The notes below the pieces were generated by a model. The model was not told the DNA's origin. It worked only from the letters and a program-made list of their open reading frames with translations, and searched no databases. Below are positions 1 through 64,000 of a stretch of DNA of 64,000 bases, piece by piece (within the stretch, counting starts at the first letter, position 1; every line of letters begins with the position of its first letter). The DNA lies in the NCBI RefSeq assembly GCF_036017915.1, contig NZ_CP107929.1:1302001-1366000 (forward strand). Reading direction: 5' to 3'. The stretch comes from Micromonospora sp. NBC_00421. GTDB lineage: Bacteria > Actinomycetota > Actinomycetes > Mycobacteriales > Micromonosporaceae. The position numbers and the translations under genes are program-made.

Positions 1-3000
1 GATCGGCGCGCGACGTGGACATCGACACGACATTCAACGACCTGGGCTTCGACTCCCTCGCGGCCGTCGAGCTTCGCGACGCGCTGAACAGGGTCACCGG
101 GCTCTCCCTGCCTTCCGGCCTCCTCTTCAACTACCCGACCCCGGCGGTACTCGCCGAACACCTCGGCGGTCAGCTCCTCGGCCTGGACGAGGGTCAGCGC
201 CAGGGTGACGACACGTACGGGGCCGCCGCCCTCGACGAGCCGATCGCGATCGTGGGCATGGCCTGTCGGCTGCCGGGAGGGGTCGCCTCTCCGGAGGACC
301 TCTGGCGTCTGGTCAACGGCGAGGTCGATGCGATCGACGGGTTTCCGACCAACCGCGGCTGGGACCTCGACTCGCTCTTCGCCTCCGATCCGGACAGCCC
401 CGGCAAGACCTACGCCACCACTGGTGGTTTCCTACACGACGCGGACCGGTTCGATGCCGAGTTCTTCGGCATCAGCCCCCGCGAGGCGGCGGCGATGGAT
501 CCGCAGCAGCGGCTGCTGCTGGAGACGGCGTGGGAGGCCATCGAGCACGGCGGGATCGACCCGGCCGGGTTGCGCGGCACCCGCACCGGCGTGTACGTCG
601 GCGCGACGGCGCAGGAGTACGGGCCACGGCTGCACGAGCCGTCCGGCGGACATGACGGTTATCTGCTGACGGGTAACACCGCAAGCGTCGCGTCGGGTCG
701 GGTGGCCTACACCTTCGGGTTGGAGGGGCCGGCGGTCACTGTCGACACGGCGTGTTCGTCCTCGTTGGTCGCGCTTCATCTGGCTGCCCAGTCGTTGCGT
801 CAGGGTGAGTGTGCGATGGCGCTCGCCGGTGGGGTGACGGTGATGGCGACCCCCGGCATGTTCGTGGAGTTCTCCCGGCAGCGGGGGTTGTCGCCGGATG
901 GGCGGTGCAAGGCGTTCTCGTCGTCGGCGGACGGGACGGGTTGGGCCGAGGGTGTGGGTGTGCTGGTGTTGGAGCGGCTGTCGGATGCGGTGCGTGGTGG
1001 GCGTCGGGTGTTGGCGGTGATCCGTGGTTCCGCGGTGAACCAGGACGGCGCGAGCAATGGTCTGACGGCCCCGAACGGCCCCTCGCAGGAGCGGGTGATC
1101 CGGGCCGCGTTGGCGAACGCGCGGTTGTCCGCCGCGGAGGTGGACGTGGTGGAGGCGCACGGTACGGGTACCCGGTTGGGTGACCCGATCGAGGCGCAGG
1201 CGCTGCTGGCAACCTACGGTCGGGACCGCCAGGAGCCGCTCCGGCTCGGCTCGTTGAAGTCGAACATCGGTCACACGCAGGCCGCGGCGGGTGTGGCGGG
1301 TGTGATCAAGATGGTGATGGCGATGCGCGCGGGGGTGATGCCCGCGACGTTGCACGTGGACGAGCCGACCCCCGAGGTCGACTGGTCGGCCGGCGCCGTG
1401 GAGTTGTTGACGCGGCCCCGCCAGTGGCCGGAGGTGGGCCGCCCGCGCCGGGCGGGTGTGTCGTCCTTCGGCGTGAGCGGAACCAACGCGCACCTCATCG
1501 TCGAGCAGGCCCCGGAGATCGAGGCTTCGCTGGCGGCGGAGCCTGCGGCGTCGGGTGTGGTGCCGTGGGTGGTCTCGGGTAGGTCGGTGGAGGCTGTGGT
1601 TGGTCAGGCGGGGCGGTTGGTGTCGTTTTTGGAGGGGTGTTCGGGGTGGGATGTGGTGGGGGTGGGTCGTTCGCTTGCGGTGTCGCGGGTGGGTTTTGAT
1701 CATCGTGCGGTGGTGGTGGGGGAGGGTCGGGAGGAGTTGTTGGCGGGTGTTCGGGGTTTGGCTGCGGGTGTGGTGGGTGGTGGGGTGGTGTCGGGTCGTG
1801 TGGTGTCGGGTGGTGGGGTGGCGTTTGTGTTTTCGGGGCAGGGTAGTCAGCGGGTGGGTATGGGGCGTGAGTTGTATGTGAGTGAGCCGGTTTTTGCGGC
1901 TGCTTTTGATGAGGTTGTTGCGGCTCTTGATGTGTTTTTGGATCGTTCTTTGGTTTCGGTGATTGAGGGTGAGCCGGAGCTTTTGGGGCGGACGGTGTTT
2001 ACTCAGCCGGCGTTGTTTGCGGTTGAGGTGGCGTTGTTTCGTTTGTTGGTTCATTACGGGGTGGTGCCGGATTTTGTGGTGGGTCATTCGGTGGGTGAGG
2101 TGGTGGCGGCTCATGTGTCGGGTGTGTTGTCGTTGGGGGATGCGGCGCGTTTGGTGTGTGCGCGGGGGCGTTTGATGGAGGGTGTGGGTGGGGCGATGGT
2201 GGCGGTGAATGTGGGTGGGGAGCGGGTGTCGGGGTGGTTGGAGGGGCGTTCGGGTGTGGGTGTGGCGGGGTTCAACAGTCCGGTGAGTACGGTGGTTTCG
2301 GGTGATGAGGGTGCGGTGTTGGAGGTGTTGGAGTTGGCTCGGGCGGAGGGGGTGCGGGCGACTCGTTTGAGGGTGGGTTGTGCTTTTCATTCGGCGTGTT
2401 TGGATGGGGTGTTGGAGGAGCTTACTGAGGTGGCGCGGGGGTTGACGTATTCGGTTCCGCGGATTCCGGTGGTGTCGAATGTGACGGGTGGGTTGGTGGA
2501 GGGGTTTTCGGCGGAGTATTGGGCTGTGCAGGCTCGGTCGGCGGTGCGGTTCGCTGATGGTGTGGGCACGTTGGTGGGGTTGGGTGTGTCGGCGTTTGTG
2601 GAGTTGGGGCCGGATGCGACGTTGGCGGGTTTGGTGGGTGAGTGTTTGGGGGGTGTCGAGGATGTGGTGGTGGTTCCGGTGTTGCGTGGGGGGCGTTCGG
2701 AGCGGCGTTCTCTGGTGACGGCTCTGGCGCGTGTGCATGTGCATGGGGTGGGGGTGGAGTGGGAGCGGTTGTTGCCGGGTGTGGGTGTGGTGGATCTACC
2801 GACGTACGCCTTCCAACGCCGACGCTTCTGGCTGGACGGCCCGCGTGCCGGTGACGTGGAGAGTCTGGGACTGACGGCTGCGGACCATCCGCTGCTGGCT
2901 GCGGTGATCGCGGAACCGGACGGCGGCGGGGTGCAGTTCTCCGGGTCGTTGTCGTTGTCGACGCGACCGTGGTTGGCAGATCACACGATCGGTGGGACGG

Positions 3001-6000
3001 TCCTGGTGCCGGCAACGGTGTTCCTGGAACTGGCCGGTCATGCCGCCGAGCAACTCGGACACGCCACCGTCGAGGAGCTCACCCTCGAATCACCCCTCAC
3101 GCTGACCGCAACCGCCGCAGTCTCGATCCGGCTGACCGTCGAGCGGGCCGATACGCGCGGAGACCGTCGGTTCACGGTGTACTCCAGGACCGGCGCAGGG
3201 CAGTGGACCGCCCACGCGGCCGGCCTGCTCACGCCCTTCGCCCCCTCGGCAGGTGTCTGCCTGGACCAGTGGCCGCCTGCTGATGGCGTCGCCATCCCGC
3301 TGGAGGGCGTCTACGACCGCCTCGACGATCGGGGTTACGGGTACGGACCGGCCTTCTGCGGTCTCCGTGCGGCCTGGCGCGTCGGGGACGATCTCTTCGC
3401 CGAGGTCGCGCTGCCCGACCAGCTGCACGACGAGGCCGGTCGTTTCGGCGTGCACCCCGTTCTGCTCGACGCGGCCCTGCACCCGCTGGTACTGGAGGCG
3501 GCGCAGGAGGGCGACACGATCCGCCTGCCGTTCTCGTTCTCGGGTTTCACCATGCACGCGGTCGGCGCCACGGTGCTGAGGGTCCGCTGGACCCGTACCG
3601 GCCAGGACACTGCGCGCCTCGCTGTCGCGGACGGGGCCGGCGCGCCGGTGGCGACGATCGGGGCGGTCTCCCTGCGACCTGTCGACCGTGATCGGCTCGC
3701 ACCGGCCGGTCCGGCCGTGGCGTCCCTGTACCGCGTGGACTGGGATGCCGTGCCTCCGGTCGATCCCGTCGACGAGCAGCGGTGGGTTCGCGTGGGCGAG
3801 GCGCCGCACGCTGACCTCGGGGCACTCCGTGCCGCTGTCGACGCGGGCCTCCCGGCACCGGAGTTCGTGGTGGTCAGTGGTCAGGAACTAGCTACCGACG
3901 CCCCGGCTGACGTGCCTCTGCAGACCCACGTGACGACGGTGCGCGGTCTGCAGGTGGTGCAGGAGTGGTTGACCAGCCGGCAGTTCGCCGAGAGTCGCCT
4001 GGTGGTGGTCCTGCCCGACGGCGCGCTACCCACGGCGGCGCTCGTGGGCCTGGTCCGGACCGTCCAGTCCGAGCATCCGGGCAGGCTGGCCCTGGTCCAC
4101 CTGGACGAGGGTGGGGCGGCGCTGTTGCCGGTGGCGTTGGCGTCGGGTGAGCCCGAGGTCGCGGTGCGCGGCGGTGGGCTGTTCGTACCGAGGCTGGCAC
4201 CGGCTTCGGGTGTGGTCGCGGCCGTGGCGGCGGGCCCGGCCCCGGAAGGCCCGGCCCCGGGGGGCATGGACCCGGAGGGAACGGTCCTGGTGACCGGTGG
4301 CTTGGGTACGTTGGGTCGTCTCGTGGCGCGGCGGTTGGTGTCGCACCACGGTGCGCGGCATCTGCTGCTGGTGAGTCGCCGTGGTGGTGCGGCTCCGGGC
4401 GCTGCGGAGTTCGTGGCGGAGCTGGCGACGTGGGGTGCGCGGGCCTCGGTGGCCGCCTGCGACGTGTCGGATCTCGACGCGTTGGCCGGTCTGTTGGACG
4501 AGGTGACGGCGGATCGTCCACTGACCGCTGTGGTGCACACGGCAGGCGTGCTGGACGATGCGACGGTCGGGTCGCTGACGGCGGGTCAGCTGGAGCGGGT
4601 GCTGCGCCCGAAGGTGGACGCGGCCTGGAACCTCCACCGGCTGACCCGCGACCGCAGGTTGTCCGCCTTCGTGGTCTTCTCGTCCATCGCAGGTCTGGTG
4701 GGCACCGCCGGTCAGGCGAACTACGCTGCGGCGAACACCTTCCTGGACGCTCTCGCGCAGCACCGCCGGGCGCAGGGTCTGCCCGCCACCTCGCTCGCCT
4801 GGGGGCTGTGGGACAGCGCCGAGGGCATGGCCGGCGGCCTCGGAGATGCGGACGTCGCGCGTTGGAAGCGCAGCGGAGTCCTCCCGCTGCACCCGGAACA
4901 GGGCATGGCGCTGTTCGACGCCGCGCTGGGTTCGGCGGAGCCGCTGCTGGTCCCGGCCGAGCTGGACCTGGGTGCGCTACGCGCCCTGGCCGAGGGCACC
5001 GGGCTCCCCGGCCTGTACACCGGCCTGGTCCGGGCACGCCGTCGGCAGGCGACGGGCGTCGCCCCCGGCGCCGGCTCGTCCTGGGCCCGACGGCTGGCCC
5101 CGCTCTCTCCCGACGACCGGGCACGAGCGGTGCTCGAGACCGTACGGGAGACCGTCGCCCTCGTGCTCGGGTACGGCGCTGGTGCCGACGTCGATCCCGG
5201 CAGGGCGTTCAGGGACGCCGGCTTCGATTCGCTGACCGGTGTGGAGTTCCGTAACCGGCTCGACGAACTGACGGGTCTGCGGTTGCCGGCCACGTTGGTC
5301 TTCGACTGCCCGTCGCCGGGGGCGGTGGCGGACTTCCTGCTGGCTCGACTCGAGGTGTCCGGACCGGTTGTCGCCCCGTCCGTGGTTGCGCACGACCTCG
5401 GTTCGGACGAGCCGATCGCCGTGGTCGGTATGGGGTGCCGTTATCCCGGTGGGGTCGGTTCGCCGGAGGATCTGTGGCGGCTGGTGGCGGCGGGCCGGGA
5501 TGCGATCGACGAGTTCCCGGCGGATCGCGGCTGGGACGTGGACGCGCTCTTCGACCCGGATCCGGGAAGGACCGGCAAGTCGTACACGCGTAGGGGTGGT
5601 TTCCTCTACGACGCTGCGGACTTCGATGCGGAGTTCTTCGGGCTGAGTCCGCGTGAGGCGGTGGCGACGGATCCGCAGCAACGCCTGTTGCTCGAGGTCG
5701 TGTGGGAGGCGTTGGAGCGGGGAGGTATCGATCCCGCCTCGCTGGCCGGTTCCTCGACCGGGGTGTACGCGGGTGTGATGTACAACGACTACGGGTCGCG
5801 GTGGGGGAGGGCTCCGGAGGGGTTCGAGGGCCATCTGCTGACGGGCACGATCGCGAGTGTGCTGTCGGGCCGGGTGGCGTACACGTTCGGCCTGGAGGGG
5901 CCGGCGGTGACCCTGGACACGGCCTGTTCCTCGTCGTTGGTGGCGGTGCATCTGGCAGCACAGGCGTTGCGTCGGGGCGAATGCTCGATGGCGGTTGCCG

Positions 6001-9000
6001 GTGGGGTGACGGTGATGTCGACGCCGAACACCTTCGTGGAGTTCTCCCGGCAGCGGGGGTTGTCACCGGACGGGCGGTGCAAGGCGTTCTCGTCGTCGGC
6101 GGACGGCACGGGCTGGGCCGAGGGTGCGGGCGTGCTGGTGTTGGAGCGGCTGTCGGACGCGCACCGGCTGGGGCACGACATCCTGGGGGTGATCAGGGGT
6201 TCCGCGGTCAACCAGGACGGTGCGAGCAACGGTCTCACCGCCCCGAACGGCCCGTCCCAGCAGCGGGTGATCCGTCAGGCTCTGGCCAACGCGGGGTTGA
6301 CGGCCTCCGATGTCGACGCCGTGGAGGCGCACGGCACGGGTACCCGGTTGGGTGACCCGATCGAGGCGCAGGCGCTCCTGGCGACCTACGGTCAGGAGCG
6401 GTCCGGTGACCAGCCCCTGTGGCTTGGATCGATCAAGTCGAATATCGGTCACACGCAGGCGGCGGCGGGTGTGGCGGGCATCATCAAGATGCTGATGGCG
6501 ATGCGTCACGGTGAGCTTCCGGCGACCCTGCACGTCGACGAGCCGACCCCCGAGGTCGACTGGACGGCGGGCACGGTGCAACTGCTGACGCAGGCGCAGA
6601 AGTGGCCGGAGCGCGGTCGTCCGCGTCGCGCATCGGTGTCGTCGTTCGGGATCAGCGGCACGAACGCGCATGTGGTCCTGGAACAGGGACCGGAGCCGAT
6701 CGTGGCAGGTGGCCCGGTCGTAGCGGGGCTTCCGATTGTGGTGTCCGCCAAGAGTGCGACGGCGCTGGTGGCCCGCGCGGGCCAGCTCCGCGGACTTCTG
6801 GCCTCGTCGGTCGTGGAGCCGGCGGTGATCGCTTCGGCTCTTGCGACGCGGGTTCCGCACCTTCCGGTCCGGGCGGCCGTCACGGGGGCGGACCGCGACG
6901 AGTTGCTCGCGGGTCTCGAGGCACTGGCTTCGGGCGGTTCCGCGCCGAACCTGGTGCAGGCCGTCGCCTCCGGCAGGGGCAGGACGGTGTTCGTCTTCCC
7001 GGGTCAGGGTTCGCAGTGGCAGGGCATGGCGCTCGAACTCCTCGACTCCTCCCCGGTGTTCGCCGCGCGGCTGGCGGAGTGTGGGCAGGCGCTGGCGCCG
7101 TTCACGGACTGGTCGCTGCTGGACGTGCTGCGCGGTGTGGACGGCGCGGCCGGTCTCGACCGGGTCGATGTGGTGCAGCCCGCGTTGTGGGCGGTGATGG
7201 TGTCGCTGGCGGCGCTGTGGCGTTCGGTGGGCGTCGAGCCCGATGCGGTGGTCGGTCACTCACAGGGCGAGATCGCGGCGGCGGTGGTCGCCGGGGTGTT
7301 ATCGATCGAGGACGCGGCGAAGATCGTCGCGTTGCGTAGCCGGGCGATCGTGAAGCTGGCCGGCACGGGCGGGATGGTGTCGGTGGCGCTGCCGGCCGAC
7401 GAGGTTCGCGCGCTCGTCGCCCGTTGGGGCGGAGCGGTCGAGATCGCCGCCCACAACGGCCCGGCGAGCACCGTCGTCTCCGGTGACCCGCAGGCGCTGG
7501 CCGACCTCGTCGCGCAGAGTGAGGTCGACGGATACCGTGCCCGCACCGTTCCGGTCGACTACGCCTCCCACTCCGCCCACGTCGACCTGTTGGAGGACGA
7601 GCTACGGGAGCTGTTGGCCGGCGTCACGCCGCGTACCGGTGAGATCAGCTTCTTCTCCACCGTCACCGGGCAGCCGCTGAGCGGTCCGGAACTCGACGGT
7701 GGGTACTGGTTCCGCAACCTCCGCCGGACCGTCCGGTTGGAGGAGGCCGTCCGTGCGCTGCTCCGCGACGGGTACCGTGTCTTCATCGAGGTCAGTGCCC
7801 ACCCGGTGCTCACCTCGGCGCTCGGTGACACCGCCGACGACGCCGGCGTACGCGGGGCCGTGGTCGTCGGATCGCTGCGGCGCGACGACGGTGGACCGGA
7901 CCGCTTCCTGGCCTCGGTCGCCGCGGCACACGTCAACGGGGTGCCGGTCGACTGGTCGGCGGTGGTCGGCGCCGCCGGTGGACCGGTCGACCTGCCCACG
8001 TACCCGTTCCAGCGGCAACGCCACTGGCTCGAAGGCCCGCCGCCAGCCGGGGACGCCGGCGGGCTCGGCATGGCCGCCGAACGCCACCCGCTCATCGGGG
8101 CTGCCCTCTGGATGGCGGCCGACGAGGACAAGCTGGTCCTGAGCGGACGGATCTCCCTCAGCGGGCAGCCGTGGTTGGCGGACCACGCCGTGGCGGGCAC
8201 CGTGCTGCTCCCCGGCACCGCCTTCGTCGACCTCGCGATCCGGGCGGGTGACCACACGGGTCTCGACCAACTCGACGAGTTGACGCTGGAGGCTCCGTTG
8301 GTGCTCACGGGCCGCGGCGCGGTGCAACTCCAGGTCGCGGTCGACGCTCCGGACCAGGAGGGTCGGCGTGCGTTGTCGATCCACTCCCGGCCGGAACCCG
8401 GGGCCGTCGACGCGCTGCCGAGCCCATGGGCCCTGCACGCCACCGGAACGCTGGGCCGCGCGCAGGCGCGCACGGGGGCGCGGGACGCCGCCGCCTGGCC
8501 TCCCGCCGGCGCGGAGCCGGTGGATCTGTCCGCGGCGTACGACACGCTCGCCGAGCGGGGCTTCCAGTACGGCCCGACCTTCCAGGGGTTGCGGGCGCTG
8601 TGGCGCGCCGGGACGGAGATGTTCGCCGAGGTCGCCCTGCCGACGGACGTCGCCCCGGACGGGTTCGGGATCCACCCGGCCCTGCTCGATGCCGCGCTGC
8701 ATCCGCTGGCGCTCGCCGAGGGCGGCCGGCTGGTGCTGCCGTTCGCCTGGACGGGCGTCCGGCTCCACGCGGCGAACGCCAACATGCTGCGGGTGCGGCT
8801 CACCCCTGCCGGCTCGGGTACCGCGATCTCCCTCGCCGATGCCGGCGGTGCGCCGATCGCGACGGTGACATCGCTGGGCCTACGGTCGGTCGACCCTGCG
8901 CAGCTGGCCGGTCGGACCACTGCGGACCAACCGCTACTCGAGGTGGAGTGGACGGCCGTCGGTGCCGGCCCCACGATCACCCGGTGGGCCGTGCTCGACG

Positions 9001-12000
9001 GGTCCGGCCACGGGCTGCCCGCCCCGCTGGGGACCTACCGTGACCTCTCCGGCATCGAGGGGGGTCCGCAGCTCGTCGTGGTCCCCGTCGCCGACGGGGA
9101 TCCCCGTGCCGTGGCACACAGCACCCTGCGGCTGGCCCAGGAATGGCTCGCCGACGCGCGGTTCGGCGATGCGCGTCTGGTCTTCGTCACCCGTGACGCG
9201 ACCACCGCCCGCACGGAGGCCGGCCTCGGCTCGGCTCCCGTCTGGGGGCTGGTGCGTACCGCGATGTCCGAGCACCCCGATCGGTTCGGCCTGGTGGACG
9301 TGACGCAGTGGGACCTCTCCGCGGCCGAGCTGGGCCGTGCGCTGGCCGTGCCGGGAGCACAGGCGTGCCTGCGGGACGGGGCGCTGCTGGTGCCGCGGCT
9401 GGTCAGGTCGCCTGCGACCAGCCACCCGGCGCCTGCGCTGGACCCCGGGGGCACCGTGCTGCTCACGGGTGCGTCGGGCACGCTGGGCCAGCTGTTCGCC
9501 CGCCATCTCGTCGCCGCGTACGGCGTACGGCACCTGCTGCTGGTGAGCCGCCGTGGCCGGGAGGCCCCGGGCATGCTGGAGCTGGAGGCCGAACTCGTCG
9601 CGCACGGAGCCGAGCTGTCCGTGGTCGCCTGCGACATCGCCGACCGGGCGGCGGTCGCCACCGTACTGGAGGGTGTTCCCGCCGAGCATCCGCTCACCGC
9701 TGTGCTCCACACCGCCGGCGTGCTCGACGACGGCACGCTGCAGGCACTCACGGCCGGGCAGCTCGACACCGTGCTGCGTCCCAAGATCGATGGTGCCCGG
9801 CACCTGCACGAGCTCACGGCGGGCCTGGACCTGGACGCGTTCGTCCTGTTCTCCTCGTTGGCCGGCACGGTCGGCACCGCAGGACAGGCCAACTACGCGG
9901 CGGCCAACACCTACCTGGATGCCCTGGCGCTCCACCGTCGGGCGCTGGGGCTGCCGGGCACCTCGCTCGCCTGGGGCCTGTGGGCCGCCGACAGCGGGAT
10001 GACCGCCCACCTGACCGACGCCGACCTGGCCCGGATGTCCCGAAGCGGAATCGCGCCGATCAGCAGTGAGCAGGGGCTGACGTTGTTCGACGCCGCCCTG
10101 GCGACCGGTCGCCCGGTACTCGTTCCGGCACTGCTGGACCACACCGGACTACGGCGGCGGAGCGAGGACGGCACGTTGGCCGCTCTCTTCCACGCACTGG
10201 TGCGCCCGGCGCGGCGGGTGGCGGTCGGCGAGCCGACAGGTGGAAGCCCGCTCCGGGAGCGACTGGCGGGCCTGCCGGCCCAGGACCAGCAGCGCGTACT
10301 GCTGGAGCTGGTTCGGGACACGGTGGCGTCGGTACTGGCGTACACCCGCGCCGACCAGGTCGCCACCGACCGAGCCTTCAGCGAGTTGGGCTTCGACTCG
10401 CTCAAGGCGGTGGAACTGCGCAACCGGTTGAACGCGGTGTCCGGGCTGAAGCTGCCCGCGACGTTGGTGTTCGACCACCCCGATCCGGTCGAGCTGGCGG
10501 GCTTCCTGCGGACGGCGCTCGTCGGTGCGGCGACCGGGGCGTCCGTGGCCGAACCGGTCGCCGGTGTTCCGGACGAGCCGATCGCGATCGTGGCGATGGC
10601 CTGTCGCTACCCGGGGAAGGTCGCCTCGCCGGAGGAGCTGTGGGCGCTGCTGTCCGACGAGCGGGACGGGGTGGGGCCGTTCCCGGACGATCGTGGCTGG
10701 GACCTGGACAACCTGTACGACTCGAACCCGGATCACGTGGGCACCTCGTACACCCGGCACGGCGGATTCCTCTACGACGCCGCGCAGTTCGATCCCGAGC
10801 TCTTCGGCGTGAGTGCGCGGGAGGCCACGGCCATCGACCCGCAGCAGCGCCTGCTGCTGGAGATCTGCTGGGAGGCGTTCGAGCGTGCCGGTATCGACCC
10901 GACCTCGCTCAAGGGCAGCCAGACCGGTGTGTTCGCCGGTGTCATGGCAAACGACTACGCCGCACGTCTGAAGGACGCCCCCGACGCGTTGGAGGGCTAC
11001 CTGTCGGTCGGTAGCACGGTCAGTGTCGCCTCCGGCCGGGTCGCCTACACGTTCGGCCTGCAGGGACCGGCGATCACCGTCGACACTGCCTGCTCCTCGT
11101 CGCTGGTCTCGATCCACCTCGCCGCGCAGGCACTACGCAACGGTGAGTGCGGGTTGGCGTTGGCAGGGGGTGTGACGGTGCTGGCCGCGCCGACGCTGTT
11201 CGTGGAGTTCAGCCGGCAGCGCGGCCTGGCACCGGACGGCCGCTGCAAGTCCTTCTCCGCGCAGGCGGACGGCACGGCGTGGGCCGAGGGCGCCGGAGTG
11301 CTCCTGTTGGAGCGGCTCTCCGACGCCCGGCGCAACGGCCGTCGGATCCTCGGGGTCCTGCGGGGCACCGCCGTCAACAACGACGGTGCGAGCAACGGTC
11401 TCACCGCCCCCAACGGTCCCTCCCAGGAACGGGTGATCCGCCAGGCACTCACCAACGGGGGGCTGGTCCCGGCGGACGTCGACGTGTTGGAGGCCCACGG
11501 CACCGGCACCACACTGGGTGACCCGATCGAGGCCCAGGCGGTGCTCGCCACGTACGGGCAGGAACGCACGTCCCCCCTCCTGATGGGCTCGCTGAAGTCG
11601 AACATCGGGCACGCCCAGGCCGCCTCGGGTGTTGCCGGCGTCATCAAGATGATCATGGCGATGCGGCACGGAACGGTGCCGAAGAGCCTGCACATCGACG
11701 AGCCCAGCCCGCACGTGGACTGGTCCGCCGGCCGGGTGGAACTCCTCACCACGGCGGTGCCCTGGCCCGAATCCGGACGTCCGCGCCGGGCGGGCGTCTC
11801 CTCCTTCGGCATCAGTGGTACCAATGCCCACGTCATCGTCGAGCAGCCACCGGCCACCGAGGCGGTCTCGCCGCCCCCGCCGATGCCGATCGTGCCGCTG
11901 GTGCTGTCCGCGCACAACGAGGCGGCGCTGCTGGCGCAGGCCGATCAGGTCGGCGCGGTCCTCGCCGGAGCCACGCAGGAGGACCTGGCGTCGACCGGAA

Positions 12001-15000
12001 GCACGCTGGCCACGGGGCGTGCCGGGCTGGCGCACCGGGCCGTGGTGGTGGCAGCCACCGTCCCGGAAGCGGTCGGCGGGCTCGCCGCGCTGAGCGTGCG
12101 TGGCACGCCTGTGGCCGGTCGGACCGCTTTCCTCTTCACCGGTCAGGGCAGCCAGCGAATCGGTATGGGCCGGGAGCTGTACTCCGCCTACCCCGGCTAC
12201 GCCGACGCCCTGGACGCCGTCTGCGGCGAGCTCGACCGGTGGCTGGACGAGCCTCTGCTCGACGTTCTCTGGGGTGAGGACCCCGCGTCGCTGGACCGGA
12301 CCCATGTCGCCCAGGCCGCCCTGTTCGCCACCGAGGTGGCGCTCTACCGGCTCCTCGAGGGCTGGGGGATACGGCCGGACTTCCTCGGAGGTCACTCCGT
12401 CGGCGAACTGGCAGCCGCGCATGTCGCCGGCGTCTTCTCGCTGGCCGACGCCGCGAAGCTGGTCGCGGCCCGTGGCCGGCTGATGCAGTCCCTGCCCGGT
12501 GGCGGAACGATGCTCGCCGTCGAGGCCGACGAGCGGGAGGTGCTGAGGCTGCTCGACGGACGGGAGGACCTGCTGGGTGTCGCCGCCGTCAACGGCCCCA
12601 CCTCGGTGGTCCTCTCGGGGGACACGGCGGCCGTCGCGGCGGTCGGAGCGGAACTGACCGCTCAGGGGCGGAGGACCAAGCGGCTCCGAGTCAGCCACGC
12701 CTTCCATTCCCCGCACATGGACGCGATGCTCGACGACTTCCACGCGGTCGCGAAGGACCTCGCCTTCGCCCCGCCCACCATCCCGATCGTGTCGACCCTG
12801 ACCGGGACGCTGGCCACCGTCGAGGAACTGACCACTGCGGAGTACTGGGTCCGCCACGTCCGCCAGCCGGTGCGCTTCTGGGATGCGGCACGCGCGTTGG
12901 AGGCCGAAGGCGTGCGGACCTTCCTGGAACTCGGCCCGGACGGCGTGCTCAGCGCCATGGGACAGGATTTCCTCGACGCGGCGGCACTGCTGGTCCCGGT
13001 GCTGCGCGCTGGGCGTCCCGAGCCGCATACCGTCGTCACCGCCGTGGCCCACGCCCATGTCCGAGGCGTGCCGGTGCGCTGGCGTGCCCTGTTCGGCGAG
13101 AACGCCGGCCGGGCCGTGGACCTGCCGACCTACCCGTTCCAACGCCGGCACTACTGGCTGACCGAGGGGCGTGGCAGCGACGACGTCACCTCGGCGGGCC
13201 TGGACTGCGCGCGGCACCCGCTGCTCGGAGCCGGGGTGCCGCTCGCGGATTCCGACGGTGTGCTGTTCACCGGCCGGGTGTCGGCCCGTAGCCACCCGTG
13301 GTTCGCCGACCACACCGTCGCCGACACCCTGCTGGTCCCCGGGACGGCCCTGGTGGAGCTCGCCGTGCATGCGGGAGCCGCGGTCGGTTGCGAGCGACTG
13401 GAGGAGCTGACCCTCCAGGAACCCCTGGTCCTTCCCGACGCAGGGGCGCTCAGGCTGCAGATCACCGTCGGCAGCCCGGATGCGGACGGCCGTCGGCCGG
13501 TGGCGATCCACTCCCGTGGAGACCAGGACGGCGACGTCTGGGGCCGGCATGCCACCGGAAGCGTGGTCGCTGCCATTCCCCTCAGCCCGCATCCCGACCC
13601 CGAGCTGGCGTCCTGGCCTCCAGCCGACGCCGAACCACAGCCGGTCGACGACCTGTACGACCGCCTCGCCGGCCACGGCTACGGGTACGGCCCGGCCTTT
13701 CAGGGACTCCAGGCGGCCTGGCGGTCGGGTGACGACCTCTACGCTGAGGTACGGGCAGACGTCGACACTGATGGATTCGTCCTGCATCCGGCGCTGTTCG
13801 ATGCCTCGTTGCATGCGCTGCTCCTGGAGGAGTCGGCGGAGATCCGGCTGCCCTTCTCCTTCGGCGGTGTCCAGCTGTCGGTGATCCGGCCCGGCCCCCT
13901 GCGGGTGAAGCTCTCGGTCGGCGGGAGCGGAGCCGTCGCGGTGCGCATCGCCGACGACACCGGAACGTTGGCAGCCACCGTCGAGTCGCTGACGCTACGA
14001 GCGCTGCCGACCGGCACGCTGACCGGCCACCCCCATCCGGACGTGTATGCGGTGGAGCGCACCGCGGTGGAACTCGCCACCGTGGGTGCCACGAGCATCG
14101 CGGTTCTCGGCTCCGACGACCTGGGGCTCGACGCCGGGTGCCATCGGAACCTCGCCGCCCTGACCGCGGACGGCGTGGCCGTTCCCGACGTGGTCGTCCT
14201 TCCGGTACGTCCAGCCTCCCCGGAGGCGACGGCCGAGGTCACGGGAGAGGTGCTGGCGGTGTTGCAGCAGTGGCTCGACACCGACAGGCCGATCGGAACA
14301 CGACTCGCCGTGATCAGCACGGGGGAACTGGCGCACAGCGCGCTGTCCGGGCTGATCCGGGCTGCCGAGTCGGAACACCCGGGGCGATTCCAGCATGTGA
14401 TCACCGACGGCCTGCCGGCCAGCGAGGAACTGCGCGCAGCGGCTCTGGCAGATCCGCGACCACAGCTCGAGCTGCGCGGGGGACACGCCTACGTGACCAG
14501 GTTGGTGAGGGTGCCGCAGCCGGTCCGACGCCCGGACTCCGACGGCCGGTTCGACCCGCAGCGTACGGTGCTGGTCACCGGTGGCACCGGGGCGCTCGGT
14601 GCCCTGGTCGCCCGGCACCTGGTGGAGGACCGTGGCGCCCGCCGGCTGCTGCTCACCAGCCGGCGGGGCGGCGCGGAGAACCTCGTGGCCGAGTTGACGG
14701 CGCTCGGTGCCGACGTGCGGGTGGCGGCCTGCGACGTGGCCGACCGTGGGGCGCTGGCCGAGCTGCTCGCCTCGATCCCGGACGAACACCCGCTCGCCGC
14801 GGTGGTGCACGCGGCCGGAGTCGTCGAGGACTCCACCGTGGCGGCGATGACCCCGGAGAGCCTCGCCCGGGTCCTGCGGCCGAAGGTGCAGGCGGCCTGG
14901 AACCTGCACGAGCTGACCGCCCGACTGGAGCTGACGGACTTCGTCCTCTTCTCCTCCGTCGCCGGCCTGGTGGGCAACGCAGGACAGGCCAACTACGCCG

Positions 15001-15866
15001 CGGGTAACACCTTCCTGGACGCGCTGGCCGAGTACCGTCGCGGCGTCGACCTGCCCGCAGTGTCCCTGGCCTGGGGGATGTGGCAGGGCGGAATGGCCGA
15101 CGAGCTCGAACAGGCCGATCGGTCCAGGTTGATGCGCAACGGGGTGCTACCGATGCCGACCGACCAGGCACTCGCGGCGCTCGACCTGGTCATGGTCGCC
15201 GACAGGACGGCACAGGCAGACGGTGACCTCGGATCCCGACCGGTGCTCGCGCCGGTGGCGCTCGACCCTGCCGCGCTGCGCTCCCTCGGAGACACGTTGC
15301 CTGAGCTGTTCCGCGGTCTGGTGCGTGCCGGGCGACGAACGGACCGGCACACCACGCCCGTGGAGATCCCGCTGGCACAACGGCTCACCGGGATGGGCGA
15401 GGCGGAGCAGGAGGCGCTGCTGCTCTCCTTCGTCAAGGAGCAGGTCGGCGTCGTGCTGGCCCACCCGGCACCACTGACGATCGACGCCCGGCGCGGTCTG
15501 ATGGACCTGGGCCTCGACTCGCTCACCGCCGTCGAGCTCCGCAACAGGCTCAACACCGCCACCGGGCTGAGGTTGCCCAGCACGCTCGTCTTCGACCACC
15601 CGACCACGGCAGCGCTGGCCGAACACCTGCGGGGTCACCTGATCGGCCAGCAGCAGGATCCCGTCCAGAAAGCACTGGACGCCCTGGAGGCCGTCATCGC
15701 CACCCCGGACACGCCCGACGGCGTCGCCCTCGCAGGAACGATCGCCGCGCAACTGCGCAGGCTGCTCCGGATGGTGGACGGAGGGCCGACCCTGCCGGCC
15801 GTCGAACTGGACACCGACGACGACCTCTTCGCGGCACTCGACAACGAACTCGGCAGGCAGGCATGA
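1..15866 (+). CDS. Modular type I polyketide synthase, three full modules (5' truncated)
   Basis: The reading frame is open from position 3, so the gene begins left of the window; the GTG at 15 lies inside an ACP. Residues below count from that GTG. The partial ACP carries phosphopantetheine Ser14. Three KS-AT-DH-KR-ACP modules follow. Module A: KS ~74-501 (Cys247), AT ~603-900 (GHSVGE, CAFH; malonyl type), DH His990, KR ~1423-1600 (LDD, B-type), ACP Ser1739. Module B: KS ~1799 (Cys1971), AT with GHSQGE and YASH (methylmalonyl type), intact DH motif, KR with LDD, ACP Ser3462. Module C: KS ~3521, AT with GHSVGE and HAFH (malonyl), DH whose HxxxGxxxxP motif reads HxxxDxxxxP, KR with VED, ACP Ser5169. 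The last ~70 residues resemble a C-terminal docking domain. There is no ER, so each active cycle should leave a double bond. The stop overlaps the next gene as ATGA. Confidence 0.97.
685..1056 (+). repeat. KS tract nearly identical to the KS of the fourth module
   Basis: The segment matches 16410-16781 (offset 15725) almost base for base. The differences I noticed are a few bases around 859-862. Flanking blocks also match: about 438-533 with 16163-16258, and about 1255-1395 with 16980-17120. Between these blocks the two KS domains diverge at many silent sites. This mosaic pattern points to gene conversion or recent recombination between the two PKS genes rather than selection on protein sequence. 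Confidence 0.75.
1550..2790 (+). other. G+T-rich, C-poor segment covering the KS-AT linker and AT of module A
   Basis: From roughly the end of the KS to just before the post-AT linker, third codon positions switch from the usual C/G to G/T, leaving long stretches almost without C on the plus strand. Composition returns abruptly to normal near 2797. The encoded AT is intact (GQGSQ, GHSVGE and the catalytic His of CAFH). The sharp edges coincide with domain boundaries, which suggests this AT cassette was brought in from another PKS or has had a different mutational history. The boundaries are by eye. Confidence 0.7.
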
Positions 15867-18800
15867 ACAACGAGCAGAAACTGCGTGACTACCTCAAGCG
15901 GGCCACCGTCGAGCTGAGAGAGAGCCGTCAGCAGGTCCAGGAGCTGGAGGAGCGCGCCGGTGAGCCGATCGCGATCGTGGGCATGGCATGCCGGCTGCCC
16001 GGCGATGTCACCTCTCCGGCAGACCTCTGGGAGCTGTTGAGCGCGGAACGCGACGCGGTGGGTGCCTTTCCCGAGGGCCGTGGCTGGGACCTGGAGGAGC
16101 TCTACCACCCCGACCCCGACCATCGAGGGACCTCGTACGCCCGCGAGGGTGGTTTCCTGTATGACGCGGACCGGTTCGATGCCGAGTTCTTCGGCATCAG
16201 CCCCCGCGAGGCGGCGGCGATGGATCCGCAGCAGCGGCTGCTGCTGGAGACGGGGTGGGAGGCCTTCGAACACGCGGGCCTCGATCCGACCGCGCTGCGG
16301 GGCACCCGTACCGGGGTGTACGTGGGTGTCATGTACGACGACTACGGCTCCCGGTTCCCCAGCGCGCCGGAGGGCTTCGAGGGCTATCTGCTCACCGGGA
16401 GCGCGGGCAGCGTCGCGTCGGGTCGGGTGGCCTACACCTTCGGGTTGGAGGGGCCGGCGGTCACTGTCGACACGGCGTGTTCGTCCTCGTTGGTCGCGCT
16501 TCATCTGGCTGCCCAGTCGTTGCGTCAGGGTGAGTGTGCGATGGCGCTCGCCGGTGGGGTGACGGTGATGGCGACCCCCGGGACGTTCGTGGAGTTCTCC
16601 CGGCAGCGGGGGTTGTCGCCGGATGGGCGGTGCAAGGCGTTCTCGTCGTCGGCGGACGGGACGGGTTGGGCCGAGGGTGTGGGTGTGCTGGTGTTGGAGC
16701 GGCTGTCGGATGCGGTGCGTGGTGGGCGTCGGGTGTTGGCGGTGATCCGTGGTTCCGCGGTGAACCAGGACGGCGCGAGCAGCCAGCTGACCGCGCCGAA
16801 CGGGCCCGCGCAGGAGCGGGTGATCCGGGCTGCCCTGGCCAACGCGCGGTTGTCCGCCGCGGAGGTGGACGTGGTGGAGGCGCACGGTACGGGTACCCGG
16901 TTGGGTGACCCGATCGAGGCGCAGGCGCTACTGGCCACCTACGGCCAGGCCCGGCGGAACGACCACCCGTTGTGGTTGGGTTCGGTCAAGTCGAACATCG
17001 GTCACACGCAGGCCGCGGCGGGTGTGGCGGGTGTGATCAAGATGGTGATGGCGATGCGCGCGGGGGTGATGCCCGCGACGTTGCACGTCGACGAGCCGAC
17101 CCCCGAGGTCGACTGGTCGGCCGGCACGGTGCGGCTGCTGACCCGGGCTCGGCAGTGGCCACGGCCCGACCGTCCGCGTCGTACAGGTGTGTCGTCGTTC
17201 GGGATCAGCGGGACCAACGCTCACGTGATCATCGAAGAGGCGCCGCGTGGGCGTGCCGTCGACCCGGTGACCGGGCCGGATGCCGTGGTACGACAGTCGG
17301 AGCCGGCTCTACCGACGCTGCGCGCACCGTGGTTGCTCTCGGCCAGGTCGGAGGCCGCCCTCCGGGCGCAGGCGAGCCGGCTGCTGGCCTGGCTCGCCGA
17401 CCACCCCGAGGTCGACGACGCCGATGTCGCCGCCGCCCTGACCGTCGCGCGGGCCCAGCTGGAGCAGCGCGGCGCGGTGCTCGGCGCCGACCGGGCCGGT
17501 CAGCTCGCCGGCCTCACGGCCCTGGCGGCGGGTACGGCTTCCCCGCAGGTGGTGTCGGGTGCCGTCACCACCGGCGAGACGGCCTTCCTGTTCACCGGTC
17601 AGGGTGCGCAACGTGTCGGTATGGGCGCCGGGTTGGCTGAGGCATTCCCGGTGTTCGCCGCCGCTCTCGACGAGGTGTGCGCGGAACTCGATGCCCTGCT
17701 GGGGGTGTCGCTCCGCGAGATCATGTTCGGCGCGACCGGTGGTGCCGGGAACAGTGGCGGTGAGACCGGGCGCATGCCCCCGCTCGACCGGACGGAATTC
17801 ACGCAACCCGCGTTGTTCGCGTTCGAGGTGGCGCTGTACCGCCTCCTGGCGTCGTTCGGCGTGACCCCGGACGTGGTGGTCGGGCATTCGATCGGCGAGC
17901 TGGCTGCGGCCTACGTGGCCGAGGTGTGGTCGCTGGCCGACGCGTGCCGGCTCGTTGCCGCCCGGGGTCGGCTGATGGGCGCGCTGCCGGCCGGTGGAGC
18001 GATGCTCGCCGCCGCGGTGCCCGAGGAGCGGGCGCGGGAACTGCTCGCGGCGGGGACGGTCTCGCTGGCCGCCGTGAACGCGCCCGTGGCGACGGTGTTC
18101 TCGGGCGAGACGGCGGCGATCGACGCACTGGCGGACCGGCTGGCGGGCGAGGGGGTGAAGACGAACCGACTGACGGTCAGTCACGCCTTCCACTCGGCAC
18201 TGGTCGAGCCGATGCTTGCCGAGTACGAGCAGGTCGCCAGCTCGGTGACGTATCAGACCCCACGGATCGGCGTGTGCTCGACGGTGTCCGGCGCGCCGGC
18301 GGGCCCCGAACTGCTGACGCCGCAGTACTGGGTGCGGCAGGTGCGCGAGGCCGTGCGGTTCGCCCCGGCGGTGCAGTCTCTCGTCGACGCCGGCGTGCGC
18401 CGGTTCGTCGAGGTGGGTCCGGACGCGGTGCTGTCGGCGCTGACCCGCCAGACGCTGATCGACGAGGTGGCGTCCCGCTCGCTGGTCGCGGCGGCGGCGC
18501 GACGCGGCGTCGACGAGACCGACCAGTTCCTGCGGTTGCTCGCCGCCGCCCATTGCGCGGGCGTCACCGTCGACTGGACGCCGCTGTCACCGGGAAGACC
18601 GGTCGACCACCTCGACCTGCCTGGATACGCTTTCCAGCATCGCCGTTACTGGGTGCAGCCCGACGACGGCGCGCTAGGTGACCTGGGCCGCGCGGGTCTC
18701 GCCGCGCTCGACCACCCGATGCTGCGCGTCGGCGCGCCGCTTGCCGGTCGCGACGAATGGCTCTTCAGTAGCAGGCTCTCCACCACCGGTCAGCCGTGGA

Positions 18801-21800
18801 TCGCCGACCACACGGCCTTCGGGGCGGTGCTCCTGCCCGGCACCGGGTTCGTGGAACTCGCGTGTGCCGCGGGCCGCCACCTGGACCTACCCGTCGTGGA
18901 CGAACTCGTCCTGGCGACGCCGCTGCTGTTCGACGGCACCACTGCCGTGGACGTGCAGGTCTCGGTGACCGAGCCCGACCACACCGGTCGCCGGGGCCTG
19001 TCTGTCCACTCGCGGACCGTCACCGGCACCGCGCGGTCCGACCCGGGCGAGCCGGAGTGGACGCTGCACGCCACCGGCACCCTCGCCCCCGCCGACGATG
19101 TGCCGCCGGCCTGGACCGACCCGGACTGGCCGCCGACCGACGGCACGTCGATCGACGGCACACGGCTGTACGACCGGCTCGCCGACCTTGGATTCGGCTA
19201 CGGCCCGACCTTCCAGGGTGTGCGCGCCGCCTGGGCCGGTGGGGACGACATGTTCGCCGAGGTGACGCTGGACGAGACGACAGCGGGCCGGGCGGCGGGC
19301 TTCGTGGTGCACCCGGCGCTGATGGATGCGATCTTCCACGCTGCCATCGACGGACTCGCCGACGGTCTACCCGACGGCCGGCTGCCGCTTCCGTTCTCCT
19401 TCGGCGGCGTCCGGGTGTTCCGGCACGGCGTCACCGGGGTCCGCGCCCGCATCATCCGTTCGGGTCCCGGGAAGGTGCGCATCGACGCCTGTGACGCCAC
19501 CGGCGCCGCGGTGCTGTCGATCGACGCCGTGCTCGCCCGCCCCGCGGACGCGCGCGCTCTCGCCGGCGCCCGCAGCCCGCTCTACGCTCTCGACTGGACG
19601 CCGGTGACGGCACCTGCGGTGCCGGACCGGCACCTGCTCGCACTGGGTCGACCTGTCGCAGGTGGTGCCGGGACGTTCGGGGACGTCGCGGCGTTCGCGG
19701 CAGGCGGGGGCCACCCGGGCGCGGCCGTCGTCTGGTCGCCCGAGACGGCGACAGCGGACGGCGACGACGTCCCCGCCACCATCCGCGCCGCCGTGCACGA
19801 CGCCCTCGTGGTGCTGCGCGGCTGGTTCGCCGAACCGGGCTGCGCCGAGTCGTTGCTGGTCGTGCTGACCCGCAACGGCGCAGGTCTGCCCGGTGAGACG
19901 CCGGACCCCGCGGCGGCGGCCGTCCGCGGCCTGGTGCGCAGTGCGCAGTCGGAACATCCTGGACGCATCGTGCAGGTCGACCTCGATGACGACGACCTCG
20001 CGGACCTGCGCCGGTGGATCGCCGTGGCGGTCGCCACGGAGGAACCACAGCTCGCGATCCGCGACGGAGTCACCCTGGCACCGCGGCTGATCCGTACCGC
20101 GACCGGCGGATCGACTGACGGGCCCTTCGGTGACGGGACGGTCCTGATCACCGGCGGCACAGGTGGGCTGGGCGCCGTCACCGCACGTCACCTGGTCACC
20201 CGGCACGGGGTACGCAGACTGCTGCTCGTCTCGCGCCGTGGCCTCGCCGCGCCGGACGCCACGGCGCTGGTCACCGAGCTGACCGGGCTGGGCGCCGACG
20301 TACGCGTCGCCGCGTGTGACGTCAGCGACCGCGCCGCGGTCGCGGCCCTGCTGGCATCGGTACCGGTGCACGAGCCGGTGACCGCTGTCGTACACACCGC
20401 GGGCGTGGTCGACGACGGCACCATCGAAACCCTGACCGCCGAGCAGGTGGACCGGGTGCTCGCCCCGAAGGTCGATGCGGCCTGGCATCTGCACGAGCTC
20501 ACCCGCGACCTGGACCTGTCGGCGTTCGTGCTGTTCTCCTCCGCCGGGCCGCTGCTCGGTGGGCAGGGTCAGGGCAACTACGCGGCGGCGAACGCGGCGG
20601 TGGATGCCCTCGCCCGGACGCGCCGCAGTGCCGGTCTGCCCGCGCACTCGCTGGCGTGGGGGCTGTGGAGACTCGGCATGGCCGAGGCATTGAACGACCC
20701 GGGTGGCGAACACCTGGCGCGTCGGATCCGTACGCGTCTCGGTCTGTCCCCGATCGAGCCGGACACCGGCATGCAGATGTTCGACCAGGCGGTGACCAGC
20801 GACGAACCGATGGTGACGACCGCGCTGCTCGATACCTCCGCCCTCACCGCGCTGGGTCGACTCGGCACGTTGCCCGCGGTGCTGCGTGGCCTGATCCAGC
20901 TACCGGCGCGCCGCCGGACCGCCGACAGCCCGTTGCGCCAGCGGTTGCTCGACGCCCCCGCCGACCAGTGGGAGGCGCTGGTCCGCCACGAGGTCCGCGC
21001 GATCGCCGCCGCCGTCCTCGGCCACGAGTCGGCCGACGCCATCGAGCCCGAGACCCCGTTCGCAGAGCTGGGCCTCGACTCGCTCGGCGGAGTCGAGTTC
21101 CGCAACCGGGTGACCGCAACCACCGGTGTTCAGCTTCCGTCCACGCTGGTGTTCGACTATCCGACCCCCGCCGCCGTGGCGGGTTTCCTGCGTACCCGGA
21201 TCGACGGTTCGACGCCGACGCGACCGCGTCCCACCTCGACCAGGGCCAGGGCCAGGGCCGACGAACCGATCGCGATAGTCGGCATGAGCTGCCGGTATCC
21301 CGGCGACGTCGGGAATCCTGACCAGCTGTGGGAACTGGTCGCCGGACGCGTGGACGCGATCACCCCGATCCCCGGTGACCGCGGCTGGGACCTCGACCAC
21401 CTGTACGACAGCGACCCCGGCAAGCCTGGCAGGATCTACACCCGGGAGGGCGGATTCCTGCGTGCCGCAGGTGATTTCGATGCCGCCTTCTTCGGCATCG
21501 GGCCCCGTGAGGCAGCGGCGATGGACCCGCAGCAGCGGTTGCTGCTGGAGGCGTCCTGGGAAGCGATCGAGGATGCCGGCATCGATCCGACCGCGCTGCG
21601 GGGCAGCGACACCGGGGTGTACGCGGGCGTCATGTACCAGGACTACGGCTACGTGGCGCGCGCGGCCGCCGACGGTGCCGCGGAAGGCTACCTGGCGACC
21701 GGGTCGGCCGGCAGCGTCGTCTCCGGCCGGGTGTCCTACGCCCTCGGTCTGGAGGGACCCGCGGTGACGGTGGACACGGCATGTTCGTCGTCGCTGGTGG

Positions 21801-24800
21801 CCGTGCACCTGGCGGTGCAGGCGCTGCGTGCCGGGGAGACCTCGCTGGTCCTGGTCGGTGGGGTGACGGTCATGTCGACCCCGCTGCTGTTCGTGGAGTT
21901 CTCCCGGCAGCGGGCGCTGTCACCGGACGGGCGCTGCAAGGCGTTCGCGAGTGCCGCGGACGGTGTCTCGTGGTCCGAGGGCGTCGGCGTGCTCGCCCTC
22001 CAGCGGTTGTCCGACGCGGAGCGTGCCGGGCGTCCGGTGCTGGCCGTGATCCGCGGTAGCGCCATCAACCAGGACGGCGCCAGCAACGGCTTGACCGCGC
22101 CGAACGGCCCGTCCCAGGAGCGGGTGATCGCGCAGGCACTTGTCAACGCCGGGGTGAGCGCGGCCGAGGTGGACGCGGTGGAGGCGCACGGCACCGGTAC
22201 CACGCTGGGTGACCCGATCGAGGCGCAGGCACTGATCAACGCCTACGGACAGGACCGCGTCGAGCCGCTGCGGATCGGGTCGTTGAAGTCGAACATCGGG
22301 CACACGCAGGCGGCTGCCGGTGTCGGCGGTGTGATCAAGATGGTGCAGGCGTTGCGGCACGAGCTGTTGCCGCCCACCCTGCATGTCGACGCGCCGTCGC
22401 CGCACGTCCAGTGGTCGGCGGGCGCGGTACGGATCCTGACCGAGGTCGAGCCGTGGCCGGCCGGGAAGCGTCCGCGCCGGGCGGGGGTGTCGTCGTTCGG
22501 GATCAGCGGGACCAACGCACACGTGATCCTCGAAGAAGCACCGGCGGTCCCGCGGCCGGTCGATCTACCGCGTCCGGCGGTCGTGCCGTTGTTGCTGTCC
22601 GCGCGGACGACAGCCGCGCTGCGGGCCCGGGCACGTCAGCTGTACGACGCGCTGTGCGACAGTCCGGAGTGTGACCTGGCCGATGTCGCGGCGACCCTGG
22701 CGCTGCACCGCGCGCGGCTCGAGCAGCGCGCCGCCGTCGTGGGTTCGGACCGGGAGACGCTGCTGGCGGCCCTGGCGCGCCTGGCAGCCGGCGAGCCCGG
22801 ACCGGGCGTCACCGACGACACCGGTCGGACAGGCACGACGGCGTTCCTGTTCACCGGCCAGGGCGCGCAGCGGATCGGGATGGGTGCCGGGCTGTACCGG
22901 GCGTTCCCGGTCTTCGCCGCCGCGCTCGACGAGGTGTGCGCGGAATTCGGAGCACACCTGGGGCAGCCGCTGCGGGAGGTGATGTTCGCCGAGACGATCG
23001 AGAATCCGCTGGACCGCACCGAGTACACCCAGCCCGCGTTGTTCGCGTTCGAGGTGGCGATGTGCCGCCTCGTCGAGTCGTTCGGCGTCCGACCGGATGC
23101 GGTGGCCGGGCATTCGATCGGCGAGCTCGCCGCGGCGTATGTGGCAGGTGTCTGGTCGTTGCCGGACGCGTGCCGGCTCGTCGCGGCCCGAGGTCGATTG
23201 ATGGGGGCGCTGCCGACAGGCGGGAGCATGCTGGCCGCCGCGGTACCGCAGGAGCGGGCCGTGGAACTGCTGGCGGTGGGCGACGCCGGGCCGGCGGTCG
23301 CGACGGTCTCGCTGGCCGCGGTGAACGCTCCCGATGCGGTGGTCTTCTCCGGAGACACCGAGGCGGTATCGGCGCTCGAATCGAGGCTGGTGGCCGAGGG
23401 CGTCAGGACCAGCAGACTGCGGGTGAGCCACGCGTTCCACTCCGCCCTGATGGAGCCGATGCTGACCGAGTTCGCGCAGGTGGCCGGGGACCTGACGTAC
23501 CACGAGCCACGGATACCCCTGTGCTCCACGGTCTCCGGTGAATTCGCCGGCGGGTCGGTGGGTACGCCCGAGTACTGGGTACGGCAGGTGCGCGAGACGG
23601 TGCGTTTCGCCCCGGCGGTGCGGTCACTACTCGATTCGGGTGTGCGTCTGTTCGTCGAGCTGGGGCCGGACGCGGTACTGACGGCCATGACCCGAGCCAC
23701 TGTGGCGGCGGACCCCGCAGCGCGCGCATCGGTGGTCGCTGGATCCCGTCGTACGGTCGCCGAACCCGAGCAGTTCGTCACCGCGCTGGCAACCGCGCAC
23801 TGCGCAGGCCGGCCGGTGCGGTGGGCGGCCTACTTCGGAGCTCGACCGCAGACCCGGATCACGTTGCCCACCTATCCCTTCCAGCACGAACGATTCTGGC
23901 TGCTCCCCGCTGAGGCCGCCGCGCCGCTCGCCGGTGCCGACTCCGTCGACCACCCGCTGCTGCACGCCCGGGTGCAGCTCGCCGGCAGGGACGAGTGGCT
24001 GTTCACCGGCAGGCTCTCGCTGCGCACGCACCCCTGGCTCGCCGACCACACCGTCTTCGGCACCGTCCTGATGCCCGGTAGCGGATTCGTGGAGCTGGCT
24101 CTGGCCGCCGGTGCCCGGCTCGGCGTGCCGCGCCTGGCGGAGCTGGAACTCGCGGCGCCGCTGGTCCTCACGGCCGACGGTGCCGCCGATGTTCAGCTCG
24201 CGGTGGGCCGACCCGACGCCGGTGGGCAGCGGACCGTGGCCGTCCACGTCCGCACCGCCGACGCCTGGGTGCTGCACGCCCAGGGCCTGCTCACGCCCGC
24301 CGCGCCGACCGCCGCACCGGACTGGTGCCAGCCGTGGCCTCCGATCGCCGGCGATCCGGTCGACGGGCAGCAGGTGTACCGCGCACTCGGCGACCTCGGC
24401 CTCGGGTACGGCCCGGTGTTCCAGGGTGTCCGTGCCGCGTGGTCGCGTGGCGAGGAGGTGTTCGCCGACCTGGCGCTCGACACCGCCACCGCAGCGCGGG
24501 CCACCGCCTTCGGACTGCATCCGGCGCTGCTCGACGCGGTGTTCCATGCCGCTGTCGGCCAGCTCGCCGAGAGCGGGTCCGACGGCCGGGTGCCACTGCC
24601 GTTCGTCTTCCACGGTGTCCAGCTGGCACAGTCCGGCGTCGGTGCCTTGCGTGTCCGCGTCGCCCGCGTCGCACCGGACGCCGTGCGCGTGGACGCGGTC
24701 GACGCGACCGGTGCCCTCGTGCTGAGCATGGAGTCGGTGCGGGCCCGCCCACTCGCACAGCAGGCGTTGGCCCGGCTGCGCGGTGCGGCACCGTTGTTCG

Positions 24801-27280
24801 ACCTCGAGTGGGTCGCCGTGCCCGCCGTCGCCGAGGCGGACGCCGGGCGCGTCGTGGTGCTCGGCGACCCGGCGGCCGTCGCGGCCCCGGAACCCCCGAC
24901 CTGCTGCGCCGACCTCGCCGACCTCGCCGTGCTGCAGGATGTTCCCGACACGGTGGTGTGGCCGGTGCCCCGCGGAACCGGTGCCGGCGCGGCGGACATA
25001 CACGCCGCCGTGCTGACGGCGCTCGCGCTGTTGCAGGAATGGACAGCCGCCGAACACCCCGGCCGACTCGCGATCGTGACGCGCACGGCCGCCGGACTGC
25101 CCGGCGAGGAACCCGATCTGGTCGGAGCCGCCGTGGCGGGCCTGGTGCGTAGCGCACAGTCCGAACATCCGGGCCGGTTCCTGCTCGTCGACCACGACGG
25201 TGACACCCTGCCGATCAGGTCGCTCGCCGAGGCCGTGGCCCGGGACGAACCCCACCTGGCCGTTCGTGAGGGTCGGCTCCTGGCACCGCGCCTGCAGCCG
25301 CTGCCCGCCGCCGCACCGCTCATGCCACAGTCGTTCGGCCACGGCACGGTGCTCGTCACCGGCGGCACCGGCGGGATCGGTGCGATCGTCGCCCGACACC
25401 TGGTCGCCGCGTACGGCGTACGGCGGCTGCTGCTGGCATCGCGGCGCGGTGCCGCCGCTGACGGTGCCGCCGATCTGGTCGCGGAGCTGACCGGACTCGG
25501 CGCCCGGGTCCGGGTCGTGGCGTGCGACGTCACCGAACGCACCGCGGTCCAGGCCCTGCTGGCCGGGATCGACGTCGACGCCCCGCTGACCGCCGTCATC
25601 CATGCGGCGGGTGTCCTGGACGACGGCACGCTCGACACCCTCACCGCCGCACAGACGACCCGGGTGCTGGCACCGAAGGTAGACGCGGCACTGCACCTGC
25701 ACGAGCTGACCCGTGACCTGCATCTGTCGGCGTTCGTGCTGTTCTCGTCCGCCGCGCCGTTGCTTGGTGGACAGGGACAGGGCAACTACGCCGCCGCGAA
25801 CAGCGTGCTGGACGCGCTGGCACGTGTGCGGCGCGGTGCCGGCCTGCCCGCGCACTCACTGGCCTGGGGACTGTGGACCGTCGGCATGGCGGGGGTGATC
25901 GGCGGGGACGGCGCGGAGCAGCACGCCCGCCAGATCCGGACCAGGCTGGGCCTGATCCCGATCGACCCGGAGGCCGGGATGGCGCTGTTCGACGACGCAC
26001 TCGCGACCGATCGGGCGACCCCGGTGACGGCACTGCTGGACATGCCGGCGCTGACCGCCCTGGCACGCGGCGGCACACTGCCCGCGGTACTGCGTGGCAT
26101 GGTCCGGGTCCCCCCGGCCGCTGCCCCTACCGGGGTGGGCCTGGCGCGGCGGTGGGCCGCGCTGCCCGACGCCGACCGCGACCGTGTGATCCTGCGCGAG
26201 GTGCGCGACGTCGCCGCGGCCGTGCTCGGCCACGTGTCCGGCGACGCGATCGGCGCCGACGCGCCGTTCGCCGAGCTCGGTTTCGACTCCCTCGGTGCCG
26301 TCGAGTTCCGCAACCGGCTCGCACAGCTGACCGGGCTGTCGTTCCCGTCGACGCTGGTCTTCGACCATGCGACCGCCGCCGACGTGGCGAAGCTGGTGCG
26401 ATCGCGGCTCGAGGAATCCGGCGTCGGCGTGGTGGAGCAGGCGCCGGCCGGCGTGCGCGGGACGATCACCGGCCTGGTGTCGGCGGCGCACCGACGCGGT
26501 GAGTTGGCAGGGGCGATGCCCCTGCTGGTCGCGGGCTCCGATCTGATGACCACCTATCCCGCCGCCGAGGCCGCCGCGCGGCACCCGGCTGTGCAGTTGC
26601 TGGCGCGCGGTGCCGCGGCGCCGACGCTGATCTGCCTCCCCTCGTTCCTGGCGGGATCGGGTCCGCACCAGTTCGCCCGGCTCGCCCGCGAGTTGGGTGG
26701 CGAGCGGCAGGTCGGTGCGTTACGGCTGCCCGGCACTCGCCCGGGCGACGACCTGCCAGCCACCTGGGCCGCAGCGATCGAGAGCCTCGCCGCGACCGTA
26801 GCGTCGGAACTCGAGCGGGGCCCGGTGGCGCTCGTCGGCTATTCGATCGGCGGTGCGCTCGCCCACGCGGTCGCCCGGCGGATCGAGGACGACGGCGGCG
26901 AAGTCACGGGCGTCGCCATGATCGACACGTACTCCCCGGAGGACCACGAACTCAACCGTCTGGTGCTCACCGACGCGCTGGGGCAGATCCTGTCCCGGGA
27001 CAACGCCCTGACCCCCGTCGACGACCACGGCCTGGTCGCCATGGGCGGTTACGTGCGGATGTATCCCGAGCGGAAGGCCGAGTCGATCGCCGCACCGACG
27101 CTGAATCTGCGGGCCACCGTGACGCTGGGCAGCTTCGGCGACGTCGACCCCGTCCCTGACTGGCAACACCGTGGGCCGGTCCGGTGGGTCGAGGCGAATC
27201 ACTTCTCGATCATCGAGGAGAAGGCGGCAGAGACCGCCGCGCACCTCCGGCGCTGGCTCGGTTCACTCGGCGGTCGTTGA
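15863..27280 (+). CDS. Modular type I polyketide synthase, two modules plus thioesterase
   Basis: ATG overlaps the previous stop (ATGA). Residues 1-32 form a charged helical N-terminal docking segment. Module D: KS ~33 (Cys206), AT with GHSIGE and HAFH (malonyl), DH with intact HxxxGxxxxP (~982), KR (~1426) with VDD (B-type), ACP Ser1738. Module E: KS ~1801, AT GHSIGE/HAFH (malonyl), intact DH, KR ~3161 with LDD, ACP ~3475. Both KRs share an [19 protein letters not shown] active site unlike those of modules A-C, so D and E look like a recent duplication. Residues ~3583-3800 are a thioesterase with GYSIGG (Ser3661), an Asp in MIDTYSP and a His in NHFSII. This is the last PKS extension and release unit. 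The product would be a polyene acid, lactone or lactam. A six-base AGGGCC tandem repeat codes for RARARA in the ACP-KS linker near 21240. Confidence 0.97.
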
Positions 27281-27318
27281 TCTGTCCACCGGGTGTCCGG
27301 AAGGGAGCCTCATGCAGC

Positions 27319-27337
27319 CGTGCCGACGGACGGCACG
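27319..27337. terminator. Small hairpin between convergent genes
   Basis: CGTGCCG and CGGCACG form a perfect 7-bp stem around a 5-nt loop in the 76-bp gap between the PKS stop and the convergent LuxR gene stop. There is no T tract. It could act as a weak bidirectional terminator. Confidence 0.35.
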
Positions 27338-27356
27338 TCATCGAGCGGTCGGCACC

Positions 27357-28166
27357 TCACACCACGAGGAGCCCCAGATCCAGGGCCCGGACAACCGCGA
27401 GGGTTCGGTTCGGGCAGTTCAACTTGGCCAGGATGATGCCGACCGTGCGTTTGACGCCGTGTTCGGAGATCCTCAGCGACCGGGCGACCTGTCGATTGCT
27501 CTGCCCCTCGGCAATGAGGCAGAGTACCTGGCGTTCCCGTGCGGTCAGGGCGACCGTCGGCGCGCGCTTCGAGGTGGTGTCGTCACCGGCCTGGTCGGGT
27601 GTCGTCACGGATCTGCGAACCAGGGCCGCGGACACGTGGAACCGGCCGGCCTCCACGTCGACGATCGCCTCGCGGAGGGTCTCGGGCCGGAGATCCGCCC
27701 AGTCCAGGAAGCCGTTCGCGTGGTCGACCCACCACTGGTCGACGATGTCCTCCGAGTCCAACAGGATCAACACCCTCATGTGGTGGATGCGCAGCTGCTC
27801 GGCGATCTCGTCAGGCACCTGGTTCAAGGAATTGCTGGAAAAAATGACGAGCTGCCCGTCGCGGAATGTCGAGAGGCCTTCGATGTCCGTGATGAACTGC
27901 GCGGTCAAGGGGATGTCGAGTGAGCGGAACATCCCCTCGATGCTGTATCGACGGATGTGATCCTGGATCATCAGCACGATGTGGAGGTTGGTGTCGGTGC
28001 TGCCGGTCGCCATCGCGATCGCGGTCCGCAACGGCGATCGCCCGACCTGCAGGAACCGGCGGTCACGTGGATCGGGCAACAGGTAGTCGCCCTGCGGGGT
28101 GAGGGATCCGCGATCTTCACTGCGTGAACCCGCTCGCCACTTCACCCTGTCGTCCACGCCACCCAT
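27357..28166 (-). CDS. LuxR-type transcriptional regulator with receiver-like N-terminus
   Basis: 269 residues from the ATG at 28166, which follows a GGGGG stretch as a possible Shine-Dalgarno. The C-terminal ~65 residues are a GerE/LuxR helix-turn-helix (LTARERQVLCLIAEGQSNRQVA, ending at the stop). The middle region looks like a response-regulator receiver fold without a clear phosphoacceptor Asp setting, so it may be an atypical, phosphorylation-independent receiver. The frame stays open upstream to 28652, but that stretch has noncoding character and overlaps the divergent intergenic DNA, so I did not include it. It lies between the PKS genes and the exporter it diverges from, which suggests a cluster-situated regulator. 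Target genes are unknown. Confidence 0.85.
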   Translation of the reverse strand: MGGVDDRVKWRAGSRSEDRGSLTPQGDYLLPDPRDRRFLQVGRSPLRTAIAMATGSTDTNLHIVLMIQDHIRRYSIEGMFRSLDIPLTAQFITDIEGLSTFRDGQLVIFSSNSLNQVPDEIAEQLRIHHMRVLILLDSEDIVDQWWVDHANGFLDWADLRPETLREAIVDVEAGRFHVSAALVRRSVTTPDQAGDDTTSKRAPTVALTARERQVLCLIAEGQSNRQVARSLRISEHGVKRTVGIILAKLNCPNRTLAVVRALDLGLLVV

Positions 28167-28725
28167 GTCAGTGATCCCCCGATTTTCGCGTCTTAATCTC
28201 GAAGGGCCCGAACCCATAGACGAGCATGGCACGAGTTTGCGGGGACCGTCCACCCCGGAACGAAGTAGCGGGAGCAATTCATGATCATCATTGGACCTGA
28301 TGCGAACAGGGCGACCAGCGTGCGGCCTTGGGTGTGGCGTGGACGCCATCCGGACCGCGCGGTGGCGCTGGTCACAGCCAAAATGCTCTCGGGTGGCGGC
28401 GGGGCTGCGCGCCCATTGTCCGCCCGAAGCGACCACCCCCACCGTCATCTGCGAAGTCAGCACGGCCACGGGGTCGCAAGGAGCCGGTGTGGTAGCTGGC
28501 CGAAGGCATGAAATCCGCCCGGTCGCAACCCTCGGGGAATCATGGGATCCTCCGACTCGCAAAGCTGCCAGAGCCACAAAAATATTAATTCCGCAAGCCT
28601 GGCAAAGCGCGCCACCCGTTCGGGCGCCACAGTTCCTGAAAAGAGAAGCCAAGCTTGACAGTGACGTGGACCTTGCTTATAGTCCTGCCGTTCAGGCCCT
28701 TGCCGACCAATATCCGAAGGTATTC
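28167..28725. promoter_or_regulatory. 559-bp divergent intergenic region between regulator and exporter
   Basis: No convincing gene. It contains an AT-rich island near 28575-28600, unusual against the surrounding GC content, and the exporter promoter at 28655-28683. No clear promoter was recognised for the minus-strand regulator. The length suits a shared regulatory region for both divergent genes. Confidence 0.55.
28655..28683 (+). promoter_or_regulatory. Consensus-like sigma-70 (HrdB-type) promoter of the MFS exporter
   Basis: TTGACA at 28655-28660 and TATAGT at 28678-28683 are separated by exactly 17 nt. A start of transcription near 28690 would give a leader of about 35 nt before the ATG at 28726, with GAAGG at 28716-28720 as ribosome binding site. 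This placement decides the start codon of the downstream gene. Confidence 0.8.
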
Positions 28726-30309
28726 ATGACCGCGCCTCACACGTTGCCGAAGGCCAGGCAGCAGTTGATCCTTGCCGTTCTCATGGTGTGTTCACTGCTG
28801 ATTTGGCTGGACAATACCGTCCTGAGCACCACGCTGGAGACCCTTGCCGATCCGGTCCGCGGACTGGGGGCCGACCCCGGTCAGTTGCAATGGGCGACCG
28901 GTGCATACACGCTGGCCTTCGCCACGTTGATGTTCACCGCCGGGGCATTGGGCGACCGGTTCGGTCACCGGACCGTGTTCTCCAGTGGGCTGGTGATCTT
29001 CGCCGGGTCGTCGCTGTGGGCGGCGTACGCGAGCGACGCCGGCCAACTGATCGCCGCCCGATCGGCGATGGGGGTGGGCAGCGCGCTGATCACGCCCGCC
29101 AACCTGGCCATCCTCATGTGGACCTTCAGTGGCCCGGCGCGGGCCGCCGCGATCGGCATCTTCTCGACGTCGGCCGGCGTCGGAATGGCTGCCGGTCCGG
29201 TGCTGGCGGGGTTCCTGCTCGATCATTTCTGGTGGGGCTCGGTCTTCCTGATCAACGTCCCGGTCGCCGTCGCGGCGTTGGTCGGGCTCGCCGTGCTGGT
29301 CCCGAATTTCCGCAGCCCCACTCTGCGGCCACTGGATCCCGCGGGAATGCTGCTGTCGATCAGCGGCCTCGTGGCGTTGTCCTACGGGCTGATCCGGGCG
29401 GGGCAGGTCGACGACTGGAGTCGTACCGGCGTCTGGGCGCCGGTCGTCGTCGGTCTGGCCCTGCTCGCCGTCTTCGTGCTCGTCGAGCTGCACGTCAAGG
29501 TGCCCAGCTTCGATCCGCGGCTGCTCATGCAGCCCACCTTCGGTGGCGGCAACGTGGCGCTGGCACTGCTGCTCTTCGCGGTGGCCGCCATCACCTTCTA
29601 CAACGCGTTCTACCTGCAGGGTGCGCTCGGATTCTCGCCGATGGAGGCCGGCTTGGCCAATGTCCCGACCGCACTCGGCGCGCTCGCGGGGGCGCCTCTC
29701 GGCTCGCGCCTGAGCCGCCACCTGCCGCTACGGGTCGTCACCGTGCCGGCGATGACCGTAGCCGCGTTGACCATGGCCGGGTACGGGTTCCTCGGACTAC
29801 AGACCTCACTCGTCTCGATCGAGGTCCTGTTGCTGATCCAGGGTCTGTCGATCGGCATGGTGATCGGCCCGGTCACGGCCGCGTTGCTCAGCAACCTGTC
29901 GTTGGCGCAGGCCGGGGCCGGATCTGCCGTCACCAACACCGTCCGACAGACCGGAAGTGTGATCGGCATCGCCGTCGGCGGCACGATCATGTCGATCGTC
30001 TACCGACGTGCGATCGAACCCTCGCTGGGGGGAGTGCCGGCCCCGGTGCAGGATCAGGCGCGAGTCTCCGCCGAACAGGCTCGCCACGTCGCCACCGTCA
30101 TCCACCGGCCCGCTCTGGCGCAGGCCGCCGATGACGCGTTCATCCATGCCATGCACGTCGGTGCGGCCTGGATCGCGCTCGTCACCCTCCTCGGGGCGGT
30201 GCTGCTGCTGCTCAGCCTGCCTGCCGGTGGCAGGAAGAACGACCCGATGCCGGAGCCGGACCACGAGGAGGACCGCGGCCCGGAGGCCACGGTTGCCCAG
30301 GTGCGGTGA
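28726..30309 (+). CDS. MFS drug exporter, DHA2 (EmrB/QacA-like) family
   Basis: 527 residues with many hydrophobic helices (about 14 expected for the family) starting in the first 20 residues. Conserved features include an LDNTVLSTTL motif in the first helix, a GDRFGHRTVF loop between helices 2 and 3 (motif A), and GVGMAAGPVLAGFLL around helix 5 (antiporter motif C-like). The C-terminus is hydrophilic. It should sit in the cytoplasmic membrane and use the proton gradient to export a hydrophobic or amphipathic compound; in this setting the likely cargo is the cluster product, giving self-resistance. The frame is open back to 28291, but the promoter lies inside that extension, so ATG 28726 is the start. 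It is convergent with the aminotransferase gene. Confidence 0.93.
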   Translation: MTAPHTLPKARQQLILAVLMVCSLLIWLDNTVLSTTLETLADPVRGLGADPGQLQWATGAYTLAFATLMFTAGALGDRFGHRTVFSSGLVIFAGSSLWAAYASDAGQLIAARSAMGVGSALITPANLAILMWTFSGPARAAAIGIFSTSAGVGMAAGPVLAGFLLDHFWWGSVFLINVPVAVAALVGLAVLVPNFRSPTLRPLDPAGMLLSISGLVALSYGLIRAGQVDDWSRTGVWAPVVVGLALLAVFVLVELHVKVPSFDPRLLMQPTFGGGNVALALLLFAVAAITFYNAFYLQGALGFSPMEAGLANVPTALGALAGAPLGSRLSRHLPLRVVTVPAMTVAALTMAGYGFLGLQTSLVSIEVLLLIQGLSIGMVIGPVTAALLSNLSLAQAGAGSAVTNTVRQTGSVIGIAVGGTIMSIVYRRAIEPSLGGVPAPVQDQARVSAEQARHVATVIHRPALAQAADDAFIHAMHVGAAWIALVTLLGAVLLLLSLPAGGRKNDPMPEPDHEEDRGPEATVAQVR

Positions 30310-30384
30310 GGGGGACGGTGCCCGGTCGTGGGTGGACAGGTCGCGGGGGCGGTCGGCCGGTTCCCGGCGTGGTGCCGACGTCGT

Positions 30385-31635
30385 TCAGCCGCCGACCGCT
30401 GCCGCCACCGCTTCCCCCAGGATGCCGAGGCCCTCGGACAACTCCTCGTCCGTCGACGTCAGGGGCGGCATGAGCTTCACCACCTCGTCGACCGAGCCGG
30501 ACGTCTCCACCAGCAGCCCACGGGAGAACGCCTCCCGGGCGACCCGACCGGCCGTGCTCGGCTCCCGGAAGGCCAGACCCCACACCAGGCCCCGACCCCG
30601 TGACGCCGCCATCTGCGCCGGATACCGACCGGCGAGTTCCGCCAGCTGCTCCTCGAACAGGATGTCCCGTTCCGCTGTCTGCTTCTCCAGTTTGCTGTCG
30701 GTCCAGAACTCCCTCAGTGCGGCGGTCGCCGTGACGAAGGCGGGGTTGTTGCCGCGGAATGTTCCGTTGTGTTCGCCGGGTTGCCACACGTCGAGTTCGG
30801 TGCGGAAGAGAGTGAGGGACATCGGCAGGCCGTATCCGCTTATGGACTTGGAGAGGCAGACGATGTCGGGGGTGATCCCGGCGTGTTCGAAGCTGAAGAA
30901 CGGGCCGGTGCGGCCGCAGCCCATCTGGATGTCGTCGACGATCAGCAGTATGTCGCGGCGGCGGCACATTTCGGCGAGGTCGGCGAGCCAGGTCGCGCGG
31001 GCCGGGTTGACGCCGCCTTCACCCTGCACGGTTTCCACGATGACAGCGGCCGGGAGGTCCATTCCGCTGCTGCTGTCGGCGAGCATGGTGTCGAGCAGGG
31101 TGAGCCCGGACACCCGGCCTTCGGCGAAGCCGTCGTACGGGATGCGCCAGGTGTGTCCGAGCGGGACCCCGGCGCCGGCGCGTGCGGTGGCGTTTCCGGT
31201 GACGGCCAGTGAGCCGAGCGACATGCCGTGGAAGGCGCGGGTGAAGGCGACGACGGTGTGGCGTCCGGTCACCTTGCGGGCGAGTTTGAGCGCGGCCTCG
31301 ACGCTGTTGGCCCCGGTGGGCCCGGGGAACTGCACGCGGTAGTCCAGGCGGCGCGGGCCGAGTACCCGCGAGGCGAACTCGGTGAGGAAGTCCTGCTTCG
31401 CGGCGGTCAACATGTCGAGACTGTGGGTGACCCCGTCCCGCGCGAGGTAGTCCAGCAGGGCCCGCTTGAGTACCGGGTGGTTGTGGCCGTAGTTGAGGGC
31501 GCCGGCACCGGCGAAGAAGTCGAGGTAGCCGCGGCCGTCGCGGGCGAAGAGCCGGCTGCCCCGCCCGTGGTCGAACACGACGGGCCAGCTCCGGCAGTAA
31601 CTACGGACCTCGGACTCGATTGTCGGGGCGATCAT
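30385..31635 (-). CDS. ectB: Class III PLP aminotransferase, L-2,4-diaminobutyrate forming (EctB-like)
   Basis: 416 residues from ATG 31635, preceded by a strong GAGGAG site; the frame continues to 31671 without a better start. It reads like EctB through its length: FDHGRGSRLFARDGRGYLDFF near the N-terminus, GPTGANSVEAALKLAR (cofactor binding), ETVQGEGG, VDDIQMGCGRTG, and the PLP lysine in CLSKSISGYG. EctB transfers an amino group from glutamate to aspartate 4-semialdehyde to give L-2,4-diaminobutyrate. Neither EctA nor EctC is nearby, so the product is probably an NRPS substrate rather than an ectoine precursor. The second adenylation domain of the first NRPS has a code consistent with a basic side chain. 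It follows the mbtH-like gene on the same strand after ~50 bp. Confidence 0.9.
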   Translation of the reverse strand: MIAPTIESEVRSYCRSWPVVFDHGRGSRLFARDGRGYLDFFAGAGALNYGHNHPVLKRALLDYLARDGVTHSLDMLTAAKQDFLTEFASRVLGPRRLDYRVQFPGPTGANSVEAALKLARKVTGRHTVVAFTRAFHGMSLGSLAVTGNATARAGAGVPLGHTWRIPYDGFAEGRVSGLTLLDTMLADSSSGMDLPAAVIVETVQGEGGVNPARATWLADLAEMCRRRDILLIVDDIQMGCGRTGPFFSFEHAGITPDIVCLSKSISGYGLPMSLTLFRTELDVWQPGEHNGTFRGNNPAFVTATAALREFWTDSKLEKQTAERDILFEEQLAELAGRYPAQMAASRGRGLVWGLAFREPSTAGRVAREAFSRGLLVETSGSVDEVVKLMPPLTSTDEELSEGLGILGEAVAAAVGG

Positions 31636-31686
31636 GATGTCTCCTCGGAGTTGGACCTGCCCGTCCACCACGGCCTCTTCAGTCCC

Positions 31687-31884
31687 TCAGGCCTGGGCCA
31701 TCTGCTCACGCAGGCTGCGCGGCCGCATGTCCGACCACACCTCTGCGATGTGGTCCAGGCACTCCTGCTTCGACCCGGACGTCCCTTCGGCGGTCCAGCC
31801 GGGCGGCAGCTCCCGGTCGGCCCACCAGATCGAGTACTGCTCCTCGTCGTTGCGTACGACGCGGTAGACACCGTCGTCAGTCAT
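31687..31884 (-). CDS. MbtH-like protein
   Basis: 65 residues from ATG 31884, preceded by AGGAGGGG. It has the family signature: YRVVRNDEEQYSIWW, then the ELPPGW segment, the EGTSGSKQECLDHI region and the W-x-DMRP motif near the end. MbtH-like proteins bind adenylation domains and support their folding and activity. This is the only one in the window, so it likely serves the four NRPS adenylation domains, and perhaps the stand-alone one. The frame is open further upstream to 32043, but the ribosome site and family length fix this start. Confidence 0.95.
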   Translation of the reverse strand: MTDDGVYRVVRNDEEQYSIWWADRELPPGWTAEGTSGSKQECLDHIAEVWSDMRPRSLREQMAQA

Positions 31885-32060
31885 GGCCCCTCCTGCTGGT
31901 CGGGTGATCCGAGTAGGTGGGCCCGATCCTGCCGGGCCCACCCGCACCGTCCATAGAGACGAACGCGCAGAGGCGTCGTGCGGTCGCGTCCCTGTTCGGT
32001 GGTTCCCTGCGTCGCGCAGGCTCTGGTCACGGCGGATCGCCAACTGGAAGGGGGCTCGAC
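31885..32060. promoter_or_regulatory. Divergent intergenic region between mbtH-like and NRPS operons
   Basis: This 176-bp gap separates the minus-strand mbtH/ectB pair from the 20-kb plus-strand NRPS operon, so it must hold promoters for both. I could not recognise convincing -35/-10 hexamers. Confidence 0.4.
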
Positions 32061-33008
32061 ATGGCCGAGCGACGCCACCTGATCTCTATTGACGACCTCT
32101 CCGACGACCAGCTGCGCTGGATCGTCCAGCGTGGCGCCGAGTACTCGCGTGGTGCCGTGGGAGCGGACCGACCGCTGTCCGGGCGGGTCGTCGGCGTGCT
32201 GTTCCGCAGGACGTCCACCCGTACCCGGACCGCGTTCTCCGCCGGTGCGCTGCGGCTGGGCGCCGGACTGGTCACCTACGGCCCCGACGACCTCCAGTTG
32301 AACACCGGCGAGTCCGTCGAGGACACCGGGACGGTGCTGTCCGGCATGCTCGACGTCCTGGTGGCCCGTACCGCCGGGCCGGAGGCCGAGCTGCGGGCGT
32401 ACGCCGCCCAGAAGCAGATGTCTGTGGTCAACGCGATGAGCGCTGTCGAACACCCGACGCAGGCCCTCGCCGATCTCACCACGATCGTCAGGCACTTCGG
32501 TCGGGTGGAGGGCGTACGGGTGCTGTACGTGGGGGAGGGGAACAACACCGCCTCCGCGCTGACGCTCGCGCTGTCCCGGTACCCCGGCACCGAGCTGCAC
32601 CTGCGTACCCCACCGGGGTACGGCGTCGGGCAGCGGTACCTCGACCAGGCGGCGGCCTCCGCCCGGCACAGCGGTGCGCGGGTCGAACAACGGCACGACC
32701 TGTCCGCACTGCCACCTGTCGACGTCGTCTACACCACCCGTTGGCAGACCACGGGATCGACGAAGCCGACGCCCGACTGGCGTACGGCATTCGCCCCGTT
32801 CCAGGTCGACGAGGCGTTGCTGGCCGCCGTCCCGGACGCGGTGTTCATGCACGACCTGCCGGCACACCGGGGCGAGGAGGTGACCGCGGCGGTGCTCGAC
32901 GGACCCGCGAGCATCGCCTTCACCCAGGCCGAGAACAAATACCACAGCGCCCGGGCGGTCCTGGAGTGGTGCGCCGCCGACCTGCCGAGCGGCGGAGCGG
33001 GGCTGTGA
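32061..33008 (+). CDS. Carbamoyltransferase of the aspartate/ornithine family, probably acting on diaminopropionate
   Basis: 315 residues from ATG 32061 with a GGAAGGGGG site upstream. The carbamoyl-phosphate site is present (STRTRTAF, and HPTQALAD in the middle). The amino-acid side differs from ornithine carbamoyltransferase: HCLPAHRGEEV reads HDLPAHRGEEV, and no SMG loop is seen. A changed substrate is therefore likely. It heads the operon with the SbnA/SbnB pair that makes L-2,3-diaminopropionate, so N3-carbamoylation to 3-ureidoalanine (albizziine) is the natural guess; related enzymes carbamoylate Dap-derived units in viomycin and zwittermicin clusters. Acting after peptide assembly, as in the viomycin group, is the main alternative. 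Its stop overlaps the next start as GTGA. Confidence 0.85.
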   Translation: MAERRHLISIDDLSDDQLRWIVQRGAEYSRGAVGADRPLSGRVVGVLFRRTSTRTRTAFSAGALRLGAGLVTYGPDDLQLNTGESVEDTGTVLSGMLDVLVARTAGPEAELRAYAAQKQMSVVNAMSAVEHPTQALADLTTIVRHFGRVEGVRVLYVGEGNNTASALTLALSRYPGTELHLRTPPGYGVGQRYLDQAAASARHSGARVEQRHDLSALPPVDVVYTTRWQTTGSTKPTPDWRTAFAPFQVDEALLAAVPDAVFMHDLPAHRGEEVTAAVLDGPASIAFTQAENKYHSARAVLEWCAADLPSGGAGL

Positions 33009-34477
33009 CCACCTTTCTCGACGACATCTCCACCCACGCCGCGACCCGGCCCGACGCGCCGGCGATAGTCACCCCGGAGACCGTCGTCTGCTACGCGGAC
33101 CTCGTCGCCCGGACCGACCGGCTCGCCCGCGCGCTGGTGGCCCGCGGCGTCGGTCCGGAGCAGGTCTGCGCGGTCCTGGTCGACCGGGGCCCGGAGGCCG
33201 TGATCGCGATGGCGGCCGTACTCCGGGCCGGCGGCGCCTTCCTCACCCTCAACGCCGAGCTACCCGACAACCGACTGGCGGCCATGGTCCGCACGGCCCA
33301 GGCCCGGATCCTGGTCACCACACCGTCCCGGGCCGGTCAGCCCGTCCTCCCCGTCGACGGCCCGACAGTGCTCGTCGACGCGCCCGACGTGCCGGCGACC
33401 CTGCCACTGCTGTCGCCCCGTTCGCTCGCCTACGTGAGTCACACCTCCGGCTCGTCCGGACCGCCGAACGCGGTACTGCTGGAGCACCGCGGCGTCACCA
33501 ACTACCTGCGGTTCGTCGTCGCCGACTACGGACTCGGCCCGGACACCGTGGTGCTGCAGCTCGCGCCGTTCGGGTACGACGCCTCGATCCGCGACACGTT
33601 CGCCCCGCTCGTCGCCGGCGGGCAGGTGGTCCTGGTACCCCGCGCCACCCTGCTGCGGACAGGTGAGTTCGTCGCGGCCGTCCGGGAGTGGGGGGTGAAC
33701 ACGATCCTCTCGGCCACCCCGACGTTCCTGACGTCGCTGCGGCGCAGCGGTCTGCCCGATCTGCGGCTGACCGTGTCCAGCGGTGAGTCGCTGCGCCCGT
33801 TCCTCATCGCCGGCGGCCGGGACACCGTGCGGGGGCGGATGATCAACCAGTACGGTCCGACCGAGACCACGATGACCTCGACCCGCTTCGACGTGCCACC
33901 GGTCCCCGACACCACTGTCGACCTGATCGGGACACCTATCGACGGCGTCAGCGTGCGCCTGCTCGACGACGGTCTGCGCACCGTGCCCGACGGTGGCGTC
34001 GGCGAGGTGTGCATCGGTGGCTGCGGTGTCGCGCGCGGGTACGGCGGACGGCCGGCGTTGACCGCGGCCCGGTTCGTGCCGGACCCCCATGGGGCGCCCG
34101 GAACCCGCATGTACCGCACCGGTGACCTGGCACGCCGGTCACCCGACGGCGACCTCGTGTACCTCGGACGCACCGACCGGCAGCTCAAGGTCCGTGGCTA
34201 CCGGATCGACCCGGCCGAGATCGAGGGCGCGCTGCTGGCACACCCTGCCGTCGCCGGCGCGGAGGTCTCCGCGGAGACCGACGTCGACGGCCGGGTCTTC
34301 CTCGTCGCGCACGTCGCCGGCGCGTCGGCGGAGGTGACGGACTCGGCTCTGCGCGCACATCTCGCGCTGACGTTGCCACCCCACATGATCCCGCGCCGGT
34401 TCGCCCGGATCGTCCGCGTGCCCACCACCGCCAGTGGCAAGACCGACCGTCGGGCGATCACCGCGGACCGACCGTGA
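33005..34477 (+). CDS. Stand-alone NRPS adenylation domain, atypical A3 motif
   Basis: 490 residues from GTG 33005 (GTGA overlap). It has a complete AMP-forming fold: NQYGPTETT (A5), YRTGDLARRSPDGDLVYLGR (A7/A8 region) and SGKTDRRA with the A10 lysine. The phosphate loop reads HTSGSSGPPNAV, lacking the usual Lys of TSGSTGxPKG. Read by hand against GrsA, the specificity code is roughly DARSVSQMTK, with no confident match. There is no carrier domain, so an activated residue would have to be loaded in trans, either onto an NRPS or PKS carrier or onto the discrete ACP encoded in the minus-strand operon. It could alternatively prepare a starter or a tailoring amino acid. Confidence 0.85.
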   Translation: MTTFLDDISTHAATRPDAPAIVTPETVVCYADLVARTDRLARALVARGVGPEQVCAVLVDRGPEAVIAMAAVLRAGGAFLTLNAELPDNRLAAMVRTAQARILVTTPSRAGQPVLPVDGPTVLVDAPDVPATLPLLSPRSLAYVSHTSGSSGPPNAVLLEHRGVTNYLRFVVADYGLGPDTVVLQLAPFGYDASIRDTFAPLVAGGQVVLVPRATLLRTGEFVAAVREWGVNTILSATPTFLTSLRRSGLPDLRLTVSSGESLRPFLIAGGRDTVRGRMINQYGPTETTMTSTRFDVPPVPDTTVDLIGTPIDGVSVRLLDDGLRTVPDGGVGEVCIGGCGVARGYGGRPALTAARFVPDPHGAPGTRMYRTGDLARRSPDGDLVYLGRTDRQLKVRGYRIDPAEIEGALLAHPAVAGAEVSAETDVDGRVFLVAHVAGASAEVTDSALRAHLALTLPPHMIPRRFARIVRVPTTASGKTDRRAITADRP

Positions 34478-35613
34478 GGACGACGGGCATCGGGCCCACC
34501 CTCGCGGACGTCCGGACGGCTGCCGCACGGATCACGGGCCTGGTGGATCGCACTCCGGTGCTGGCCCTGAACTCGCGGGTGCTGCTCAAGGCCGAGCACC
34601 GCCAGCGCGGCGGATCGTTCAAGGTCCGGGGCGCGGCGAACGCCATGCTCGCGCGGTACGCGGGCGAGGTGGTGGCCGGTTCGTCAGGTAACCACGGCAT
34701 CGCCGTCGCCATGCTCGGTGCCGCCCTGGGCATCAGGGTGACCATCGTGATGGCCGCCGGCGCCAGCGACGGCAAGGCACAGGCGATCAGTGCGCTCGGC
34801 GCCGGTGTGGTGCAGGTGGCAGGCGGGGTGGTCGAGCGGGACCGCCGGGCCGAGGACATCGCCGCGGCGACGGGTGCGGTCCTCGTGCCGTCCTCCGACC
34901 ACGAGCTGGTGGTGGCCGGGGCCGGCACCGTCGGGCTCGAGGTGTTCGAGCAGGTGCCGGGCCTGTCGACGATCTTCGTACCGACCGGCGGCGGTGGCCT
35001 GCTGGCCGGCGTCTGCCTGGCCGCGTCGGCGCTGTCCCGGCCGGTGCGGGTCGTCGGGGTGGAGCCGATGTCCGCCCGCCGGTACGCCGTCTCGGTCGCC
35101 CGGGGTGCGCCGACGGAGGTGCCACCGTCCCTGACGATCGCCGACGGCCTGCGGGGGCAACGACCCGGCACGGTTCCCTGGCCGATCATCAGGCACCGGG
35201 TCGACGATCTGATCGGCGTGACCGACGACGCGATCACCCACGCCCTGGGGATCCTTCGCCGCGCCGGTGTCAGCGCGGAGCCGAGCGGTGCGGTGGCGCT
35301 GGCCGGCGCACTGCGCGGATCCCCCGGCCGCGCGGTGGCGATCGTGTCCGGTGGAAACGGCAGCGCGGGCAACGGCAGTACCAGGACGACAGAAGAACCT
35401 CCGGCAGAACTGCTGCCGGCGTCAACCGGTGAGTCTGCACGTTCTTCCCTGCACTGTCTCGGTGGTGCGGAGGAGTCTCATGGCAGGCGCATCGCGGAGC
35501 GGATGCAATTCGAGGAGCGGCTCTATGACCGAACAGACACCCCCGGGGTCAGGAGTGCTGGCGACAATCGGCGCGACACCGATCGTCGAGCTGGTGAAGC
35601 TCGACCCACGTAG
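34474..35613 (+). CDS. Threonine dehydratase / serine racemase-like PLP enzyme
   Basis: GTG start overlaps the previous stop (GTGA). Fold type II PLP enzyme: cofactor lysine K50 in GGSFKVRGA, GSSGNHG, phosphate loop PTGGGGLLAG, and a C-terminal VSGGNGS where the family normally ends (~residue 305). The frame then runs on for ~70 residues of low-complexity sequence and overlaps the next gene by 89 bp, so the extension may be untranslated drift, a sequence error or a real tail. Possible roles are threonine deamination to 2-oxobutyrate (a route to propionyl units), serine deamination, or racemisation of Ser or Dap. Its place between an adenylation domain and the Dap enzymes ties it to precursor supply, but the reaction is not determined. 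Confidence 0.8.
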   Translation: MRTTGIGPTLADVRTAAARITGLVDRTPVLALNSRVLLKAEHRQRGGSFKVRGAANAMLARYAGEVVAGSSGNHGIAVAMLGAALGIRVTIVMAAGASDGKAQAISALGAGVVQVAGGVVERDRRAEDIAAATGAVLVPSSDHELVVAGAGTVGLEVFEQVPGLSTIFVPTGGGGLLAGVCLAASALSRPVRVVGVEPMSARRYAVSVARGAPTEVPPSLTIADGLRGQRPGTVPWPIIRHRVDDLIGVTDDAITHALGILRRAGVSAEPSGAVALAGALRGSPGRAVAIVSGGNGSAGNGSTRTTEEPPAELLPASTGESARSSLHCLGGAEESHGRRIAERMQFEERLYDRTDTPGVRSAGDNRRDTDRRAGEARPT

Positions 35614-36535
35614 TCCGTTCCGGATGTTCGCCAAATTGGAATCGCACAACCCCGGCGGCAGCATCAAGGACCGCTCGGCGCTGGAGATGCTGCGAGAGCG
35701 CATCCGCGACGGGCGACTCGTACCCGGACGGTCGGTGGTGGTCGAATCGAGCTCCGGCAATCTCGGAATCGGGCTCGCGCAGGTCTGCGGGTATTACGGT
35801 ATCCGCTTCATCTGCGTGGTCGACCCGCGTACCAACCGGCACAACATCGACGTCATGCGTGCCCTCGGCGCGCAGGTCGAGGTGGTCACCGACGTCGACC
35901 CGGCCACCGGTGAATACCTGCCCGTCCGCATCCGGCGGGTCCGGGAACTCGTCGCGACGATCGACGACGCGTACTGCCCGGACCAGTACTCGAACCCGCT
36001 CAACCCGCGGGCACACCACACGACCGTACGGGAGATCGTGGCGGCCCTGCCCGAGGTCGACTACCTGTTCTGCGCCACGAGTTCCTGCGGCACCCTGCGG
36101 GGGTGCGCCGAGTACATCAGGACGCACCAGTTGCCGGTGACCCTCGTGGCGGTGGACGCGTCGGGCAGTGCGATCTTCGGTCCGGCGGTCGGGTGGCGGA
36201 TGCTTCCCGGCCACGGCGCATCGGTGCGTCCGAAGCTGTACGGCAGCGACCTGGCCGACGTCGTGGTCCGGGTCGACGACGTGGACGCGATCGCGGCCTG
36301 CCGTCGACTGGCCGCTCGCGAGGCGATCCTCGTCGGTGGCTCGTCGGGCGCCGTCGTGGCCGGTCTGGAGCAGATGCGCGACCAGATCAGGCCCGGGGCC
36401 ACCTGCGCGATGGTCTTCCCCGACGGCGGCGAACGGTACCTGGACACCATCTACGACGACGACTGGGTCATGACGTACTTCGGTGACGTGGCGCATCTGT
36501 GGAACAAGCCCGACGTGCAGGTGGCGCCATGTTGA
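35525..36535 (+). CDS. sbnA: SbnA-like N-(2-amino-2-carboxyethyl)-L-glutamate synthase
   Basis: 336 residues from ATG 35525, upstream of which lies GGAGCGG. It is a cysteine-synthase-fold PLP enzyme: IGATPIVEL near the N-terminus, PLP lysine K48 in NPGGSIKDR, SSGNLGIGLA, and CATSSCGTLRG in the C-terminal half; GGSSGAVVAG forms the phosphate loop. SbnA of staphyloferrin B biosynthesis joins O-phospho-L-serine and glutamate to give N-(1-amino-1-carboxyl-2-ethyl)glutamate. The next gene encodes the matching dehydrogenase, so the pair should make L-2,3-diaminopropionate. The frame remains open upstream, inside the previous gene, but the family begins at this ATG. Confidence 0.92.
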   Translation: MTEQTPPGSGVLATIGATPIVELVKLDPRSPFRMFAKLESHNPGGSIKDRSALEMLRERIRDGRLVPGRSVVVESSSGNLGIGLAQVCGYYGIRFICVVDPRTNRHNIDVMRALGAQVEVVTDVDPATGEYLPVRIRRVRELVATIDDAYCPDQYSNPLNPRAHHTTVREIVAALPEVDYLFCATSSCGTLRGCAEYIRTHQLPVTLVAVDASGSAIFGPAVGWRMLPGHGASVRPKLYGSDLADVVVRVDDVDAIAACRRLAAREAILVGGSSGAVVAGLEQMRDQIRPGATCAMVFPDGGERYLDTIYDDDWVMTYFGDVAHLWNKPDVQVAPC

Positions 36536-37539
36536 TCCTCGGGGCGGGTGAGGTCCGCGCCGTCCTCGACGGGGCCGAGCACGAGGTGGTGTCCGCGGTG
36601 GACGCGGCGTACCGGTCGCACGCTCAGGGCCGCACGCGGGTACCGCAGTCGGTCTTCCTCCGCTTCCCGGACGGGGAGCGCGAACGGATCATCGCGCTAC
36701 CGGCCTTCCTGGGTGGTGCGACGCCGACCTGCGGGGTGAAGTGGGTGTCGTCCTTCCCCGGCAACCTGGGCCGGGGGATGCACCGGGCATCGGCCGTGAT
36801 GATCCTGAACTCGGTGCACACCGGGGTGCCGGAGGCGGTCCTCGAAGCGTCGGCGATCTCGGCCGGACGGACGGCCGCGAGCGCCGCCCTGGCGGCGGCG
36901 ACCCTCTCCTCGTCCCGCCCGGAAACCGCGGTGACCCTCGTCGGCTGCGGCCCGATCGGCTTCGAGGTGCTGAGGTATCTGCGGGCCGTACTACCGGCGC
37001 TGGACACCGTGACGTTGTACGACCTGAGCGCCGAACGGGCGCGGTCGTTCGCCGCCGAGGCGCTCTCGGTCTGGCCGACGTTGACTGTCGACGTGGCGCC
37101 GAGCGCGGCCGACGCCCTGGCCCGCCACCGACTCGTCTGCCTGGCGACGACGGCGAGCGCCCCGCACCTGGGCACCGAGCACTGCCGACCGGGGACGCTG
37201 GTGCTGCACCTGTCGTTGCGCGACCTCACCACCGACTCCATCCGTTCCAGCGTGAACATCGTCGACGACGCGGACCACGTCTGTCGGGCCGCGACGTCGT
37301 TGGACCTCGCCCAGCAGGAAGCCGGCCACCGCGACTTCATCTCGTCCTCGCTGGGCGAGATCCTGCTGACCGGTAAGCGGTACGTCAGGAGCGACGACGC
37401 CGTGACGGTGTTCTCCCCGTTCGGCCTCGGCTGCCTGGACCTGGCGGTGGCCGACCTGGTCCGGGCTGCGGCATCGGCCCGCGGCCTGGGCACCACCCTG
37501 GCGAACTTCCTACCGACGGAGCAGCAGGTGCGCGCATGA
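36529..37539 (+). CDS. sbnB: SbnB-like dehydrogenase, L-2,3-diaminopropionate forming
   Basis: 336 residues from ATG 36529, overlapping the SbnA stop by 7 bp. It belongs to the ornithine cyclodeaminase/mu-crystallin family: FLGGATPTCGVKWVSSFPGN near the substrate site, a nucleotide-binding stretch VTLVGCGPIGFEVLRYL, and the C-terminal VFSPFGLGCLDLAVADLV. SbnB oxidatively splits the SbnA product with NAD to L-Dap and 2-oxoglutarate. Similar pairs serve viomycin and capreomycin. The stop overlaps the NRPS start (ATGA), which couples precursor supply to the assembly line. An ornithine cyclodeaminase is unlikely given the SbnA partner. Confidence 0.92.
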   Translation: MLILGAGEVRAVLDGAEHEVVSAVDAAYRSHAQGRTRVPQSVFLRFPDGERERIIALPAFLGGATPTCGVKWVSSFPGNLGRGMHRASAVMILNSVHTGVPEAVLEASAISAGRTAASAALAAATLSSSRPETAVTLVGCGPIGFEVLRYLRAVLPALDTVTLYDLSAERARSFAAEALSVWPTLTVDVAPSAADALARHRLVCLATTASAPHLGTEHCRPGTLVLHLSLRDLTTDSIRSSVNIVDDADHVCRAATSLDLAQQEAGHRDFISSSLGEILLTGKRYVRSDDAVTVFSPFGLGCLDLAVADLVRAAASARGLGTTLANFLPTEQQVRA

Positions 37540-40500
37540 CCGACATCCTGGAAACCGGCAACCAGTTCCGACTGTCGTTCGAGCAGGAGCAGCTGTGGTT
37601 CCTCGACCAGGTCCGGTCCGGCGCGCAGGAGTACCTGCTGCACTGGGGATTCCGGCTGCGCGGGCCGCTGGACCGGGAGGCGCTGACGGCGGCCTTCTCC
37701 GAGATCGTCGGCCGGCACGAGATCCTGCGTACCCGCTATGCGACGGTCGACGGACAGCCGGTGCAGATCATCGAGGAACCGGCACCGGCCGACCTCACGG
37801 TGGTGGACCTCAGCGGATATCCGGCGGAGGAACAGGATCGGCGGGTACGGGAGGTCGGCGAGGTCGCGGTGACCACAGCCATCGACCTGCGCACCGCCGC
37901 GCCCTGGCGGTTGACAGTTGTCCAGCTTTCCCCGCGTGAGGCGATCCTGCTGATCGTGGTGCACCACATCGCCTTCGACGGCCCGTCGCTGGGCGTCCTC
38001 GCCAGGGAGCTGGGTGTGCTCTACGCGGCCCACGCCCGGGGCGAGGAGCCACCGCCGGAGCCGTTGCCGCCGTTGGAGCTCCAGTACGCCGACTTCGCCG
38101 ACTGGCAGCGGAGCCGGTGGAGCGCCGACGACGCGGCGCTCCTGCGGCAACTGGACTACTGGCGTGCGCGACTGGCCGGACTGACCCCACTGGAGCTGCC
38201 GACGGACCGGCAGCGCCCCGCCGTCTGGGAGCCGGCCGGCGACGTGGTGGCGTTCGTGGTGCCGGCGTCGTCGGCGGCCCGGATCCTCGCCGTGGGACGC
38301 GCCGCCCGGGCGACCCCGTTCATGGTGTTCCTGGCCGTCTACCAGCTCCTGATCAGCCGTTACGCCGACCAGCTCGATTTCGGTGTCGGGGTGTCGACAA
38401 GTGGGCGGAACCGGGTCGAGCTGGAGCCGTTGATCGGTTCGCTCGCCCAGACTGTGGTGCTGCGGACCGAGCTGGCAGGCGATCCCACCTTCGTCGAGCT
38501 GCTCGGCCGCGTCCGTGAGACGGCCCTGGACGCCTTCGCCCACAAGGACGTGCCCCTGCAACGGCTCGCCGCCGAACTGGCGCCGGACCGGAGCCTGTCC
38601 CGTAACCCCCTCTTCCAGGTCGGGTTCGCGGTCCTCAACGGCCAGGGGGAGCCGCTGCGGCTGCCCGGCATCGAGGTCGACTGGGTGCCGACCCCGGTGC
38701 TCAGCGCCACCTTCGACATGTCGCTGCAGCTGGTCGAGGAGCCGGACGGATCGTGGGTCGGCCGGATGACCTATCCCACCGCGCTCTTCGACCGGGGCCG
38801 GATCCAGCGGATGGCCGACAACTACCTGGCGCTCCTGGAGAACCTCGCGGCGGCGCCGGAGGCACCGCTGCGGGACGTGCCGACCGTGACGGCCGCGGAA
38901 CAGCGGCGGCTGCTCGGCGGGAACCCCGGGCCGCACGAGGCGACCGACGCGTTGCTGCCGCACCTGTTCCGGGCACGGGCCGAGGCCACGCCGGACGCGG
39001 TGGCAGTGGTCTGTGGTGACGTCGAGCTGACCTACGCCGAGCTGATGTGCCGGGCGGACGGCCTGGCCGGCTTCCTGCACACCCGTGGTGTCGGCGTGGA
39101 GACGGCCGTCGGCGTCGCCATGCACCGCGGCACCGATGTCGTGGTCGCGCTGCTCGGGACGCTCGTGGCCGGTGCGGTCTACGTCCCGCTCGCCCCCGAC
39201 CTGCCGGCCGACCGCCTGGAGTTCATGATCGACAACGCCGGCGTCGACCTGGTGCTCACCGAGACGGCGCTGCGACGACGAATCCCACGGCGGGTGCCGG
39301 TGATGGTGCTCGACGAGCAGTGGGACGACATCGCCCGCGCCGCACCACCGCCCCCGGTGGCGCTCGACGCCGCGAACGCCGCCTACGTCATGTACACGTC
39401 CGGCTCCACGGGCCAGCCCAAGGGCGTCGTGATCACCCACGGCGGGATCCGCAACCGGGTGCTGTGGGCGGTGCGCCAGCACCAGCTGACCGCTGCCGAC
39501 CGCGTCCTGCAGAAGACGACGATCGGGTTCGACGCCTCGATGTGGGAGTTCCTGGCGCCGCTGGTGTCCGGCGGTGCCGTGGTGATGGCGCCGCCGGACG
39601 CGCACCGCGACACCGCCGTGCTGGTCGGTGCGCTCGCAGCGCACCGGATCACCGTGGTGCAGCTCGTCCCGTCCGTGCTGCGGACAGTGGTGGACGAGCC
39701 GGAACTGGCCGCGTGCGGCGCACTGCGGCTGGTGTGCTCCGCCGGTGAGCCGCTGCCGACCGACCTGTGCGAGCGACTTCTCGGGGTGCTGGAGGTGGAG
39801 CTGTACAACACCTACGGCCCGACCGAGTGTTCGATCGACGCGACCGCGTGGCGCTACGAGCGCGGGGCGACGGACGGCACGGTCCCGATCGGCGTCGCGC
39901 TGCCCGGCGTCGACCTGTACGTGGTGGACTCCGCCGACCGGCTCACCCCCGTCGGCGTACCCGGCGAGCTGTGCGTCGGCGGCGTCGGCCTCGCCCGTGG
40001 CTATGCCGGGCGCGGCGACCTCGCCGCCGAGCGGTTCACCCCGAACCCGTTCGCCAGCCGGCCGGGTCAGCGGTGGTACCGCACCGGGGATCTCGTCAGG
40101 TGGCGTGCCGACGGCACGCTGGAGTTCGTCGGCCGGCTCGACGCGCAGGTCAAGGTGCGGGGGGTACGCGTCGAACCCGGTGAGGTGGAGGCCGTGCTCC
40201 GGGCGCATCCGTCGGTCGCGGCGGCCGTGGTCACCTCCTACCGGTCCACCGCCGGTGACCTGGAGCTCGCCGGCTACGTGGTGCCGGCCGCCGGGGCGAC
40301 GGCGGAGCCCGACGAGCTGTCCGGATTCCTCGCCACCCGACTGCCCGCCGCGATGGTTCCCGCCGCCATCGTCACGCTGGCCGAGCTTCCGTCGCTGCCC
40401 AACGGAAAGGTCGACCGGTCCGCGCTGCCTGCCCCCGACAGCCGGCCGCGCGACGACGACCCCGGTCACGTCGCGCCGCGAACGCCCACCGAGCGGGCCG

Positions 40501-43500
40501 TCGCCACGGTCATGGGCGAGCTGACCGGGGTCGAGCGGGTCGGTGTGGCGGACGACTTCTTCGCGTTGGGTGGGCACTCGCTGCTGGCGATCCGGCTCGC
40601 GCACCGGCTGCGCCGCAGGTTCGGGCTGGAACTGACGGTGGCCACCCTGTTCGACGGCCGGACCGTGGAGCGGGTCGCCGCGGCGATCGACGCGGGCACG
40701 ACCCCCGACAGCGGGCCGCAGATCGTGCCGGTGCCGCGTACCGGCGCACTGCCGACCTCGTTCGGTCAGCAGCGGCTGTGGTTCCTGGACCAGCTCGAAC
40801 CGGGCAGTGCGGAATACCTGATCCCGATGGTGTACCAGCTCACCGGGGCGCTGGACACCGCGATCCTGCACCGCGCGGTGGAGCAGGTCAGCGCCCGGCA
40901 CGAGGTGCTGCGCACCCGCTACGTCGCCGACAACGGTGTCCCGCTGCAGCTCGTGGATCCGCCCGGCCCGGTGGCCTTCGACGTGGTGGACCTGACCGGC
41001 ACCGCGGATGCCGCGCCGCGGGCCAGGGCGATCATCGGGGCGGCGAGCGCCAGGCCGTTCGACCTCACCGCCGAGCGCCCGCTGCGGGTCACCGTCGTGC
41101 ACACGGCGGTCGACGAACACCTGGTCGCGGTCACCCTGCACCACATCGCCTTCGACAACTGGTCGCTGGGCATCTTCCTGCGTGAGCTGAACGAGGCGTA
41201 CGCGGCGGGCCTCGCCGGCACCCCGTGGTCGCCGCAGCCGCTCCCGGTGCAGTACGCCGACGTCGCCGCCTGGCAGCGCGACCGGCAGGCCGACGGCACC
41301 ATCGGCAGCCAGATCGAGTACTGGCGGGCCCAGCTCGCCGGGCTCGTGCCTGTGGAACTGACCCCCGACCGGCCCCGCCAACCCGGGCGTGACCTCAGCG
41401 GTGACCTGCTGATCGTCGACGTTCCGCAGGCCACCGCGGCGGCGGCACGGGAGCTGGGCAACCGCACCGGTGCCACCCTGTTCATGGTGCTGCTCGCCGC
41501 GTTCGACGTGGTGCTGGGCCGCCACACCGGCCGCACCGACATCGCGATCGGCACCCCGGTCGCCGGCCGGACCCGGCCGGAGAGCGAGGACCTGGTCGGC
41601 TTCTTCGTCAACAACCTCGTGGTCCGGGTCGACCTGGGCGGCGAGCCGACCTCCCTCGACCTGATCGACCGGGTCCGCCGGACCACCCTGAAGGCGTTCG
41701 CCCACCAGGAGGTGCCGTTCGAACACCTCGTCGACGCCCTGCAACCGGACCGCGACCTGTCCCGCAACCCGCTGTTCCAGATCATGTTCGAGGTACAGCA
41801 CACCACCGGTACCTCGGCGGCCACCCTCGCCGGGTGCACCGCGGTCGGCCTGGACAGTGGCGTGGCGGTGGCGAAGTTCGACCTGACCCTGTCCGTGATG
41901 GAGCAGCCGGACGGCCGGTTGGAATGCTGGTTCGAGTACGCCACGGCGCTGTTCGACCGCGCGACGGTCGAACGCCTCGCCCGCCAGTACCTACGCCTGC
42001 TGAGCGGCATGACCGCCGACCCGCACGCCCGGATCGGCGACCTCGATCTCCTGTCGGCCGACGAACGCCACACCATCGCGCACCGGTGGCCGGACCCCGA
42101 CGCGCACCGGTTGGACCTGCTCGACCCGCCCGACGAACGGCACCTCTCGGTACCGGAGCTGTTCGCACGGTGGGTGGCCCGGACCCCGGACGCGACAGCT
42201 GTGGTGTTCGGTGCCGAGCGGCTCGGGTTCGCCGAGCTCGACGCGCGGGTCCACGCGCTCGCGCACCGCCTGCGGGCGATGGGCGTCGGACCGGAGGTCG
42301 TCGTCGGCTCATGCCTCGAGCGCGGGTTCGCGCCGGTCGTGGTGCTGCTGGCGGTGCTCAGGGCCGGCGGGGTGTACGCGCCGTTCGACCCGGAGCATCC
42401 GCCGGAGCGCCTGCGCTACATGCTCGCCGACGCCGGGGCGCACCTGGTGGTGACCACGGGCGGGTTCGCCGACCGGTTCGCCGGGCACGAGCGCCCGGTG
42501 CTTGTCGTCGACGACGACGAGGACCGGGCGGTTGCCCGGTCGTCGGCCGACCCGGCGCCGGTGACGGTTCCGGACAACCTCGCGTACATCATCTACACCT
42601 CCGGGTCGACCGGCCGCCCGAAGGGTGTGATGATCTCGCACCGGTCGTACGCGCACCACTGCCGGGTGATCGCCGACTACTACGGCATCCACCCCGGGGA
42701 GCGGGTCGTCCTGCTCTCGGCGCTCACCTTCGACGTCGCCATGGACCAGATCGGCGCCACCCTGACCGCCGGCGCCACACTCGTGGTGAGCGACCCGGTC
42801 TTCTGGACGCCGAGCGAGTTGCCGCCCAAGCTGGAGCAGTACGGCGTGACGATCATGGAGATCACCCCGGCGTACTACCGGGAGATGCTGGAGTCCGGTG
42901 TGGACCGGCTCGCCGGGTTGAAGCTCATGAACGTCGGCTCGGACGTGGTGACCGTCGCCGACGCCCAACGCTGGGCGGCGACCGGCCTGCCCGGCCGGTT
43001 CCTCTGCAACTACGGTCCCACCGAGGCGAGCGTCACCTGCATGCTCAACCCGGTCTCGGGCGACCTCGCCGACGAGCGCGGCACGGCCACCCTGCACATC
43101 GGCCGCGCGGTCGCCGGTACCCGGGTGTACGTGCTCGACGCGGGGCTGCGTCCGCTTCCGGTCGGGGTTCCCGGCGAGCTGTGCATCGGCGGCGTACGGC
43201 TGGCGCGCGGCTACCACCGGCGGCCTGAGCTGACGGCGGAACGGTTCGTGCCCGACCCGTTCGGGACCGAACCGGGAGCGCGCCTCTACCGCAGCGGTGA
43301 CCTGGTCCGGCACCGGCCCGACGGCACCGTCGAGTTCCTCGGCCGGCTCGACACCCAGGTGAAGATCCGTGGTTTCCGGATCGAACTCGCCGAGATCGAA
43401 GCCGCGTTGGCCACGCACCCCGCGGTGTCCGCGGCCGTCGTCGTCGCGAAGGACGTCGGGCCCGGCGACAAGCGGCTCGTCGCCTACCTCGAGTGGCCCC

Positions 43501-43979
43501 ACGACACCGGGCCCGACCTCGACGAGCTGCGGGCCTACCTGCGGGAGTCGCTGCCCTCGTACATGATCCCGTCGGCCTGGGTCACCGTCGCGGCCCTGCC
43601 GCTGTCACCGAGCAAGAAGGTCGACCGGGCGGCGTTGCCCGATCCGACACCACTCCAGCTCGACGGCGCCCGCGGGTACGTGGCACCGCGCAACCCGGCG
43701 GAGGAGACCATCGCCGCGATCTGGTCCGACATCCTCGGTGTCGACCGGATCGGCGTCGACGACGACTTCTTCGGACTCGGCGGGCACTCGCTGCTGGCCA
43801 CCCGGGTCCTGGCCCGGCTGCGGGCGGCCCTCGCCGTCGAGGTCCCGCTGCGCAGCCTGTTCGACGCGACCACCGTGGCGGAGTTGGCCGTGGTGGTGAC
43901 CGACCTGATCGCGGCGGAACTCGACGAGCTGACCGACGCCCAGCTCAGTGAACTGCTTTCCCGGGATGGTGCCCTGTGA
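37536..43979 (+). CDS. Nonribosomal peptide synthetase, C-A-PCP-C-A-PCP
   Basis: 2147 residues in two elongation modules; there is no loading module. C1 ~11-440 with HHIAFDG (His143/144). A1 ~470-980 with TSGSTGQPKG; my hand-read code is DAWQCATIDK, closest to the known Gln code DAWQFGLIDK. PCP1 Ser1015. C2 ~1065-1490 with HHIAFDN (His1202/1203). A2 ~1535-2035; code about DVDEMVNVTK, whose DV-E start recalls Dab codes such as DVGEISSIDK. PCP2 Ser2085. There is no epimerase, methyltransferase or release domain. The first C domain must accept an acyl or aminoacyl donor from elsewhere, possibly the polyketide. The stop overlaps the next NRPS start (GTGA), so the chain probably passes straight on. 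Suggested residues are ureidoalanine (Gln isostere) and diaminobutyrate, both inference. Confidence 0.96.
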   Translation: MTDILETGNQFRLSFEQEQLWFLDQVRSGAQEYLLHWGFRLRGPLDREALTAAFSEIVGRHEILRTRYATVDGQPVQIIEEPAPADLTVVDLSGYPAEEQDRRVREVGEVAVTTAIDLRTAAPWRLTVVQLSPREAILLIVVHHIAFDGPSLGVLARELGVLYAAHARGEEPPPEPLPPLELQYADFADWQRSRWSADDAALLRQLDYWRARLAGLTPLELPTDRQRPAVWEPAGDVVAFVVPASSAARILAVGRAARATPFMVFLAVYQLLISRYADQLDFGVGVSTSGRNRVELEPLIGSLAQTVVLRTELAGDPTFVELLGRVRETALDAFAHKDVPLQRLAAELAPDRSLSRNPLFQVGFAVLNGQGEPLRLPGIEVDWVPTPVLSATFDMSLQLVEEPDGSWVGRMTYPTALFDRGRIQRMADNYLALLENLAAAPEAPLRDVPTVTAAEQRRLLGGNPGPHEATDALLPHLFRARAEATPDAVAVVCGDVELTYAELMCRADGLAGFLHTRGVGVETAVGVAMHRGTDVVVALLGTLVAGAVYVPLAPDLPADRLEFMIDNAGVDLVLTETALRRRIPRRVPVMVLDEQWDDIARAAPPPPVALDAANAAYVMYTSGSTGQPKGVVITHGGIRNRVLWAVRQHQLTAADRVLQKTTIGFDASMWEFLAPLVSGGAVVMAPPDAHRDTAVLVGALAAHRITVVQLVPSVLRTVVDEPELAACGALRLVCSAGEPLPTDLCERLLGVLEVELYNTYGPTECSIDATAWRYERGATDGTVPIGVALPGVDLYVVDSADRLTPVGVPGELCVGGVGLARGYAGRGDLAAERFTPNPFASRPGQRWYRTGDLVRWRADGTLEFVGRLDAQVKVRGVRVEPGEVEAVLRAHPSVAAAVVTSYRSTAGDLELAGYVVPAAGATAEPDELSGFLATRLPAAMVPAAIVTLAELPSLPNGKVDRSALPAPDSRPRDDDPGHVAPRTPTERAVATVMGELTGVERVGVADDFFALGGHSLLAIRLAHRLRRRFGLELTVATLFDGRTVERVAAAIDAGTTPDSGPQIVPVPRTGALPTSFGQQRLWFLDQLEPGSAEYLIPMVYQLTGALDTAILHRAVEQVSARHEVLRTRYVADNGVPLQLVDPPGPVAFDVVDLTGTADAAPRARAIIGAASARPFDLTAERPLRVTVVHTAVDEHLVAVTLHHIAFDNWSLGIFLRELNEAYAAGLAGTPWSPQPLPVQYADVAAWQRDRQADGTIGSQIEYWRAQLAGLVPVELTPDRPRQPGRDLSGDLLIVDVPQATAAAARELGNRTGATLFMVLLAAFDVVLGRHTGRTDIAIGTPVAGRTRPESEDLVGFFVNNLVVRVDLGGEPTSLDLIDRVRRTTLKAFAHQEVPFEHLVDALQPDRDLSRNPLFQIMFEVQHTTGTSAATLAGCTAVGLDSGVAVAKFDLTLSVMEQPDGRLECWFEYATALFDRATVERLARQYLRLLSGMTADPHARIGDLDLLSADERHTIAHRWPDPDAHRLDLLDPPDERHLSVPELFARWVARTPDATAVVFGAERLGFAELDARVHALAHRLRAMGVGPEVVVGSCLERGFAPVVVLLAVLRAGGVYAPFDPEHPPERLRYMLADAGAHLVVTTGGFADRFAGHERPVLVVDDDEDRAVARSSADPAPVTVPDNLAYIIYTSGSTGRPKGVMISHRSYAHHCRVIADYYGIHPGERVVLLSALTFDVAMDQIGATLTAGATLVVSDPVFWTPSELPPKLEQYGVTIMEITPAYYREMLESGVDRLAGLKLMNVGSDVVTVADAQRWAATGLPGRFLCNYGPTEASVTCMLNPVSGDLADERGTATLHIGRAVAGTRVYVLDAGLRPLPVGVPGELCIGGVRLARGYHRRPELTAERFVPDPFGTEPGARLYRSGDLVRHRPDGTVEFLGRLDTQVKIRGFRIELAEIEAALATHPAVSAAVVVAKDVGPGDKRLVAYLEWPHDTGPDLDELRAYLRESLPSYMIPSAWVTVAALPLSPSKKVDRAALPDPTPLQLDGARGYVAPRNPAEETIAAIWSDILGVDRIGVDDDFFGLGGHSLLATRVLARLRAALAVEVPLRSLFDATTVAELAVVVTDLIAAELDELTDAQLSELLSRDGAL

Positions 43980-46900
43980 CTGAGACAATCGATCGAGCCG
44001 GTCTGCGCGCGGAGTTGCTTCGGCGCAGGCTCGCAGGTGCCGCGACCGCCGCGCCCGACGAAGGGATCGCCCGGGTGCCGCGCGGGACGCCGCCCGCGTC
44101 GTCGTTCGCGCAGCGCCGGCTGTGGATTCTCGACCAGGTCCGGCCGGGCGGCACGGAATACCTGGTCAGCGCGGGCCTTCGACTGTTCGGGCCGTTGGAG
44201 CCCGAGGCGCTGCGGGCGGCGCTGGACGGGATCGTGGCCAGGCACGAGGTGCTGCGCACCCGCTATGTGGTGGTCGACGGTGAGCCGTGCCAGCTGATCG
44301 ACGCTCCGCAGCCGGCCCCGCTGCACGAGGTGGACCTGCGTGGTCTCGACACCGCCGCGCAGGACGAGCGGATCGCCGGCTGGCTGACCCACGACCGGGC
44401 ACCCGTCGACCTCGCGACCGGGCCGGTGCTGACCGGAACCCTCGCGCGGCTGGCCGACGAGGAGCACGCGCTTGTCGTGACCCTGCACCACATCGCCTTC
44501 GACGGCTGGTCCGAGCAGGTGCTGTGGCGTGAGCTGGACCAGTTGTACCGGGCCGCGCTGACCGGCGGGCCGTCCCCGCTGGCACCACTGCCTGTGCAGT
44601 ACGCCGACTTCGCCGGCTGGCAGCGCGGCGTGCTGTCCGGCGCCACGCTGGACCGTCAGCTCGCCTACTGGCGGCAGGCGCTGGCCGGTGCCACCCCGGT
44701 GGAGCTGCCACTCGACCGGCCGCGCCCGCAGGTCCGGGACAGCGCCTGCGACGTGGTCCCGTTCGCGGTGCCCGCGTCGGACGCCCGTGCCCTGCACGAG
44801 CTCGCCCGCCGGGCCGGCGCGACGCCGTTCATGGTGCTGCTGGCCGGGTACGCGATCCTGCTCGGCCGGTTCGGCCGGAGCGACGACGTCACGGTCGGCA
44901 CCCCGGTGGCCTGTCGCGACCGGGCCGAGGTGCAGGACCTGATCGGGCTGTTCCTCAACACGCTGGTCCTGCGCGTCGACCTGTCCGGCGACCCGTCCTT
45001 CCCCGAGGTCCTGCGGCGGGTGAAGGAGATGGCGCTCGGCGCGTACGCCCACCAGGAACTCCCGTTCGAACGGCTGGTGGACGAGCTGGCCCCGGTACGC
45101 GACGCGTCCCGGACCCCGCTGTTCTCGACCATGTTCCTGTGGGCCGGCGGGGAGTCCGGGGCCCGCCACGTCGGCGGGCTGCGCGCCGAGGAGCTGCCGG
45201 TCGGTGAGAGCGACGCCAAGTTCGACCTGACGCTTGTGGTCGTCGACCAGCCCGACGGCACCCTCACCGGGTTCCTGAACTACGCCACCGCGCTGTTCGA
45301 CCGGGACACCGTCGAGCGGTTCGCGGCCCACTTCACCGCCCTCGTCGGCAACGTCGCGCGCCGGCCGGACGCCCCGATCAGCCGGTTGGCCGAGTCCCCA
45401 CCGGCGGAGCGGCGGCTGGTGCTGGGCAGGTGGAACGAGACCGACGTGGCGTACGGGACCGGCACCCTGCCGGAGCTGTTCGCGCGGCAGGCGGGCCGTA
45501 CCCCGGACGCCGTCGCCGTCCGCTTCGAGGGCGAGGACGTCACCTACGCCGAGCTGGACCGGCGGGCCGACCGGCTGGCGCGGTACCTGGTCGACGCGGG
45601 CGTCGGGCCGGAGTCGATCGTCGGAGTGTGCCGTCGCCGCGGCGTCGGGCTGGTGGTGGCCCTGCTGGCGATCCAGAAGGCCGGCGGCGCCTACCTGCCG
45701 CTGGACCCGGACCACCCGGCCGAGCGCCGTGACTACATGTGCGCCGACGCCGGTGCCACGATCGTGCTCACCGACGACGAACCGGTCGTCTCCGACACCG
45801 GGCCGGTGCCGGCGGGGGCGGTCCCGGCGGGGCCGGACCACCCCGCGTACGTGATCTACACGTCCGGCTCGACCGGCCAGCCCAAGGGGGTCGTGGTCAC
45901 GCACCGCGCGATAGTCAACCGGCTGCGGTGGATGCAGGACGCGTACCGGCTGGACGCCACCGACCGGGTGTTGCAGAAGACCCCGTACAGCTTCGACGTC
46001 TCGGTGTGGGAGTTCTTCTGGCCGCTGACCACCGGGGCCACCCTGGTGGTCGCCCGGCCCGACGGCCACCGCGACCCGCACTACCTGGCCGGACTGGTCG
46101 CCACCGAACAGATCACCACCCTGCACTTCGTACCGTCCATGCTCCGGGTGTTCCTGGCCGAGTCGTCCGGGCCGTTGCCGTCGGTGCGCCGGCTGATCTG
46201 CAGCGGCGAGGCGCTCCCCGCCGACCTGGCCGCCGCCGCCCACGAGCGGATCGGTGGCCGGCTGGACAACCTCTACGGGCCGACCGAGGCGGCCGTCGAC
46301 GTCACCGCGGCCCGGTGCGAGCCCGGCACGCCGGTCACGATCGGCAGGCCGATCGCCAACACGCGCACCTACATCGTCGACGGGAACCTGCGACCGGTCC
46401 CGATCGGCGTACCGGGTGAGCTGCTGCTGGGCGGTGTGCAGCTGGCCCGCGGCTACCTCCACCGCCCGGCGCTCACGGCGCAGCGGTTCGTTCCCGACCC
46501 GTTCGACGAGGCCGGCGGTGGGCGGCTGTACCGCACCGGTGACCTCGCGAGGTACCTGCCGGACGGCCGCATCGACTACCTCGGCCGGCTCGACGACCAG
46601 GTGAAGATCCGCGGGCACCGCGTGGAACTCGGCGAGATCGAGGCGGTGGCGGCCGAGCATCCGGGCGTGTCCGCGGTCGCCGTCACGGTGCACGACGGCC
46701 AGCTCGTCGGCTACCTCGTCGCCCGGGGGACGGGCGTCGAGGTGGGCGAGGTGGCGTCGTTCCTGCGCCGTCGGCTGCCCGAGGCGATGATCCCGAGCCA
46801 CTGGCAGCTGCTCCCCGCGCTGCCCCTGACCACCAGCGGGAAGACGGACCGCCGTGCGCTGCCCGCCCCGACGTCCGGTCGCGGCGGAGCGGCCGGAGAG

Positions 46901-49900
46901 TACGTCGCCCCCCGTACCGCCGCCGAAGGCGTCGTCGCCGACGCACTCGGTGCGGCGGTGGGCGTCGCCCGGGTCGGTGTGCACGACCGGTTCTTCGACA
47001 TCGGCGGCGACTCCATCCGCGCGATCCGCGCGATCGGGGCCCTGCGCCGCGCGGGGCTGGACCTGTCGGTGCAGGACATCTTCACCCACCAGACCGCGGC
47101 GCAGCTGGCGACGCTCGCCGACCGGCCGGCGACCGGTGCGGACGACCCGCTGGTCGGCCCGTTCGAGCAGATCGGCCCGGCCGACCGCGAACGGCTCCCC
47201 GACGGCCTCGTCGACGCCTACCCGATGGGCCAGGTGCAGGCCGGCATGGTGTACGAGATGCTCGTCGACGACTCGCACCCGGCGTACCAGAACGTCACGA
47301 GCTTCGACATCGTCGACGACGGCCCGTTCTCCCTGGCCGCGTTGCGCGACGCCGGGCAGTGGCTGGTCGACCGGCACGAGATCCTGCGTACCACCTTCGA
47401 CATGTCCGGCTACTCCGAGCCCATGCAACTCGTCCACGCCAGCGCGCGGGTCGAGATCGGCTTCGACGACCTGCGCGGGCTCCCGGAGGCCGAACAGCAG
47501 GACGTCCTGGCGCGGTACCGGCACACGATGCACTCGACGAGGCTGCCCGTCGACCACGCACCGCAGCTGCGCTGGCACGTGCACCGCACCGGGGAGCGGA
47601 CGTGGGTGCTGACCCACACGGAGTGTCACGCCATCCTGGACGGCTGGAGCCACCACTCCCTCATCGGTGAGCTGCGGGACACCTACCGGGCGATCCGGGA
47701 CTCCGACACCGACGCGCTGAAGCCCCCGCCCCCGGGGCGCTACGCCGACTTCGTCAGGTGGGAACGGCGGTCGCTGTCCTCCGGGGCGGACCAGGGGTTC
47801 TGGCGGGACCGCGTCGGTGACCACGACCGGGTCGCCCTGCCGGCGGACACCGCCCCGGCCGGCCACGGCGCGGTGCCGGAGCTGCGGATGTCCTGGCGGC
47901 ATCTCGAACCGCAGCTACGGCAGCTGGCCGCCCGGACGCAGACCTCACTCAAGGCCGTGCTGCACACCGCGCACCTCGCGATGCTCGGCGTCATCACCGG
48001 CCAGCGGCGGTTCTTCAGCGGTCTGGTGGTCAACGGCCGACCCGAGTTGCTACGCGGCGACGAGGTCATGGGGATGTACCTCAACACCGTGCCGTTCGCG
48101 GTGGACCTGCGTACGCCCCGGTGGCGCGACCTCGTGCGCGCCGTGTTCGCCGAGGAGCTCGCCGTCTGGCCGCACCGGCGCTACCCGATCCCCGCGATGC
48201 AACAGAGCTGGGGCGGCGGCACGCCACTGGTCAGCGCCATCTTCTCCTATCTCGACTTCCACGTGCTCGACGCGCAGCAGGACGTGTTCGGCGCGGTCGT
48301 CGACGACAGCCCCAACGAGTTCACCCTGGTCACCTTGACCTTCCCGGGTGAGCTGCGACTGGAGTGCCGGGCCGGCTGGGCGACGCAGGAGCGGCTGACC
48401 GCCCTGGGGGAGACCTTCCTCGCGATGCTCGCCGCGATGGTCGCCGACGACGGCGCCGGTCCGGTGGACCTCGGCGGGACCCCGGCACACCGGTTCACCG
48501 TGCCGCAGCGGGACTGGCCCGCGCTGCCCGAGGTCTGCGTCACCGACCTGTTCACCACCCAGGCACACGCCCGGCCGGACGCCGTCGCGCTCGAGTGCGG
48601 CGAGTCGCGCCTGACCTACGGCGAGCTCGACGCCCGGGCCAACCAGCTGGCGTGGGCGCTTCGTGAGCAGGGCGCCGGCCCGGAGACGCCGGTCGCGGTG
48701 TGCATGGACCGCGGGATCGACGCGGTGGTCGCGCTGCTCGGCATCCTCAAGGCCGGTGCCTGCTACCTGCCGCTCGACCCGAAGTACCCGGACGACCGCA
48801 TCGGGTACCTCCTCGACGACTCCGGCACCCGGATCCTGCTGAGCGGGCCGGGCCATGCCCACCGTTTCGCGACCCGCGCCGGGCTGACCACGCTGAGCCT
48901 GGACCCCGGCTGGTGGTCGCACAGCAGCCTGCCGACCAGCGCGCCACCGGTGGCCCTGTCCCCGGAGAACCTCGCCTACATCACGTACACGTCCGGGTCC
49001 ACCGGGCGTCCGAAGGGCGTGCTGGTCCCGCACCGGGGCGTCGTACGGCTGGTGCACGGTCAGGACTACGTGCGGCTGGACGCCGACCAGGTCCTGCTGC
49101 AGGCCGGCACGCTCGCCTTCGACGCGTCGACGTTCGAGGTCTGGGGCGCGCTGTGCAACGGGGCACGACTGGTCGTCGCCCCGGAGACGCCCACCGCAGC
49201 CGAGCTCGAGGAGATCCTGCGCCGGCACGGGGTGACCGTGCTGTGCCTGCCCACTGGCCTCTTCGCCACCATCCTGGACGTCCGGCCGCAGGCGCTGGCC
49301 GGGGTACGCGAGGTGGTGGTCGGTGGGGAGGTGCTGTCTCCGCTGCACGTGCGTACGGCGATGGCGCACGGTGTGGTGGTCAGCAACGGGTACGGCCCGA
49401 CCGAGAGCACCACGTTCGCCACCGTCCACCCACGGATTCCGCTGCCCGCGGTCACCGATGCCATCCCGATCGGGAAGCCGATCAACCACACCTACGTGCA
49501 GGTCGTCGACGAGAACCTCGATCCGGTTCCGTTCGGTGTGCCGGGTGAGCTGCTGCTGGGCGGGCCGGGCGTCGCCCGGGGATACCAGGGCCGGCCGGAC
49601 CTGACCGCCGAACGCTTCGTACCGGACCCGTCCGGGGACTCGCCGGGGAACCGGCTCTACCGCACCGGGGACATCGTCCGCCAGGACCCGGACGGCACGC
49701 TCCGCTTCGTCGGGCGGCGCGATCACCAGGTGAAGATCCGCGGACACCGCGTCGAGTTGGGCGAGGTGGAGGTCGCGCTCGCCGAGCTGCCCCCGGTGCG
49801 GGCCGCCGCGGCGGCGGCGTACCAGGGTGTCGACGGGATCAAGCAGCTCGTCGGCTACGTCGTCCTCGACGAGGACGGCCCGACCGACCCCGCCCGGCTC

Positions 49901-51127
49901 GGCGACCTGATGCGGAGCCGGGTGCCCGGCTTCCTGGTCCCGACGGCCTGGGTACGCCTGGACGGGCTTCCGTTGAACAACAACGGCAAGCTCGACCGGG
50001 CCGCGCTGCCCCGGCCGGTGGCGGGCACGTCGGCACGGGAGTACAGCGCACCGCGTACGCCGACGGAACTGGCGGTGGCGGAGGTCTGGACCGATCTGTT
50101 CCACCTGCCCCGGGTCGGCCGGGACGACGACTTCTTCGACCTCGGTGGGCACTCGCTGCTGACGTTGCGGGCGATCGCGATGCTGCGGGACCGGCACGGC
50201 ATCGAGACGACCGTGCGGTCCTTCGTCGAGCACCGCACGCTCGCGGCGCTCGCCGAGTCGATCGATCGCCACCGGTCGCCGGCCACGGCGTTGCTCTGGC
50301 TGCGCCGTACCGGTGACAAGCCCCCGCTGGTGTGCGTGCATCCCGGCGGCGGCAGCGCGCACTGGTACCGGCGGCTGGCCGAACACCTCGACCCGGACCT
50401 GCCGGTGGTCGCGTTCGAATGGCCGGGCCGTGACCCGTCGACCGGCGCGGTCCCGTCCACCGAGGAGATGGCGGCCCGCTACGTCGCGGAGCTGCGGGCG
50501 GACGTCCCGCACGGGCCGTACCGGATCTTCAGCTGGTGTGGCGGCGGCGGGGTGAGCAGCGAGATGGCCACCCGGCTGGCGGACGACGGCGAGGAGGTCA
50601 CCTTCATCCTGCTCGACCCGGGGCAGGACGCCTGGCAGAAGGAGCACCTCTGGGACGAGTACGCCCTGATCAGGAAGTGCGTGACGAACCTGGAGCGGCT
50701 CGACGCGGCACCGCCGGACGAGGACACCTCGGTGCTCCGGCAGGAGACCCTGGCGCTGCTCGAACACATCGTGGACGACATCGTCGGCAACGACGGCATC
50801 ACCCTGCCCGAGCGCGGCGCGGGGACGATGTGGCTGCCCGCCGCGCGGATGTGGGAGGAGGTCATGGAGATGGTGCTGTCCTACCGTGACCGCCCGTACG
50901 CCGGTCACCTGGACCTGATCGTCAGCGACGAACTGGCGCTGGGCGCGCACGAGGTCGTCAGCTCCGGGCAGAGCTTCGACGACTACCTGCAGCGGTGGCG
51001 GGAACGGACCGGCGAGGTGGCGGTCCACCGGATGAAGGGTGAGCATTTCTCGGTCATGAAGGAGTACGTGGCGGACCTCGCCCACATCGTGACGACGCTG
51101 ATCGACACGCCGGCCGGGCGACGGTGA
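43976..51127 (+). CDS. Nonribosomal peptide synthetase, C-A-PCP-C*-A-PCP-TE with Cys thioesterase
   Basis: 2383 residues from GTG 43976. C3 has HHIAFDG (His171/172). A3 code reads DVWHISLVDK, a clear serine code. PCP3 is of the GGDSIRAIR type (Ser1013), although no epimerase follows. C4 (~1080-1500) is unusual: the motif reads ECHAILDG (His1218 and Asp1222 kept, first His replaced by Cys1217), and its N-terminal half (YPMGQVQAGM, LRTTFDMSGYSEPMQLVH) resembles condensation domains that follow Ser modules which become dehydroalanine, such as in McyA. A4 code reads DAFCVGGTFK, Val-like (DAFWIGGTFK) with Trp to Cys at position 278. PCP4 Ser2060. The thioesterase (~2100-2370) has Cys2188 in SWCGGGG in place of GxSxG, with Asp2214 and His2357. 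This gene ends the peptide line. Confidence 0.96.
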   Translation: MTETIDRAGLRAELLRRRLAGAATAAPDEGIARVPRGTPPASSFAQRRLWILDQVRPGGTEYLVSAGLRLFGPLEPEALRAALDGIVARHEVLRTRYVVVDGEPCQLIDAPQPAPLHEVDLRGLDTAAQDERIAGWLTHDRAPVDLATGPVLTGTLARLADEEHALVVTLHHIAFDGWSEQVLWRELDQLYRAALTGGPSPLAPLPVQYADFAGWQRGVLSGATLDRQLAYWRQALAGATPVELPLDRPRPQVRDSACDVVPFAVPASDARALHELARRAGATPFMVLLAGYAILLGRFGRSDDVTVGTPVACRDRAEVQDLIGLFLNTLVLRVDLSGDPSFPEVLRRVKEMALGAYAHQELPFERLVDELAPVRDASRTPLFSTMFLWAGGESGARHVGGLRAEELPVGESDAKFDLTLVVVDQPDGTLTGFLNYATALFDRDTVERFAAHFTALVGNVARRPDAPISRLAESPPAERRLVLGRWNETDVAYGTGTLPELFARQAGRTPDAVAVRFEGEDVTYAELDRRADRLARYLVDAGVGPESIVGVCRRRGVGLVVALLAIQKAGGAYLPLDPDHPAERRDYMCADAGATIVLTDDEPVVSDTGPVPAGAVPAGPDHPAYVIYTSGSTGQPKGVVVTHRAIVNRLRWMQDAYRLDATDRVLQKTPYSFDVSVWEFFWPLTTGATLVVARPDGHRDPHYLAGLVATEQITTLHFVPSMLRVFLAESSGPLPSVRRLICSGEALPADLAAAAHERIGGRLDNLYGPTEAAVDVTAARCEPGTPVTIGRPIANTRTYIVDGNLRPVPIGVPGELLLGGVQLARGYLHRPALTAQRFVPDPFDEAGGGRLYRTGDLARYLPDGRIDYLGRLDDQVKIRGHRVELGEIEAVAAEHPGVSAVAVTVHDGQLVGYLVARGTGVEVGEVASFLRRRLPEAMIPSHWQLLPALPLTTSGKTDRRALPAPTSGRGGAAGEYVAPRTAAEGVVADALGAAVGVARVGVHDRFFDIGGDSIRAIRAIGALRRAGLDLSVQDIFTHQTAAQLATLADRPATGADDPLVGPFEQIGPADRERLPDGLVDAYPMGQVQAGMVYEMLVDDSHPAYQNVTSFDIVDDGPFSLAALRDAGQWLVDRHEILRTTFDMSGYSEPMQLVHASARVEIGFDDLRGLPEAEQQDVLARYRHTMHSTRLPVDHAPQLRWHVHRTGERTWVLTHTECHAILDGWSHHSLIGELRDTYRAIRDSDTDALKPPPPGRYADFVRWERRSLSSGADQGFWRDRVGDHDRVALPADTAPAGHGAVPELRMSWRHLEPQLRQLAARTQTSLKAVLHTAHLAMLGVITGQRRFFSGLVVNGRPELLRGDEVMGMYLNTVPFAVDLRTPRWRDLVRAVFAEELAVWPHRRYPIPAMQQSWGGGTPLVSAIFSYLDFHVLDAQQDVFGAVVDDSPNEFTLVTLTFPGELRLECRAGWATQERLTALGETFLAMLAAMVADDGAGPVDLGGTPAHRFTVPQRDWPALPEVCVTDLFTTQAHARPDAVALECGESRLTYGELDARANQLAWALREQGAGPETPVAVCMDRGIDAVVALLGILKAGACYLPLDPKYPDDRIGYLLDDSGTRILLSGPGHAHRFATRAGLTTLSLDPGWWSHSSLPTSAPPVALSPENLAYITYTSGSTGRPKGVLVPHRGVVRLVHGQDYVRLDADQVLLQAGTLAFDASTFEVWGALCNGARLVVAPETPTAAELEEILRRHGVTVLCLPTGLFATILDVRPQALAGVREVVVGGEVLSPLHVRTAMAHGVVVSNGYGPTESTTFATVHPRIPLPAVTDAIPIGKPINHTYVQVVDENLDPVPFGVPGELLLGGPGVARGYQGRPDLTAERFVPDPSGDSPGNRLYRTGDIVRQDPDGTLRFVGRRDHQVKIRGHRVELGEVEVALAELPPVRAAAAAAYQGVDGIKQLVGYVVLDEDGPTDPARLGDLMRSRVPGFLVPTAWVRLDGLPLNNNGKLDRAALPRPVAGTSAREYSAPRTPTELAVAEVWTDLFHLPRVGRDDDFFDLGGHSLLTLRAIAMLRDRHGIETTVRSFVEHRTLAALAESIDRHRSPATALLWLRRTGDKPPLVCVHPGGGSAHWYRRLAEHLDPDLPVVAFEWPGRDPSTGAVPSTEEMAARYVAELRADVPHGPYRIFSWCGGGGVSSEMATRLADDGEEVTFILLDPGQDAWQKEHLWDEYALIRKCVTNLERLDAAPPDEDTSVLRQETLALLEHIVDDIVGNDGITLPERGAGTMWLPAARMWEEVMEMVLSYRDRPYAGHLDLIVSDELALGAHEVVSSGQSFDDYLQRWRERTGEVAVHRMKGEHFSVMKEYVADLAHIVTTLIDTPAGRR

Positions 51128-52464
51128 ACGGGGTGCACACCGCGCCACCGCCCGGACCTGCTCCGGCCGGCCGGGCACTCGTGGCGGTGTACGCCGCCGG
51201 CAGCGGCTCCGCCTTCGGCAGCCAGATGACGATGCTCGCGTTGCCGTGGCTGGTCCTGGAGAGCACCGACTCGGCGCCCCGGGCGGGTCTGGTCTTCGCC
51301 GTGTCGGTGCTGCCCATGGCGCTGCTCGGATTCGCCGGCGGTGAGGTGATCCAACGGTTTGGCGCCCGCCGGACCATGGTGGTCGCCGACTTCGCCCAGG
51401 CCGTGGCCATCGCGGCGATCCCCGTGCTGGCCGCGCTGGACCGGCTCAGCTTCCCCCTGCTGCTGGCGGTGGTCGCGGTGATCGGCGTGCTCGGGGTGCC
51501 CTACTTCGCCGCCCAACGCGACCTGGCCACCGAGCTCGCCGGTCCGGACCCGAAGGCACTGATGCGGGCGAACAGCGTGCTGGAAGGGTGCTTCAACGTC
51601 GCCGCGCTCGCCGGTCCGGCCGTGGCCGGTGTGCTGATCGCGACCCTCGGTGCGGAGCAGGTGCTGTGGTTCGACGCCGCGACCTACGCGTTGTCAGGTC
51701 TGCTGCTGTGGTGGTTCGTCCCCCGCACGTCCCGGACGGCACCGCCGCCACCCCGGTCGGAGCAGCAGACCGCGACCCACACGGGGGTCCTGGCCGGCGT
51801 ACGCGCGGTGCTCGGAGACGACTTCCTCCGCCGGGTGATGGTCTCGACCGTCAGCTTCGGTTTCCTCATGCGGGTCCTGATGCTCGCGCTGCCGCTGCTG
51901 GCGTTCGACCGCTTCGGCGGCGATGCCAAGGTCGGCGGGCTGCTGCTGTCGGGCTTCGGTGCCGGTGCCATCGCCGGGGCGGCGGTCAGCTATCTGGTCG
52001 GCAGCCGGTTGTCCCCGACGCTGGTCTTCGGTCTGGCCGCCTTCCAGCTCGTCCTTCCCTGGTGGGTGCTGCTGTTCGACGTGCCGGTGCCGGTCCTGGT
52101 CGCCGCGCTCGCGGTGTCCGGTGCGGCGCTTCCGTTGTCCAACGCCCCGTTCTTCAGCATCCTGGCCACCCGGTTCCCGGCCGACATCCGGGCGAAGGTG
52201 ATCCAGGCGGTCATGACCATCAGCAACATCGCCGGCCCGCTGGGCTTCGTCGCCGGCGGAGTGGCGATCGGCCGCTTCGGGGTGACGACTACCCTGCTCG
52301 TCCTCGCCGCCCTGTCCACCCTCGCGGCGGTCAACCTCGTGGTGGCGCTGCGGCGGTTCGGTCCCGTGACGCTGACCGGCGCGCAGCCCGCGACGACAGG
52401 GCAGCCCGCGACGACAGGGCAGCCCGCGACGACAGGGCAGCCCGCGACGACAGCGGGACGGTAA
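51124..52464 (+). CDS. MFS transporter (12-helix type)
   Basis: 446 residues from GTG 51124, overlapping the NRPS stop (GTGA). About a dozen hydrophobic helices begin at residue ~17. A GGEVIQRFGARRTMVVAD loop lies between helices 2 and 3. It resembles the MFS_3/enterobactin-exporter-like group often found at the end of actinobacterial NRPS operons. It is probably a cytoplasmic-membrane exporter of the peptide product or an intermediate, co-expressed with the NRPSs. It is the second MFS gene of the cluster and from a different subfamily than the DHA2 protein. The C-terminal ~27 residues are repeats of GQPATT encoded by an 18-bp tandem repeat and are likely disordered. Confidence 0.9.
   Translation: MNGVHTAPPPGPAPAGRALVAVYAAGSGSAFGSQMTMLALPWLVLESTDSAPRAGLVFAVSVLPMALLGFAGGEVIQRFGARRTMVVADFAQAVAIAAIPVLAALDRLSFPLLLAVVAVIGVLGVPYFAAQRDLATELAGPDPKALMRANSVLEGCFNVAALAGPAVAGVLIATLGAEQVLWFDAATYALSGLLLWWFVPRTSRTAPPPPRSEQQTATHTGVLAGVRAVLGDDFLRRVMVSTVSFGFLMRVLMLALPLLAFDRFGGDAKVGGLLLSGFGAGAIAGAAVSYLVGSRLSPTLVFGLAAFQLVLPWWVLLFDVPVPVLVAALAVSGAALPLSNAPFFSILATRFPADIRAKVIQAVMTISNIAGPLGFVAGGVAIGRFGVTTTLLVLAALSTLAAVNLVVALRRFGPVTLTGAQPATTGQPATTGQPATTGQPATTAGR
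52384..52453 (+). repeat. 18-bp tandem repeat, about 3.9 copies, in the transporter 3' end
   Basis: The unit beginning CAGCCCGCGACGACAG is repeated almost exactly, encoding GQPATT four times just before the stop. Copy number is likely to vary between strains by slippage. Confidence 0.9.
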
Positions 52465-52496
52465 GCCCGCCCGGCCCCGGTGCCTCAGCCGGGAAA

Positions 52497-52543
52497 GGTG
52501 CGATCCGTGGGCCGTCCGCGCTGGACGGCCCACGGATCGCACC
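52497..52543. terminator. Strong bidirectional terminator hairpin
   Basis: A perfect 21-bp inverted repeat (52497-52517 with 52523-52543) surrounds a 5-nt loop GCGCT. It lies 33 bp after the transporter stop and 180 bp beyond the stop of the convergent LnmK-like gene. There is no T tract, which is common in actinomycetes. It should separate the two converging operons. Confidence 0.88.
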
Positions 52544-52690
52544 CGTCCGGTCCCTGCGGTGCGACGTGCCGAGCACCCGGTGAAGAACGTCAGCCACGCC
52601 AGGACGGGCACGGTCGCAGGTTCGCCACCGTGCCCGTGCAATGTCGGCCCGGGCCGGGCCGACCGACCCCGCGACCTGTCGCCGTCGACC

Positions 52691-52740
52691 CCGTCCTCAT
52701 GCCGGCGTCGACGGCACCGTCCTCATGCCGGCGTCGACGG
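52691..52740. repeat. 24-bp direct repeat, period 26, across the LnmK-like stop codon
   Basis: Two exact 24-bp copies (52691-52714 and 52717-52740) are separated by CA. The second contains the stop codon and the last codons of the minus-strand gene; the first lies just downstream. It looks like a small tandem duplication with no visible function. Confidence 0.85.
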
Positions 52741-53655
52741 CGTTTCCGTCTCGATCGCCGCGACCGCCAGCAGCCGGCCGGTGGTGGACTCGCGGAGCTC
52801 GAGGTCGGCGATCTCGGAGAGCGGGTCGGCGACGTTCTGCCATCTCCGCGCGGTGATGGTGAAGAGCGCGCCTAGGTCGGCATTGCCGAAGAAGCCCACC
52901 TTCTGGTCGATCACCCGCCGCTGGAGGAACTGTCGCTCGCTACGGCCGAGCCCGCGCCACAGTCGCAACAGCGCGGTGTCGAAGATCGAGAAGTACGAGG
53001 CGAAGTAGACCAGTCCGGCGCCGTTGATGTCCCGTACGGCGTCCAACGCGTACGCGAAGGACTGCTCCTGCCCGGCGAGCGTGAATCCGGGCGGCCCCGG
53101 AGCGCAGAAGCTGCCCGCGTGACGGGCCCGGCCGACGAGCGTACGTGGTGAGAACCGATTGGGAAGTCGCGGTAGATCGACGTGGTCGAAGTCGTGGGGG
53201 ACGGTTTCGGTGAGGACCCGGTTGCTGTCCGGACGGCCACGCGCGATCCACCGGTTGAGCGTCTCCGCGTACATGCACTCCGGGTTCGGCGTCTCGTAGA
53301 ACTCCGCCGGATCGAGGACCGCGGTGCCGGGGCCGGAACCGGCGGGCGCGAGCCGGTGCAGGGTGAGCACCGAGCCGCCGCCGAACTGGAAGACCCTCGA
53401 CGTCACGTCGAGCTCGTCGCCGAAGGTCAGGCCGTGCGGATGAACGACCTTCCCGCCACGCACCCGGTAGTAGTAGAACGACAGATAGGTAGGTTGGCCC
53501 TCGGCGGTACGGGCGGCGTGCACGTTGGTGCGGCAGGCCTCGGCCACCGACTCCCACGTCCAGTCACCGATCCGCCCGAAGATCAGTGAGCCACCGCTGC
53601 ACATCCCCGGCGCGACGACCACCCTCCGGGGGAGGGCTGTGTTCTCCGGCATCAT
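52723..53655 (-). CDS. LnmK-like bifunctional acyltransferase/decarboxylase
   Basis: 310 residues from ATG 53655, overlapping the aminotransferase stop (ATGA). From memory it matches LnmK of leinamycin biosynthesis along its whole length: FGRIGDWTWE near the start, TYLSFYYYRVRGG, FGDELDVTSRVF, SVLTLHRLAP, then NPECMYAETLNRW followed by DSNRVL, and FASYFSIFDTALLRLWRGLGRS in the second half. LnmK has a double hot-dog fold; it loads methylmalonyl-CoA on itself, decarboxylates it and passes propionyl to a discrete ACP. A discrete ACP is encoded two genes upstream. The usual leinamycin partners (HMG-CoA synthase-like enzyme and branching machinery) are not in the window, so propionyl-ACP probably has another fate here. 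Confidence 0.82.
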   Translation of the reverse strand: MMPENTALPRRVVVAPGMCSGGSLIFGRIGDWTWESVAEACRTNVHAARTAEGQPTYLSFYYYRVRGGKVVHPHGLTFGDELDVTSRVFQFGGGSVLTLHRLAPAGSGPGTAVLDPAEFYETPNPECMYAETLNRWIARGRPDSNRVLTETVPHDFDHVDLPRLPNRFSPRTLVGRARHAGSFCAPGPPGFTLAGQEQSFAYALDAVRDINGAGLVYFASYFSIFDTALLRLWRGLGRSERQFLQRRVIDQKVGFFGNADLGALFTITARRWQNVADPLSEIADLELRESTTGRLLAVAAIETETPSTPA

Positions 53656-54701
53656 CCCACCGTTCCCGTCGTGAGCAGTTCCGCCGCCCTGCGGATACGC
53701 CACCGGCGCACCGCCGCGAGGAACGCGTCGTTGTCCGCGGGCGAACCGATCGACACCCGAACGCCGTCACCGTCGAAGACCCGCGTCTCGACACCGGCCC
53801 GTGCACACCAGCGGCCGAACGGGCCCGCGTCCTCGCCGAGCCCGAGCCAGACGAAGTTGGCCTGGCTGACGGGAACCGCGAAGCCGTCGGCGAGCAGGGC
53901 CGCGCGCACCCGGGTCCGCTCGGCGATCGTCTCCCGGGCCCGCGTCAGGAGCACCTCCTCGACGCCGAGGGCGGCGATCGCCGTGCGCTGGGCCGGACCG
54001 CTCACCGCGTAGGGCAACGCCATCTCGCGCAGCGACGCCACGACGTGTGGGGCGCCGACGAGGTAGCCGACCCGAAGTCCCGCCAGGCCGTACGCCTTCG
54101 AGAACGTGCGCAGGACCACCAGGTTCGGATACCTGTCGCACAGCGCGAGGCCGCCGGCCCCGGCGGGCTCGTCGACGTACTCGAAGTACGCCTCGTCCAG
54201 GGCCACCAGGCAGGTCGGCGGGGTGCGATCGAGGAACGCGCGCAGCTGTTCCGGGCCGACCAGGGTGCCCGTGGGGTTGTTGGGATTGCAGATGACGACC
54301 AGCCGGGTGGTGGCGGTGATCCGATCGGCCATGGCGGTGAGGTCGTGCGTGTCGTCGACCAGCGGCACCCGCTCCGAGCGGACCCCCAGCTGGTCGGCGA
54401 GGACCGGGTAGTACTCGAAGGACCGCCAGGCGTAGACGGCCGTGGCCCCCGACCCGGCGAGCTGGAACAGCGACTGGAGCAACGCACAGGACCCGGCGCC
54501 CACCGCCACCCGGTCGGCCTCCACACCGTGGCGGTCGGCGAGCGCCAGGATCAGGTCGGTACACGCCGGGTCGGGATAGCGGTTGACGTCCCGGCCGCCC
54601 GCCGCCACCGAGGCGACGATGTCGGGCAGCGGGTCGTGTGGCGACTCGTTGCGCGACAGGCCCCGGGTGGCGGCGTGGGACGGCCCGGCGGTCTCACCCA
54701 C
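53652..54701 (-). CDS. PLP aminotransferase, histidinol-phosphate aminotransferase-like
   Basis: 349 residues from GTG 54701, which overlaps the ACP stop by 8 bp; the frame is open to 54917 only as a shadow of the ACP gene. It is a class I/II aminotransferase of the HisC type: SRNESPHDPLP near the N-terminus, ICNPNNPTG, VALDEAYFEYVDE, and the PLP lysine in TFSKAYGLAGLRVGY. HisC-type enzymes in secondary metabolism aminate 2-oxo acids. In this operon the likely substrate is the branched unsaturated 2-oxo acid made by the aldolase, hydratase and methyltransferase. A role in primary histidine synthesis is unlikely because no his genes are near. Confidence 0.9.
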   Translation of the reverse strand: MGETAGPSHAATRGLSRNESPHDPLPDIVASVAAGGRDVNRYPDPACTDLILALADRHGVEADRVAVGAGSCALLQSLFQLAGSGATAVYAWRSFEYYPVLADQLGVRSERVPLVDDTHDLTAMADRITATTRLVVICNPNNPTGTLVGPEQLRAFLDRTPPTCLVALDEAYFEYVDEPAGAGGLALCDRYPNLVVLRTFSKAYGLAGLRVGYLVGAPHVVASLREMALPYAVSGPAQRTAIAALGVEEVLLTRARETIAERTRVRAALLADGFAVPVSQANFVWLGLGEDAGPFGRWCARAGVETRVFDGDGVRVSIGSPADNDAFLAAVRRWRIRRAAELLTTGTVG

Positions 54702-54921
54702 GACAGCGCTCCGCGACCAGATCGGCGATGTCGCCGACGGTCGCGAGCTCCAGCAGTTCGTAGTCGGAGACCTCGATGTCCAGCCGCTGGCTGAGCAGGG
54801 CCGACAGCTCGACCACGGTGAGCGAGTCGAGGCCCACCTCGGCGCGGTCGGCGGTGGCGACGACGTCCTCGGTGCGCATCTGCAGGTCCTCGACCAGAAT
54901 GGCCTTGAGTTGGTCAAACAT
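54694..54921 (-). CDS. Discrete acyl carrier protein
   Basis: 75 residues with the phosphopantetheine serine S33 in [11 protein letters not shown]. Acidic and helical throughout, with the usual length of type II ACPs. It lies between the aldolase gene (8-bp overlap) and the aminotransferase gene. The nearest functional precedent is LnmL, the ACP that receives propionyl from LnmK. Here it may carry a propionyl group to the acylating aldehyde dehydrogenase-like enzyme, or deliver a starter to a PKS. Confidence 0.93.
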
Positions 54922-55978
54922 GGCTCGTCATCCGTTCACCTCGACCCGTGGAGCCGGCACGCAACGTGAGCGTCACGTCCTCGATGAGGTCCTCCTGTCC
55001 GGCCACCGCCTGCAGGCGGCCCAGCGCGAAGAAGACGTCGCGCGGATCGACGCCCTCGCGGGCGGCGACGTCCAGCACCCGGTTCCTGAATCCGGAGAAC
55101 ACCCCGGCGAGACCACTCACCACGCCTATCGAGTCGATGGTGGGCGGTGCGGGCATCAGTTCCCGTTCGGCGATGTCCGCCGCGTCCAGCAGCCGGTAGA
55201 GGTCGATGCCGGTGTGGTAGCCCAGCCGTTCGAGCACGGGCACGAGGACCTCCAACTGCGTGTTGCCGGCCCCCGCGCCGAACCCCCTGGCGCAGGCGTC
55301 CAGGATGGTGGCGCCCGCCTCGGCGGCGGCGATCGAGTTCGCCACCGCCATACCGAGATTGTTGTGCCCGTGGAACATCACCGGCACGTCGACCGCGGAC
55401 CGGATGGCCGCGATGCGCGTGCTCACGTCCGGCGGCAGGTAGTAGCCGGAGGAATCGAGGATTCCCACGCCGGTCGCGCCGAACCCGACGAGCCGCGCGC
55501 ACTCCTCGGCCAGGCGCTCGGGAGTCGCCATGTGGCTCATCAGCAGTACGCCGTGGGCGTCGACGCCCACGTCGCGCAGCAGCCCGAGGTGCCGTTCGGC
55601 CAGGTTGCCCTCGGTGCAGTGGGTGCCGATCCGGACGAGGTCGACGTCGTACGAGATGGCCTGCCGGAGGTTCTCGGTGGTGCCCCAGCCCGGCAGCATG
55701 AACACCCCGAGCCTGCTGGTCGACAACGCGTCCCGGACCACCGAGAGCATCGCCGCGTCGCTGAGCAGGGCGCGGCCGGCCTGGAGGGAGGAGGCGCCCA
55801 GGCCGTTGCCGTGCCCCACCTCGACGACGGGCACCCCGGCCGCGTCGGCGGCCTCGGCGTACGCCCGGAGCTGGTCCCGCCCGAGTTGGTGGCGGACGGC
55901 GTGGTGGCCGTCGCGCAACGTCGGGTCGTGGATCAGGATCGGTCGCCCCGGCGTGTTCTCCACGGCTTGCCGGCTCAT
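54914..55978 (-). CDS. 4-hydroxy-2-oxovalerate aldolase-like enzyme (DmpG family)
   Basis: 354 residues from ATG 55978 (ATGA overlap with the dehydrogenase). It starts [15 protein letters not shown], the metal- and pyruvate-binding motif of HMGL-like aldolases. [13 protein letters not shown] and [15 protein letters not shown] follow, with the metal-binding His pair in the latter, and [14 protein letters not shown]. The C-terminal helices that bind the partner dehydrogenase are present. DmpG cleaves 4-hydroxy-2-oxo acids to pyruvate and an aldehyde, and the reaction is reversible. With no ring-cleavage dioxygenase or other catabolic gene nearby, the synthetic direction (pyruvate plus aldehyde) seems likely. 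DmpG and DmpF normally form a channelling complex and both are here. Confidence 0.92.
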
Positions 55979-56874
55979 GATGCCCCCTCCAGGACGTCGA
56001 TCGGTCGGCGTGCCACCGCACAGCGCTCGGCGACCCGGATCGCCGCGGAGTTGATGATGTCGAGGTTGCCCGCGTAGGCGGGTATCTGGTCGCCCGTGGA
56101 GGTCACCTCCACGGCGATGAACGCCCTGCTGTCGTCCGCCACGAGGCAACTCGTCACGGTGTAGCCGGCGGCGAAGGCACGGACGTCGGCGGCGGCGGCG
56201 GCCACGAGTGGGCGCACCGAATCGGGTGTCAGCCCCGCGCCGATCAGGGAGATGGCCACCCGGAAGGTCGCCGGAGGACGGGCCGGGCTGATGTTGAGGA
56301 TGGCCTTCACGTCCCCGACGCCGGTGAACTCGCGCAGCGCGTCCTGGGTGGTCTCCACGTACTCGTCGATGTTCAGCCTGGTCCCACGGCCGACGCTGAG
56401 CGTCGCGGCGGTCGCGACCACCTCCACGTAGTCGACGCGGTGGGCCCGCGCGACCGCCCGGACGATCGGCACCGCCGCCTGTCCGCCGCAGCTGACCATG
56501 TTGAGGTCGCGGTGGGCGGTGACGTCCGCGCCGTTCACGGTGGGGACGACCATCCGCCCGATCCGGCTGGGCGTCAGGTCGACCAGCAGCGTGCCGAGCG
56601 GTGCCAGCGCCTCGGCGTGTTCGGCGTGCGAGCCGGCGTCGGTGGCGTCGAAGACCACGTCGAGCGGTGCGTCGAGGTCGGCCAGTGCGGGCAGGCCCCG
56701 GCTCGTGACCGGCAGCCCCAGCCGGGCGGCCCGCTTGAGGCCCGGGCTCTCGGCCGTCCGGCCGACGACGAGGTGAAGGTCCAGGGCGGCGGACCGGTCG
56801 GCCTTCATCGCCAGGTCGACGCCGATGAGTCCGGCGCCGAGTACCCCGACTGACAGCCGTCGTTCTGGATTCAT
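55975..56874 (-). CDS. Acylating aldehyde dehydrogenase (DmpF family)
   Basis: 299 residues from ATG 56874, which follows AGGAAGG; an alternative ATG at 56913 would overlap the hydratase stop by 8 bp and add 13 residues. The NAD site [15 protein letters not shown] starts at about residue 9. The catalytic cysteine lies in [12 protein letters not shown], as in DmpF (NMVTCGGQA). [18 protein letters not shown] and the C-terminal NLDIINSAA helix are typical. The family interconverts acetaldehyde and acetyl-CoA. Run in reverse it would reduce an acyl thioester to an aldehyde for the partner aldolase. Given the LnmK-like enzyme, the acyl group may be propionyl, on CoA or on the discrete ACP. Confidence 0.92.
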
Positions 56875-56905
56875 CGAGGGGATCGCCTTCCTACCCGGGT
56901 CGTGA

Positions 56906-57721
56906 CTACGCATGCGCTACGTGCAGGGTGACCGCGCCCAGCTGGTCGAATTCGGCGGTGTAGGTGTCGCCGGGGCGCAGCGGGACCGCGGCGTGCAGGG
57001 CACCGGTCATGATCAGCTGCCCGGCCTCCAGCGTGACGCCGTTCTCGCCCAGCAGGTTCGCCAGCAACGCCACCACCGCCACCGGGTCGCCCAGGGCGTC
57101 GGCGCCCCGACCGGACGCGACCAGCTCCCCGTTGCGGCGGAAGGCCATTCGTACGAGCCGGTGGTCCAGGTCCGGGCGGGCCGGGACCGGACGTCCCAGG
57201 ACGGCTGCGCCGTTCGAGGCGAGGTCGGCGATCGTGTCGCCCAGTCGGATGCGCCAGTCCGCGATCCGGGAGTCGACGATCTCGAGACCGGCGACGACCT
57301 CTCCGATCGCCGCGTGGGCCTGCTCCACCGTGACGCCGGGACCGGTCAACGGGCTCGCCAGCCGAAAGACGATCTCGGCTTCCACCTTCGGCGAGATGAA
57401 CTCGCCAGGAGCGAAGCGGGTGCCGTCCGGGTGGACGGTCGAGGCGAACACCGGGCCGTAGTCCGGTGCGTCGACCCCGAACATCTCCTGCATCGAGGTG
57501 GAGGTGAGCCCGGCCTTGTAACCGATCACCCGCTCGCCGTCGGCGACCAGCAGGTCGGTCAGCCGACGCTGGACGGCGTAGCCGCCCGCCGCGTCGAGCG
57601 TGGGGCGGGTGTCGGTGAACGGGGCGATCGGTACGCGTCTTTGCCGCGCCTCGTACAGGGCCCGGGCCATCCACTCGGCGTCGTGCTCCGCCAGGGCCGG
57701 TGATCCGTCGTTCCGGCTCAT
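56906..57721 (-). CDS. 2-oxopent-4-enoate hydratase-like enzyme (DmpE family)
   Basis: 271 residues from ATG 57721 (ATGA overlap with the methyltransferase stop). It has the fumarylacetoacetase-like fold of 2-keto-4-pentenoate hydratases: VIGYKAGLTSTSMQEMFGVD early, SPKVEAEIVF with metal-binding Glu residues, ALEIVDSRI-like GLEIVDSRIADW, and a C-terminal ITGALHAAVPL-like stretch. In catabolism it hydrates 2-hydroxypenta-2,4-dienoate to 4-hydroxy-2-oxopentanoate. Here it may work in reverse to dehydrate the aldol product to a 2-oxo-4-enoic acid. A decarboxylase of the same superfamily is the other possibility. Confidence 0.9.
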   Translation of the reverse strand: MSRNDGSPALAEHDAEWMARALYEARQRRVPIAPFTDTRPTLDAAGGYAVQRRLTDLLVADGERVIGYKAGLTSTSMQEMFGVDAPDYGPVFASTVHPDGTRFAPGEFISPKVEAEIVFRLASPLTGPGVTVEQAHAAIGEVVAGLEIVDSRIADWRIRLGDTIADLASNGAAVLGRPVPARPDLDHRLVRMAFRRNGELVASGRGADALGDPVAVVALLANLLGENGVTLEAGQLIMTGALHAAVPLRPGDTYTAEFDQLGAVTLHVAHA

Positions 57722-58704
57722 CGGGTGGCCACGAAGAGCCGGCTGCCGGGCATCGGCAGGGGGGTGCTGGTCACGTCGGAGAAGCCGGCCTGCCGGAAGA
57801 GTTCGCACCACTGGTCCTCGGCCGGCAGCCGTACACCCATCGCACTCTCGTGGAGGTAGCTGAACAGGGCACTGAAGGCGCGCTCGCCCGGTGTGTCCAC
57901 GTACGGCACCGCATCGGTGACCACCAGGCAGCCGCCGTCGGCGAGGTGGTCGCGGCACGACCGCAGGACACCAGCGAAGACCTCGGGAGTCTGCGCGACG
58001 TCGTGCATGACGAAACCGGCGTGGACGATGTCCGCGCCGGCGAGGGGACCCGGGTCGTCCACGAGCGTCTCGACGGACCGGTTGACCACCGTGAGCCGAT
58101 CGCCCACCTGGGCGCGGTGACCGGCGCGTTCGGCCTCCTCGCACGCCCCCGGGCTGAGGTCCAGGGCCACGCCGGTGCTGGTGGGCAGCTCGGTCAGCAG
58201 CCGGATCAGCAACGCGCCCGCACCGGCGCCGAGATCGACGATGCGCCGGGGCTTGCGGCTGATGATCTCGGACAACACCCCGGGATAGAAGCCGTACGAG
58301 CCGATCCAGCGGGACGAGACCGCCACCCGTCGGCCGTCGCGCTGGTGGTGCCGGCCGGCCGTCTCCGGTTCGCGCAGGAACCGCTCGGCGTGATCGATGT
58401 ACGGCCGGTTGGCGTTGAGCGACCAGGAGAGGTAACCCGCCTCGTACCTGCGGTCCGCGAGCTGGGCGCAGGGCGCGAACAGCCCGGTCTCGGCGTCGTG
58501 CTCGAGCAGACCGGCGGCGACCATGGCGCGCAGGAACGGCAGGATGCGCGCTTCGGCGACGCCGGCCGCCGCCGTTGCCTCGGCCAGCGTGAACGGCGTC
58601 CCACGGTCGAGCAGCGGTGAGAGTCCCAGATTCTCGGCGATCTCCAGGAGAGTGGCATTCGCCGCCAGATCCGCAGCGATTCCACTGACGTCAGAACTGA
58701 TCAC
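57718..58704 (-). CDS. SAM-dependent methyltransferase, MppJ-like 2-oxo acid C-methyltransferase
   Basis: 328 residues from ATG 58704. An N-terminal helical dimerisation/winged-helix region (~1-110) precedes a Rossmann SAM domain with VDLGAGAGALLIRLL. The layout resembles MppJ, the iron-dependent phenylpyruvate C3-methyltransferase of mannopeptimycin. From memory, MppJ's iron-binding His-Asp (MGHDF) and His (FGHDMMG) align with FVMHDV and YLHESAMG here, the latter followed by GVRLPAEDQW as in MppJ (GVYLPTLDEW). This suggests methylation at C3 of a 2-oxo acid before transamination, not O-methylation. It is the first gene of the seven-gene minus-strand operon; GGGGTGA lies just before the start. 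Confidence 0.83.
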   Translation of the reverse strand: MISSDVSGIAADLAANATLLEIAENLGLSPLLDRGTPFTLAEATAAAGVAEARILPFLRAMVAAGLLEHDAETGLFAPCAQLADRRYEAGYLSWSLNANRPYIDHAERFLREPETAGRHHQRDGRRVAVSSRWIGSYGFYPGVLSEIISRKPRRIVDLGAGAGALLIRLLTELPTSTGVALDLSPGACEEAERAGHRAQVGDRLTVVNRSVETLVDDPGPLAGADIVHAGFVMHDVAQTPEVFAGVLRSCRDHLADGGCLVVTDAVPYVDTPGERAFSALFSYLHESAMGVRLPAEDQWCELFRQAGFSDVTSTPLPMPGSRLFVATR

Positions 58705-59093
58705 TGATTCACCCCACGTCCCGCCGGTTCGGCGATTGTCCGGTATCGGCCCTTGTTGCTCTCAGTTCGCGTCCGTCGACCCGGCAGGCGCGGCCGGTGT
58801 GGTGACGCGAAGCCACCGCCGCCCATTCGACCAGGGTCTCCACGACGCGACACTGGTGCGTGCCGCCCGGTCGAATGCGCTGTCGGAGTGGCGGCGAGCT
58901 CTGCCGAGTCGTCCATCCACCGCTCCTCCGGTAACGGCGGTGACCCACCTTTTCGGCACGGGTCCGCAACGGTTGTCAATGTTCCACGGGACCCGGACCG
59001 GCTGCAGAGAAGAATCGGCAGACCTGCGGGAGACGTCGACTGTCGTCGCTTCCCGCTGGCTGCCTGTTCGGCGACCGGGTCGCGGCGCGGGGC

Positions 59094-59124
59094 GACGATA
59101 GCGAGTCGATGGTCCGCTATCGTC
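59094..59124. promoter_or_regulatory. 10-bp perfect inverted repeat upstream of a LuxR gene
   Basis: GACGATAGCG and CGCTATCGTC are separated by 11 nt, about 115 bp before the start of the first LuxR-type gene. The spacing suits a dimeric regulator binding adjacent turns, for example autoregulation. A transcript hairpin is the alternative. Confidence 0.5.
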
Positions 59125-59138
59125 CGGCGCCGGTGGCT

Positions 59139-59157
59139 GACAGCGAGCCGACAGCGA
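59139..59157 (+). repeat. Two GACAGCGA direct repeats with 11-bp period
   Basis: Copies at 59139-59146 and 59150-59157 put the two motifs on the same DNA face, as in activator sites of the SARP type. It could be a regulator site for the LuxR pair, or chance in GC-rich DNA. Confidence 0.35.
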
Positions 59158-59238
59158 CCAGTTAGCTCGTCGCGGAACCGTACGCCCAGGAGATTCCGAC
59201 GCCACGCCACGCCACGGCGCGGCGACGAAGGAGGCGTG

Positions 59239-59841
59239 ATGGGCGAACCGATGTGGGTCAATGTCGTGGCGACCGACCCGGTGTTGGAGGCGGGCGTGAC
59301 GAGCGCGATGCTCGGGTGCCCGGACATCACCGTGGTGACGACGCGGGAGCGGGCCGCGGTCACGGTCCTGGTCGTCGACCAACTGGGCCAGGACGCGCTG
59401 GACACGGTGCGGGCCGTCCGTGCCGGGGCGGACCGCCCCGAGGTGGTGCTCGTGGTGCCCGAGGTGGAGCCGGCTGAGGCGCTGTGGGCCATCGCGGCTG
59501 GTGCGCGCGGCCTGCTCCGACGCCGGGAGGCGACCGCGGAGCGGCTCACCCGCACCGTGCTGGCCGCCGGTGAGGGGGACTGCACGGTCTCGCCGGACAT
59601 GCTCGACCGGTTGCTCGCCGCGCCGACCGTTCCCGCCGGCACCCTCGCGTCGAACATCAGCGACCGCGAGCGCGCGGTGCTGCGGCTGCTCGCCGACGGA
59701 CGGGAGACCGGTGAGATCGCGCAGGAGCTGTGCTACTCGACGCGCACCGTGACCAGTGTCGTGCACGACATCACGCGGCGGTTCCGGCTGCGCAACCGGG
59801 CCCACGCGGTGGCCTTCGCCCTGCGGGCCGGGATGTTGTGA
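59239..59841 (+). CDS. LuxR-type regulator with degenerate receiver domain
   Basis: 200 residues from ATG 59239, placed by AAGGAGG at 59228-59234; the open frame back to 58753 is not counted. Residues ~1-130 resemble a receiver (VNVVATDPVLEAGVTSAML, then VTVLVVDQLG) but the region lacks the usual acidic pocket. Residues ~135-200 are a LuxR/GerE HTH (ISDRERAVLRLLADGRETGEIAQEL, ending in RNRAHAVAFALRAGML). It is probably a cluster-specific activator that works without phosphorylation. The next gene is a paralogue whose start lies just downstream, so they are co-transcribed. Confidence 0.88.
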   Translation: MGEPMWVNVVATDPVLEAGVTSAMLGCPDITVVTTRERAAVTVLVVDQLGQDALDTVRAVRAGADRPEVVLVVPEVEPAEALWAIAAGARGLLRRREATAERLTRTVLAAGEGDCTVSPDMLDRLLAAPTVPAGTLASNISDRERAVLRLLADGRETGEIAQELCYSTRTVTSVVHDITRRFRLRNRAHAVAFALRAGML

Positions 59842-59861
59842 ACGACGGACAGGAGAGGCGC

Positions 59862-60476
59862 ATGACGTCCCCGACCGCACATCTGGTGGCCCCGGACGCG
59901 GTCATCCGGGCCGAGGTGCTGGCCGCCCTGCGGCAGGCCGGCGTCACCTCGGTGCCCGAGCCGTACGGATCACCGGACACCGTCATCGTCACCGCGGTCG
60001 CCACGGTGAGCGAGGCGCTGGTGGCGTGCCCGCCGCAGCCGTGGTCCGCGCCGCGGGGAACGCTGGTGATCGCGGACCGCTTCTCGCCGACGGACGTGGT
60101 CCGCGTACTACGGTCGGGGACCCTGGTGATGCTCCGGTTCACCGACGCCACACCGGGCCGGCTGGCCGCCGCGCTGCGGGCCGCCCGCGACGGCGAGGTC
60201 CGGTTGCCGCACGAGGTGCTGGTCGGGGTGCTCGGTGGCGTCGGTACGCCGGACCCGGCCGGAACGTCCCGGTCGGCTGGCCGGTCGCCGCTGACGCCCC
60301 GGCAGACGAGGGTGCTCGCGTTGATGGCCGAGGGCCAGGACAACGCGACGATCGCCAGGTCACTGCTGTGTTCCCACCACACGGTGAAGAACGTCATCTA
60401 CGACATGATGGCGCGGTTGCAGGTGCGCAACCGGGCCCACGCCGTGGCCTGCGGGGTAGCGGCCGGTCTGATCTGA
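59862..60476 (+). CDS. LuxR-type regulator, paralogue of the preceding gene
   Basis: 204 residues from ATG 59862, with AGGAGAGG at 59851-59858. A GTG at 59838 overlapping the previous stop would add eight residues and would couple translation. The N-terminal half is receiver-like with poorly conserved acidic residues. The C-terminal HTH reads LTPRQTRVLALMAEGQDNATIARSLL and ends RNRAHAVACGVAAGLI, closely matching its neighbour's end. A tandem duplication followed by divergence is likely; the two may act as a heterodimer. Confidence 0.88.
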   Translation: MTSPTAHLVAPDAVIRAEVLAALRQAGVTSVPEPYGSPDTVIVTAVATVSEALVACPPQPWSAPRGTLVIADRFSPTDVVRVLRSGTLVMLRFTDATPGRLAAALRAARDGEVRLPHEVLVGVLGGVGTPDPAGTSRSAGRSPLTPRQTRVLALMAEGQDNATIARSLLCSHHTVKNVIYDMMARLQVRNRAHAVACGVAAGLI

Positions 60477-60587
60477 GCCGGTCGTCCACGGTCCTCCGCC
60501 CCGGTGCCGGCCGTGGTGTCCCGGCGGACCCGCTCCCGTCCGCCGGCGTGGGCGGTCCCGGGAGGGTGGCGTCCGGGCCGGCCGCTG

Positions 60588-61370
60588 TCACCGCTCGGCC
60601 GGCCGCCGGGGATCACCGGCCGGCGCCCGGTCGGCGATGACCCGCAACAGGTCGGCCGGCTCGGTCGCATAGCTCAACCTGGATCCGGGCAACTGCACCA
60701 CTTCGGTGTCCCCGTACGCCGACCAGCTGGCCAGTGCCTCCGGTGCGATGCCCTGGTCCAGCCACCGGATCGCGGTCAACGGGCAGCGCAGCGGCGTCGG
60801 GCGGGGTATCCGGTAGGCCCGCAACGTGGCCAGGTCGGCCCGGAGCGCACGTACGCCGGTCGCGACGACCGACGGCATCGGGTTGCCGCCCGTGGCCACC
60901 GTGGTCGCCAGCACGCGTGCGGTCAGCTCGTCGTCGGTCGGCTCGGTCTGCGCCTCGCCGGCCGACCGGTGGAGACGGTGGGGTGCGGGACAGCCCGATA
61001 CGAACAGGCGCAGGGGCGCCGGCGCGCCCCGCCGGTCCAACTCGACCGCGACCTGGTAGCCGAGCAGCGCGGCGCTCTCGTGGCCGAAGACCGCGAACCT
61101 CTCGACCCCTCGGCGCACCAGACCGGCCACGAGTTCCGCGGCCCGCTCCGGCAGCGTGGGCGGTGCCGGTGGACCGGTGGCCGTCGAGTCGGTCCCCTGT
61201 GCTCCGCCGCCTGGCCCGCCTGCGGCCGGCGTACGGACGACACACCACGGGCCGACGGCGTCGGGCCACCGATCGAACTGGAAGTGGCCGTTACCGGCGC
61301 TGGGTATGCAGATGAGCGCCGCGGTACCGGCATGCGGCGTATCGGTCCGGTGGTCCCGAGATGAGGCCAT
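60588..61370 (-). CDS. Type II thioesterase homologue, catalytic triad apparently lost
   Basis: 260 residues from ATG 61370; no good ribosome site is seen. It aligns with proofreading thioesterases of PKS/NRPS clusters: ICIPSAGNG for CFPHAGG, ERFAVFGHESAALLGYQVA for the nucleophile elbow GHSMGA, VSGCPAPH for SGRRAPH, and a late W for the lid end. The elbow has Glu at the usual Ser position and Ser one place later. The region where GGHFFL is normal reads PGSRLSYAT with no His, and the Asp position looks replaced (LDQG). Hydrolysis by the normal mechanism is therefore unlikely. It may be a binding or regulatory relic, or use a shifted serine. Confidence 0.75.
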   Translation of the reverse strand: MASSRDHRTDTPHAGTAALICIPSAGNGHFQFDRWPDAVGPWCVVRTPAAGGPGGGAQGTDSTATGPPAPPTLPERAAELVAGLVRRGVERFAVFGHESAALLGYQVAVELDRRGAPAPLRLFVSGCPAPHRLHRSAGEAQTEPTDDELTARVLATTVATGGNPMPSVVATGVRALRADLATLRAYRIPRPTPLRCPLTAIRWLDQGIAPEALASWSAYGDTEVVQLPGSRLSYATEPADLLRVIADRAPAGDPRRPAER

Positions 61371-61733
61371 GAGGAAGGTCGCCTTCGTTGACGGAGAGTA
61401 GGCATTTCTTGCTCAATCGTCGTTCCACGCGCCTCCATGTCACTATCACCGGCAGGGTAGGTCCCGGCCGGTGGGTAAAGCGTGATGATGGGGACCTGAA
61501 AACGGCCGGCCATAGCTTCGTTCTGTCGGCGGCAGCCGGCACGAGAGCCGAAGCAGACAAGGGGTACCGAGTTGCGAGTGTCAATGGTTTCCGGTCCGTA
61601 CCTGCTCACCACGCCGTTCACCTCGGTGGTCGCCGTTCCTGGCGACACTCCGTGGGGCTGATCATCCCTCCCGGAGGAGTCGCCGGAGGGCCGCCACCGG
61701 GGCGGCCCTCCGGCGACCCGGCGCCACCTGGCG
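61371..61733. other. 363-bp intergenic region
   Basis: No supported gene. Its right end holds the terminator of the hydroxylase operon (61679-61717). The remainder should contain the promoter of the thioesterase-like gene, but no convincing hexamers were found. Confidence 0.5.
61679..61717. terminator. Strong terminator hairpin after the hydroxylase gene
   Basis: A perfect 17-bp GC-rich inverted repeat (61679-61695 with 61701-61717) surrounds a 5-nt loop ACCGG. It starts 17 bp beyond the stop of the minus-strand hydroxylase, so it should end that transcript. Confidence 0.88.
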
Positions 61734-62720
61734 TTACGGTACCGGCAATGGTTCGGCCATCGCGACGGCGATTCTGCGGGATCCGGTGAACGGTTCACGA
61801 CCGTGGGCTGACAGCATATTGTCGACGATCAACACGTCGTCACGCTGCCAGTCGAATCGTCGCTGGGCGGCGCGGTAGCAGTCGCGCAGGTGTGCCACGA
61901 TCTCGTCGGGGATCGGCCCGCCGTCTCCGTAGTACGTGTTGGTGGGCAGGTCCGCCTCGTCGAACATCTCCCGCAACCCCTCGCAGTCCTCCTCGGGCAG
62001 CGTGGTCACGTGGAAGAACGTGAGGTGGTTGAACCAGACGGTCTCGCCGGTCACCGGATGCTGGTGCACCGCCCGTCGGCGGGCCGTCGTGCGCAGGCCG
62101 GTGCGCCCGATCCACCGGACCTCCACACCGCTCGCCGCACAGTAGCGTTCGACCTCGGCCCGGTCGGTGGTGTTGAACGCCTGTTGCCACGGCACGCCGA
62201 AGCCCTCGGTGAAGTTGCGGACCACGGTCCAGCCGCGCCGGGCGAACTCCTCCCGCACGGTCGGGTCGATCGACCGCAGAACCCGACGGGTGTCGGCGAG
62301 CGGAGTGGCACCCAGCGTGTCGGGCGGGGTGATGCAGTAGAAGAACAACGTCAACGGCCAGGTCGCCTGGTACGAGTTCTCGTTGTGCAGGAAGATCTCC
62401 TCGGTCGGCGGGTAGTCCGTCGACGTGTAGACCTGGCCCGCGATGGTGCTGCGTGGTGACGACCGCTCGGCATAGGACAGCGGTGCGCCGGACACCGCCC
62501 GGACGACCCGCTCGAACCCGCTGACCCCGCCGACGTCGAAGCCGCGCAGCAGGACCGCGCCGTGGGTACGCAGCTGCCGACGGACCGAATCCCGGACCCC
62601 GGCGAGATGACTCGCGGCCGGCACGCCGTCGGTGGGCGCGGTCAGCACGCCGGGCAGTGCCGACTCGTCGCCGGTCACCGAGGGCGTGAGCTTGGTGGAT
62701 GTGATCTCGCTGGTGGTCAA
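61734..62720 (-). CDS. Fe(II)/2-oxoglutarate dioxygenase, TauD/SyrP/clavaminate synthase-like
   Basis: 328 residues from a TTG at 62720 that overlaps the stop of the upstream gene (TTGA) and follows AAAGGGAG; an ATG at 62768 is the alternative. Iron ligands are visible as HNENSY (HxE, as in clavaminate synthase-type enzymes) and the distal His in MLSAHGREPF, followed by the 2-oxoglutarate-binding Arg in GSRRIAVAM. The N-terminal HGAVLLRGFDV is typical. SyrP-type members beta-hydroxylate amino acids, often while bound to a carrier protein. A carrier-bound residue of the NRPS line, such as Dab or ureidoalanine, is a possible substrate. It is co-transcribed with a stand-alone condensation protein. 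Confidence 0.9.
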   Translation of the reverse strand: MTTSEITSTKLTPSVTGDESALPGVLTAPTDGVPAASHLAGVRDSVRRQLRTHGAVLLRGFDVGGVSGFERVVRAVSGAPLSYAERSSPRSTIAGQVYTSTDYPPTEEIFLHNENSYQATWPLTLFFYCITPPDTLGATPLADTRRVLRSIDPTVREEFARRGWTVVRNFTEGFGVPWQQAFNTTDRAEVERYCAASGVEVRWIGRTGLRTTARRRAVHQHPVTGETVWFNHLTFFHVTTLPEEDCEGLREMFDEADLPTNTYYGDGGPIPDEIVAHLRDCYRAAQRRFDWQRDDVLIVDNMLSAHGREPFTGSRRIAVAMAEPLPVP

Positions 62721-64000
62721 CGGTCGACTCCCTTTCGGCCGGATCCCTGGCAACACACGTCGGTCCATGCGGCCGGGTCGTCGGGGTCATCCGGGATGCG
62801 TTCACAGATGACGTAGTGCTGTGGCGCCATTGCCGTCGGATACGCGCTCAGCGCCGCCATGCACGCGGCGTGGGCATCTTCAGGTGTGCGTACGGCCTCG
62901 GTCCGGGCCAGACGAGCGGCCAACGGCACACCGTGCACGGCGGTGAAGGCCCTGGCACCGGTGGACGCCAGTGCGTCGCCGAGCAGCCGTTGCACCTCGG
63001 TCACCTCGACCCAGCAGCCGTCCACGAACAGCCAGCCCGGCCCCCGCTGTACCGGGTCGAGCGGGATCGCGCCACGGATCCCCCGGGCGTCGAGGTCACC
63101 GGAAGCCGCCGTGATCAACAGGTTCTCGACCGCCAGGAGCAACGCTTCGGTCTCGTCGGCGGAGATGCGGCAGGTGTCGCTGCTCCAACAGCCGAGACGC
63201 AACTGTCCGTCGGTCCCGTAGAGATCGAACCGGATCAGCGTGGTCCCGACGGGCATCGGCTGCCGCCGGAGCTGCGTCGCGCGTCGCGCGGCGTCCAGTT
63301 CACCAGGTGCGGGTGCGGGTGCCGTGGCCCTGCCTGCTGCCGGACCTGACTCGATGACAAGGTTGTTGAACAGCGGTTCGCAGTCGAACACGATGCCGCG
63401 CTCGTGCTCGATCCGGCCGGCGACGGCACGCTGCCGGTCCACGTCGTACCGGCCGTGCCTGCTCGCGTCGACCACCGCGGCCCACGCCTGACGGACCAGC
63501 CGGTCGAGGGTGGTGTCACCGATCGTGAGCGTGATCAACGCGAGCTGTGCGAGGCTGCCGACGTGCTGCCGGAGGTACGGCTCGAAGCGGTTGGCGGACA
63601 GGGTGGGCAGCACGAGCTCCCGGCTGCCGGTCCGGTGCGAGAGCACCGCGCCGATCGCCGCCAGCACGACGCTGGCGCGACTCGTCCTGGTGCGCGCCGT
63701 CACCGCTCGCAACGCCATCCCGGCCGCGGCGGAGGTCATCTCGACGGCTACCGATCCGTCGCCCGCCGCGCCCCGTGGGACCGGGTACAGACACTGCGGC
63801 ATGCGGGACAGCCGGTCGCGCCAGTAGTTCAGCACCGTCTCCTCGTGCCGCAGTGCCTTGGGCGTGTTCTCCAGGGCGACCAGGTCCAAGGGCTGGATCG
63901 GTGGTCCACCGGCCGGTCGTGCGGTGCGATCCCGGATCAGGTCCGCGAACTCCCTCTTGACGATCTCCATCGCCTGGTAGTCGACGGCGAGGTGCGAGCA
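62717..64000 (-). CDS. Stand-alone NRPS condensation-domain protein (5' truncated)
   Basis: The frame is open to the right edge; 427 residues are visible. The first visible residues read CSHLAVDYQAMEIV, a variant of HHxxxDG (second His and Asp kept, Gly replaced by Tyr), so the N-terminal half of the domain lies outside the window. The C-terminal half of a C domain follows (RTSRASVVLAAIGAVLSHRTG, FNNLVIESG). The last ~110 residues (LFVDGCWVEVTEVQRLL onward, ending QGSGRKGVDR) look like a shortened, degenerate adenylation C-terminal subdomain. It has no PCP. Free-standing C domains can join a chain to an amine or to a second carrier in trans, so it might couple polyketide and peptide. Confidence 0.75.
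   Translation of the reverse strand, partial: CSHLAVDYQAMEIVKREFADLIRDRTARPAGGPPIQPLDLVALENTPKALRHEETVLNYWRDRLSRMPQCLYPVPRGAAGDGSVAVEMTSAAAGMALRAVTARTRTSRASVVLAAIGAVLSHRTGSRELVLPTLSANRFEPYLRQHVGSLAQLALITLTIGDTTLDRLVRQAWAAVVDASRHGRYDVDRQRAVAGRIEHERGIVFDCEPLFNNLVIESGPAAGRATAPAPAPGELDAARRATQLRRQPMPVGTTLIRFDLYGTDGQLRLGCWSSDTCRISADETEALLLAVENLLITAASGDLDARGIRGAIPLDPVQRGPGWLFVDGCWVEVTEVQRLLGDALASTGARAFTAVHGVPLAARLARTEAVRTPEDAHAACMAALSAYPTAMAPQHYVICERIPDDPDDPAAWTDVCCQGSGRKGVDR

Follow-up and report, generated by a model that had tools for sequence, protein, structure and literature searches.

Several described systems share enzymes or chemistry with the locus considered here. The DmpE, DmpF and DmpG enzymes of the meta-cleavage lower pathway come from the same three families as its hydratase (Hyd), acylating aldehyde dehydrogenase (AldDH) and aldolase (Ald), and so do HsaE, HsaF and HsaG of steroid degradation, which handle a C6 oxo acid and propanal. 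The LnmK of leinamycin biosynthesis serves β-alkylation; a member of its family, likewise accompanied by a discrete acyl carrier protein (ACP), is encoded here, where propionyl-ACP is proposed to be the source of an aldehyde. Nikkomycin biosynthesis uses 2-oxobutyrate as the aldol donor. The nikkomycin unit is homothreonine, and its structure and the picolinate steps have been described (PMC4021061). For cyclomarin, an unsaturated amino acid is reported for which valine-derived isobutyraldehyde is homologated with pyruvate (PMC8068612), the ADH unit being 2-amino-3,5-dimethylhex-4-enoic acid (PMC8068612, PMC8401383). The route proposed below would likewise lead from an aldehyde and pyruvate to a β-methylated 4-enoic amino acid, with a propionyl unit taking the place of valine as the aldehyde source; the comparison covers the published chemistry.

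Here, we describe a seven-gene operon from Micromonospora sp. NBC_00421, found in a window (the whole stretch of DNA that was analysed) of 64,000 nucleotides. On balance, we favour the reading that it makes a building block, 2-amino-3-methylhex-4-enoic acid, for module 4 of the four-module nonribosomal peptide synthetase (NRPS) next to it. An initial annotation of this DNA knew of no described pathway with this gene set. The basic chemistry does have precedent in other antibiotics: an aldehyde is homologated with pyruvate in cyclomarin, and an ACP with a HisC-like aminotransferase, AldDH and aldolase recurs in the nikkomycin-like loci discussed below. The combination of seven genes itself was not found in the titles and abstract openings searched, a body of text that leaves subscription journals mostly outside.

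Operon layout and gene families

The seven genes lie on the minus strand, running from 58704 to 52723, and the near-continuous start/stop overlap noted initially is present at five of the six junctions: methyltransferase (MT)/Hyd (4 nt), AldDH/Ald (4 nt), Ald/ACP (8 nt), ACP/aminotransferase (AT; 8 nt) and AT/LnmK (4 nt). At the remaining junction, Hyd and AldDH are 31 nt apart, and the interval contains an AGGAAGG-like ribosome site. Profile searches agree with the DmpE-, DmpF- and DmpG-like, ACP, HisC-like and LnmK-like families first named, the hydratase scoring below its cut-off.

In the order of the proposed pathway, the LnmK-type protein (52723..53655, minus strand) matches PF18238 (E 1.7e-72) and TIGR04098 (292.3 bits; cut-off 100), and it aligns with chain 4hzo at E 3.8e-89, having the PTYL region in common with LnmK. 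LnmK structures carry the name methylmalonyl-CoA:ACP acyltransferase/decarboxylase, and by analogy the operon enzyme would convert methylmalonyl-CoA to a propionyl group on the discrete ACP (54694..54921, minus strand; PF00550 PP-binding, E 7.3e-13; GLDSL motif). The AldDH (55975..56874, minus strand) passes TIGR03215 with 288.1 bits against a cut-off of 282.25 and has its cysteine in SCGGQA; it would reduce the propionyl thioester to propanal, and we infer that the carrier is most likely the ACP rather than CoA. The aldolase (54914..55978, minus strand), over the TIGR03217 cut-off (355.7 against 286 bits), would then join propanal and pyruvate to give 4-hydroxy-2-oxohexanoate.

Loss of water, giving 2-oxohex-4-enoate or its dienol, is assigned to Hyd (56906..57721, minus strand), a DmpE-like 2-oxo-enoate hydratase proposed to act as a dehydratase. 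Its best NCBIfam model is TIGR03220 (DmpE; E 1.8e-64), at 217.6 bits under the cut-off of 408.8, and this shortfall would fit an enzyme that does not act as proposed, so that the 4-hydroxyl is kept and 2-amino-4-hydroxy-3-methylhexanoic acid or a lactone results, just as the homothreonine unit of nikkomycin retains its hydroxyl (PMC4021061). We regard this outcome as quite improbable: Hyd aligns with the 2-keto-4-pentenoate hydratase 1sv6 (E 1.9e-44; VEAEI, GLE and lysine positions in common) and agrees with the hydratases of known structure at the Glu/Glu/Glu and Lys positions, and a hydratase accompanies LnmK in all 14 LnmK loci among the best 80 of 282 aldolase relatives.

The dehydrated oxo acid would be methylated at C3, although this order of dehydration and methylation is itself a prediction, by the MT (57718..58704, minus strand; PF08242, E 6.7e-13), a 2-oxo-acid C3-methyltransferase of the SgvM/MppJ type. 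It was initially called MppJ-like; the reaction type stands, but the nearest relative is not MppJ (E 8.5e-15), which we dropped in favour of the closest solved structures, 8ftv and 8ftr (E 1.6e-85). These are SgvM, since the two chains differ from each other at the three positions that were changed in an engineered SgvM (PMC10502145); the same paper describes C3-methylation of α-ketoleucine by the enzyme. The histidine motifs GFVMHD and SYLHE are common to the MT and the SgvM structures, and the MT is related in sequence to a proven C3-methyltransferase of 2-oxo acids. Like SgvM of viridogrisein, it would methylate an aliphatic 2-oxo acid, the proposed substrate here being an unsaturated C6 oxo acid.

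Amination to 2-amino-3-methylhex-4-enoic acid would be carried out by the HisC-like AT (53652..54701, minus strand), which matches PF00155 (E 1.8e-45) and lies over the PRK03321 cut-off (400.1 against 374 bits) and under that of hisC TIGR01141 (245.4 against 276.55 bits). Its closest solved chain is 4r2n, and its lysine lies in TFSKAYG.

The aldolase clade and residue 291

The aldolase keeps R17, D18, H21, H200 and H202, while Tyr291 and Leu88 of DmpG are each replaced by Phe (all in DmpG numbering). We placed it in a tree of 66 rows, comprising 42 of the 80 named loci and 24 others. The 42 include all 14 LnmK loci, two nikkomycin-like loci, five with an ACP, two mixed and all eight hydratase-only loci, the rest being 11 of the 49 that have AldDH and aldolase alone or aldolase alone. 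The 24 others are three genomes bearing the operon, five sister loci (class B), the chains 1nvm (DmpG) and 4jn6 (presumably HsaF), and 14 loci of the genus that are called catabolic-type by DmpG likeness alone. Phe291 is found in 50/50 rows on the operon side and Tyr291 in 16/16 on the DmpG side; the aldolases of the LnmK-bearing loci do not form a single clade. By sequence, the operon aldolase is thus a member of a clade separate from DmpG, with an altered active-site residue.

The initial proposal of meta-cleavage enzymes run in reverse therefore holds for the families and not for the aldolase, which is more than a reversed catabolic enzyme. The operon differs from DmpEFG in its proposed direction, its aldolase clade, Phe at 291 and its partners (ACP, LnmK, MT and AT). 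A catabolic lower pathway, to which membership in the DmpE, DmpF and DmpG families would point, is extremely improbable, and we rejected it on context, aldolase clade and residue 291: an NRPS adjoins the operon, and catechol 2,3-dioxygenase, the sole ring-cleavage family searched genome-wide, gave three weak matches with none over the cut-off. No ring-cleavage gene was seen among the identified genes of the window (some judged by eye only). Only one AldDH of the operon type and one aldolase at E <=1e-30 were found in the genome, both inside the operon.

Aldolases of the genus that are 71% identical were considered as catabolic enzymes and rejected, as Phe291 is present; by their sequences and neighbours they are another, biosynthetic-looking class, one such locus having ornithine cyclodeaminase-, HpcH/CitE-, MaoC- and JmjC-like genes alongside. 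Phe at DmpG position 291 may serve as a sequence marker for a large aldolase clade of non-catabolic appearance.

The nikkomycin-like aldolases form a sister clade to the operon aldolase (97/89). This leaves some room for the same logic with a different acyl group, such as a malonyl-derived acetyl that would lead to 2-amino-3-methylpent-4-enoic acid, or with a different donor, such as 2-oxobutyrate. Such variants appear unlikely given that the name of the LnmK structures specifies methylmalonyl-CoA, and 2-oxobutyrate would be unnecessary given a dedicated C3-methyltransferase.

Recurrence of the operon in other genomes

Four further genomes of the genus carry the entire operon with its gene order unchanged, at gene identities of 82-97% except for a shortened AT in one (G241), and so does a genome of a different genus (G037), at 60-79% identity. 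Since both set and order recur, they are not due to chance. Among the 282 aldolase relatives matched in the scan, the best 80 were examined as loci, some of which end at a contig edge; operon genes were called by tblastn at E <=1e-6, at least 35% identity and at least 50 residues. LnmK occurs in 14 of these 80, always with ACP, AldDH, aldolase and hydratase, and with the genes on the same strand in 13. No AT match lies between ACP and LnmK in three of the 14, and the AT is shortened in a fourth; the MT match is missing in three, and in two more it is on the opposite strand and only 51-52% identical. As both are unmatched or altered in several loci, the amination and methylation steps are not fixed.

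The constant company of ACP and AldDH bears out the earlier suggestion that LnmK and ACP supply the acyl group, which we consider likely. An unlikely alternative is that they have a role of their own, for instance in providing a propionyl starter or cap, with AldDH acting on propionyl-CoA; class B and one further locus (L114), where AldDH and aldolase occur with no ACP or LnmK detected, would agree with it. Against this, LnmK and ACP directly follow AldDH and aldolase in 14/14 LnmK loci, and an ACP is fused to the aminotransferase in nikkomycin-like loci.

Those loci (L103 and L112), whose genes we take to be counterparts of the nikkomycin NikA/NikB/NikT route, resemble the operon in combining an ACP and HisC-like aminotransferase with an acylating AldDH and aldolase. 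They carry an aryl-AMP ligase, which is absent from the seven operon genes, where LnmK is present instead; no match to LnmK, hydratase or methyltransferase was found in the 21-kb loci. In L112, ACP and aminotransferase form one 443-aa protein, whereas in the operon they are two overlapping genes.

The neighbouring NRPS and the predicted product

The NRPS is encoded on the plus strand, with modules 1 (DAWQVSTID) and 2 (DVDEMVNVT) at 37536..43979 and modules 3 (DVWHLCLVD), 4 (DAFCVVGTF) and a thioesterase at 43976..51127, as read from Pfam domains and adenylation codes. We take the module 3 code to be Ser-like and that of module 4 to be Val-like. A sister NRPS in genome G297 has its own AldDH, aldolase, MT and hydratase, with no match to LnmK, ACP or AT in the 20-kb locus. 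Its A1, A2 and A3 domains are 62, 67 and 68% identical to ours, while A4 is only 45% identical to the module-4 adenylation domain (48581..49976, plus strand), within the 42-51% of unlike pairs and with a different code. Because A1-A3 are kept in a sister NRPS with other precursor genes, where A4 is unrelated and has another code, module 4 is the most probable recipient of the operon product.

DAFCVVGTF is the last-module code in 5/5 operon bearers of the genus, against DAWTLTAVV in 4/4 sister clusters with the last module in view. Neither G037 nor those Streptomyces and Amycolatopsis LnmK loci for which partial NRPSs were read showed this code, so the link to module 4 rests on one genus. Within it, the co-variation suggests that module 4 is the likely user of the operon product; it would activate 2-amino-3-methylhex-4-enoic acid, a plausible, predicted product, as the final residue before release by the thioesterase.

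The biosynthetic context proposed at the outset is well supported at the sequence level by the NRPS setting, the co-occurrence of LnmK and ACP, and the methyltransferase type. More tentatively, and with slightly less than even confidence, we suggest a fuller scheme: DmpF-like reduction of LnmK-derived propionyl-ACP to propanal, which a dedicated aldolase clade joins to pyruvate with relaxed or inverted (4R) stereochemistry, for an LnmK-gated supply of 2-amino-3-methylhex-4-enoic acid (2-aminohex-4-enoic acid where the MT is absent), the cassette being swapped between NRPS clusters with a matching adenylation domain. If true, this would be a route from acyl carrier to aldehyde to amino acid with an unchanging aldol core, the side chain being determined by the loader: LnmK in the operon, an aryl ligase in the nikkomycin-like loci and perhaps KAS III in other systems. 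Peptides yet to be characterised would be predicted to contain unsaturated residues, and natural swapping of precursor genes with an adenylation domain would guide engineering.

Two further features lie in the window. Homologues of SbnA and SbnB (35267..37539, plus strand; TIGR03945 and TIGR03944, both over cut-off), for 2,3-diaminopropionate, probably supply the same four-module NRPS. The upstream polyketide synthase (15-27280) was considered as an operon partner and set aside; it terminates with a thioesterase of its own and probably represents a distinct cluster.

A conserved, biosynthetic-looking operon

The seven-gene operon is real and conserved, and it looks biosynthetic; its chemistry is known, and its combination was not found described in the literature searched. 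It lies on the minus strand (58704 to 52723) of a window with 71.6% G+C, from a genome of one 7.23 Mb contig (G000:C1:1302001-1366000), and profile matches give the order C-methyltransferase (MT), DmpE-like hydratase (Hyd), acylating aldehyde dehydrogenase (AldDH), DmpG-like aldolase (Ald), ACP, HisC-like aminotransferase (AT) and LnmK. The initial annotation of seven same-strand genes of these families, overlapping at nearly all junctions, is borne out: at five of the six, adjacent genes share 4 or 8 nt, and the sole exception is a 31-nt gap between Hyd and AldDH. AldDH has its Cys, ACP its Ser motif, AT its Lys, MT two His motifs, and Hyd the Glu and Lys positions of hydratases. LnmK is the likely loader; AldDH may act on either an ACP or a CoA thioester. 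Among solved structures MT matches 8ftr and 8ftv best. Both carry only the database label of methyltransferase, but we take them to be SgvM structures because 8ftv departs from 8ftr at positions 144, 329 and 331, matching the engineered SgvM M144V F329V T331A in PMC10502145, which also states the SgvM reaction.

A catabolic role was considered and rejected, given the NRPS setting, the aldolase clade and its residue 291. The genome has six HMGL-type matches, and only the operon Ald matches the aldolase query at E <=1e-30; the operon AldDH is the single member of its family in the whole genome; and catechol 2,3-dioxygenase, the only ring-cleavage family searched genome-wide, gave three weak matches, none above the cut-off.

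Distribution and gene content

Among the matches listed, the nearest named relatives at the operon locus are Micromonospora sp. ATCC 39149, Micromonospora matsumotoense and Verrucosispora sediminis. The full operon is found in four further genomes of 160 from the genus (G241, G168, G310 and G327) and in G037, a genome of another genus, at identities to the window of 68 (MT), 72 (Hyd), 66 (AldDH), 79 (Ald), 60 (ACP), 64 (AT) and 69% (LnmK). Of 250 family genomes, 19 have LnmK, and operon partners accompany it, in 3.5-kb loci, in only four (the window genome, G241, G168 and G037); most of the family's LnmK genes are thus employed elsewhere.

A scan of named genomes with the aldolase gave 282 relatives, and gene content was counted over the 80 matches listed. 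LnmK is present in 14 of these loci, all of which have Hyd, AldDH, Ald and ACP, the Hyd of one (L106) being on the opposite strand and 43% identical. AT and MT are non-universal parts of the operon: each occurs in 11 of the 14, with one AT shortened (L097) and the MT of L100 and L106 on the opposite strand. The product proposal, 2-amino-3-methylhex-4-enoic acid, is plausible and unproven. As a whole explanation, the operon as a precursor pathway for the neighbouring NRPS has moderate confidence, limited because just nine of the 14 LnmK loci have MT aligned with the rest of the set. Three LnmK operons (L104, L105 and L113) have no MT match in the fetched stretch, which would predict unmethylated 2-aminohex-4-enoic acid; in ilamycin this acid is made by a PKS, according to PMC8401383. 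In L097 (G241; the M. matsumotoense operon) the AT gene, at about 11283-11799, is about 0.5 kb shorter. The other 66 loci are LnmK-free, and in 48 of them, including Serratia and Xenorhabdus, AldDH and Ald are the sole operon-set genes.

The aldolase active site and its relatives

The operon Ald keeps R17, D18, H21, H200 and H202 of DmpG and has Phe at both the Tyr291 and Leu88 positions. Position 291 is Phe in 16 of 30 genus loci and Tyr in 14, the latter 48-68% identical to DmpG. A 66-row aldolase tree splits the operon side from the DmpG side with support 100/100, at a division where the tree program warned of long branches; residue 291 is Phe in 50/50 rows on the operon side and Tyr in 16/16 on the other, and the Phe/Phe pair (positions 88 and 291) occurs in 17/17 LnmK-operon rows. 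For BphI, PMC3962088 reports that Y290F abolishes stereocontrol at C4, that L87W or L87N combined with Y290F inverts C4 to 4R, and that propionaldehyde is also accepted. By analogy with these mutants, the natural Phe/Phe pair suggests relaxed or inverted C4 stereochemistry, and the C4 centre would vanish if dehydration then follows the aldol step. The LnmK-bearing aldolases do not form a single clade (three changes, at least two forced by starred branches), so LnmK was probably acquired or lost repeatedly.

The sister group of the Micromonospora operon aldolases comprises L103, L112 and five other ACP-bearing loci (97/89). L103 and L112 encode an ACP-HisC-like fusion protein (435 and 443 aa), whereas ACP and AT are separate genes in the window operon. 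L112 also encodes an aryl-AMP ligase-like protein, a P450, a thioesterase, an MbtH-A-T protein, a 2-oxoglutarate oxygenase, a radical SAM protein and, scoring below the cut-off, a B12-binding mutase-S-like protein. We take this gene content of L103 and L112 to resemble the nikkomycin set with NikA, NikB and NikT. The homothreonine part and picolinate activation of nikkomycins are given in PMC4021061, and PMC8068612 and PMC8401383 derive the cyclomarin unit from isobutyraldehyde (valine-derived), or valine, and pyruvate.

Eight aldolase loci have a hydratase and no LnmK (L154, L158, L160, L167, L170, L171, L173 and L174), and in six the BphI Leu89 position is Ala or Gly; BphI L89A widens the range to longer aldehydes (PMC3962088). 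By eye, a KAS III-like gene lies near the aldolase in L158, and also in L111, which is not of this set. AldDH and aldolase pairs with Phe291 occur in L090:1746-11133 and similar loci, the L090 neighbours being ornithine cyclodeaminase, HpcH/CitE, MaoC, JmjC/Cupin_8, aminotransferase and M24 aminopeptidase genes.

The neighbouring NRPS and its last adenylation domain

The plus-strand neighbours comprise homologues of SbnA and SbnB, an EctB-like gene, a standalone adenylation domain, a carbamoyltransferase-like gene whose match is under its cut-off, and a four-module NRPS with a thioesterase at its end. Alignment of the motif positions gives modules 1-4 the adenylation codes DAWQVSTID, DVDEMVNVT, DVWHLCLVD and DAFCVVGTF, of which we take the third to be Ser-like and the fourth Val-like. 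Past the operon lie regulators, as well as thioesterase-like, TauD-like and condensation-like genes, named by eye, for which there was no NCBIfam match; conservation with G241 and G168 continues beyond the window end.

The last adenylation domain changes along with the precursor genes. G297, a genome with a sister cluster, encodes homologues of SbnA (71%), SbnB (58%), the carbamoyltransferase-like (66%), EctB-like (52%) and TauD-like (74%) proteins and of both NRPSs (57 and 53%), all inside 60 kb. Its own precursor genes are AldDH (42% identical to that of the operon), Ald (51%), MT (49%) and Hyd (45%); its 20-kb locus gave no LnmK, ACP or AT match, where a short diverged ACP could escape detection, and ACP had no match in the other such sister loci or in locus L114. 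Adenylation domains 1-3 of G297 have the window codes at 62, 67 and 68% identity, but the fourth, with code DAWTLTAVV, is 45% identical, inside the 42-51% range of unlike pairs; condensation domains (51-56%) and thioesterase (57%) are at the ordinary level. DAFCVVGTF is the last code in all five same-genus operon bearers, and DAWTLTAVV in all four sister clusters with the last module in view (G297, G325, G314 and G301); a fifth genome with sister genes, G295, has no adenylation domain within its 20 kb. G168 has the last code of the window unchanged, with slightly different codes 1 and 2 (DAWLVSTID and DVDEIVTVF). The simplest account of these sequences is a joint exchange of the precursor genes and the last adenylation domain. 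The Streptomyces, Amycolatopsis and G037 LnmK loci have other codes, each NRPS being only partly in view.

The carbamoyltransferase-like and EctB-like genes (window 30385-33008; locus L081) are common to the window and G297 sister NRPSs, and the Gln-like module-1 code may suit carbamoylated diaminopropionate. A type I PKS lies at window 15-27280 (and L009:12579-17039); it has DH/KR modules and a thioesterase of its own. It is preceded, by eye, by two apparent AMP ligases flanking an aminolevulinate synthase, which suggests a polyene with a C5N unit as its product.
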